This document shows, one piece after another, positions 1 through 64,000 of a stretch of DNA of 64,000 nt. The stretch spans positions 1,439,787 to 1,503,786 of the forward strand of contig JAJEKV010000013.1 of NCBI GenBank assembly GCA_021234155.1, written 5' to 3'. The notes beneath the pieces were generated by a model, which was not told the DNA's origin, made no database searches, and was given only the letters and a program-made list of their open reading frames with translations. Position 1 is the first letter of the stretch. Every line of letters begins with the position of its first letter. Made by a program: the position numbers and the translations under genes. Source of the stretch: Isoetes taiwanensis. Taxonomy: Eukaryota; Streptophyta; Lycopodiopsida; Isoetales; Isoetaceae.

Positions 1-720
1 GATATCGATTTTATGAATATTGCATGTAGGCTTAAGGCTAGCCATGTTATTGTAGCAAATATAAATAAAAATAAGGCATTAAATGCATGAGTTAATACAT
101 GGAAAATAAATAGGGAAGGTATTCTGTAGGACCAGCAATAAATATAAGCTTTAGGGTCCTAATGATAGGCTGCTGTATAATGTGAATACAGGGAGACTGA
201 TACTAAATAAGGTTAGGACTAATAAATGCAAGAAAACAGTAGGATGGAATTTGAACATTAAGACAGTAATTGGAAAACGGTTCCTCTTCTATGGCACTCA
301 AGAAAAACTCTTGGATCTAGTCCTAAAGCAATGAATAAAGTGAAAAGTCTCAACAAATACATATGTTTGTATAAGATAAGTAATTAGGCCATGGAGTTTG
401 CAGGCTTGACAGGATGTATAAACACTGTAGACCTTTTGAGTAGCTGCTGGATAATGTCAGTACAGTGGGGTTAATGTAAAAGAATATCAGGAATAGCAGT
501 AAAGGAATTAATTGTATACGTGAACTTTCTAGGTCATCAATAATGTAATTAGAGAATTGTTTATTTTCTATTGATCTCTAAAGTAGAAGGGTAAGATTAA
601 GTCTCAAAGTAAAGGATATTGTCAATGATCTCCAAAGTTCCCCCAGTTAAAGTCTGGGGACTGATAAGTTCTTTGGCTTTTAAGCTTTGGAATGTCTTAG
701 TCTTAAGGCTAAGGCCAAGT
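1..720 (+). repeat. Element 1, 3' part of the upstream long repeat (pLTR)
   Basis: Direct repeat of 7755-8475. The two agree base for base over long stretches. Differences cluster at CTG/CAG sites, for example near 142 and near 446-468. The repeat ends in GGCCAAG followed by TATATAT; in the downstream copy this same point opens into a long (TA)n array. No ORF of note is present. Confidence 0.9.
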
Positions 721-760
721 ATATATGCTTTGATTTCAGGACACTAGTTCAACTAGTGTG
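720..760 (+). other. LTR/internal junction with stem-loop
   Basis: After the short TATATAT comes GCTTTGATTTCAG and then a stem-loop with 8-bp arms ACACTAGT (741-748) and ACTAGTGT (752-759). The same position in family F, the A-D array and the E pair carries a different sequence that still forms a stem, with pairing kept by compensating changes. It may be an RNA element near the start of the internal transcript, or a priming or packaging signal; its role is unknown. Confidence 0.6.
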
Positions 761-1007
761 AACTTTGGAGATCTAAAGTCTTAAGCCTATCATGTTGTGG
801 GCCTCTAAACTATTAATAATCTGAAATTGCTGAGGATAACTTATAATGGTATGAAGGCCTTAAAGGAATTAACATCTCACAGCATTTCAGTAGGGTTACA
901 CTAATGGTAAGGAAATAGCAGCAAGATTGTTTCACCAGCTTATGCCTTTATTTATGACTGTTTTAGGCTTGTAATCTGAATACAGCAAGGCATAACTCTA
1001 TGGCAGT

Positions 1008-2696
1008 ATGCTTTTGAAGGTAACTAACATACTGAAATATTTCAGGAAGGCAACAGTAAAGCAAAGGAAATTGCAACTGAATTGGATAACCGCCAGACCG
1101 GTGTTGTTTGAACCTCACGACCATTACATAAATTGGGACCCGGAACTTGCTGAGATGGGTTATGGTTACTCTCGGATTATTCCACCAAACATGGCTGTCC
1201 AGGTTGTACTTGGTTGTGTGCTGAAACCTGAAGTGCACAAGTACCTCATAAAAAGGGAAGCATTCCTTGACGACAATGAAGTCTCTGTCATTACACTTTT
1301 GGGCATCAATAACATGTTTGAATTGGTTAATAAACTAAACATGGCTGGAAATGACATAGTGGCATGCATGAAATTAGTGGATGAAGTATATGATGCGTTA
1401 CCAGCAGCACATGATGAAGCAGAAAACAGGGAGATACAAGATGTCCTTACTTTTATTAGGTGCTCTACAGCTCTGGAGATGGCCAATGAATTTAAGGTTA
1501 CCAATCCCAGAGTAAAGAATAAAAAGGTAGCCAAGGAACTGCCCAAGGAGCCAGAACCTGTCATACTTAATACTTGCCTATTCAATGTAAGTATGCTGTC
1601 GGAGGATAAAAGGCAGGCTATCATTGGTCAATGTAATAAAAAGACGGATCAGGAAGCTGAACAACAGTACTGCAGCCTGCTTGAGGATTATAACGTCAAA
1701 GCTTTAACACTGAGCAACTGTGGCACCTGCCCTGTTATGTCTGCCAGACTTGTGGAACTACACGGAATTAAGGTAAAGCATGCTCTTTGGGAAACCAGGA
1801 ATCTGGGAATACTTGCCCCCATTAGTGTTGCGACATGGAAAAGTCTGTGCAATATTACTAATGCAGATTTAGAACAAGCCCATAAGGATGCGGAAACCTT
1901 TAACAGGAGGATCGGCAAGGAGGAGATCAGGTTACCTTGCAAAAATACCACCTTTTTTGGTAAGAAATGTAACAAGAATAATGGCATTTGGCTCGGGCAA
2001 AAAGGCCATATGGCCAAGAAGTATGAGGAAAGGGAGCCCTTCTACATAGTAAAACTTTGGAGGACCTTTTGCCCATTTCTGAAATGTAAATGTGATAAAT
2101 TTAGCAAAAAGACTGCAGGTGGTTGCAATGACAATATTACTTGGTTTGATCATGCAGTCTGGTTCATGATGAACAACACGCACATCTTATGGCCTGACGA
2201 AAGTTGTACCAGCAGGTTCTGCCACTTCTACACGATGATGAACTCCAAGCCAATGAGAAAAGGGGCCATAGCCTTTCTGGCATACTTGAAAGTCAGGGAA
2301 ACTTTAATTGAAATGACTTCCAGAATGGCCGAAAATAAGAAAACTGATTTTAAGGATGTGTTTGGAAATACAAAACTGGTTGACATTCTGGAAAAAACAA
2401 TCAAAAATGTCAGTTTCATGGAGGATTGCCCTCCCTTGGATGCTGATGGAAACGTTTTCAAAAATGCATACAAAAGAAAAGCACATACTAGTGAGGAGGA
2501 GGAGATAAAAGTCATTATGCCTCCAAAACATGGCAGGAAAGGTGCTGCTGCAGGTACACCCACTACTACTAGTGGTCTGGAACAGATGTCTGATGGTACC
2601 CATGGCGTTGGGGTGGACACGGGACATTCTGTTAGCAAGAACCATGGTGGATACAATCGCACTGATGGCGTGCCTCGAACTAAAATTTCCTTCTAA
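1008..2696 (+). CDS. ORF1 of element 1, unrecognised 562-aa Cys/His-containing protein
   Basis: A long open frame of 562 codons, first ATG at 1008 with an in-frame stop at 993. I do not recognise the family. Residues about 30-300 look globular and helix-rich. Around residues 355-405 is a cysteine/histidine cluster: Cys355, Cys360, Cys362, Cys373, two spaced His, then Cys399, Cys404 and His405, which could bind zinc. The last 60 residues are acidic, then basic (KHGRKG) and Ser/Thr/Gly-rich, probably disordered. It lies 281 bp upstream of the RT frame on the same strand and inside the same element, so a gag-like nucleic-acid-binding role is the natural guess, but nothing in the sequence proves it. 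The frame is fully intact, unlike the RT. Confidence 0.75.
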   Translation: MLLKVTNILKYFRKATVKQRKLQLNWITARPVLFEPHDHYINWDPELAEMGYGYSRIIPPNMAVQVVLGCVLKPEVHKYLIKREAFLDDNEVSVITLLGINNMFELVNKLNMAGNDIVACMKLVDEVYDALPAAHDEAENREIQDVLTFIRCSTALEMANEFKVTNPRVKNKKVAKELPKEPEPVILNTCLFNVSMLSEDKRQAIIGQCNKKTDQEAEQQYCSLLEDYNVKALTLSNCGTCPVMSARLVELHGIKVKHALWETRNLGILAPISVATWKSLCNITNADLEQAHKDAETFNRRIGKEEIRLPCKNTTFFGKKCNKNNGIWLGQKGHMAKKYEEREPFYIVKLWRTFCPFLKCKCDKFSKKTAGGCNDNITWFDHAVWFMMNNTHILWPDESCTSRFCHFYTMMNSKPMRKGAIAFLAYLKVRETLIEMTSRMAENKKTDFKDVFGNTKLVDILEKTIKNVSFMEDCPPLDADGNVFKNAYKRKAHTSEEEEIKVIMPPKHGRKGAAAGTPTTTSGLEQMSDGTHGVGVDTGHSVSKNHGGYNRTDGVPRTKISF

Positions 2697-2725
2697 ATGA
2701 AGTAAGTGTTCTCCGATACTTTTAG

Positions 2726-2830
2726 TAAGTACAATCGTCTTATGCAAAGGTTTCCTGTATTTTCAATAAGTACAATCTTCTTATGCAAAAGTTTCCTGTA
2801 TTTTTAATAAATACGATCTTATTATGTCCT
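2726..2830 (+). repeat. 41-bp tandem repeat between ORF1 and RT
   Basis: Unit TAAGTACAATC...TTTCAA starts at 2726, again at 2767, and a degraded third copy starts at 2808. The first two units are 41 bp and differ at few positions. The repeat occupies the ORF1-RT spacer. A regulatory or translation-reinitiation role is possible but unsupported. Confidence 0.85.
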
Positions 2831-2977
2831 ACTGTTTCTGCGGTAATTACATGTTGTAATATGGACAGTTAGTAGATTACGGCGCAGAACTGCTGGTTCC
2901 TGACTTGATTGTCAAATACTAACTAAGAAACATGACCTCTGGTCATAAAGTAGCCCTTCTTTTATCAAAAAGAGGGC

Positions 2978-5197
2978 ATGGTGTACGCAGGGCTTACATG
3001 GCCAACAGCAAATGAGTGTGAGCTCCAAGCATACATGTTACGTCGTAACATGAATGCAATTTTGTTGATACTAACCCAATCTGTTTTGGCACAACAGGGT
3101 AATGACAGAATTCTGGTCAAGAAAGCTGAAGGTAGATGGGCTGTAAAAACTTACAAAAGTAAGTCGAAAAAATCTTTTGTGCATTTCAGATTTTTCTCCA
3201 AAGCAATCGACAAGATCAAGTTTCATAAGGCATTTTCCGAGATTGTGTGCAATAAATTTGGTGAATTGGGAGAAAAAATCATGGAACATACCACATTTGG
3301 TTGGTCCTATACTGAAAGCCTGAAAGGATTGTTATACAAACCTAAACCCGTATTTGCAGAATCTAATATGGCTCCGTGCCCGTGCCATAATCCGAGCCTC
3401 AAGAAGTTCATTTCTACTGACATTGGGCATATACGGACGACTGACCTTACAATCGTACACAGTAGGGCCCTCAGGAGATGGCTAGCAATTGGACTAAATC
3501 ATATCCCTGACAAACCCTTTACTCTCACCAAATTCAAAACAGAGATGGCCAGGACTGTGGAACAGTTCTTTGAGGTTCATAAATACCGTATTATGGAACT
3601 GTTTGATAACACTTCTATTCTGCAAGCAAAGCGGCAGATTATGGCCAATGCAGTTAAGCAAGCTAAAAAGTTTATTAAGGCTAATTCTCCCAATCAAAAA
3701 AAATTTCAGATCATTGATGAAGCTGTAACTAAGAACATTGACTGGCTAACTAGCAATCTATACATTTCTGGTGTAGATAAGGCAGCGAATAATCCCTGCT
3801 TCATTTGCCCCAAGCACATTAGGGAGCAGGCTTTGCTGAGACTGAGCAGTGAGGATTTTACTGAGATTAGCACTACTACAGAGGAACTAAAGCAATGTAT
3901 TAATGGCTCCATTCAAAGTTTCCTTGGTGACTGGGCAATCAGTAGCCCAAACCTGCCTTTCTTGTTAGCCATTTACAAAGCACACAAGCAGACATATAGA
4001 TGGATTACTAGTGCCTTTGACACGATCTTTTCACAGCTGGCAGCTCTTTTGGCTGCTGGGCTTAACACCTTTCTCACCATATGGCCTGAGATATGTGAAA
4101 CCAAACTGGCCAGAGTTAACTTCTTTCGAAAAGAAAAGATCAAAGCCTCCTGGGTGGTAAACTCGATATACGACATAACGTGTAATCTACCTGCTAAAAT
4201 CACGGAGGTCTTCAGTGCAGATATAACCAGATGCTACGAGAACATCCCAATTGAGGGGGATGATGGCATCTGTTCCATTTTGACATTAATTGCTGGTCTG
4301 ATCTGGAAACACCAAAAGGCAAAAAACAGAAATTATGGTATGTGGTATAAGATTAAGGGCAATGGTGAAATATATCTGGAATGGAAGGTGGACATGCCTA
4401 CAAGCAAAAGTTGGTGCTGCATACAGGAATCTGATTTTGTAAAAATGAACTCATGGCTCCTAAATAATTGCTATCAAGCAGATGGGTGATAGAATCCGGC
4501 ATGCACGCACTAAGGGCATTCCTATGGGATTTTCCTCAAGCCCCAGGCATGATGCAACTTGTACCTATCCTGGTTCGAAATGGCATTCATCCTTCGATTA
4601 GTAAGTAATGGTGATTTTGACATCACAGAACCTTCTCGCGGTACCTTCGTGTACATTGACGATCTTATAAGTATCAACAACAAGCACATTAGAAGTTACT
4701 TGGCCCTGGAAGGTTCGAAGGATGTGCAATCAATCTATAACCTCCAGACTTAACCATCCAAGATGAGGCAGGTTCGGCCTCTTGGTAGCAAAGAGCAAAA
4801 CATGGGAAGGAAGGTTAACTTTCTTAACATGTGTGTGGAAGTAACTGATCCTATTAATGGCCTCTATGATATTTACAGATATGATAAAAGGGATAAGTTG
4901 CCTTTCAAAGCATCCAAATTTGGCCATGCTAATGGGTGCAGGCCCTACCATATGGCCAAGAATGTCATTGTGTCGCAGATCCAACCTTGCCTATATGTGC
5001 ATAGCAACCCTGCTAGGGCGGCCATGGATTTATACCAGCTGATACAACTGTTCATCAACAATGGGTTCAAAAAGGAGGACATTTGGCATACTGTCAATAG
5101 AACACTCAAAAATGGTATCTTCCCAGGACTGAAGTTCAACCTTGCAATCCTTCAATTGGAACTGCGCAAATACAGGTACTTTCTTGTGAATTTTTGA
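2978..5197 (+). pseudogene. Penelope-like reverse transcriptase, frame-disrupted
   Basis: RT of the Penelope/telomerase branch. The first frame (2978-4489, 503 codons) contains the upstream YKAHK...RWITS motif and motif A with the catalytic Asp in FSADITRCYENIP (Asp about 415). The frame breaks near 4480. The next frame carries motif B-like KGIPMGFSSSP (4512-4544). Another shift leads to the 4559-4753 frame with motif C YIDD (4652-4663). Further shifts near 4735-4790 lead to 4763-5197, with VNFLNM and a thumb region through HANGCRP and NGFKKEDI. Gene content and motif order are those of Penelope-like elements. The protein ends shortly after the thumb, and I see no GIY-YIG endonuclease at either end, as in endonuclease-deficient members. 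Breaks lie close to CAG/GCAG sites and may be sequencing errors, so this could be a functional gene. Confidence 0.8.
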
Positions 5198-5407
<210 letters not shown>

Positions 5408-6500
5408 CAAATTAACCCGCGGTTATGCACAGTTTCAGTACTTGAGGCTTATGGCGGTGCCCTAAGGTATAGTTTTAGGAATTGTAGAAACTAGCATGGT
5501 AATAATAGACCCAGCGTGGTAAGGCATTTAATGATGCAGTTGATGTTTTAAGCCTGGCACTTCAAGTATGGTAGCACAAATTCATATGGCAGATAATGGA
5601 AAAATAATACAATACTGGTGCAGGACCAGCATATGCACATGGTCAGTACTTCAGGCATATGGATGTACCCTAATATAGGGACCCAGGAATTGTTGGAACT
5701 AGTATGGTAATAACAGACCCTAATGGGGTACGGAATTTAATAAAGCTGGAAATGTTGTAAACAGAACACTTCAAGTAAGAGAATACTAGTTCATGTTGCA
5801 GCTAGTGCTAGGATGGTTTTTTAAGGATGCTTGAGTAGACTTATATAAAGGGACACTTCGAGTTGCAGTGCACGTGTGCATAATTCAGCATGTGTAGTCA
5901 AAATAACACAGTTTAAAGCACCTTGGTCAAATGGATAAAGTTTGAACCTTGGGTGACCTTTAACACCCACCTTAAAGTCAGTTTAATGGTAAGTGGACGT
6001 ATGGGTCTAAGGTAGTGTTTTTTTATGGAAACTATGGCCAAAACTAATTTGGTGGCTCCATTTACAATGGGGCAACATTTGATATTTATTTCTTGAATAT
6101 TTTCGCATGTATGAGATTTTACAGGAATGCATAAGGCGCCACGTATGACTTTGAAATGGTAAGTTAATTTAGGGCCGAAATAGTAGAATAATTTAGGGTA
6201 ACTTTAGGGTTGCTCAGATATGGCAAGGATGCGGCTTACTGGGGTGATTCCGGCACTCCTAAACATCATTGTGGAAGAAGATTTGTACTCCAGCTGGGGA
6301 TGCATGAGATAAGCGGCATTTGTTGACAATGCAGGGTAGGATATGGCAAGCTTAGCCCTGCCAAATGTAGAAGAAGGCTTACCGGCTTTCCTCAGCTTAG
6401 TTCGAACTTAGTTAGATTGTTCAAAATAGGGATACTATGGTCCTTCGAACAGATTGCCTAATATGGAGGATGGCCTGGCCGGATAGACTTTGGAGCAGGG

Positions 6501-6512
6501 CCTATATAAGGG
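6501..6512 (+). promoter_or_regulatory. TATA box in the long repeat
   Basis: CCTATATAAGG stands 70 bp upstream of the small ORF at 6576 in a locally GC-richer stretch, the classic spacing for a Pol II core promoter with a short leader. It would drive the small acidic protein and, in the upstream repeat copy, the whole element. Confidence 0.55.
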
Positions 6513-6575
6513 CTAACAGGTGCTGTGGCGGAGCATTTTGTTTGCTGCTAACAGAGGCGTGCTCTTGCGCCCCTG

Positions 6576-6911
6576 ATGACGAAGGGCAAGTTAACCCGGC
6601 AGGATATGCTGCGCCTTATCAATGGGGCCGGTTTGGATCTGCCAGCCATGTGCAAAAAAGAAGGTGAGGTTCTGGCACAGCCCAGCAAGGCGTTCTTGAG
6701 CAAAATCTGTGAGAAATTCAAACTGGCTGGTGTTGCTACAAGCATGAGTGATGATGGGATAACAAGATATATGTCACAAGCTGCTGATGGCACTAAAGAT
6801 GCACCTGATGCAAGTGTGAGCAACGTGGCTGAGTCCATTGGGATCCAGCAAGATCATGAGATTGACGAGGAGGACGAAATAGAGCTGCTTCTAAACCAGG
6901 TTCTTAATTAA
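6576..6911 (+). CDS. Small acidic accessory protein encoded in the long repeat
   Basis: Predicted 111 aa. The N-terminal half is basic and helix-forming (KGKLTRQDMLRLI, SKICEKFKL). The C-terminal half is rich in Asp/Glu (DEEDEIELLLNQV). No known family recognised. A similar product is encoded at the corresponding place in family F (15349-15576, minus), sharing a DGT segment, an acidic stretch and a terminal L-x-LNQ. That supports a real, selected protein. In both, the LNQ codons end in CAG followed by GT, so this may be a first exon spliced to something downstream rather than a complete protein. A charge-mimic or chaperone role for ORF1 or the RT is speculation. Confidence 0.6.
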   Translation: MTKGKLTRQDMLRLINGAGLDLPAMCKKEGEVLAQPSKAFLSKICEKFKLAGVATSMSDDGITRYMSQAADGTKDAPDASVSNVAESIGIQQDHEIDEEDEIELLLNQVLN

Positions 6912-8473
6912 TGACTGTTAGTTCGTAGTTTTAAACAGTATGAAGAGGTATACACCGTTGGTAATCTGCCTAATATTGGTTAATCTCGAGCATAAGTAAG
7001 TGCTTAAGGTTTTAAAATTGGTGAAGGGCGTTAAGCCATGTTGAGACCATTGCTTACCTGCTAATCCCTTTCAGTGTTACCCATTTTTGGCTAATATTTG
7101 ATTGGTTGGATTGCAGGTAACCGGTCTTACATCTCCAGTTTTCTTTTTTGAATCTTGGATGTTTGGAGACATGCTGTTGCAAAAGAAGAACAAGCAGGAT
7201 ATAGCTTAAAGACCATGCAAACTATTCTGATACTATTTTAATTTGTTGCATTCCATCTTTTCAAATGAAAGGTAAACTTTGTGCATCTTAAATCTATAAA
7301 TCTTGCTCTTAAGACCACTTTCAGATTCGCTTTACGGATACTATTTTCATAAGCACACTTAACCATGTAAGCCTTTATTCCTTTTTTCAAGTTTAATGGA
7401 AGTAACCAGCAGTTTGCATATTGATGTTCTTGTTAATGAGTCTTTATGAATTATCTTGCTGTCAATAAAGAGATATTATGTATACTGCTGAGCATAATCT
7501 ATAAAGGCTTGAGTATGTCCTAAAAATAATCTGCAGCAGCCTAGTTATTTGGCAGGAGGTCTAGAGTAATCGAATCTGATTTTTTGCATGGTTTCACATT
7601 CATTGCTTATTATTACCATTTTGACCAAGAAATTTAGTAGGGAAGGGGTCAGAGAAAATTCATGTTATGGTAGTTTTGCCATTAAGGGATTGCAAAGATG
7701 ATCCTAGTGGAACTTTGGGTTAAATAAGAATAGATGCAGTAACATATGCTTCATGATATCGATTTTATGAATATTGCATGTAGGCTTAAGGCTAGCCATG
7801 TTATTGTAGCAAATATAAATAAAAATAAGGCATTAAATGCATGAGTTAATACATGGAAAATAAATAGGGAAGGTATTACAGAGGACCAGCAATAAATATA
7901 AGCTTTAGGGTCCTAATGATAGGCTGCTGTATAATGTGAATACAGGGAGACTGATACTAAATAAGGTTAGGACTAATAAATGCAAGAAAACAGTAGAATG
8001 GAATTTGAACATTAAGACAGTAATTGGAAAACGGTTCCTCTTCTATGGCACTCAAGAAAAACTCTTGGATCTAGTCCTAAAGCAATGAATAAAGTGAAAA
8101 GTCTCAACAAATACATATGTTTGTATAAGATAAGTAATTAGGCCATGGAGTTTGCAGGCTTGACAGGATGTATAAACACTGTAGACCTTTTGAGTAGTCT
8201 TTGGATAATGTCAAGATAAATGGGGTTAATGTAAAAGAATATCAGGAATAGCAGTAAAGGAATTAATTGTATACGTGAACTTTCTAGGTCATCAATAATG
8301 TAATTAGAGAATTGTTTATTTTCTATTGATCTCTAAAGTAGAAGGGTAAGATTAAGTCTCAAAGTAAAGGATATTGTCAATGATCTCCAAAGTTCCCCCA
8401 GTTAAAGTCTGGGGACTGATAAGTTCTTTGGCTTTTAAGCTTTGGAATGTCTTAGTCTTAAGGCTAAGGCCAA

Positions 8474-9825
<1,352 letters not shown>

Positions 9826-10320
9826 GATATTACATCTCTTGAATATCTGAATCTAAGCACAAACAGCATCTCCGGAAACATACCCATTGAGCTACCCATT
9901 GAGCTATGGAGTCTGACCAATCTAAGAAAGCTGGATTTAAGTTCCAACCTTATCAGGGGCACCATTTCTATCAACGTAGCCCAGCTTTCGAATCTGCAAG
10001 AGCTTATTTTAAGCAGCAATTCATTTTCCGGCTTCGTCCCGGATGAACTGGGTCTGCTACAAAACCTCCTTTTCAGGCAGTATTCCGGCCAAGTTGGCTT
10101 CTCTGCAGCATGCAAACCAGATTTCTCTGAGTGCAAATTTTTTTTTCTGGCAACATTCCACCGGAATTGGGCGAGCTGGAGAACTTGGTCACGCTTGATT
10201 TGACCAACAATATTCTGATGGGTAATTTTCTTTCTGAACTGGTTCGGCTTCAAAAATTACAGTTCTTGGATTTGAGTAATAACTCGATTGAAGGATCTAT
10301 TTCTGCAGAAATCGGACCCT
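9826..10320 (+). pseudogene. Leucine-rich repeat receptor fragment
   Basis: Translating from about 9832 gives successive plant-type LRRs of the form LxxLxLSxNxxxGxIP: SLEYLNLSTNSISGNIP, then NLRKLDLSSN, NLQELILSSNSFSG, and after a disrupted stretch near 10060-10140, SGNIPPELGELENL and LQFLDLSNNSIEG. This is the extracellular part of an LRR receptor-like kinase or protein. It has no start, signal peptide, transmembrane segment or kinase. A poly-T/frameshift region around 10065-10145 breaks it. It runs directly into a KAS I exon at 10320/10321, giving a chimera. Confidence 0.8.
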
Positions 10321-11440
10321 GAGGGCTTTGTTATGGGCGAAGGTGCTGGCGTTCTGGTATGTTATGAGCTGAGAGTTGCTATTCAAATATCCAGAAATCA
10401 TGTAATATAGTTTATCACATGTTGGATAAGCATAATTCACATCTCATGTGTCCCTAATGCACAAGCCATGTAGGCTAGGGCAGGATATATACTCGAATTG
10501 GTCGTCACTGCATATGGCATTACCTAGGTCTAAGTATACGTGCGTCAAATATTATAGTCTTACTACTGTTTGGTTCTCAATTTGCTACCCTGTTCTAACA
10601 TTAAGCTGAAAATTCTTGTGTTGAAGGTTATAGAAAGCTTAGAACATGCAATGAAACGGGGAGCTACAATCCTAGCAGAGTACTTGGGCGAGCCGTGACA
10701 TCCACGCAAGTGTGTGGGCTTGGTGTTTCTTCATGTATACTTAAGAGCCTTGAACATCTTTGGTGTTGCATCGAGGAGGTAGGTTCTCATGAGCAAGTAG
10801 CTTTAGGTTGTTTTATAGAAATTAACATCTTATAAGTTAATTTTTTCGTGTAAACTACATCAATGCGATGCAACTTCTATCGTTGTAGGCTTAACCTTGC
10901 AGAGGTGGATGCAAGAAAAAGGTTTTAAGGACACACAGAAGTGAAAATCAATTCCACAAAGGTGACTTAAAATTTAAACAAGAAACTTTTCTTGTTCTTG
11001 CTTTTGTCTTTTGACCTCACAGGTTTGGTCTTGCTAGTGCGTCTATGATAGGTCATTGTTTAGGAGCATTTGGAGGGCTAGAGGCAATAGCTACAATCAA
11101 GGCTATCAACCGGATGGGTCCATCCTACTATTAACCAATTCGTGAGTAAAAATGCTTGTGTCAATAATAATAGAATCGCTCGAATTTGCTCAAGAAAATG
11201 CTTGTGTCAATAATAATAGAATCGCCCTGAATTTGTTCGGAATCCCGAAGCCCGCTTCTTACATTTGACATCGTTCCAAATGTGAAAAAACAACATGAAG
11301 TTCATGTTGGTAAGTTTTGTATTTTATGTGAAGATTGTAACCAGCTTATAATGTCGTTCTATTTGTTTACTCAGGCATATCAAATTCGATTGGATTTGGG
11401 GGGCATAACTCAGTTGTAGTTTTTGCCCCTTTTAGTCCTT
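10321..11440 (+). pseudogene. 3-oxoacyl-ACP synthase I (KAS I) C-terminal half, intron-containing
   Basis: Plastid fatty-acid elongation enzyme fragment. Exon pieces: 10321-10356 (EGFVMGEGAGVL, donor GTATGT); 10627-10780 (VIESLEHAMKRGATILAEYL, then a shifted GLGVSSCI); about 11031-11141 (SMIGHCLGAFGGLEAIATIKAIN, donor GTGAGT); about 11225-11310 (NVKKQHEVHV, donor GTAAGT); 11375-11440 (ISNSIGFGGHNSVVVFAPF). The catalytic His of the KxxxGHCLGA-type motif is present at SMIGHCLGA. The active-site Cys region and N-terminal half are absent, as is the segment between GVSSCI and SMIGH apart from weak traces. Stops at 10696 and a frameshift at a CCGG near 11110 break the frame. Introns are retained, so this came from genomic DNA, not RNA. 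Confidence 0.85.
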
Positions 11441-11983
11441 GGGTGATGGGACTGAGATGTGCTACTTTTCTTAAACTACAAGTTCCTTATTCTTTGATTA
11501 TGTTAGCCAAATTGTTTTTCCCTTGGGTTCAGATGCCTATGAACCTTTTAGTGTGCTGCTTCACTGGTTTCCCGCACACGTGAGGCCGTATTAGAATGTG
11601 CAGTTTTGGTTTGAGTGTTTGGCGCATTCCACATGTTCATCCTCCTCTCAAAAGAAGAGATGCCTTCCTGAGCAGCTTTTATCAGTGAAAATAGTTAGTA
11701 ACCATTGTGTGGCTTTACTGCATAAAAGTCAAAATGTCACAATATTAAATTCATTGCTCTATAAATTTATGGTGGAAAAGCAGCAATAGTTTGTGCAGAA
11801 TCAATGCCTTATTAAGATGGCAAATGTTATTTGACACGGAAATTTTGCCCAAGCAACTGAGTGGCTCAAGGTAACTATAAAAATGCTGATTTGTCGTGAA
11901 GATAAAATGCTTGCCATTTGCACTATTGTAGTTGACGAATAGTTTGGGCTATTGCTGTTGAATGCGCAGGCCAGGCTCCAGAT
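11441..11983. other. No gene recognised
   Basis: Sequence following the KAS I fragment, possibly its former 3' UTR. Nothing else identifiable. Confidence 0.4.
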
Positions 11984-12640
11984 TTAGTGGATGAAACATT
12001 TCTTCTGGAACACATTCGGCATATCATCACCCAATAACATTGCATCCTGTCCCATCTGAAACGGTACAAATGTACCAGACTGGTAAGCAACAAAGAACAT
12101 AAGAATGTTCAAACATCTAGGTTCTGCAAAGAGGCCTACCCACTCCCGAGAAAATGCTGAAACAATGTACAAGCTTACTGAAGCATGTAAAGAGGAAAGA
12201 TGACATTGTTCTAAAAACGCCATTGTATTTGCATTTTGTAGCCTTTGCATTATAAGTGCAGCTGCATGAGATGTCAAAATTTGCGAATCATTCTGTTGCC
12301 ACCAGTCGAGTCCAATCATATAAGCAACTAGTGACGAAAGTTTGCCGCTCCTTAGTAATAGTCCTTGAGCTTGGCACTAGTATTGAGTCTAAGTTCATGT
12401 CCGCAGGAAACTTTGCAATTGACTGGAAGGAGCCAGCTGGCATATGCCGTCCACCTTGCATTTCTCCTTGAAGGTGATAATAAAGATCACTAACAAGCAT
12501 GAGTTGAAGGTGCTCGCGGTAACTGGAGAAGACAAGCAACAAGTCCTCTTTAATAATAAATTTCATTACTTGCATCAGACATCTAAGAAACTGAGATGCT
12601 GAAAACTTTTGCATAAACATGTACATATACAAATGTTAAT
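11984..12640 (-). pseudogene. NUP205-like nucleoporin fragment
   Basis: Two overlapping minus frames read YREHLQLMLVSDLYYHLQGE (about 12500-12560) and, after a frameshift near 12310, GLDWWQQNDSQILTSHAA with MQRLQNANTMAFL. The DLYYHLQGE...GPF-like...LYD...LGLD-W order is that of the large scaffold nucleoporin NUP205 of plants. Identification is from memory of the family, not a search. Broken by a frameshift and without the rest of a protein of about 1,800 residues, so a relic. Confidence 0.5.
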
Positions 12641-13337
12641 GAACGTAAGCTACTGATAATTCACAAAAAATTCACAAAAGTGGACTGGGTTGCCGAGAAT
12701 AAAGTTTTGATTCACCAGATTGCAGTTCATCTTCGGGGCAGAGAAGCATATCTTTAAAAATGGGTCTGCTCTTATTTTTTGTTCATTGTGTATTTTGACT
12801 TAGACATATCAAGACACTTGGTATACCAAGTGACTCCTGGATCTCATACCTATTCGAGCTGGGATAGAAGAGGGCAGCGTAAACTAAATAAAACACTAGT
12901 GAATCCAAATCTCACACACAAAAATCCTTTTCCAGACAGTTATAACAACAACAATACACTCCAACCTTTAGAAATGTAGCACTTTCCCATGGTTGTATTC
13001 TGAGAATGTAATTATCCTTGGCATCAAATTATATTAATTGTTCTTATATTGCATATAGAAGATTAACTCAATTTGTTTCTCTCATAGGGTTAATTAGGAG
13101 GGATGTTCTTAGCCTAAAGTTATTATATTTGTTTTGCATATCAACTTACACATGCATTGATTAATACTTTTTTACTTTGACTTCTTTAGCTACAGTTTGT
13201 CATGAATTCAAGTTTAGCTTGACATTTTTTTTTTACCGTGTTCAAAGGGTGACTTCTACTTCCAACTTTTCTTGCCAAAATCTTCATGGTATAATCTCCA
13301 TACAAAAAATTCAATCGCAAATAACCAGGCGACTTTG
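12641..13337. other. No gene recognised
   Basis: A/T-rich unique sequence. Short ORFs only, none with a recognisable motif. Confidence 0.4.
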
Positions 13338-17970
<4,633 letters not shown>

Positions 17971-18280
17971 TAGATGAAGTTAGAGGTACCTGTATGCATT
18001 AAGCTCCACACATAAGATTGTTCTGGATCACACTTAATTTCATGGAAAGCTCCATTCTTCAGCATTTTGCATACTATAACCCAGATGTCATCTGCTTAAA
18101 CCCTATCATGATGAGGTCTGTCATCTGCTTAAACCCTATCATGATGAGGTCTTGTATCAGATTGTACAATTCCAGAGTCGCAAAGAAATTGTGAAAACAA
18201 ATAGCTTGTATATCAGATATTCTTTATGAAGTGTAATACCATGATATGGATTACAGGCGCGACTTGCTCGGGTTACTATG
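17971..18280 (-). pseudogene. RT C-terminal remnant (family F)
   Basis: Minus strand translation gives ATLELYNLIQDLIMIGFK then DIWVIVCKMLKNGAF, aligning with AAMDLYQLIQLFINNGFK and DIWHTVNRTLKNGIF of element 1. Only about 100 residues of the thumb region remain. A 33-bp tandem duplication (18088-18120 and 18121-18153) lies inside it. No catalytic motifs remain. Confidence 0.7.
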
Positions 18281-18920
18281 CACAAAGGTACAGTTCAATT
18301 TGTGCTATAATCACTTATATGCCCGGCTTGTTTGTTTTGGCCAAAGGCCATACTTTGTTAGTATAATGATACCGAGATTGCTCATATATATCGCATAAAT
18401 CTTCAAAGAAAATTGCATATTTCTGAAAACACACATTTACCTAGAATATGGATGCCTCAAATGAACATTTTGTGCTCATTGGGTATGAGAAGGACCCCAA
18501 GGGCTATTTGTGATCTTGGTGTTACACTTTGATTATCGCGGTTCCGTACCGATTCCTCGTTGGATTGCAGTTGGTCTACAGCTTCTTGTAGTATATTACA
18601 ACATTCTCGATCTCTCGCCATGCCACTGGTTCTTGCCGGGTTGACGAGTCTGCTATTACATAATTTTTATCCTTCATGCTTTCTTCCTGCTCAAAATAGA
18701 AGAATTGTTCAGTATGATATTATAATCTTTTTATTTTTCCATGCAGAAAATCCATATGTTCCATATTTTCGGAAAGTTTATTGTGCTTCTAGAAATACGT
18801 ATCAATCAAAACAAAATTTGACCTGCCAGAAACCTGTTCATGCAAACAGACTTTATTACTTAGAGCAGGATCTCCAAGACTCATACTAGTTGAACTAGCA
18901 TACTGAAGTCAAAGAATATA
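18281..18920 (-). other. Rest of family F internal domain
   Basis: No RT motif recognised. It begins (minus) with the junction TATATATTCTTTGACTTCAG and a stem-loop at 18883-18901 (arms ATGCTAGT/ACTAGTAT with one G-U pair) equivalent to 741-759 of element 1. The ORF at 18560-18889 on the plus strand is antisense and has no motif. Confidence 0.5.
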
Positions 18921-21900
18921 TACTTGCCAAAGCCTTGACCAAAGACTTTGAATTCCAAACCATGGGCTTTGGAACTTATCAGTTCTTAGCCAAAAGGGCC
19001 GAGACAAAACCTTTGAGATCCCGTGATTTATTCCGCGTTAATGCCATGCTTCTGTATTTATCCCTCACGACATTTTTACTGTTGTGCTTAAATCCTTAAA
19101 ATATATGCATATCACATAAATCAAAAAGAGTCTACATCTTAACCTCCTTCATGTTAAGGTCCATTTCCATAAATTATTTCAGTCTACTTCATTTTTCTTT
19201 GTTACAATGTACCATGTCCTTCCATAATATGCTTCTTGTTCTAATATTATTCGTTAATTATATTAATGCAACACATCCTTCCTTCATGTGCTTCCAGTTT
19301 TAATATTTTCCAGTAGTCGCTTCTAATTTAATCAAACCAATAATGGTAATAAGACAAGTTACGCCAAAGAGCTAAAATGATAAAACTTCCCGTGCGGCCA
19401 CAATGTTTTGCTCAAAGCGAGATCGCCACTTGAGGCCTTAGCCTATAGCACAATTAAAATCCAATACCAATATGTATTTTTCCTGCTTTTGACCACCGTT
19501 TTTTACTACGTATCAACAGTGGTATGCAACCAATAAAATAATGCTGCAGTTATGATATTTCATTCCCCTGATGCAATCAGCAAAAATGCATAGATAAGGG
19601 TACTGTATGAACATGATAAACTCTCCACTATAGTTTGAACAGAAATTAAAGCTTAACAGTAGTCTCGTGCCTCAAGATGTCATGTTTATGTGCTCAAAAT
19701 AGAGACATTAGGAGCACGATTTCAGTAAAAAATAGAGAACATGAAGTGGTTACCTTTGCCTTGTAAAGCATAAGATGCAAAACATAACCGTAAAATCAGG
19801 AATGTTTGTATAGTCTCCAAAGATACTACTAGCTTGTACTGCCATGTAACATACACGCCCAAACATCCAAAATACATAGAAATTGGAGATGCAAGACCGG
19901 TTACCAGAACCAAACGCACCAACATTAGCAAAGAAATGGTAATGAGGCAAGGGTTAACAGTAAGCAAAGTGGTCTTGGCATGGCTCATCGCCTTCACCAA
20001 TAATAATTCATTTGTTTACGATTATTCTCGCTCCAATTACTTATTTGCTCTCTATATTCCCAAGAAGAAATACGATCAGAGTCCACTCGCAGGGGATGTC
20101 GATCCCTCCACCAAAGAAGTCCACCATTGTTTAATTATTTAGGAAAAGACATATAATCTCAGCAAATTCACAGCACCAATTATAGGCTAAAATGTTAGGC
20201 CTAGGATATGTCCGATCTTGCAGTCCTTAGCCTGCTAGATACTTAACAATATCAAAATGCTGCCATAATCGCATTAACAGAATAAAGTGCGTTAGAGATC
20301 TATATTCTACATGCATTCATTATTTCAGTTATAATCTCCACCTTTCCACAAAACAACTTGTCTCATGTGTTAGGCAAAATCGAGTGTCATCTGGGTAAAG
20401 GACTTTGGCCCCAGCCATAAATATTTAAGGCAATAGAATTACCTTGGATATTAAGATCATCTGTGCAGATTGCCCTAAAAAACTTTAGAATATTCTCAGA
20501 ACGTGTCTTTTAACTCTATAAGGTATATAAGAGTGTTGCATGTCAGCCAGAACCACAAGCAGAAGCTAGTTCCATGCTATATGCTAACAAAACAACTTAG
20601 TTATCCATAACTTAGAACATACGAAGCCCAAGCAGCTCTGTCTATGCCTTTCAAAGTAGTCTATGCCTTTCAAAGTAGTGTGGAATTTCGTCTAGCCCTT
20701 TAAAAGTAGATTGTTCAATGCAAAAAGCAATGTAATATGGAAACTATCGCTAAGAAAACCCGGTTGAGTTGAAGCTCCTCCGCTTTCTCAAAATCGTCAC
20801 CCAAATGGAACAAGGTCCACAACTTTTTTCAGAAGCAAAGCTAAAGACTATTCGCGTGCCATCCTCATTTGCCTCTTACTTACAGTTTTCGGAGACGAAT
20901 TTGTGCCTTATTTTTCCTTCCATCTTGGCAGCTTGAGCATTGCTGTATTGTATTTTTTCCACTAGCTGGATCTTGTTGGGCGCTCTCTCCATTCGTGAGA
21001 TAGTAGCCAATCTCTATGATGGGCTTAGAAGCAAGAATAGCAAAGGCGCAGTGCATTTTTGCAGATGACACTATGCATCAAATGGAGTTCAGATTTAACA
21101 GAGCAGCCAAAATTGGCAAACCCTAGCCGCTGCTGTAAATCTAAGTGCATGCCAGCTATGCTACAATCAGATGTTCTAAATTAGCTGCTACATTTGGTTC
21201 CCCAGCCAAGGTTTACCGGAGTTCCATGCTGCAAAATGATGGGCTCAAAATTTCCCCTGCTTTTAAACACCAGCATGCCGAAATGAGTTAGGTGTTGCCA
21301 TCATGAGCCGGATCACCAGCATGCCGAAATGAACTGGGTGTTGCCATCATGAGCCGGATTGGTGCAGATCCGATTACCTGTTGCTTTGTGCCCTAAAAAA
21401 AACCAGAGCAGACCATAATCGTAGACTTTTTTGACAAAGCCGGATTTCCAAGTTTTCAATGGTTGGAGACAAAAACCCAGCCGTATACAAGGTTAAAAAT
21501 TACTAACTTGGACACAGCTTCTCTTTAGTGCTATGCCTATATTTAATCCTTAGATGCGCCATTTTTGCATAGGGAGCTTACTTTTCCCCTAGATCCTTAC
21601 CTAAACATCACAAATACTTAAGAGAATTTTATGGGTACAAGGATATATGCCACATGTTAGAGTACAATCTACAAGGTCAAAGTTTCTACCAGGCCATATA
21701 TTGGCCAAAAGATTACTAGAACAATTCATAAGACATATATCTATGCACTAGGCAGATCCTTTGTTAATTTGATCCTTACACGTTTTACTCAAAGGCTTGC
21801 TTACCAGAATAATGCCAAGCACTATTTTTTGCAATTTACCTTTGGTCCTAGGCTCCATATAGCTACAATGTGAAAGCCTGTTGATCGCTACACTTGCATA

Positions 21901-23149
21901 TGCATGAGAATCAACATGTTAGTGTACACTTATTTCTTGACCCAAATGGTCTAGAGCATAGACATGGTCCTAAGCCTAGGGAGTCAGAGTCACAAATATG
22001 CAAATTGTTGTGTTATGACCACCCACATAATAGTTTATCTGGTATAATCATCCATGCACTTACCAAATGTTCATGATGCCATGTTTCTTCTATGTGCCAC
22101 CTGTGGAAAGACCAGCTAGACTGCTGTATCATGCACATGGTGCGAATTCAAGTAACAAAATGCATTATCCTGTCAAACCAATTTCACATAAGGGGAACCC
22201 ATATGATAAGCATGCGTAGCTTTAGCCCCATTCATGTATTGAAACAAGCTTATCAATAACGATAGACCACATGAATTAATACGATAGACCACATGAATTC
22301 TTTTTGTGGACCATACAAATTGTGCATCTAAAATATCCAAACACAAGAGACATATCTTGCACTCGCAAAACTTTTGTTAATTTTTACCAAGATATCTTAC
22401 CCTGTGTTTGCTCACCGTAATAATGCCAATGTATTATTTTTTTGCAATTTACCTTGTGCCCTAGGCTTCATATTGTCACCATGTTGCGGTGCCATTGATT
22501 GCCACATGTGCAAAATGTAATTGGGTCAAATCGTTATGGTTATGAGCATGGTACTCTTATGGTAAGTAATTACACCTTGACTCCATGCCCATGTATATGT
22601 GTAGTGAGCAAAGAGGATAGGATAACCCCCTCTCATTAGTATAGTTGAGCACATAAATATGTCCCGTGATCATTTTCTTCATAAACACTCTATTTTACCT
22701 CAATATCTTAAAGTTTTTGCTATTTTTGCTCGTTCAATGCCTTTGCCAAGATAACTTACCCACTAATGTTACCATTAACGTCCATGTTTCCTGCACACTA
22801 GCATATCAGTTTTTCACACTTACGAAGGGATAAATCACTTTTGGCTGCTGCAGTGCTTTGCTGAGACTAGTCCCAAAGATACTACAATTATAGGCTATAA
22901 GGCCAACTCCTAAGGCAGAACACAATTTTAGCACCATATGTGGCATGAATTGTTTTCATACATACTTAATGATAGCACCTTGTCATTTGGTACTGGAGCT
23001 TGTCATGTCCTGCAGAACCCTGTTACTTAAATTATTAGTTAACTCAATTATCTTCGGTCAAGCCATCAGTGCAGACAAACTGAGGCTATCGAAGGAAAGG
23101 TTTTTAACTTAACTTCTACCTTTTTACTGGGCAAAACCAGCTGTTAATT

Positions 23150-23151
<2 letters not shown>
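18921..23151 (-). repeat. Family F long repeat, copy 2 (4.2 kb)
   Basis: Second copy of 13525-17735. It continues on the left into the internal domain and is bounded on the right by (TA)n. It has more apparent indels at CNG sites than copy 1 (for example 19355-19400 and 20800-20850). Confidence 0.9.
20760..20992 (-). pseudogene. Small acidic protein homologue, second copy
   Basis: Duplicate of 15349-15576 in the second long repeat. Same start and same in-frame TAA, plus additional indels around 20830-20850 where copy 1 has clean GCAGCAGCA codons. Those indels look like basecalling damage at CNG motifs. Confidence 0.5.

Positions 23152-23201
<50 letters not shown>
23152..23201. repeat. (TA)n microsatellite, 50 bp
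   Basis: TA repeat between family F long repeat copy 2 and the next internal-domain fragment. Confidence 0.99.
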
Positions 23202-23203
<2 letters not shown>

Positions 23204-23610
23204 ATAAAAGCTAAATCCTACCACCTACCGGAAGGCAGAGTAGAACCCTAGAATCTATAAGGACAAGAGGATCCCTATATTCTAGGGATCCCCCTGCCAA
23301 CTGTACTAAGAAGTTTAAGCTGAAGGAACATAAGGAAGTACCTGTATTTCTTAAGTTCTAGACGCAAGATTGAGAGGTTGAACTTAAGTCCTGGAAAAAC
23401 TCCCTTTGTGAGAGTTCTGTTGACAGTATGCCAAATGTCATCTCTTTTAAAGCCCTTGCTGCAGAACAATTGTACCAGACTGTTCAAGTCCTCTGCTGCT
23501 CTAGCTGGATCGTTGTGTACATAAAGGTAGGGTAGAATTTGTGACACGATCACATTTCTTGCCATCTGATAGGGTCTGCAGCCATTAGCATAGCATAATA
23601 TGTTGGACAC
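23202..23610 (-). pseudogene. RT C-terminal fragment with 3' tail, closest to element 1
   Basis: A 111-codon minus frame (23275-23610) reads ANGCRPYQMARNVIVSQILP and GFKRDDIWHTVNRTLTKG, closely matching element 1 residues just after motif C/D. Downstream on the minus strand are the stem GGATCCCTA-gaata-TAGGGATCC and CCGGTAGGTGGTAGG, then (TA)n. The upstream RT is missing: homology stops near 23600. It is a 5'-truncated relic of an element 1-like copy, not of the more diverged F type. Confidence 0.8.
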
Positions 23611-24367
23611 ATAATGTGGACTTATAATCCATGGACTGGTTTAATCCATGGCATAGGGCAGATAACATTAGGTTTAGGGAGTTTTTTTTGGCTGGAGCAT
23701 TATCCACCCTGGAACATGGTTAATTTGAAGGGGCATTAATTGCCTTCATCCTTGCATGTCCAAGTGAGCATCTAATAGTGCAACAAAAAAGGTTGCATAC
23801 ACTTGCCCTAATTTGGGTATATCCTAACCCCTATGGTATGAATTATGGATTGAAATGATAAGGTGTGAAGGATAAATATTGATGAGCATTTTCTAACCCC
23901 TAGCAGTTAAATTAAGGATGGATTAAATTAAGATTATAATTACAGGCCAATGGTTGGTGGGAATACGAATATGAAGTTGTAGCATAGGTCAGGTATTGGG
24001 GGATGATAGGGGCAAATATCCCAAGGTATAAAATGACTATGGGTATTATGGCGTTTATATGGGCACTTGGTAACTTATGCTCGAAATATGTTACACTTAA
24101 TTAACTAATATTGTTCAATAGTACTTACACCAACAGTTTTGTTGGCTAACTCTAATTTGAAAGGTTAAACTATTATATGGTTACATGATCTCTAAGGGCT
24201 CCCTCTTTAGGGTCCAATAAATTCAGTAGTCTTATTTAGTTAGGTTAAGGCTATTTGAATGTCTAGTCAAGTAGAGGCTTGGTTAGGCTGTATCTTTAAA
24301 CCGTATCCTGGGGCCTGTGTCAGTCTGGATTAAACCTTCAAGTTCTACATGAACCGAGTCAACCATT

Positions 24368-24370
<3 letters not shown>
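23611..24370. other. No gene recognised
   Basis: Unique A/T-rich sequence between the RT fragment and the next (TA)n. No ORF with motifs and no match noticed elsewhere in the window. Confidence 0.4.

Positions 24371-24460
<90 letters not shown>
24371..24460. repeat. (TA)n microsatellite, 90 bp
   Basis: Pure TA repeat at the left edge of repeat G1. Confidence 0.99.
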
Positions 24461-24462
<2 letters not shown>

Positions 24463-25519
24463 AGAGATTTAACACGTCCTACGGCGCATTGTCGTGCTTT
24501 AGGTAACCAACGATTCTACTGAGATTCTCTTGTGATTCCTCTATATTCTTCAACATTCTATGTACTATATTTAGCATTCATGAATATTCCCCTAGATTCT
24601 CTTAGGAGGTGCTTACCCATGAGCATTTAGAACCTTCCAAAATAAACTATTTTGGATCCAGGCAACATTTCTAAAACACTTTCTATTTTTTAGGCTTACC
24701 TTGAGCATCTAGACCATTTTTTTTTTCAAGATTTATCTTGCACACCTTTATTATGAAACATTTTAGAACATTCTATTGTGGCTCTCGCAGAAAATCTTAA
24801 AAAAACTCTAAGACTTCATCAAGATTTTCTTAGATTCAACTAGATTTTAAGAGATTCCCTTAGACTTGTAAATATCTTCCTAGATTCTCTTACAATTTAT
24901 GAGATTTCCTTAGATTCCCTTTTAATTCTCCCCGATTCCCTTACATTCTAGAAATTTCTAGAACATTCTAGAACTTAGGAACATTACGGAAACTTTCAAA
25001 ACATCCTAGAACTTTTTTCGGAAGTATTTCCTATTTCCTTACTAGAATGTTATATTCTATTTTATCTTAATTAGGATATTACCCTTAAGTATCTTTGAAA
25101 CATAAATTATTCATAGAATTAATGCTTGGTCTAGTGGTTAGAATGGGGGGTTGGGGGGTTAATGATCAGGGTTCGAATCTCTCTAATAACATAAAAAATT
25201 TTAAAAGCCTTTCCTTAAAAGTTGTTGAAAATACCAAGGCCCGAGCATGCAATGTGAGCCGTAGGATCTTGGACCAAGGATTATGATCAATCTGGACTGT
25301 AGGATCATGTAGGATATATCTAAAGCAACGTGAGCCGTCGGATCTCGGACCGACGGTCAGGATCAGATCAATCTGCACCGTAGGACCGCGGTACACATAT
25401 ATTATATGTAAACTCCCAAGCCATCTCGGCCGTAGGATACGTCCCAAAGCCACGTGAGCCGTCGGATCTCGAATGGACGGTCGGATAAGCGCGACAAACA
25501 TAAGAACATATATAGATCA
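24461..25519 (+). repeat. Repeat G1 (TA-bounded repeat with SINE-like core)
   Basis: Starts AGATTTAACACGTCCTACG after (TA)n. It runs through a stretch of degenerate TTCTAGAACATTCTAG/AGATTCCCTTAGATT units, a tRNA-like Pol III head (25127-25180), and a block of repeated GCCGTAGGATC modules. It ends GCGCGACAAACATAAGAACATATATA into (TA)n. Related copies: G2, G3 (inverted), G4. G1 is the shortest. No protein-coding capacity; the ORFs across the GTAGGATC block are just translated repeats. Confidence 0.8.
25127..25180 (+). promoter_or_regulatory. tRNA-derived Pol III promoter (SINE head) in G1
   Basis: A box TGGTCTAGTGG (25127-25137) and B box GGTTCGAATCT (25170-25180), one base off consensus. Spacing fits an internal Pol III promoter. 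Followed by ATAACATAAAAAATTTTA, conserved in all four copies. Confidence 0.8.
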
Positions 25520-25539
25520 GATATATATATATATATATA
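25520..25539. repeat. Short (TA)n
   Basis: TA tract joining repeat G1 to LTR copy A. Confidence 0.95.
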
Positions 25540-25920
25540 CTCTATCTTTTCACTAGGATCTAATCTAGCAAAGACTTACTACTACTAACTTGGTCACTCG
25601 ACCGAAGCTAGAGAGAGTCTGTCCTGGCACTACCCAGGCTCTAGTCCACAAGAGTCCCACACGAAAGTAAAATACGCTCTAAATACAACCAGATATTTCA
25701 ATATTTTTGTTTTATCAATATTTCTTTAATATAGAAAGTACATACTAGACTTTGCAAGTGAAAAGTGTACAATAACTTCCCTTTATAGTCATAGCAGTAT
25801 TTATGTCTTGGTTGATCAAGATCACTGTCAATGTACGACTTGTGATGAAATTCCAACTTCTTTCATGTAAACGACAACCTAGGAAGCAAATTGGAGACAA
25901 TTGGAGGAGAGAACCCGTAC

Positions 25921-26413
25921 CTGCAGCCAATCATGCAAACGTTAGCAGTAATCCGGTAACGATGCAAGGGCCAAAAGGTACATTGGGTCTCTCAGTTTAT
26001 CACTGATCACCAATTGTATCCTTTTGCCCTGTGTAAACATTAACAAGAAAGATAGATGGAATCAAAGCTTGAGATTATTCATAGCTTAAGTTTTGAGATA
26101 GTATAATCAGTTATAATCATAAAGCAAATCCTGCTAAAGGCATGTTCCTGAATTAAGCTCGAAGCTTAACAACCACTTTAAAAATGGTTTAGCATGCTAT
26201 TATCCAGCCTATGTATTTATAAGATTAACTCCAAGGCATTAAAATTATGCCAATACTTCTTATAGTAGTTAATCCAAAAAGCCAAAGATAGCATAATTAG
26301 TTAAAAACATATGCACAGATCATTGTTTCGTATAACAAGAATATAGAACACATCTAGTATTAATATGTGATCTCATCCTCTAATGAGCAAATTAATGCAA
26401 ATAAATTCCAAAC
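25921..26413 (-). other. Intron 2 in LTR copy A
   Basis: Absent from copies B and C at the junction AAATCAG|GTACGGG. Minus strand starts GTTTGG and ends GGCTGCAG. The same intron in copy D is 33993-34486. Confidence 0.85.
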
Positions 26414-26582
26414 CTGATTTGCAGCTTCTCAAATATCTGCTTCTTGTTAAACATTGTCATCATTAGCCATTTATAAGGCCATAGCGTGTTTGCTTTTAGG
26501 GAGAAGAACTGCTCCATCAAATTTGTGTGCAATCCAAGAAGCCATAATACGCCAAATTTGTGTCTTGTTATGACTTCCAGAT

Positions 26583-26930
26583 CTGTGCCTTGCCAAAGCA
26601 ACCACTATTTCATGACAAGAAAAACAATAATAATAATAATAAGAGCAAAGAAATGTTTCTTGATGCTTTGCTACTACTATCAACGGTTAAGAGGATAGAT
26701 CATATCCTAAATGAATGTCATGACCATGAATGCATAAGATTATGGCATGAAAATCATCGGTATTCAAATAAACTATATCTGTGTCTTGCCATGACTGTCT
26801 GACCTGTGTCTTGCCAGAACAACTACTATTTCATGACAAAAAGAACAATAATAATAACAATAAGATGAGCAAACAAATGTTTCTTGATGCTTTGCCACTG
26901 CAATCAAATAGTTCAGAGAATAGACCATAC
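26583..26930 (-). other. Intron 1 in LTR copy A
   Basis: Absent from copies B and C at the precise junction CACTGAG|ATCTGG. Minus strand starts GTATGG and ends GCACAG. The same intron in copy D is 34656-35003. Confidence 0.85.
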
Positions 26931-28108
26931 CTCAGTGATGTATCCAAATAGCAGATCTACCATGCCTAATATCGGCCATGGCAAAGAATCAGAGCCAGTT
27001 TTTGGCTACAAAAAGCAAATTCAAAATGCATCCAAAAGGCAAATTCGAAATGCATTTGAGCTTCCAGATAATGCAACTCTTCTTTGGATTTCGAAATGCA
27101 TATATGCTTCTTCGGGATAATACCGATTTTTACCGCAAACAGGGAATATCGGGATCGCCAAGTGGAGCTTTAGAGTAACCATAGCATATCATGATCTGTA
27201 GAAAAGGCTAAGCTACCACAAGTCGGCCGTTTGAGCTAGAACCTGGCCGTCCACAAGCCCTAAATAATAATATTGAAAACCGTCATATTTTTGCCTTAGA
27301 TATTTCTATGGGCACATTTTTATGATAATAGACCATGCCCCAATATTAAATCAAGGTCACGACCTGTTTCTTTCCTTAGAAAGCCATGTTTCCGATCTCC
27401 TTCAACATTTTTGCAAATGCGGCTACATGCACCGTCCATACAACCTAACAATAGGTGTAGATGCAATAATAAACACCATAAATGGCATCAAGTTAAAGTT
27501 ATGGGAAAGTGAGCTTTTCACTTGTTCCCATTAAATGCTATAAGGCATGTCATAAGCCAATAAATATGAAAAATAATTAAGAGTGTCATACCTTATTGAT
27601 GTAGTGCATGCCACGTTTTCATAAGCATCATTATGTGATTCCAACCTTTTATTGTACCATTTTGCACCTTTGAATAAATCAAGGCCACAAATATACTTGA
27701 CCACAAATATATTTGGACCACTTTCCTTTACTCCAATAAAGTATGAAACCATACTATTGTAACCTTGGCCAAATTGAACCTAGGGCCAAATAGGATCTTA
27801 GACATATTATGCAACCAAATTGCACTCAAAGTTTTAGTCTCTCTCTCATATTTTGTAAGAATATGAAAAAAGCCTATGCTTAGGCAGTGGCAACGGGTAT
27901 AAGGAGCTTCCCACCCAGGTCAAGTGGAGCTGGGGGAGCTTTCCACTATTCTAGGCTCATTGGGATATCTGAGAGCTATGCAAAGAGCTCCAGATAATAC
28001 ATAGCTCTAGTGTTATGAGCATATTTTGTGGGAGTTCAAGACTTTCAAATCATCTTGAGCTCTGCAAGCTGTATCTAGCTCTTGTGTTTCAGCCAGCCAC
28101 AGCCTATT

Positions 28109-28137
28109 ATATATATTTATATTTATATATATATATA
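28109..28137. repeat. Short A/T tract with TATATTTATAT
   Basis: TA-rich boundary between LTR A and the first internal domain. Near-identical tracts at 30520-30549 and 32931-32954. Confidence 0.9.
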
Positions 28138-28786
28138 TAGCACCTACCTCCTACCGCAGGAAGTAGAGTCCTGAATGCAAATTTAGCATGTGTAATGCTA
28201 GGTAACATAGGGAACCTAGCATTTATGCTAGGACCCTACATTACCTGTAAGCAAATAGAATTTGAAAGATAAAGTATATAGCTGATATTCATACCTTAGT
28301 GGTCTTCACAGAGTTTCAAGAAGCCCAATATTTTTATTTTCTTGAACCATAGAATTTTGTCATCATTCTGTGGCCCCAACTGAGTCATCTACAAAAAGTG
28401 CAAGTTAACGAGTAGCAAACAATTAATGTCAAAAATAAAAGTAGAGAAGTAATCATGAGTAGGTTCTCGGGTCATCTCTTTCATACACTTGTACAAGAGG
28501 ACTAGTTTCCTAAGCCCCAAAGTACACATGCAATCATGAGAAAAAAGTTCAATAAAATAGTTCCAGAGATATACATTAATAAATTAATGCAGAATGGTGT
28601 CACAAGAGTATTATTGTAAAGGATATCTCATTTCATGTCCCTGTACAAGAGGACTAGTTTCCTAAATCCCAAAATACAGAAGCAATCATGAGATGTGTAA
28701 TGTGAACAGTCTAATCATAGTCTATTCATGTGGACTCAAGAGGATAGAGTCTCATGTCCTAGAACATGAAAACAGAAGTTTCAGCA
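28138..28786 (-). other. Internal domain between LTR A and LTR B, non-coding, structured ends
   Basis: Minus strand starts TATATATGCTGAAAC, then the stem-loop TCATGT/ACATGA (28752-28769), and ends with a tail in which ATGCTAGGT (RC of 28214-28222) can pair either with CCTAGCAT (RC of 28225-28232) or ACCTAGCAT (RC of 28195-28203), followed by CTACTTCCTGCGGTAGGAGG and (TA)n. No ORF of note. Copies: 30550-31198 and 32955-33604. Confidence 0.7.
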
Positions 28787-30519
28787 TATATACTCTATCT
28801 TTTCACTAGGATCTAATCTAGCAAAGACTTACTACTACTAACTTGGTCACTCGACCGAAGCTAGAGAGAGTCTGTCCTGGCACTACCCAGGCTCTAGTCC
28901 ACAAGAGTCCCACACGAAAGTAAAATACGCTCTAAATACAACCAGATATTTCAATATTTTTGTTTTATCAATATTTCTTTAATATAGAAAGTACATACTA
29001 GACTTTGCAAGTGAAAAGTGTACAATAACTTCCCTTTATAGTCATAGCAGTATTTATGTCTTGGTTGATCAAGATCACTGTCAATGTACGACTTGTGATG
29101 AAATTCCAACTTCTTTCATGTAAACGACAACCTAGGAAGCAAATTGGAGACAATTGGAGGAGAGAACCCGTACCTGATTTGCAGCTTCTCAAATATCTGC
29201 TTCTTGTTAAACATTGTCATCATTAGCCATTTATAAGGCCATAGCGTGTTTGCTTTTAGGGAGAAGAACTGCTCCATCAAATTTGTGTGCAATCCAAGAA
29301 GCCATAATACGCCAAATTTGTGTCTTGTTATGACTTCCAGATCTCAGTGATGTATCCAAATAGCAGATCTACCATGCCTAATATCGGCCATGGCAAAGAA
29401 TCAGAGCCAGTTTTTGGCTACAAAAAGCAAATTCAAAATGCATCCAAAAGGCAAATTCGAAATGCATTTGAGCTTCCAGATAATGCAACTCTTTTGGATT
29501 TCGAAATGCATATATGCTTCTTCCGGATAATACAGATTTTCGGCTGCAACAGGGGAATATATCAGATCGCCAAGTGGAGCTTTAGAGTAACCATAGCATA
29601 TCATGATCTGTAGAAAAGGCTAAGCTACCACAAGTCGGCCGTTTGAGCGCTAGAACTGGCCGTCCACAAGCCCTAAATAATAATATTGAAAACCGTCATA
29701 TTTTTGCCTTAGATATTTCTATGGGCACATTTTTATGATAATAGACCATGCCCCAATATTAAATCAAGGTCACGACCTGTTTCTTTCCTTAGAAAGCCAT
29801 GTTTCCGATCTCCTTCAACATTTTTGCAAATGCGGCTACATGCACCGTCCATACAACCTAACAATAGGTGTAGATGCAATAATAAACACCATAAATGGCA
29901 TCAAGTTAAAGTTATGGGAAAGTGAGCTTTTCACTTGTTCCCATTAAATGCTATAAGGCATGTCATAAGCCAATAAATATGAAAAATAATTAAGAGTGTC
30001 ATACCTTATTGATGTAGTGCATGCCACGTTTTCATAAGCATCATTATGTGATTCCAACCTTTATTGTACCATTTTGCACCTTGGAATAAATCAAGGCCAC
30101 AAATATACTTGACCACAAATATATTTGGACCACTTTCCTTTACTCCAATAAAGTATGAAACCATACTATTGTAACCTTGGCCAAATTGAACCTAGGGCCA
30201 AATAGGATCTTAGACATATTATGCAACCAAATTGCACTCAAAGTTTTAGTCTCTCTCTCATATTTTGTAAGAATATGAAAAAAGCCTATGCTTAGGCAGT
30301 GGCAACGGGTATAAGGAGCTTCCCACCGGTCAAGTGGAGCTGGGGAGCTTTCCACTATTCTAGGCTCAGTGGGATATCTGAGAGCTATGCAAAGAGCTCC
30401 GGATAATACATAGCTCTAGTGTTATGAGCATATTTTGTGGGAGTTCAAGACTTTCAAATCATCTTGAGCTCGCAAAGTCGTATCTAGCTCTTGTGTTTTG
30501 AGCCGACCCAATGACCTAT
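28787..30519 (-). repeat. LTR copy B (spliced form)
   Basis: Matches copy A over its length but lacks both introns exactly at GT-AG borders (junctions at 29173/29174 and 29342/29343). No other large deletion. This is the signature of reverse transcription of a spliced minus-strand transcript. Confidence 0.9.
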
Positions 30520-30549
30520 TATATATATTTATATTTATATATATATATA

Positions 30550-31198
30550 TAGCACCTACCTCTACCAGAGAAGTAGAGTCCCTGAATGCAAATTTAGCAT
30601 GTGTAATGCTAGGTAACATAGGGAACCTAGCATTTATGCTAGGACCCTACATTACCTGTAAGCAAATAGAATTTGAAAGATAAAGTATATAGCTGATATT
30701 CATACCTTAGTGGTCTTCACAGAGTTTCAAGAAGCCCAATATTTTTATTTTCTTGAACCATAGAATTTTGTCATCATTCTGTGGCCCCAACTGAGTCATC
30801 TACAAAAAGTGCAAGTTAACGAGTAGCAAACAATTAATGTCAAAAATAAAAGTAGAGAAGTAATCATGAGTAGGTTCTCGGGTCATCTCTTTCATACACT
30901 TGTACAAGAGGACTAGTTTCCTAAGCCCCAAAGTACACATGCAATCATGAGAAAAAAGTTCAATAAAATAGTTCCAGAGATATACATTAATAAATTAATG
31001 CAGAATGGTGTCACAAGAGTATTATTGTAAAGGATATCTCATTTCATGTCCCTGTACAAGAGGACTAGTTTCCTAAATCCCAAAATACAGAAGCAATCAT
31101 GAGATGTGTAATGTGAACAGTCTAATCATAGTCTATTCATGTGGACTCAAGAGGATAGAGTCTCATGTCCTAGAACATGAAAACAGAAGTTTCAGCAT
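30550..31198 (-). other. Internal domain between LTR B and LTR C
   Basis: Copy of 28138-28786 with the same stem-loops and tail. Differences at the left edge are again CAG/CTG-type. Confidence 0.7.
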
Positions 31199-32930
31199 AT
31201 ATACTCTATCTTTTCACTAGGATCTAATCTAGCAAAGACTTACTACTACTAACTTGGTCACTCGAATAGAAGCTAGAGAGAGTCTGTCCTGGCACTACCC
31301 AGGCTCTAGTCCACAAGAGTCCCACACGAAAGTAAAATACGCTCTAAATACAACCAGATATTTCAATATTTTTGTTTTATCAATATTTCTTTAATATAGA
31401 AAGTACATACTAGACTTTGCAAGTGAAAAGTGTACAATAACTTCCCTTTATAGTCATAGCAGTATTTATGTCTTGGTTGATCAAGATCACTGTCAATGTA
31501 CGACTTGTGATGAAATTCCAACTTCTTTCATGTAAACGACAACCTAGGAAGCAAATTGGAGACAATTGGAGGAGAGAACCCGTACCTGATTTGCAGCTTC
31601 TCAAATATCTGCTTCTTGTTAAACATTGTCATCATTAGCCATTTATAAGGCCATAGCGTGTTTGCTTTTAGGGAGAAGAACTGCTCCATCAAATTTGTGT
31701 GCAATCCAAGAAGCCATAATACGCCAAATTTGTGTCTTGTTATGACTTCCAGATCTCAGTGATGTATCCAAATAGCAGATCTACCATGCCTAATATCGGC
31801 CATGGCAAAGAATCAGAGCCAGTTTTTGGCTACAAAAAGCAAATTCAAAATGCATCCAAAAGGCAAATTCGAAATGCATTTGAGCTTCGGATAATGCAAC
31901 TCTTTTGGATTTGAAATGCATATATGCTTCTTCCGGATAATACTGATTTTTACCGCAACAGGGGAATATATCAGATCGCCAAGTGGAGCTTTAGAGTAAC
32001 CATAGCATATCATGATCTGTAGAAAAGGCTAAGCTACCACAAGTCGGCCGTTTGAGCGCTAGAACTGGCCGTCCACAAGCCCTAAATAATAATATTGAAA
32101 ACCGTCATATTTTTGCCTTAGATATTTCTATGGGCACATTTTTATGATAATAGACCATGCCCCAATATTAAATCAAGGTCACGACCTGTTTTTTTTCCTT
32201 AGAAAGCCATGTTTCCGATCTCCTTCAACATTTTTGCAAATGCGGCTACATGCACCGTCCATACAACCTAACAATAGGTGTAGATGCAATAATAAACACC
32301 ATAAATGGCATCAAGTTAAAGTTATGGGAAAGTGAGCTTTTCACTTGTTCCCATTAAATGCTATAAGGCATGTCATAAGCCAATAAATATGAAAATAATT
32401 AAGAGTGTCATACCTTATTGATGTAGTGCATGCCACGTTTTCATAAGCATCATTATGTGATTCCAACCTTTATTGTACCATTTTGCACCTTGGAATAAAT
32501 CAAGGCCACAAATATACTTGACCACAAATATATTTGGACCACTTTCCTTTACTCCAATAAAGTATGAAACCATACTATTGTAACCTTGGCCAAATTGAAC
32601 CTAGGGCCAAATAGGATCTTAGACATATTATGCAACCAAATTGCACTCAAAGTTTTAGTCTCTCTCTCATATTTTGTAAGAATATGAAAAAAGCCTATGC
32701 TTAGGCAGTGGCAACGGGTATAAGGAGCTTCCCACCGGTCAAGTGGAGCTGGGGAGCTTTCCACTATTCTAGGCTCAGTGGGATATCTGAGAGCTATGCA
32801 AAGAGCTCCAGATAATACATAGCTCTAGTGTTATGAGCATATTTTGTGGGAGTTCAAGACTTTCAAATCATCTTGAGCTCTGCAAGCTGTATCTAGCTCT
32901 TGTGTTTCAGCCAGCCACAGCCTATTATAT
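31199..32930 (-). repeat. LTR copy C (spliced form)
   Basis: Near-identical to copy B and also lacking both introns, so B and C probably derive from one spliced template or from duplication of one integrated copy. Confidence 0.9.
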
Positions 32931-32954
32931 ATATTTATATTTATATATATATAT

Positions 32955-33604
32955 ATAGCACCTACCTCCTACCGCAGGAAGTAGAGTCCTGAATGCAAAT
33001 TTAGCATGTGTAATGCTAGGTAACATAGGGAACCTAGCATTTATGCTAGGACCCTACATTACCTGTAAGCAAATAGAATTTGAAAGATAAAGTATATAGC
33101 TGATATTCATACCTTAGTGGTCTTCACAGAGTTTCAAGAAGCCCAATATTTTTATTTTCTTGAACCATAGAATTTTGTCATCATTCTGTGGCCCCAACTG
33201 AGTCATCTACAAAAAGTGCAAGTTAACGAGTAGCAAACAATTAATGTCAAAAATAAAAGTAGAGAAGTAATCATGAGTAGGTTCTCGGGTCATCTCTTTC
33301 ATACACTTGTACAAGAGGACTAGTTTCCTAAGCCCCAAAGTACACATGCAATCATGAGAAAAAAAGTTCAATAAAATAGTTCCAGAGATATACATTAATA
33401 AATTAATGCAGAATGGTGTCACAAGAGTATTATTGTAAAGGATATCTCATTTCATGTCCCTGTACAAGAGGACTAGTTTCCTAAATCCCAAAATACAGAA
33501 GCAATCATGAGATGTGTAATGTGAACAGTCTAATCATAGTCTATTCATGTGGACTCAAGAGGATAGAGTCTCATGTCCTAGAACATGAAAACAGAAGTTT
33601 CAGC
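32955..33604 (-). other. Internal domain between LTR C and LTR D
   Basis: Third copy of the 650-bp internal domain with both structured ends. Confidence 0.7.
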
Positions 33605-36178
33605 ATATATACTCTATCTTTTCACTAGGATCTAATCTAGCAAAGACTTACTACTACTAACTTGGTCACTCGACCGAAGCTAGAGAGAGTCTGTCCTGGC
33701 ACTACCCAGGCTCTAGTCCACAAGAGTCCCACACGAAAGTAAAATACGCTCTAAATACAACCAGATATTTCAATATTTTTGTTTTATCAATATTTCTTTA
33801 ATATAGAAAGTACATACTAGACTTTGCAAGTGAAAAGTGTACAATAACTTCCCTTTATAGTCATAGCAGTATTTATGTCTTGGTTGATCAAGATCACTGT
33901 CAATGTACGACTTGTGATGAAATTCCAACTTCTTTCATGTAAACGACAACCTAGGAAGCAAATTGGAGACAATTGGAGGAGAGAACCCGTACCTGCAGCC
34001 AATCATGCAAACGTTAGCAGTAATCCCGGTAACGATGCAAGGGCCAAAAGGTACATTGGGTCTCTCAGTTTATCACTGATCACCAATTGTATCCTTTTGC
34101 CCTGTGTAAACATTAACAAGAAAGATAGATGGAATCAAAGCTTGAGATTATTCATAGCTTAAGTTTTGAGATAGTATAATCAGTTATAATCATAAAGCAA
34201 ATCCTGCTAAAGGCATGTTCCTGAATTAAGCTCGAAGCTTAACAACCACTTTAAAAATGGTTTAGCATGCTATTATCCAGCCTATGTATTTATAAGATTA
34301 ACTCCAAGGCATTAAAATTATGCCAATACTTCTTATAGTAGTTAATCCAAAAAGCCAAAGATAGCATAATTAGTTAAAAACATATGCACAGATCATTGTT
34401 TCGTATAACAAGAATATAGAACACATCTAGTATTAATATGTGATCTCATCCTCTAATGAGCAAATTAATGCAAATAAATTCCAAACCTGATTTGCAGCTT
34501 CTCAAATATCTGCTTCTTGTTAAACATTGTCATCATTAGCCATTTATAAGGCCATAGCGTGTTTGCTTTTAGGGAGAAGAACTGCTCCATCAAATTTGTG
34601 TGCAATCCAAGAAGCCATAATACGCCAAATTTGTGTCTTGTTATGACTTCCAGATCTGTGCCTTGCCAAAGCAACCACTATTTCATGACAAGAAAAACAA
34701 TAATAATAATAATAAGAGCAAAGAAATGTTTCTTGATGCTTTGCTACTACTATCAACGGTTAAGAGGATAGATCATATCCTAAATGAATGTCATGACCAT
34801 GAATGCATAAGATTATGGCATGAAAATCATCGGTATTCAAATAAACTATATCTGTGTCTTGCCATGACTGTCTGACCTGTGTCTTGCCAGAACAACTACT
34901 ATTTCATGACAAAAAGAACAATAATAATAACAATAAGATGAGCAAACAAATGTTTCTTGATGCTTTGCCACTGCAATCAAATAGTTCAGAGAATAGACCA
35001 TACCTCAGTGATGTATCCAAATAGCAGATCTACCATGCCTAATATCGGCCATGGCAAAGAATCAGAGCCAGTTTTTGGCTACAAAAAGCAAATTCAAAAT
35101 GCATCCAAAAGGCAAATTCGAAATGCATTTGAGCTTCCAGATAATGCAACTCTTTTGGATTTCGAAATGCATATATGCTTCTTCCGGATAATACAGATTT
35201 TCGGCTGCAACAGGGGAATATATCAGATCGCCAAGTGGAGCTTTAGAGTAACCATAGCATATCATGATCTGTAGAAAAGGCTAAGCTACCACAAGTCGGC
35301 CGTTTGAGCGCTAGAACTGGCCGTCCACAAGCCCTAAATAATAATATTGAAAACCGTCATATTTTTGCCTTAGATATTTCTATGGGCACATTTTTATGAT
35401 AATAGACCATGCCCCAATATTAAATCAAGGTCACGACCTGTTTCTTTCCTTAGAAAGCCATGTTTCCGATCTCCTTCAACATTTTTGCAAATGCGGCTAC
35501 ATGCACCGTCCATACAACCTAACAATAGGTGTAGATGCAATAATAAACACCATAAATGGCATCAAGTTAAAGTTATGGGAAAGTGAGCTTTTCACTTGTT
35601 CCCATTAAATGCTATAAGGCATGTCATAAGCCAATAAATATGAAAAATAATTAAGAGTGTCATACCTTATTGATGTAGTGCATGCCACGTTTTCATAAGC
35701 ATCATTATGTGATTCCAACCTTTATTGTACCATTTTGCACCTTGGAATAAATCAAGGCCACAAATATACTTGACCACAAATATATTTGGACCACTTTCCT
35801 TTACTCCAATAAAGTATGAAACCATACTATTGTAACCTTGGCCAAATTGAACCTAGGGCCAAATAGGATCTTAGACATATTATGCAACCAAATTGCACTC
35901 AAAGTTTTAGTCTCTCTCTCATATTTTGTAAGAATATGAAAAAAGCCTATGCTTAGGCAGTGGCAACGGGTATAAGGAGCTTCCCACCGGTCAAGTGGAG
36001 CTGGGGAGCTTTCCACTATTCTAGGCTCAGTGGGATATCTGAGAGCTATGCAAAGAGCTCCAGATAATACATAGCTCTAGTGTTATGAGCATATTTTGTG
36101 GGAGTTCAAGACTTTCAAATCATCTTGAGCTCTGCAAGCTGTATCTAGCTCTTGTGTTTCAGCCAGCCACAGCCTATT
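33605..36178 (-). repeat. LTR copy D (unspliced form)
   Basis: Matches copy A including both introns (33993-34486 and 34656-35003). It is the upstream-most LTR of the array on the minus strand and ends in a (TA)n/(ATAGAT) tract. Confidence 0.9.
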
Positions 36179-36236
36179 ATATATATATATATAGATATAG
36201 ATATATATATATAGATATAGATCTATTATATATATC

Positions 36237-36270
<34 letters not shown>
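36177..36270. repeat. Compound (TA)n with ATAGAT units
   Basis: TA repeat interrupted by AGATATAGAT and CTATTATATA units at the right edge of the A-D array. Followed by TTTACTATGAG, which resembles part of the short motif at 13338-13364. Confidence 0.95.
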
Positions 36271-36271
<1 letters not shown>

Positions 36272-36994
36272 CTATGAGTATGAATGTGAGTCGACAAAAA
36301 GAATATTCACGATGGGCAAGCAAACATTTGCCCTTGCACTGGGTGGAATTTGGCGAGTTATAGTTGATCTAGTTGTGTGCGCCATATTTTGAATATATAA
36401 CTTGGATGAGAGGCACATGTATATAGTTGGAATGGCATAGATTGTTCAAATGTATCTGTATTATTGCTATACTTACTTTTTAAAGGTCTCAGTTTATAGG
36501 AATCAATCTAGTTAGATCAAAGGTCTCATTTCATGAGAACCAACGCAAAGAGGATGATGTCATTTGAAGAAAGGGTATCTATCTCTCTTATAAACTATCA
36601 ATGGAAATGAGGGAAATAATAGCTAAAGTTTCCGTGGAGCCATGCTTCACATCAAGGTAGTCATGATAGTCCTCTTTGATCATAAATTTAATCACTTAAA
36701 CTATGTAGGGTCCAAGTCTTTTCTCAACAAAAACAAGCGTGTCAGTATAGGATATTTATATTCATTATTGGCAAGTTCTATGTTGAACGTTCGTGATGTT
36801 AAATCTCCATCTTAAAGCATTGATCTCAACATCTTTTTTTTTTTTTTTTTTTGTAAATTAGTGTATTTCATTCTGGAGTGGATTTCTTTTGGAAAACATA
36901 TACGTGCCGGCAGTATGGCTTCACATTGCATATGTACTATGTAATATTGGTTTGGTGACTATATAAGCTTGCAACCAGAGTATGTTAACTTTGT
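36271..36994. other. No gene recognised; poly-T at 36836-36852
   Basis: Host-like A/T-rich DNA upstream of the Rab fragment. The T17 run is the only notable feature. Confidence 0.4.
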
Positions 36995-37122
36995 AGTTTT
37001 GTATAGATGGGATACTGCTGGTCGAGAACATTTTAGATCACATTCAAGATCTTATTATAGGGGTGCAAAAGGATCGCCTTTGATTTTGGAGTTACAACAA
37101 CATTCAATAATGTAAAGCAGAT
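36995..37122 (+). pseudogene. Rab GTPase fragment
   Basis: From 37008: WDTAGREHFRSHSRSYYRGAKG, the switch II region (WDTAGQE) and following helix of a Rab small GTPase. After a frameshift near 37075 it continues as VTTTFNNVKQ, the Rab VTDxxSFxNVxxW segment. The nearest type is Rab1/Rab8. P-loop, NKxD and C-terminal prenylation parts are absent. It is a broken single-exon piece in host-like DNA. Confidence 0.8.
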
Positions 37123-38205
37123 ACTACTATCCTCCCCATTCACCACTTTCTAGATTTGATATTATAAGAGAGGTAAAGATATCATATTTTTGGCTTCAAT
37201 AAAACATGGATAAGAATATATTTTGCATTTTTGCAAAGTTTATAGGCTGTGTCATTTATTGGGCATGTGCAAACTGATTTTTAATAGATAAATGAATATA
37301 GAGAGCAAGAACCTCAGTATTAAGCTATTTAGGATCCAAAACTACATCATAAAAACCTGAAAGCTATCTGGAGGTTGTGAACAATGTGAGTTTCTGCAAA
37401 ATCCTCCACGTTTTTGCAAAATGATGTATGCATCTGCAAATCCCACCAAGCTTCTACAGGGTTCGCCAGGTATTTCGAAATGGAGCTTAGCTGTAAATAT
37501 TATATGCAAAGTCCATCAAGCCTCTACACAGTGCTCCAGACATTTTGGAATGGAGCTCTGCTATAAATGCATCTGCCAAATCGACCAGATCTTCTTCTTG
37601 GATCTTTAGACGGTGAAGAGATTCCATTCAAGCTTGCTTGGCTCTAAACAAAGTTTAAAATGAAACGCACTAATTTGCTCAAAACGCACTTCAAAAGGAA
37701 TCTTTGAAAGATTCCCTAAAATCCCCCCAAAAAGGTCCCTTTTCATGGTATATTTGTGACAAGTGTGACAATTTGAAAATTTTAGGCATCATTTTTGAGG
37801 GGGGTGTGAACTTAGCTTTCATTCAAAATTGTTTGACATCCCTTTTTGGCCCCCCTAGTTTGGTTTGAGAAATAGTAATATTTTCAAAAACTAAACAAAA
37901 TAGACATTGAAAAAAACAGCAAGCACACTAAAGTGCCAAAAAGGTATTTTATTCAAAGTTTTCAAAATCAGTACAAAACTATGAACAAAACTGTAAAAAA
38001 TGCAACACATTTTGACATTGCCTCATTGAAGCAAACATTTTCACATGAAAGTATGCCTCATTGAACAAACTTACACTTTGAAGCGCAAGTTGGAGTCGAA
38101 GACGCTCGCTCTTCGTCTTATATACTTGCTCTTATTTGCTCATCCGTCTTGCTATAGACTTATGTATACCGCGAGGACAATGCGTGGACATAACGTCTTC
38201 AAAAT
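37123..38205. other. No gene recognised
   Basis: A/T-rich host-like DNA. Loosely repeated GCATCTGCAAATC/GGAGCTT phrases around 37420-37580 suggest an old degenerate repeat. Confidence 0.4.
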
Positions 38206-38217
38206 AAATTTCTGGGT

Positions 38218-38491
38218 GGTATAAATTTATACCATAATAGGTAGTGCTGTGCGGATATAACATGCCAGAGAGTTCGCATGGTATAAATTTATACCGCAAA
38301 TGGACTCGAGCGGTATAAATTTATACCGCAAGAGGACTCGAGCGGTATAAATTTATACCGCGAGAGCTCTCGATTCATCTGCGAGAGCTCCCCGCGGTAT
38401 AAATTTATACCGTGAGAGCTCCATCATTATATATCATGAGAGCTCTCGGTATAAATTTATGCTGACGGCTCTCTCGGTATAAATTTATACC
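38218..38491. repeat. Cluster of seven palindromes GGTATAAATTTATACC
   Basis: Palindrome cores at 38218, 38280, 38312, 38344, 38396, 38448 (imperfect) and 38476. Several are extended to GCGGTATAAATTTATACCGC. Spacers carry a second palindrome, CGAGAGCTCTCG (38361-38372), or partial copies. Local spacing is 32 bp for three units. Each core is a bidirectional TATA-like site. Confidence 0.9.
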
Positions 38492-38529
38492 GCAGATAAC
38501 CTTCAGACAATCAATTTATACACATATAT

Positions 38530-40037
38530 GTGTATATATAAAAGAAATTTAACACGCCCCTACTTGCATTGATTGTTCGTTTTAGCACGTTCTTACGGTT
38601 GCAAGGCCTGTCGTGCTCTAGGTAACCAACGATTCTACTGAGATTCTCTTGTCATTCCTCTATATTCTTCAAGATTCTATGTACTATATTTAGCATCCAT
38701 GAAGATTCCCCTAGATTCTCTTAGAATTTTCTATTTTGATTGAGGTGCTTACCCATGAGCATTTAGAACATTCAAAATAATCTATTTTGGATCTCAGGCA
38801 ACATTTCCAAAACACTTTCTATTTTTAGACTCAAAGGCTTGCCCCGAAAGCATCCGGAACATTTTTTTTTCAAGATTTATATTGTACACCTTTATTATGA
38901 AACATTTTAGAACATTCTATTGTGACTCTTTGCAAAACCTTAAAAAAAACTCTAAGATTTCATCAAGATTTTCTTAGATTCCCTTAGATATTATGAAGAT
39001 TCCCTTAGATTCAACTAGATTTTAAGAGATTCCGTTAGACTTGTAAATATTTTCCTACATTCTCTTACAATTTATGAGATTTCCTTATATTCCCTTTAAT
39101 TCTCCTGGATTCTCTTACATTCTAGAAATTTCTAGAACATTCTAGAACTTTCTGGAGCATTCTGAAACTTTCAAAACATCCTAGAACTTTCTGGAAGTAT
39201 TTTCCTATTCCCTTACATTTCTGAAGATTCCCCTACATTCTAGAACTTATTAGAACAATTTGGGACTTTCTGGAAGGATTCTCTTAAATTCCCCCTAGAT
39301 TCTCTTATATTCCAAAACATTATATTCTGGAACTTTCTAGAACATTCTAGAAGATTTTAGAACTTTCTAGAGCCTCCAGAACATTCTAGAACTTTCTTGA
39401 ACTATCTAGAATATTATATTCTATTTTATCTTAATTAGAATATTACCCTTAAGTATATTTGAAACATAAATTATTTATGGAATTAATGCTTGGTCTAGTG
39501 GTTAGAGTGGGGGGTTTGGGAGGTTCAGGTCCAGGGTTCGAATCCCCCCAATAACATAAAAAATTTTAGAAGCCTTTCCTTAAGGGACGAGCATTCAACA
39601 TGAGCCTTAGGATCTTAGACTCGATCAACGATCAAGATCTCACCATATAAAAACAATATGAGCCGTAGGATCTATTACATATAATTCCCAAAGCCATGTG
39701 GACCGTAAGATATGTGCCAAGCAACGTGAGCCGTAGGATCTCGGATCGACGATCAGGATCAAGAGCAACCTGGGCCGTAGGATCGATTACATAGAGTCTA
39801 TATAGAAACTCCCAAGCCATCTGGGCCGTAGGATGTCTCCCCAAGCAAGCGTGAGTCGAGGATCTCGAACCCACGATGGGGATCAAATCAACACGGACCG
39901 TAGGATCGTCTATATAGAATATATAGAATCTCCCAAGCCATCTCGCCCGTGAGGATACGCCCCAAAGCCACGTGGGGACAGTAGGATCTCGAAGCAGACA
40001 GTCCGGATAAGCGCGACAAACATAAGAACATATATAT
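38530..40037 (+). repeat. Repeat G2 (full-length, about 1.5 kb)
   Basis: Same plan as G1: AAGAAATTTAACACGCCCCTAC start, degenerate TCTAGAACATTCT and AGATTCCCCTAGATTCT units, SINE-like head (39491-39545), GCCGTAGGATC block, end GCGACAAACATAAGAACATATATA into (TA)n. Nearly identical to G3 in reverse. Confidence 0.85.
39491..39545 (+). promoter_or_regulatory. tRNA-derived Pol III promoter (SINE head) in G2
   Basis: A box TGGTCTAGTGG (39491-39501) and B box GGTTCGAATCC (39535-39545), both perfect matches to the tRNA internal promoter consensus. The rest does not fold as a full tRNA with a 7-bp acceptor stem, so it is SINE-like rather than a tRNA gene. Confidence 0.85.
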
Positions 40038-42775
<2,738 letters not shown>

Positions 42776-42804
42776 TTATATATATTTATATTTATATATA
42801 TATA

Positions 42805-43269
42805 TAGCATCCTCCCTCCTACCGCAGGAAGTAGGGTCCTAAAAGAAAATTCAGTTTATTGCTAGGTAGCGCAGGGTACCTAGCATTCTGCTAGGACCCT
42901 ACGTTACCTGTAAATCGTTACAATGTTAAAAGATAAAAGATAAATCACATAGCCAAAATTCATACCTTTATGGTCCTGCTCAGGTTTCAAGAAGCCAAAT
43001 TTTTTAATGTTCATAAACCATAGAAATCCGTCATAATTCTGTGGCTAGTACTTGTCATTTTTGAAATGTCCCAAATGCATCAGTAAATAGCAAACAATAA
43101 GTAAGTAGCAAAAAGGTAATAGCCAATGTAACGGTAGAGCAGTGCGAATGGAAAACATAATGTTCAATAAATCACGAGAGGTGTACTGTATTCAATTAAT
43201 TCAGGTGGACTCAAAAGGATAGAGTTTCATATCCTTGAATATGATAACAGATGTTTCAGCATATATACT
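42805..43269 (-). other. Internal domain of the E pair, non-coding, structured ends
   Basis: Minus strand opens TATATATGCTGAAACATC with stem TCATAT/ATATGA (43227-43244), a compensated version of the A-D stem. The tail has CCTAGCA/TGCTAGG (42889-42895 with 42879-42885) competing with TGCTAGGTA/TACCTAGCA (42860-42868 with 42877-42885), then GCGGTAGGAGGGAGG and (TA)n. Confidence 0.7.
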
Positions 43270-45868
43270 TTCCTTTGCCTAGGGTCTAATCTAGCCAAGT
43301 CCATACTCCTAACTTGGTCACTTAACCGAAGCTAGAGAAATTCTGTCCTGGCACTACCCAGGCCCTAAACCAAATGAGTCCAACAAGAATACTAAATAAG
43401 CTCAATATTTGTCTGAAGGTGTTCATTATTTTCACATAAACAAGTTTTTCCTTTCAACGTGCAGCATTATTGAAAGTATATCTTTATAAAGCAAAAAGGG
43501 TAGTAGAAATAAAAAATAGTTTTACATTCCATTCTTTACCAGAAAGTATGGTATTATACTTATCCAAGCCGATCATAATCCTAGTGTTCACATTTCCAGC
43601 TCATTTGCAAATATTCCATTCTTTTTTTCGTCAACAGCTTCCCTGAAAGCAAAGGAGAGACAATTGGAGGAGAGAACCCGTACCTGCAGCCAATCATGCA
43701 AACGTTAGCAGTAATCCCGGTAACGATGCAAGGGCCAAAAGGTACATTGGGTCTCTCAGTTTATCACTGATCACCAATTGTATCCTTTTGCCCTGAGAAA
43801 CCATTAATCGAGAAAGAGAAATGGAATTATAACATAAATGATTTTTCCAAATCCATAAGCTGCAATCGGATTTGCTACTTATACAACTAACATGTTTAGT
43901 GCATTCCATGTATAAACATAGTGCATCTAGTCTATAATGATTTCTAGTTTCAGCAATTGCAAATATTGTCTAAGTTTAAGCCTTAGACAATGTCTTGAAA
44001 AGAAGGCTTTCAAATAAGCTTTTTTCAGGCATACATAGTGTACATGATGCACAGGCAAAGTTATTCATTTACCAATGCAAGATTTTTGTAACCAAGACTG
44101 ACCAAAATATTGACTCAAACCTTTAGAGTAAGTCGCAATATTTTCGGCTGCAAATTGGCATTCTTGGACCGTTTTTTTTATCATTCTATCTCTATAACAT
44201 CCAGCCATGTTCTAAGTCACATGGTGAGTGCGTTTAAATCTTTGGTAGTTACCTTGAAACAAAGCTGAAAAATAAGGCAAAAACCAGTTATAGCAGAGGG
44301 CATTTTCTTAATGCTTGTTTGCAACCTGAAATCCTTACAACATGCATCAATTTTGAATGCACGAAAAATACAAATATGAACAAGCAAACCTAGTATTTCG
44401 GCATGCTTGCATCCAAGGCTATTGTATAATCCAGTTTAAAGGAATAAAATAAAGTATTCAAAGCTTATAAAGAACAGTTCGAAATACCTGTTTGTTCTAT
44501 CTTTCTATAACTGCACAAAAATCCGGCATTGTTGACAGATTGGCAGCCTTAAGCAAAGGATTAAATTGAAGTAAAACCAGACATCCGAAGCATCCCAGCA
44601 TATAGCTATTATGGCATAAATTACCACAGGTTTGTAAAGAAAGCCACGAATATCCAGGCCTACATCTTTGCTAGCACCAAAGCATTCTGATTGTTTGCTG
44701 CCAAATCCGGCAAACATGAAATGTATCCATTTCTTTTGGATTGCAATGACTTCCATCACTAGTTACGCGGTTGTGAGTTTGTTTTAGCATCATAAGAATA
44801 ACCGGGGTTTTTTACTCACCTAGTAGCATATGGACTCGAGCAAATCGGCCAGCGAGGGGTGGACATGGCATCGCCAATCACATTTTTCGGCCATGGCATA
44901 GATCCTGCCGAAATATTACGTGTCGGATCATTACGGCGGCCACTTTGGTGCCGGCCCTAATGCCACGTACTGAACTAGGGTTTGTAGCCCTTAGATCGAT
45001 TTGCAGAAATGCCTTTAAAAAAACAAATAATGTAAAACAGATAAATAAATAATGTTTGCCTTAGAGAACTTTAGCAAAACACATGTTTTCCATATTTGAA
45101 GGCCACGTTTCCAACCACAAAACAAAAGCTTTGTAATAATAGCACGGTTGTGCTTTTTTTTTGTTTACTTTAAATTGTAAAAAAGATAAAGAATTCTTTG
45201 CATGCATGCAAAGCTTTCTTTTAAAAGGCACCATGTGGCAAGCATGCCATGTCCCACAAATATCCCAATTGAAACATATATTCCACCATGTGATTTCCAC
45301 TTAATCCATGGGCCACCACGTAATTTGGCAAATATGAACTATATAAAAAAAACCGTTTGCAAGGTTTACACCCAAGATTTTATTTGCCATGTCATAGGGC
45401 CTAACATAACTAAATAAGAACATGTAACTTCCCATTTACATACCTTGGGTAGTTTTCATAGATTACTTCATTTGCCACATGCAATCTTAGGCAAAATATG
45501 CAATCTTAGGCTTAGAAATGTCAATTATTCCATAATGTAGAGATTTCATAACTTCTACGTAGCATAAGAATTGCTAATATTTGCCAGAAATATATTTCTT
45601 GTGCCCTTTACACAATGTTGCCATTTCAAGCATGTCTTTTTGACCAAGTGTATTTTTTTGCATTTCAAGATATTGCTCTATTGCATCCATTACAAAGAAA
45701 AAGTCACAGTGGTGCCATAGCAAATTAGGCCACCAATGCAATAAAGGAGACTACACAGCTCTTAGTATTTTGAGCCAGTGTTGTGAGAGTACTTGACATC
45801 TCCTACAGCGGTATGAGCTTCACAAGCGCTGTGTCTAGCTCTTGTGTTGCAACCGTCTCCAACCTGTT
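43270..45868 (-). repeat. LTR copy E2
   Basis: Second LTR of the E pair, bounded on the right by (TA)n that adjoins segment P1. Confidence 0.9.
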
Positions 45869-45879
45869 ATATATATTTA

Positions 45880-45926
<47 letters not shown>
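45869..45926. repeat. (TA)n microsatellite
   Basis: TA repeat between LTR E2 and duplicated segment P1. Confidence 0.98.
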
Positions 45927-45928
<2 letters not shown>

Positions 45929-47598
45929 ATGATATATATATAGGTATATCGGATGGGGGGCATCATTTTTAGGGTGTATATAGACATCAATCTTGGCCCT
46001 TTAAATTTTGAGGTGGCACAATTATGGCCATTGGATTTGATGGGAGCATGCATGGGCATGCATGGGGCATGCACCACATCTCTAGACCGTCGGATCTAGG
46101 GAGGGTGGGAAAATCCTATGCGTCAATTTTTTTTTTGAAAATGCTAGGAAGCTGCAATATTTAGGGCATTTGATCTAAGCCCTTCAAATTAGGGCATCAG
46201 ATCTACACCCTTGATTAAAAAGACCGTCAATTAAAAGGTGCAAATTAGTTGGCGATGGGCCATTTATTTTCCTCCGAATATTTCGATGATGTGGCATTCC
46301 TTGAGTTTATGTTTTTCGGAAAGGTCGACTCGCTCCTCTTCTCGGAATGCAATGAAGCACTGAGGATTTTGAAATGGCGGACTTTGATTATTCGTGATGG
46401 CTCAGATCCGCTCTTGCTAATTTTTTCTTTCTTCCTTCGCGTCTCCTCACCACGGATTGTATGATGGAGCGATGAATCTTTGAATAGGTGCAATAAACCC
46501 GGTTCGGTTTTGAAGCGTAATGACAAATTTGCAGGTGTATGAAGCAGGGAGATCGATTTGGCGATCCTGTCTACAACTACGGACATGAGCCACTTTCCGG
46601 CGAAAGTTTCGACAACAATCAAGGGCATTCAAGCTCGGGCCCTTTGGGGACATTGAATTGGGAGAACAATTAGGCATGAAGAGGGCGGAATCGCATAAAA
46701 CAAATGCCTCCATTCTCGCCCATTTGCCGCAGGGATTTGAATCAATGCTTAAAAGGGCGATCAATCTTTGAATAAGTACGGCTTGATTTCTTTGGGAGAA
46801 TCATAGAGAGCGCCTTTTCGAGAGTAGCCCAGGTGCCCTACAGCTCTCATCGGTCCATAACACAAAATGGATGAGGTAGATTGTAGATTTTTTCATTTTG
46901 GTTTGGAATACTGTTTGCCTTGCCGTAATGTTCAAGTTTAATTCATAGGTAGTTTTAAGAATCAAGACAGACTTCTACCATGGATCCATCGTCAGAAAGG
47001 GCGGATCGTAATCACTAGTGCATTTGTTGCGGGCTTTCTCAAACAGGTATGTCTTTAAACAGCATTAGATGCTTTTATTGGCAAGGAATTTATTATCCAC
47101 CATGTCCTCTTCCGGATCAAATTCTAGGACTTGGAGCTCATGCAGATCCAAATTGTCTCACAATTTTGTACCAGGATGAAGTTGGCTGGTCTGCAGATTG
47201 AGAAAGATGGGAAATGGATTGCTGTAAAACCCCACATCGATTCTCTGGTCCTAAACGTGGGAGACAGTTTGCAGGTATCATATTTCTACTCTCTGTTCAA
47301 ATCTATGGTTAGACAAGGTTCTGTGCTATAATGCTAACGATTATTTACAATTCTGATTGAAATTTTGCATCTTGATGTTTTTTGAGTGGTTTAGGCTTTG
47401 CCTTGCACAAATGCAAAGTGTATTATGGGAGTTGGGTAGGATCTTGAAGATTAATTGGCTGACAATTTGTGGAAATTGTTGTGCTAGTAGGTTGCTTGCA
47501 TGAAAGATCGTGCTTACATGTATTGTTACATCATTTTCAGGAGCCATGAAAATTCATTGTTGCATGATTTTTTATCGTTCTATTCTCTGATCATTTTG
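45927..47598 (+). repeat. Duplicated segment P, copy 1
   Basis: 1.67-kb segment repeated at 50752-52425. Starts CAATGATATATATATAGGTATATCGG and contains a dioxygenase exon. Copy 1 has many CNG-type errors relative to copy 2 (46255-46700), for example CTTTGAATAGG for GCTGAATAGG. It may be a captured gene segment in a mobile element or an ordinary segmental duplication. Confidence 0.85.
47086..47274 (+). pseudogene. 2-oxoglutarate/Fe(II) dioxygenase exon, copy 1
   Basis: Reads YYPPCPLPDQILGLGAHADP then LTILYQDEVG, a one-base frameshift near 47186, then GLQIEKDGKWIAVKP and VLNVGDSLQ ending at CAG|GTATCA. This is the plant 2OGD core: the HxD iron-ligand pair is present in GAHADP. The second His and the RxS 2-oxoglutarate site would lie in the next exon and are not seen. 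Substrate cannot be inferred. The same frameshift in copy 2 means the lesion predates the duplication. Confidence 0.85.
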
Positions 47599-48954
47599 AA
47601 TGGCTTGCTTGCAGTACTTTATGGGTTCAATATATTCGTCTTCTATTTTGGAGCTACTTTTATCACATAGTGTTTTACACAGGTTAGTTCTTGAACTTGA
47701 CTTCAAACATAAATTAGAGATGGTACTTCCTGTTGCATTAGCCTACTAAGAAAATTGTCTGCTATGTCATGAATGCTTAATTTTCCCCCTATATATGAAG
47801 GCTTATAAGGACATGGTCGCACCAGTTGTGGATGGATTTAAGTATTTTACGCAAGTAACTGTGCAAACCAGTCACGATGAATAACAAATGTAGGTAGGCA
47901 TGTGATGTGGTCGTACCAGTTTGTTCTCTTGTGGGTACGTTATGCATTATTGTTTTGTCTTTTTTGTATCTTACAATTAAGGGCTCTGGAAATAGTGACG
48001 CTTTTTCTATAACGCCATTAATTTGTTGTCTTACATTGTTTGTTGTTTGTCCAAGCTAATATGCTTACCTCTTCTTATCTTGGCTCCAGATATAACTTTT
48101 GGCAAACACTCCAAGACAAGAGGCTTCAATGTATTGAGTTTACATGATCAACATATGAAAAGCTAGAGTTTTTGAAGACGAACTTAGGGGTTTGTTAAAT
48201 TCAGCTTATGGACTATCAAACAGGTGAATCATTATGGAGGTAACACTCCATCATTATGGAGGTAACACTCCAGCATGGCCATGATCATGTTGCAGGGTCA
48301 ATATAGGTGTTTTTTGTGCCATGGATAAAAAGTATAGTGATATGAGATGCTGGACTTATTGGAAGAACACATTTGAGCTCTTTCAAATCTGGGATGTCTA
48401 GATGGGGCTAAGGGGAAGAGGTCATTGGAAAAGCTTGAGAAACTTTGGATGAAAGTATTATTACAGGATATTATGAACAAGAAAACTTAGTATTGCTTAT
48501 GTTTGTTGTATCATGCTAGTTCTAATTTCCATTTGCCCGCATATGAAACATGGAGTTGCATTTAGGGAGGAAGAAGACACACTATTACTTGCACTTGAAC
48601 AACGCGAAGTTTATGATAGCGTTACACCATGCTAGGATTGTATGACAAATTATGTTAAACATCAGCAGTTGAACATATCAATGCCATGTTTGCAAGAGTA
48701 ATTATGTCAAACTTGAGCCATACGACAGAAATTGGCAAAATTAGGTGCTTGGATTTTAGATTAATTGGCATCTCGTTTGCTTACCCAGCGGTCCCAAATT
48801 ACTTCATTATTTGTGAATAATGTTTGTCTTTGGTACATGCATTCTTTGGAATAGAGGCAAGTGATTTAACACTTTCAATTACTACTTCAATATAGGTAAC
48901 ATCGCATTTGTAATGCATGTCACTCATTGTTAAAAATAGATAGTATCTTCTTTA
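47599..48954. other. No gene recognised
   Basis: A/T-rich sequence downstream of the dioxygenase exon, perhaps its former intron or 3' region. A 23-bp tandem duplication of AACACTCCATCATTATGGAGGT lies at 48219-48270. Confidence 0.4.
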
Positions 48955-50710
48955 AAGAGAGAGATATAGAGAGTATTGAAGGAAATCTTTAGAGAAATCC
49001 AAACGAGCCTTGGGAATTTGAGCTTAAATCAATAAATTAGATCTTTCACCTTAAATCTTCAAGGAATCTAATAAAATGTTCGATAATCTAATGAAGTTTT
49101 CATGATATCCTAGGGAATCTTGAAGGATCTTGAAGTAAATAAGCAAGCCTTAGGAGGCAACTACAAATAAAGATGAAGAAATCTAATAGAATTTTGTCAA
49201 AATTCCACAATTGCACAAGATACGACAATTAATATAATTTGATGCCAAGGAACCAATTTTTGCTTTGTGTGGTGTCTATTTGGGGGCCAATGAGGTGGCA
49301 CGCCTATGGGCTTAGGATCTACATGGGGTCATGCACGGGGCATACACCATGCATCTAGATTGTCGGATCGAGGGGGGAAGGCAAAATCAATGACCTAATG
49401 GCTATTTATACCCAATGGTCTATCCTAAATGTCATACATTTAGGATAGACCATTCATATCCTAATTGTCTATCTTAAAACATTCATATCTAATTGTCTAT
49501 CTTAAAACTAATAGTCATTAAGTTCCTGCCGATCTTAATGAAGTTAACTATGTATGCCACAGATAATAAGTCAAAGGTTCCATATTCAAAACATAGGGGT
49601 CTCTAACTTTAATGCATCTGTTATTGCAAACGAAGCCTCTCCATTTCGTGGCCTAAACTAGGCCTATCAATGTAGGTGGATAGGCTCCAAATAATTCCTT
49701 GAATCCTAGCTTGCGCTTCTGGTAAAAAACAAACTTTTTGTTTATACATTTGATACCACTTTTGAATCAATGAGGTATGAGCCTCACTTTTAGAACTCGA
49801 TGTCTGGATTTTTAAATTTTCAAAGATTTAAAACTGGAAGTAGATACTATACGAACTGCACATTTTTCGCATATAACAAATTACTTGGGTAATCCAAAGG
49901 AATCTTCAGATAATCTTTGAAAATCTAGGGGAATGTTTGTAAAAACCTTAAGAATCTAGGTGATTTTTGTGGAATCTTAGGAAATCTAGGGGGAATCCAA
50001 GGGGACCTACGGAAATCTTTGCAGCTAGGTGTGTTCTACAGGAGAATCTTCATAAAATCTAAGGGAATCTAGAAGAATCTACATGGAATCTCAGGGAATG
50101 TAGAGGAATCTTAAGATAATCTTTTGAAGGGGAGTCCCAAGAGAATCTTATGGAATCTAGGGAATCTTTATAGAATATCTAAAAATCTTGGGGAATCTTG
50201 ATAGGATCTTAGAGAATCTACATATAATCTTGGGGAATCTATGTGAATTGTGAGAGAAACTTTGAGAATCTAGGGGAATCCTGATGGAATCTTTGAGATT
50301 ACGGGAGAATTTTGATGGAATCTTGAAGAACCTAAGGGGATCTCCATATGATCTAAAAGAATCCAAAGGAATCTTCATAAAATCTTTAGGAATCTAGGGG
50401 AATCTTGATGAAACCTTAGGGAACCTAAAGGAATCTTCATAGAATCTAAGGGGTCCCAAGAGAACCTACATATAATCTAGGTGAATCTTGGGACAATCTC
50501 TGAGAATCTAAGGGAACCTGAAGAGAATCTTAGCAAATCTATAGGAATCTCTAAAACATCTTTGAGAATCTAGGGGAATCCAAGAGAATCTCAATAATCT
50601 CTTCGAGAATATAGGGGAATCTTTATAAAATCTGAATGAATATTTGAGAATCGGGAGAAATATTTATAGAATCTACAAAATCTAGGGGAATCTTCCGCAC
50701 TGGTGTGTTT
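48955..50710 (-). repeat. Degenerate GAATCT-rich satellite
   Basis: Dozens of imperfect units built around GGGAATCT/AGAGAATCTAGG spaced about 20-25 bp, densest at 49900-50700. The reverse complement is the AGATTCCCCTAGATTCT phrase found in the left halves of repeats G1-G4, so the two share an origin. ORFs here are repeat translations. Confidence 0.8.
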
Positions 50711-50723
50711 TGCAGGGTCGGCT

Positions 50724-50752
50724 TCGTGCAGTCCCTCATAGTACAAACACTT
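50724..50752 (+). other. Short conserved motif next to TA tract, second copy
   Basis: CCCTCATAGTACAAACACTT followed by GTCAATGATATATATATA. Matches 13338-13364. Here the TA tract is short, which may represent the state before a retroelement entered the tract. Confidence 0.6.
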
Positions 50753-52425
50753 GTCAATGATATATATATAGGTATATCGGATGGGGGGCATCATTTTTAG
50801 GGTGTATATAGACATCAATCTTGGCCCTTTAAATTTTGAGGTGGCACAATTATGGCCATTGGATTTGATGGGAGCATGCATGGGCATGCATGGGGCATGC
50901 ACCACATCTCTAGACCGTCGGATCTAGGGAGGGTGGGAAAATCCTATGCGTCAATTTTTTTTTTGAAAATGCTAGGAAGCTGCAATATTTAGGGCATTTG
51001 ATCTAAGCCCTTCAAATTAGGGCATCAGATCTACACCCTTGATTAAAAAGACCGTCAATTAAAAAGGTGCAAATTAGTTGGCAGTGGGCCATTTATTTCA
51101 CTCCGAATATTTCGATGATGTGGCATTCCTTCAGTTCGTGTTTCCAGAAAGGTCGACTCGCTCCTCTTCTGGAATGCAATGAAGCACAGGATTTTGAAAT
51201 GGCGGACTTTGATTATTCGCATGGCTCCGATCCGCTACTGCGAATTTTTCTTTCTTCCTTCTGGCGTCTCACTCCGCCGGATTGTATGATGGAGCGATGA
51301 ATGCTGAATAGGTGCAATAAACCCAGTTCGGTTTTTGAAACAGAATGACAAATTTGCAGGTGTATGAAGCAGGGAGATCGATTTGGCGATCCTGTCTACA
51401 ACTACGGACATGAGCCACTTTCCGGCGAAAGTTTCGACAACAATCAAGGGCATTCAAGCTCGGGCCCTTTGGGGACATTGAATTCGGAGAACAATTCCGG
51501 CATGAAGAGGACGGAATCTGCATCAGCAAATGCCTCCATTCTCCGCCCATTTGCTGCAGGGATTTGAATCAATGCTTAAAAGGGCGATCAATGCTGAATA
51601 AGTACAGCTTGATTTGCTGGGAGAATCATAGAGGAAACTGCCTTTCGAGAGTAGCCCAGGTGCCCTACAGCTCTCATCGGTCCATAACACAAAATGGATG
51701 AGGTAGATTGTAGATTTTTTCATTTTGGTTTGGAATACTGTTTGCCTTGCCGTAATGTTCAAGTTTAATTCATAGGTAGTTTTAAGAATCAAGACGGAGC
51801 TTCTACCATGGATCCATCTGTAAAGGGCAGATCAGAATCACTAGTGCATTTGTTGCGGGCTTTCTCAAACAGGTATGTCTTTAAACAGCATTAGATGCTT
51901 TTATTGGCAAGGAATTTATTATCCACCATGTCCTCTTCCGGATCAAATTCTAGGACTTGGAGCTCATGCAGATCCAAATTGTCTCACAATTTTGTACCAG
52001 GATGAAGTTGGCTGGTCTGCAGATTGAGAAAGATGGGAAATGGATTGCTGTAAAACCCCACATCGATTCTCTGGTCCTAAACGTGGGAGACAGTTTGCAG
52101 GTATCATATTTCTACTCTCTGTTCAAATCTATGGTTAGACAAGGTTCTGTGCTATAATGCTAACGATTATTTACAATTCTGATTGAAATTTTGCATCTTG
52201 ATGTTTTTTGAGTGGTTTAGGCTTTGCCTTGCACAAATGCAAAGTGTATTATGGGAGTTGGGTAGGATCTTGAAGATTAATTGGCTGACAATTTGTGGAA
52301 ATTGTTGTGCTAGTAGGTTGCTTGCATGAAAGATCGTGCTTACATGTATTGTTACATCATTTTCAGGAGCCATGAAAATTCATTGTTGCATGATTTTTTA
52401 TCGTTCTATTCTCTGATCATTTTGA
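50752..52425 (+). repeat. Duplicated segment P, copy 2
   Basis: Second copy of 45927-47598. Its right end is exactly where the foldback element begins (52426). It has cleaner reading at CNG sites than copy 1. Confidence 0.85.
51912..52100 (+). pseudogene. 2-oxoglutarate/Fe(II) dioxygenase exon, copy 2
   Basis: Identical in content to 47086-47274, including the frameshift in GTTGGCTGGTCTGCAG and the donor CAG|GTATCA. Retains HxD. Confidence 0.85.
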
Positions 52426-52590
52426 TCGAGAATGCCTAAGCCAGCCAACACTCCAGGAAGTACTGGCATTCTCGACTCGCGAGTCGAGAATGCACACAAA
52501 GGCGGTAACTAACTATGGCATTATCGAGTCTTGAGTAGAGAAAAATGTGTTGGCTGGCTGAGGCATTCTCGACTCGCGAGTCAAGAATGC
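52426..52590. mobile_element. Compound foldback element, about 165 bp
   Basis: Outer arms of 26 nt (52426-52451 and 52547-52572) are inverted with one mismatch and contain AGCCAGCCAACAC/GTGTTGGCTGGCT. A perfect 28-bp palindrome with half GCATTCTCGACTCG sits at 52466-52493, and a one-mismatch copy at 52563-52590. It begins at the point where segment P copy 2 stops matching copy 1. A small non-autonomous foldback/MITE is likely. Confidence 0.75.
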
Positions 52591-54389
52591 AGGGTGTAGT
52601 CTGCACCTTTCCTGCAAGGGAGGATGTTCTGTGAGTTAGAACAGAAGAACGTAATGCTTTAAGTTACTAAACCTGAAGGATTCAATTAGGTTTTAAAAAT
52701 GCTCTGTGCAATGAAACATTCATAGTTCTTTCTTTTGTTATAGAATTTCTGTTATGAAATATTCATAGTTATGTTCTTTTGTTAGTCCTACCACCTGTCT
52801 CTGGATGATTCCTAATTCGGTTGCTTGCCCCTAGTCTTACTTATGCCTGTACAAGGTATTCAATTAAACAATACAAACAAACAGGAAGAAAACAAAAGCA
52901 GAAAACAAAACAAAAGCAGAAAACAGATAGAGTAGAACATGAAACAGTGAAAAAATGTGAAAAAGAGGGAAACAGTGAAAAAAACAGAGAACATAAAGAA
53001 AGAAGGTACCTGGCAGATTTGCTGGATGAAGAGGCAGCTTCCATGTTTGATTCCTTGCTCACACAGCGCTTGCAAGCGAGAATAGGGATTTGTCGTGCTG
53101 GAAATTGTATCAGGGGATAGTAAGTCCTCTAAATACTACAAAGGAATAATATAAGTAAGAATACAGTAAAGGATATGGAAATAACAGGAACAGCTGTAAG
53201 AAATAGAGCTAAAAACTTACAGAAATGAACCTCACTTTCTTTTCAGGCAATAGGGCCGCTCGAGCACTCTAACTGCGCGAAAACCTCGGCGCTGGATGCG
53301 TCCCGATCGGTCGACCACGCTGCTGTCATAAGGTCGAGTCATAATTGATCAGGTCAGTCGATCGCCAGGCGGGAACTCGAGAGTGCGAAGAGAAAACAGG
53401 AAGCAGAGAAAACAGGGGAGGATGAATCGGTCGGGGAGGAAGAGGAAGAGAGTGCAGTTATTTCTGGCTGCACCCTCGAACCTCGTAAAAGTGCCATAAT
53501 TAATCTCTTTCACGTGTGGGCCATGCCATACGTGATGTGGCAGTGCGGATTGCTGACGTGTCCACGTCATCAATCGCTGACAAAGCGCCACGTGGCCATG
53601 ACAAAATATTGAATGTTAAAATGATTCATATAATGGTTATGATGGTTAATGATCTAAAATGGTTATGTTAAATGAAACATGGTTATATGTTTATATGTTT
53701 TATATTTAATATGGTTATCTACTTACTTAAAATGTTTCTTGGGGTTGGGTGTCCTCTTTTTTCCGGCCGCCGGTAACACTCCATTTTCCGGCCAAAAGCG
53801 TGATTTTGGCACCGGAAAAATATTGTAACCCGATAATTTTTTGTTAGGTTTTTTTCGAGAGCCACTATATACGTTTTTTTTTCAAAAATCATGCGTTATG
53901 TGCCTGGCTAATCCTCCTGTGTCTTCCATCATTTCGACTAGGTATGGCTTGAAAACGGCGGAACCATGCATGCCCTCTGCTATTCTTTTGCTTTTGCTGC
54001 AGAAAAATGGAGTGTAGATCATCCGTTCTGGCGCTCATTTTTTTCGGCAGGTAGGATCACGTATTGATGCTCGATTGGCGCTATTTTCAGCCTCCAGGTT
54101 ATTTTTTAAAGCAAGTTTCCTTCCTTATGGAAGGATCACAATCCTCAAGAACAGACAGAGGAGTCTTCAGATGATCTTTTAGCTTCATCTGGCAACGTCG
54201 AGAAGCCCAAACATAAATCTGGTGGATGTATGCATGTCTGAAACCGTTTATATTTTTCCTGCATTTATATTGTGGCATCGAACTTCTGGGTTTCTAGCAA
54301 TCCAAACGGCAAGAGCTGTTCAAATCCCATGAGATTTCAGATTGTAAAGATTTTTGATGTTTCTTTCTGCATGGCCATATCTCTTGCAG
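52591..54389. other. No gene recognised; A-rich purine tract at 52860-53010
   Basis: Contains a Lys-rich frame (52821-53120) that arises from an AAAC/AAAAGCAG purine tract, and a GC-richer block (53250-53620) with palindromic CACGTG. An exon-like stretch near 54125-54215 reads EQTEESSDDLLASSGNVEKP but is not tied to a known protein. Confidence 0.35.
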
Positions 54390-55043
54390 GTCAAGAACCT
54401 CTACGATTGCCTCAATTCATCAAACTTAATGGTGCAACAGGGCGAAACGGATCTGCATTGCAGACATTTCTTGATTTAAGGGGATGCCATATCACTTTCA
54501 CTATCTATTTCGGTTTCTGGCGCGGCTCAAGGTGCATTGCATTCCGTTTCTACCTATGTTTCTATTATGTGTGTGCCATTATGTGTTTGTGATCTTTACT
54601 GGCCATTTTTTTTAATATATGACTCTGTTCTTTTTTGCAGAGGTAATTAAGTATTGGTGTAAAGATACATTTGTGCAGAAATATTTTGCTGTTGGATTTT
54701 CTATAGATCCCATTCTTAGGTAAATGGAAGTAACAGAAATGGTGACCAGCTAATTCTCTGCAACTTTTGTTGCTACATCTTCATCTACATGATAATCTTT
54801 TATTCTACTATATACTTTTCTGCAACAGATTGAGGGATTTTTGGACTATTACCTGCACGGAAATGCAAACTTAGGTAGAAGATCAAGCAGTTTTATATTT
54901 CATTTTGAAGTAGCTAAGAAGCTCGTGCATGGCTAGATTTTGCGCTTCAATACGACAGAGCTGGATCTTGGGCTTTGGAGATAGAGCTGCCCATTGAATC
55001 CCCTAACTGCAGAAGTTCCCTGCTTGAGGTTCCTCTATTACAA
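54390..55043 (+). pseudogene. Unrecognised multi-exon gene fragment
   Basis: Four open stretches bordered by plausible splice sites: 54390-54531 (QEPLRLPQFIKLNGATG, donor GTGCAT), 54641-54719 (VIKYWCKDTFVQKYFAVG, donor GTAAAT), 54839-54874 (IEGFLDYYLHGNANL, donor GTAGAA) and 54933-55043 (DFALQYDRAGSWALEIELPI, donor GTAAGG). Amino-acid composition looks coding, but I do not recognise the protein and cannot show one continuous frame. It could be a live gene whose other exons lie around 54100-55900. Confidence 0.35.
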
Positions 55044-58000
55044 GTAAGGATATTGAAGATTTTTTCTGTGTTTTCTTGCATCTCTGTGGTAGTTTAACTG
55101 ATCATGATTCTAAACAGGGGTTAAAGCAAAACAGAATATCGGCAGGTAGTGTTGGTGGAGGTAACTGTCTGTACTCTAATACCTAAGCACCGGACAAGCA
55201 TCTTTGTTTTCCTTCAAACTTAATCCAGGACCAGGTACATATTATCCTTTATCCTCTATTTTTTTTCAGAATTTTAAGAGGTTTTTTTAATGCAGGATTT
55301 GTGCCATCATAGTGATGCAAAGGATACTGAAAATCAAAAGTGCACAAGAGGTTTGTATACATTTAATCTATGCTCAGGGCATGATGTTTGATGAGCTGAA
55401 ATTTTAGGAGAATGCTACATTTTGCACATTGTCGTTGATGGAATAATTGTAAGCTTGAGCAACAGGTCGCTGCACCCATGTCATCTTTAGTGTGCCATGC
55501 AGGGCTTATAGTTCTTCATGCTCATAAAATGCTCATAAAAATCTGTAATGATTTCCTTTGCTTACAACTTATGCAGATATGCAGACAGGTGCAAGTTTGC
55601 TTTTGATTTTGTCGTTCTGGTAGCAATTTCTCTAATTTCCCTTCTTGCATGGATTGTTACAGGAAATGCCGGATTTAAACCTTTTTTAAGTTTGATTGAA
55701 GTGACTCTAGGTCCAACAGAGACTGAGCTTAAGCACACCGGAAGTCTGAATTCTATTATATTATATTTTGTGTCCTCTTACAAGAGAGTGATTCGTAAGA
55801 GCTATTTCTGTTACAAGATCATCTATAGTATTCTGTCTAGGGTTTGGCCTGGTTACAAGACGAATGTTTTCTGCTTCTGAACACTCTTCTCTATGTTGGC
55901 AGATAAGTGAAACAGCTTTGTGACCCTTGCTCCTGGCTATGGCGACTACATCCAGCTTCCTCAACATGCAAAAGCCGTACTGTAAAAAGCTAGACATACT
56001 GTAATGTTTTTGTCCTGCTTTCGTCATTGCGAACACCGAAACAGTCGCTTCTCAAGTGTTCCAAGTGTCTTTGCTGCAACAAGTTGGTCTGTCCCAAAAA
56101 TTTATAGAGGTGTAATAGCAGTGAGTGAGTATACGTTGTTTGTCTTCTTTCTGAGAATATATTCGCTGGTTGAACCAAGTTCCAAATATATGTAGATATA
56201 TGTCTCATGCTTCCAATACAAATGTGTAGTTGAAATGTTATACAACAGGGAATATAATTCATTATGTTTCTCTCATGGATCCTATTCTCTTAGTTTAACA
56301 TCATTTTACAATTCCTTCAGACATATGCAGGTCAATTAGACTGAAAGTGCTAAACTCCATAAACATATGTAAGGTCCATTGCATGCCACTTTATGAAACT
56401 TACAGTTGTGAAGAGGTTAACAAATTTTTGAGTTTGAATGCATGCATTTGAACTTGAAAGTAGTCTACATATATGAGCGTAGGACATTGCTTTTTCAATT
56501 ATTGTATTATGATCTACAAACTGTCTTACATCTACATCCAGACATCTTAAGATCCATGCTAATGGATGATGAAGATATGGACTCAGCCATGAGTGGTTGC
56601 AATAACTAGAACAATATTTCAAGAACTCCCTTTCCTCATATTTGAATTTCTTCTGTTAATGTCTTCTTAATGGTAAGCAACTATTTTGATCTAGCTTCCT
56701 ATTTTCTTTTCTTCACATATGGGTCAACTAAGAGCTTTTCATAGCATATGCATATGTTGCTAAAGCAAAATATTTTGAGGTGTAATTGGCATTCCATGGA
56801 TCCCTGAAATATCACAAGGAGCATGAACATCGCATTTTTTCAACAAGGAGCATGAACATCGCATTTTTTCACGTTTCCTCCACCATGGCAAATACCTCTT
56901 ACCAAATGTGATGTGATAACCACTGCTACCTCTATTTCTACATCTCTAATTTAAAGGTAACAAGCATTTGAAATTATACATCCCGCATATGCATTTTCTA
57001 CACCACTATATTGAGACCATGATGTGACGTAGAACAAAATGGGGGAAGCCATTCTTGCTTCCCCCTGACCTGCAGAATCTGGTCGCGTAATGGCTGAGCC
57101 CATTATGTTCTACAACGTCAAGGTAAGCTGCTTATCAGATTCTACAAGTTTGTTAAGGCGATATGTCATTCTGCTTAAGAATGAATAAAAAAATGGACGA
57201 AATGCTCATTTAGTTATCTTGACGCATGATAGTAGCCAAAATTATAAAGGCAAAATGCAGAATCAAGAAGAATAATTTATTATAGTTTAGTGCCAAAAAG
57301 TGGTTCCTATAACTAAAAATGGATTACAAAAATTGTGCATCTCATGCCTCCCATTCTAAAGGTCTCATAAGTATAACATTTTACATTGACGACGTTGAAT
57401 AATTCTCCACAATTTTGGGAAAATGCACATGTTTACTATTGTTTTGCATCTTACACAATATTTCTCAAGCTATAGCCATACCACTAATACTACCATTTTG
57501 ATTCTATCATATATTCATTGAGTCAAAATAGTTTGGTGTCTTACTTTTGTAATACTATTATCCACCATCATTCAAAAAAATAGTGAGTTTACGCATTCAA
57601 GGCAATCCTAATAGTATGTGTTGTTAGTACATTGATGATATTGTCATTAGACAACTTCAATAACAAAAATAATTACAAAAGTAAAATAATTTCTATTCTT
57701 GCCAGTATCAGCATGTGCTGTGGTCGGAAGTTGCACATGTGAACGTTAGAGGCTGAATGAAAACACATGCCAGGACATTAGCCCGGTAACGCTGGGCACA
57801 CGTTTACTAGTCTACTTATTTAGAAACTTTTTGGGGGCAGGCGGTGCCCTTTTCAGAGTGTTACATTTAGAAGAAAAAAATGGTTTTCCGGCTAAAATCT
57901 TCTTTCCGGCTATCTCTGCCTTGCCTTCTATTCATACCAAGTTTTTCCTAACGCCACCAGCTAATTTCTCGGGGCAGGTAGATCTTGATTTCATGATGGC

Positions 58001-58189
58001 CGGCTCGGTTGAATGCAAACGGCCTGCTTAGTTAGGGCTTTGGGTAGAAAAGAGGAGGATGTCTGCATTCGGCAAGCGAGCTTGGAGCGAGTTGGAACTG
58101 TAGCAATCGAGCTGTAGCAAATCGTGTCTGATTCTTGCTCACTTTCTTCCATTGATTTTTGGTGCTCTCTATTCTCTGATCTGACTCTG
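55044..58189. other. No gene recognised
   Basis: A/T-rich sequence. The 110-codon frame at 55548-55880 has a hydrophobic stretch (VVLVAISLISLLAWIV) but lies in intron-like DNA. A short exon-like MAEPIMFYNVK followed by GTAAGC occurs at 57090-57123. The 26-bp phrase AGGAGCATGAACATCGCATT is duplicated at 56818 and 56846. Confidence 0.35.
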
Positions 58190-58510
58190 TTCTACCTTTT
58201 TTTGCAGAAGGATAACATCAAAGTTTGTGGCAGGGAACGGGTTTGCATGCAATCGACCTGTAGTAGCAATCGAGGATTACTCTTGCCCTTTCTTTTTACA
58301 TCGATTTTTTGCATCCAACCCTGTTCTACACATTTTTGCAGAAGGATAACATCAAAGTTTGCATCCAAGAAAATGCCGTTTGCATACAACTTTGCATCCA
58401 AGAAAACGCCAAGTTTGCATACAAGGTTCCAGATTTTCTTGCATCAAAGTTTGCATCATAGTTTCCAGATTTTTTGCATCCAACCCTGTTCTGGATAACA
58501 TCAAGTAATT
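58190..58510 (+). repeat. Locally repeated TTTGCATCCAA/GATAACATCAA sequence
   Basis: The phrase GCAGAAGGATAACATCAAAG occurs at 58205 and 58340, and GCATCCAACCCTGTTCT at 58311 and 58477, with several GTTTGCATCCAAGAAAA units between. An irregular tandem duplication; the 124-codon ORF across it is a by-product. Confidence 0.7.
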
Positions 58511-59721
58511 TTTTGACAGGGAGCCGGCGAATCAAGGCAAGCAAATTTCTCTGGTATGATTTTAACCCAGTCTCTGAAGTAGTGGAGTTCTTCGAAGCTT
58601 TTTGTTTCTTCCATTCTTACCTGTTGCCAAGATCTCGCCATTGTTTTCCTTCTCCGACTCAGCAGCATGCTGAAGCCAGCCCTGTAGCGAATACCTACAC
58701 AAAGAAATGAAATGAAACTCTGCAAAAAGATTACCTCAAGAGTTTCTGTACATCTTTCCTGGCCATGAGGTTGGCTTCAGTGGTGCATTTTGGAGGCGAG
58801 TATCAGTCTGGAGAAGCTACAAAAAGCTTCAATCCGATGTGTAATCGTTGCTTAATCCAAGAAATTTTATCTAACATCTGGACTGTAGCCAGAGTGCCAT
58901 ATTTCAACCTATATCCATCAGATTTTTGCAGAAAAAACCAGGACGGTAGCAGATATAGTCGCCTTTAATGTGGTAAGCTTGAGGTCCTGCACTTTAGAAA
59001 GAGGGCTTTGTAATGCAAATGGCAATCAGAGCTTCGGAAAAATGAGTATCCGGCTAGGAATGGCGAGTCTGATTCACCCAAGTATTTGTTTACTCAGGAA
59101 GAAAAGATAAACAATCTAACACGGTTGAATGATACTTTAGTGAAAGAGGTCAGTTCTTTGAGGTCTTGATTTCTTTAGCTCTACCGAAACAAGCTGGATT
59201 TCCAATACCTGAATCCGATTTGCCTTGTTTCAATGTGCCTATCGATTCTGGTTATTGAATTAGTTTTTGTTTTTTGCAGAGGCTTTTCATTCTCATTTAT
59301 ATTATTTATATTAACCTATTTGTTACGTATAGGGCCAGAGTCTTGGCATCGCATCAGAAATCCTCCTTTGTAGCAAAAAGGTAGACTATTGTGGTGTTCT
59401 AGCCGATCATACATAAGGTATGAAAACGTTTTTACTCCTTCCAGCTTAAATCTTCCCTGTTAATATATGCATCTATATACATCGATTGCCCTTTGAAATC
59501 ATGGATAAGACGTAAGCGTGTTAAACAATTATGAAAATTGTCTCATTCCCTACTAGAAGATAGGGACTAATTGTTTGTGTTATTGATGTAGGGCATCAAA
59601 TTCTATTTCGAGCCACACCTACCAGTTCGCATTTAAACAAACATTTTGGTTAATTTAAGAAAAAAAACTTAACATTTCATCCCTATATTGACTCAAATGC
59701 ATTATTTTAACAAAGTTTAAC

Positions 59722-59723
<2 letters not shown>
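58511..59723 (+). other. Coding-like stretches, not recognised
   Basis: 58765-58968 is an open frame of 67 codons, and 59043-59148 reads YPARNGESDSPKYLF followed by QEEKINNLTRLNDTLVKE, which looks like a coiled coil ending near a splice donor. No family assigned. They may be exons of one gene with the 54-55 kb pieces, but nothing links them. Confidence 0.3.
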
Positions 59724-59767
<44 letters not shown>

Positions 59768-59789
59768 ATATATATCTATATATATATAT
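59724..59789. repeat. (TA)n microsatellite
   Basis: TA repeat with CTATATATATCTATATAT interruptions at the left edge of repeat G3. Confidence 0.95.
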
Positions 59790-61277
59790 CAATATCAATC
59801 ATATATATGTTCTTATGTTTGTCGCGCTTATCCGACCGTCCGTTCGAGATCCTACGGCCCACGTGGCTTTGGGACGTATCTTACGGCTCAGATGGCTTGG
59901 GGATTCTATATATATTCTATATAGACGATCCTACGGTCCAGGTTGATTTGATCCTGATCGTCGGTTCAAGATCCTACGGCTCACGTTGCTTGGGGACACA
60001 TCCTACGGCCCAGATGGCTTGGGAGTTTCTATATAGACTTTATGTAATCGATCCTACGGCCCAGGTTGCTCTTGATCCTGATCGTCGAACCGAGATCCTA
60101 CGGCTCACGTTGCTTGGCACATATCTTACGGTCCACATGGCTTTGGGAATTATATGTAATAGATCCTACGGCTCATATTGCTTTTATATGGTGAGATCTT
60201 GATCGTTGATCGAGTCTAAGATCCTAAGGCTCATGTTGAATGCTCGTCCCTTAAGGAAAGGCTTCTAAAATTTTTTATGTTATTGGGAGGATTTGAACCC
60301 TGGACCTCAACCCCCCAAACCCCCCACTCTAACCACTAGACCAAGCATTAATTCCATGAATGATTTATGTTTCAAATATGCTTAAGGGTAATGTTCTAAT
60401 TAAGATAAAATAGAATATAACATTCTAGATAGTTCAAGAAAGTTCTAGAATGTTCGAGGCTCTAGAAAGTTGTAAAATCTTCTAGAATGTTCTAGAAAGT
60501 TCGTAATTTCTAGAATGTTTTGGAATATAAGAGAATCTAGGGGAATTTAAGAGAATCCTTCGAAAAGTCCCAAATTGTTCCAATAAGTTCTAGAATGTAG
60601 GGGAATCTTCCAAAATGTAAGGGATAGGAAAATACTTCGTTAAAGTTCTAGGATGTTTTGAAAGTTTGAGAATGCTCGAGGAAAAGTTCTAGAATGTTCT
60701 AGAAATTTCTAGAATGTAAGAGAATCCAGGAGAATTAAAGGCTCATAAATTGTAAGAGAATGTAGGAGAATATTTACAAGCCTAACGGAATCTCTTAAAA
60801 TCTAGTTGAATCTAAGGGAATCTTCATAATATCTAAGGGAATCTAAGAAAATCTTGATGAAATCTTAGAGTTTTTTTTAAGGTTTTGCAAAGAGCCACAA
60901 TAGAATGTTCTAAAATGTTTCATAATAAAGGTGTACAATATAAATCTTGAAAAAAAAATGTTCCAGATGCTCAGGGCAAGCGCCTGAGTCTAAAAATAGA
61001 AAGTGTTTTAGAAATGTTGCACAGATCCAAAATAGATTATTTTGAAAGGTTCTAAATGCTCATGGGTAAGCACCTCAATCAAAATAGAAAATTCTAAGAG
61101 AATCTAGGGGAATCTTCATGGATGCTAAATATAGTACATAGAATGTTGAAGAATATAGAGGAATGACAAGAGAATCTCAGTAGAATCGTTGGTTACCTAG
61201 AGCACTACGAGGGGCCTTTGCAACTAGAAGAACGTTGCTAAAACTAGAACAATGCAATCGTAGGACGTGTTAAATTT

Positions 61278-61280
<3 letters not shown>
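59790..61280 (-). repeat. Repeat G3 (full-length, inverted)
   Basis: Reverse-oriented copy of G2: GTCGCGCTTATCCGACCGTC at the left, GCCGTAGGATC block in reverse, SINE head (60289-60343), TCTAGAA satellite, and ACGTGTTAAATTTCTT at the right next to (TA)n. Confidence 0.85.
60289..60343 (-). promoter_or_regulatory. tRNA-derived Pol III promoter (SINE head) in G3
   Basis: Minus strand A box TGGTCTAGTGG (60343-60333) and B box GGTTCAAATCC (60299-60289), the latter with one substitution from consensus. Confidence 0.8.
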
Positions 61281-63044
<1,764 letters not shown>

Positions 63045-63131
63045 TATATATATATATATATACAAGTATTTGTACTATCAGTGGGTTTATCAACTATGGT
63101 TTATCAACATCTGTAAGAACATATATAGATC

Positions 63132-63220
<89 letters not shown>

Positions 63221-63290
63221 AGTATTTGTACTATCAGTGGGTTTATCAACTATGGTTTATCAACATCTGTAAGTAAAGTGCAAGATTAAG
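63045..63290. repeat. Duplicated 56-bp flank around (TA)n
   Basis: ACAAGTATTTGTACTATCAG and the next 36 bases occur at 63062-63117 and again at 63218-63273, with AAGAACATATATAGATCAGA and (TA)n (63135-63217) between. The inserted piece equals the right end of the G repeats. It looks like a truncated G end inside a duplicated TA flank. Confidence 0.8.
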
Positions 63291-63412
63291 AAGATCGGCA
63301 TATGCCCATGAATGTGAATCAATTGTAAAGTTAGAAGGAAACTTTGAACTAAAAGCCAAAGAGGAATATTCACCAGTAAAGGATCGCAAAAGAAACATAC
63401 ACGAGAGATTCC

Positions 63413-63547
63413 AAAATTCATTTGGCGGCTTCTTGTAGGTAAGGATGATTCTCCTGGGTTACGGCTTATTGTAGGTAAGGATGATCTCAAAATTCATTTG
63501 GCGGCTTCTTGTAGGTAAGGATGATTCTCCTGGGTTACGGCTTATTG
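63413..63547 (+). repeat. 75-bp tandem duplication
   Basis: The block starting AAAATTCATTTGGCGGCTTC and running through GGGTTACGGCTTATTG occurs at 63413-63472 and 63488-63547. The second copy continues into an open frame; the first is joined by GTAGGTAAGGATGATC. Confidence 0.85.
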
Positions 63548-64000
63548 CACAGGCTCTTACCTACTGTATCCCTTTTGGTAAAGTCACACTCAAACCTGTT
63601 CTTCCATGGAGTTTATTTTATGAGTTGCGGCCTTATCATAATGCTTCTCCATTCTTAAAGGGATTGTTAGATTCACGGCACACGATCAAAACTTTATTTC
63701 ACATCGGTCCAACCGCCAGGTATACAGATTGATCGCACCTTGTTGGTGGATCCCTCGGTAGACAATCAACCACTTTGCTTTCTGATGCACCCATTGACTC
63801 AAAGACGTTGGAAAAGTGCTGGAATCTTAACTATTGCAAAGATGGTATTTCAGGCCGATTCTTCGACATGGGAGGCTTTTGATTAAAGTTTCTATTGGGG
63901 CGATGGGATAGAGTTCTTTGGCAAAAAGTTGCTGATTTTCTACACCTATTCTCGCCACACCAAGAAGATATTTTGGTATGGGTTTGTCATGAAGAAATTA
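63548..64000 (+). pseudogene. Unrecognised coding-like fragment running off the window
   Basis: 63548-63732 reads TLKPVLPWSLFYELRPYH and SPFLKGLLDSRHTIKTLF. After a stop, another frame near 63880-64000 reads GRWDRVLWQKVADFLHLFSP then HQEDILVWVCHEE. Composition looks like real protein, and the two may be parts of one gene separated by frameshifts. I considered large HEAT-repeat proteins such as the proteasome activator PA200 but cannot match it. The sequence continues beyond the window. Confidence 0.35.

Follow-up and report, generated by a model that had tools for sequence, protein, structure and literature searches.

The window (the whole 64,000-nucleotide stretch of the Isoetes taiwanensis assembly that was analysed) contains a minus-strand array of four LTR copies, which as read from this one assembly runs head-to-tail in the order D-int-C-int-B-int-A (int, internal spacer), with the intron-bearing copies outermost. 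Three related elements, E1, E2 and E4, lie in the same window; the sense direction of the family was set from the frames of E1 (order: LTR, then frames), E1 itself being broken. The features are as follows.

33605..36209, minus strand: LTR copy D, 2605 bp, intron-bearing, 5′-most on the element's sense strand
34656..35003, minus strand: intron 1 of D, 348 bp, GTATGG..GCACAG
33993..34486, minus strand: intron 2 of D, 494 bp, GTTTGG..CTGCAG
32958..33604, minus strand: internal spacer D-C, 647 bp, start GCTGAAAC, end GGTAGGTGC
31197..32957, minus strand: LTR copy C, without both introns, junctions 31755/31754 and 31586/31585
30552..31196, minus strand: internal spacer C-B, 645 bp
28786..30551, minus strand: LTR copy B, without both introns, junctions 29343/29342 and 29174/29173
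28140..28785, minus strand: internal spacer B-A, 646 bp
25533..28139, minus strand: LTR copy A, 2607 bp, intron-bearing, 3′-most on the sense strand
26583..26930, minus strand: intron 1 of A, 348 bp, GTATGG..GCACAG
25921..26413, minus strand: intron 2 of A, 493 bp, GTTTGG..CTGCAG
36178..36268, no strand: TA-rich tract at the 5′ end of D
1008..5194, plus strand: open frames of related element E1 (ORF1 1008-2696, RT part 2978-4489, RT/thumb part 4754-5194)
13525..23206, minus strand: related element E2, two 4.3-kb LTRs, with an RT remnant upstream (23278-23640)
40198..45897, minus strand: related element E4, two 2.6-kb LTRs and a 469-bp spacer

The unit junctions are seamless at all three spacers (TATATAT/GCTGAAAC and GGTGC/TATATA), and inspection of these spacers revealed no poly(A) at the unit junctions. 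The preliminary description had placed spliced copies head-to-tail between genomic-form ones; for this assembly the order stands, and the route by which the copies came to lie there is treated below as a conditional scenario.

Both introns of A and D have GT-AG ends on the minus strand, with AG/GT donors and CAG acceptors, and the coordinates first proposed for A (26930/26583 and 26413/25921) are accurate to the nucleotide. When the four repeats were aligned, B and C proved to lack both introns at exactly the A and D borders, exact here meaning up to a slide of 2 and 5 nt, because letters are repeated at the junctions. Judged by the reverse transcriptase frames of a relative, the introns read in the sense direction. 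When 200,000 deletions of 100-800 bp were placed at random in D, 0.41% could be read as sense-strand GT-AG, as could 351 of the 36,490 (0.96%) that had at least 2 nt of slide; the product of the simulated single rates puts two independent chance GT-AG deletions at ~1e-5 to 1e-4. When the whole 1.66-Gb assembly was searched with 30-mers at up to 3 mismatches, each spliced junction gave two matches, in B and C only and all with 0 mismatches, while the reversed sequences used as a control gave 0 and the unspliced junction-1 30-mer gave 9. As the junction matches are confined to B and C, a spliced donor within 3 mismatches is absent elsewhere in the assembly. The exact loss, the confinement of the junctions, the introns kept by relatives, the low chance of GT-AG ends and the sense-strand orientation together indicate, at the level of sequence, that spliced sense RNA was the source of B and C, and the earlier claim that spliced minus-strand RNA had been reverse transcribed is upheld on the same grounds.

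Intron 2 appears to be composite. In A, its last ~131-163 bp, including the acceptor, are common to the whole family, and its donor side is held in common with loci L015-L018. Its donor comes from sequence that was apparently captured, and its acceptor belongs to the core of the family.

The two nearest relatives, L010 (at C1100) and L009 (at C1045, where intron 1 is shorter), carry both introns in both LTRs. Compared with A and D, they show 31-44 substitutions in ~837 and 39 in 708 positions within introns, and 54-104 in ~1,710 outside them; since the two classes diverge alike, the introns travelled along in separate insertions. The LTR-int-LTR form occurs at L009, L010, L019, L024, E2 and E4, and three-unit arrays are found at C996, C1079 and C1081. 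No intron-like difference between units was seen at C1079 and C1081 (from match spacing) or at C996 (from alignment), where the one gap is not GT-AG. A wider survey for mixed arrays covered 16 sequences, giving 12 LTR pairs and four sequences without a pair (L014, L022, L025 and L035 were partial and L036 badly grouped; L011, L012, L013, L020 and L027 were left out). It yielded five gaps of at least 40 bp between repeat copies, 0/5 of which can be read as GT-AG, or 0/6 with C996 included. As the other three-unit arrays examined are without such a mixture, the window array is a single case. Deletions between direct repeats were found at L037 and C996. The best homologue found for the right flank (C919, 96%) begins at the TA tract's edge; because the 805 bases that follow have no match in the window, it was rejected as an empty or allelic site.

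The copies themselves vary unevenly. The introns of A and D show 0 substitutions in 841 aligned positions, and intron 2 differs in length by 1 bp (493 vs 494), whereas the exons of A-D differ by 8-34 substitutions in ~1,730, in few clusters (A vs D: 19 in five clusters). CHG sites are as dense in the introns (66/842 bases) as in the rest (117/1,723), and we have no good account of the contrast, so the array does not present a clean picture of youth. Outside the introns (from alignment column 60) there are 41 variable columns: 17 private to A, 10 to B and 9 to C, four grouping A+C and one three-way, with none common to B and C alone. One cluster joins A+C against B+D, a pattern that either exchange or consensus noise could produce. 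Mismatches between repeats are enriched at CHG sites, where they may be consensus noise, and for this reason no genealogy of A-D was drawn from the variants.

The family was considered Penelope-like in the preliminary description, and its anatomy agrees: long intron-bearing direct repeats, tandem units, occasional tails and an RT without a detected GIY-YIG. Membership among Penelope-like elements (PLEs) is by anatomy and not by RT clade. The 688-aa frame of L014 matches RVT_1 at E=7.9e-5 and 22.9 bits, below the Pfam cut-off of 29.6. GIPMG and YMDD/YIDD motifs were read by eye in the RT frames; PDB sequence and profile searches with the RT found nothing meaningful, and placement of the family through a PDB relative was dropped. 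Tandem and partial tandem units, as in PLEs, are represented by D-int-C-int-B-int-A and the LTR-int-LTR relatives, and intron retention by A, D and both repeats of L009 and of L010, each with both introns. Of 13 examined 3′ ends of relatives, eight run into TA-rich DNA, two into other DNA and three into the start of int (L020, L026 and, for 188 bp, L009); this run-on would be the counterpart of the tail of animal elements. No GIY-YIG domain was detected in the four frames of the broken E1, the RT frame of L014 (its second frame left out) or one L012 frame, and no integrase domain in these same frames. A cmscan of the window against Rfam at E up to 1 returned five matches and no hammerhead family, and on this ground a hammerhead or circular-RNA origin was rejected for the window; no telomere-like repeats were seen by eye at the examined ends of elements in the window or of their relatives. 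In our view the array is a probably recent, non-autonomous Penelope-like element that lies within a (TA)n tract.

On balance we lean towards one scenario for the array as a whole, in which cDNA of spliced RNA entered an older D-int-A element. It would have begun as an ordinary LTR-int-LTR insertion whose two LTRs, now D and A, each carried both introns, as suggested by the form of the two nearest relatives and by the absence of substitutions between the A and D introns. A sense transcript of the element was spliced at both introns, as the exact sense GT-AG loss in two copies and nowhere else in the assembly shows, and its reverse transcription was probably the work of an RT supplied by autonomous relatives. 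The cDNA, comprising one or two int-LTR units, would have gone into this very element, through priming at the TATATAT/GC junction at the LTR 3′ end, where family copies end, or through homologous repair; a single spliced unit may have duplicated later. A Penelope-like RT has been found in vitro to initiate inside its template and to cut DNA of its own ORF-repeat junction (PMC11167929). As the nearest relatives keep their introns, the usual template would be unspliced RNA, RNA copied before splicing, or antisense RNA. To account for intron retention in PLEs, an antisense template has been put forward, without unspliced sense RNA being excluded (PMC3846280).

A less likely alternative keeps the RNA-mediated origin and makes the placement DNA-mediated, by unequal crossover or gene conversion between an independent spliced element and an unspliced one, or by spread of a spliced unit within the array. 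The seamless, in-register unit junctions, the three-unit arrays elsewhere in the family, the direct-repeat deletions and the variant cluster common to A and C are all in keeping with it. Its donor, however, must be lost, allelic or unassembled, given that no other spliced copy lies within 3 mismatches, and B and C have no variant to themselves. Sequence alone does not separate self-targeted insertion, as in the favoured scenario, from later exchange.

It is doubtful that one long four-unit RNA, its inner units spliced and its outer units not, was inserted in a single event. This would account for the unspliced-spliced-spliced-unspliced order, and multi-copy mRNAs have been proposed for a Penelope-like element (PMC11167929), but every unit has its own complete donor-acceptor pairs, leaving no simple reason for sparing the outer two, and the three-unit arrays at C1079, C1081 and C996 are free of intron-like unit differences. 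A related positional rule, to which we give similarly little credence, would have multi-unit sense RNAs serve as templates whose terminal repeats escape splicing while internal repeats are spliced; escape may come about via transcription start or end sites or through RT shielding the LTR/int junction. An assembly chimera of real spliced and unspliced units from different places or alleles is more improbable still: near-identical 2.4-kb units are difficult to assemble and the CHG-concentrated mismatches may be consensus noise, but the assembly has no further instance of the spliced junctions and the joints at the three spacers are clean. That two segments were precisely deleted (or two inserted elements lost) at the DNA level, with no RNA involved, would fit the 2- and 5-nt slide expected of microhomology deletions, but can practically be set aside given that both read as sense GT-AG with AG/GT donors and CAG acceptors, at the low chance computed above, and that none of the six other gaps of at least 40 bp between repeat copies does so.

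Ty1 tandem arrays form via recombination of (spliced) cDNA with resident copies, a process that would likewise yield spliced units in a resident element with seamless junctions, although Ty1 is of another retroelement class than the Penelope-like family. LINE-made processed pseudogenes resemble B and C in their exact intron loss through RNA; unlike them, B and C lack poly(A) and have no insertion site of their own, being units in register in an array.

Among PLEs, those with pLTRs (Penelope of Drosophila virilis, Poseidon of Anolis, bdelloid Penelope) share with the family intron-bearing direct repeats, intron retention on transposition, tandem or partial tandem units, tails in some copies and AT-rich targets (PMC3846280, PMC11167929 and PMC11722881). 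The family differs in its 2.6-4.3 kb repeats, the short spacers of its non-autonomous forms, the (TA)n at element ends in the window, the lack of GIY-YIG in scanned frames and of a hammerhead match in the window, and, in the window array, the adjoining of spliced and unspliced units. The EN-deficient plant PLEs of Selaginella and conifers have in common with it a plant host and an RT without endonuclease (PMC9033089, PMC12477314); compared by description, those of Selaginella are telomere-associated (PMC12477314) and the family lies beside internal TA-rich DNA. Intron retention, cited earlier as a known PLE trait, is indeed in print (PMC3846280), as are introns in the repeats (PMC11722881), but mixed copies in one array, cited alongside it as a known oddity, were not found within the literature covered by the search.

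How PLEs keep introns while moving through RNA is an open question on which the array bears. Because the spliced junctions are unique in the assembly, the case is testable with reads of the same plant. Should the positional rule be true, intron retention would be a consequence of the usual two-repeat form rather than of antisense templating. Intron 2, pairing a captured-side donor with a family-core acceptor, suggests that sequence capture can create a working hybrid intron, and B and C, for their part, point to spliced sense RNA of a Penelope-like element being convertible into DNA that ends up in register in the array.

Within its 64 kb, the window carries four Penelope-like elements that are related to one another, with both strands represented:

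Window 1-8481, E1, a related Penelope-like element with broken reverse transcriptase (RT) frames
Window about 13525-23640, E2, a related Penelope-like element
Window 25533-36209, minus strand, the A-D array, a Penelope-like element
Window 40198-45897, E4, a related Penelope-like element

Read along the minus strand, the array has the order D-int-C-int-B-int-A, with four long repeats (LTRs) and three spacers (int) of 645-647 bp. Alignment of the four repeats reveals two segments that are present in A and D and missing from B and C: intron 1 (CACTGAG/GTATGG...GCACAG/ATCTGG, 348 bp) and intron 2 (AAATCAG/GTTTGG...CTGCAG/GTACGG, 493 bp in A and 494 bp in D). The preliminary description had placed the introns at these borders, and its coordinates are borne out by the repeat alignment and the exact border positions. 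Both introns are carried on the sense strand, the direction being taken from E1 (1-8481), in which the LTR end, GTATATAT followed by GC, precedes ORF1 and RT frames that share its strand. The introns have a slightly higher T content than the exons (0.385 and 0.372 vs 0.322) and a lower GC content (0.336 and 0.332 vs 0.377). When 200,000 deletions, each of 100-800 bp, were placed at random in D, 0.41% were readable as GT-AG on the sense strand; for random D deletions with a slide of at least 2 nt the rate was 0.96% (351/36,490). Parts of intron 1 gave double matches, apparently from a diverged duplication inside intron 1 of D (34656-35003, considered together with exon 2).

Junctions were searched across the whole 1.66-Gb assembly (1,110 contigs) using 30-mers. 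With up to three mismatches allowed, spliced junctions 1 and 2 each gave two matches, in B and C only, and their reversed controls gave none in the assembly. The unspliced exon 1/intron 1 30-mer gave nine, in A, D, both repeats at contig C1045 and one site each at C1100, C1078, C1084, C1109 and C1027; the second C1100 repeat contains intron 1 by alignment, though it lies outside these nine matches. We consider it very probable that B and C derive from spliced sense RNA.

The nearest relatives, at C1045 and C1100, have the form LTR-int-LTR, belong to the same subfamily as the array and carry the two introns in each LTR, with a shorter intron 1 at C1045. Relative to A and D, their introns contain 31-44 substitutions of ~837 (C1100) and 39 of 708 (C1045), and their non-intron positions 54-104 of ~1,710 (54-106 relative to B and C). 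Intron and non-intron substitutions relative to A and D are thus alike, showing that separate insertions each copied the introns together with the rest of the repeat. Within C1045, the two repeats differ at 0/708 intron and 11/1,705 other positions; A and D differ at 0/841 and 19/1,731, respectively, the 19 differences falling in five clusters.

Pairwise exonic substitutions among the four array repeats number 8-34 of ~1,730. CHG triplets were enriched for mismatches, 1.9 to 37 times relative to other sites, in 11/11 repeat pairs from the window and five fetched loci (L009, which is C1045, L010, which is C1100, L019, L024 and L037), one pair (E5) lying outside the family of the array. This excess suggests that the consensus is in error or that CHG sites decay when methylated; many transversions and gaps are present in the mismatch spectrum as a whole. 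CHG density is similar in introns (66/842 bases) and exons (117/1,723), so CHG noise alone does not account for the substitution-free A-D introns. The 41 variable columns comprise 17 private to A, 10 to B and 9 to C, four separating A and C from B and D, and one three-way column, with none common to B and C alone; this distribution makes the variants uninformative on the relation of B and C to A and D.

The simplest path for placement of the spliced copies would begin with an older D-int-A element of the form seen in the relatives, into which cDNA of int-LTR units would have entered, either at the TATATAT/GC junction or by homology. The main rival is exchange with a spliced element that is lost or allelic; the assembly-wide matches to the spliced junctions are those in B and C. 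A single long RNA, partly spliced, is possible, and misassembly of the array is improbable. Intron retention in Penelope-like elements (PMC3846280) and introns inside their repeats (PMC11722881) are already published. PMC3846280 discusses an antisense template and keeps unspliced sense RNA as an option. Arrays mixing spliced and unspliced repeats may, tentatively, be absent from print, no report having been found in the literature sampled, portions of PMC5537684 and PMC12910113 included.

Among the sampled arrays, the A-D array is the only mixed one found. From 16 sequences, 12 LTR pairs were aligned, seven at approximately full length (L009, L010, L019, L024, L037, E2, E4), four partially and one badly grouped; none of their five gaps of at least 40 bp was readable as GT-AG. 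A 265-bp gap at L037 lies between direct repeats, as does one of 114 bp (111 in another alignment) at C996, which is not GT-AG. Three-unit arrays occur at C996, C1079 (matches 3,264 and 3,266 bp apart) and C1081 (spacers 3,269 and 3,293 bp apart), with no intron-like difference between units, as judged at C1079 and C1081 by spacing alone.

The label 'Penelope-like' follows from anatomy and an RT of unplaced clade. The E1 frames gave no notable Pfam match. An open 688-aa frame at L014 contains GIPMG and YMDD motifs and matches RVT_1 (E=7.9e-5, below the curated Pfam cut-off); at L014:6096-9499 it is preceded by an ORF1-like frame, which directly follows an LTR head, an arrangement unlike that of E1. 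A protein search of the genome gave at least 85 matches, from 84 scored of 3,853 candidates. At C1081, near 2887573-2897769, a three-spacer array lies beside an RT frame 98% like that of E1 and open over 746 aa, making this locus a candidate autonomous relative. The scanned frames gave no GIY-YIG match, and a scan of the window gave no hammerhead ribozyme. A plant host is consistent with the LRR, integrase and zf-RVT frames seen in the window and fetched loci, zf-RVT being a mark of plant LINEs. Inverted copies (93%) with minisatellites lie at window 38517-40113 and 59725-61305, and further minisatellites at 61.7-63.0 kb.

The LTR terminates in GTATATAT at 11 of the 13 3' ends compared in relatives (L010 and L023 vary), although these ends were located through a match to the exon 3 end and are not independent of the shared terminus. 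Beyond them lies TA-rich DNA in eight, other DNA in two (L011, L023) and the start of int in three (L009, for 188 bp, L020 and L026), the last closely resembling the tails found on Penelope-like elements of animals. PMC11167929 describes an animal Penelope-like RT that in vitro initiates within the template and cuts DNA of its own ORF-repeat junction. Among 11 printed 5' ends, a clear TA run precedes four (L013, L019, L021, L027), int precedes L024 and the rest show little or no TA; a TA target is thus not general at those ends. The visible ends of all four window elements adjoin TA tracts, the E1 5' end falling outside the window. The right flank of the array (window 36272-37430) has a 96% homologue at C919:15775027-15776177, beginning at the TA tract edge.

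Twenty loci were chosen by match to exons 2-3 of B. The end of intron 2 and exon 3 are common to 16, 11 of which also contain int, and the stretch between the LTR head and the intron 2 end differs among subfamilies. The version in the array subfamily, from LTR position ~961 to intron 2 position 66-268 with introns included, recurs in the other four loci (L015-L018, at C1078, C1027, C1084 and C1109), in which exon 3 and int were not seen; there it sits in other repeats and varies in extent. D (window 33956-34135) and the second repeat of E4 (window 43647-43827) share a core stretch of 181 bp at 94.5% similarity, with 120 identical alignment columns, although most of both repeats hardly align. 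It is preceded by AG and stops before CAG/GT, and on these borders could itself be an exon. As the introns lie within the stretch common to L015-L018, they appear to have arrived with captured sequence, the direction of capture probably being into the array subfamily; intron 2 would then appear to combine a donor from the captured sequence with an acceptor from the family core.
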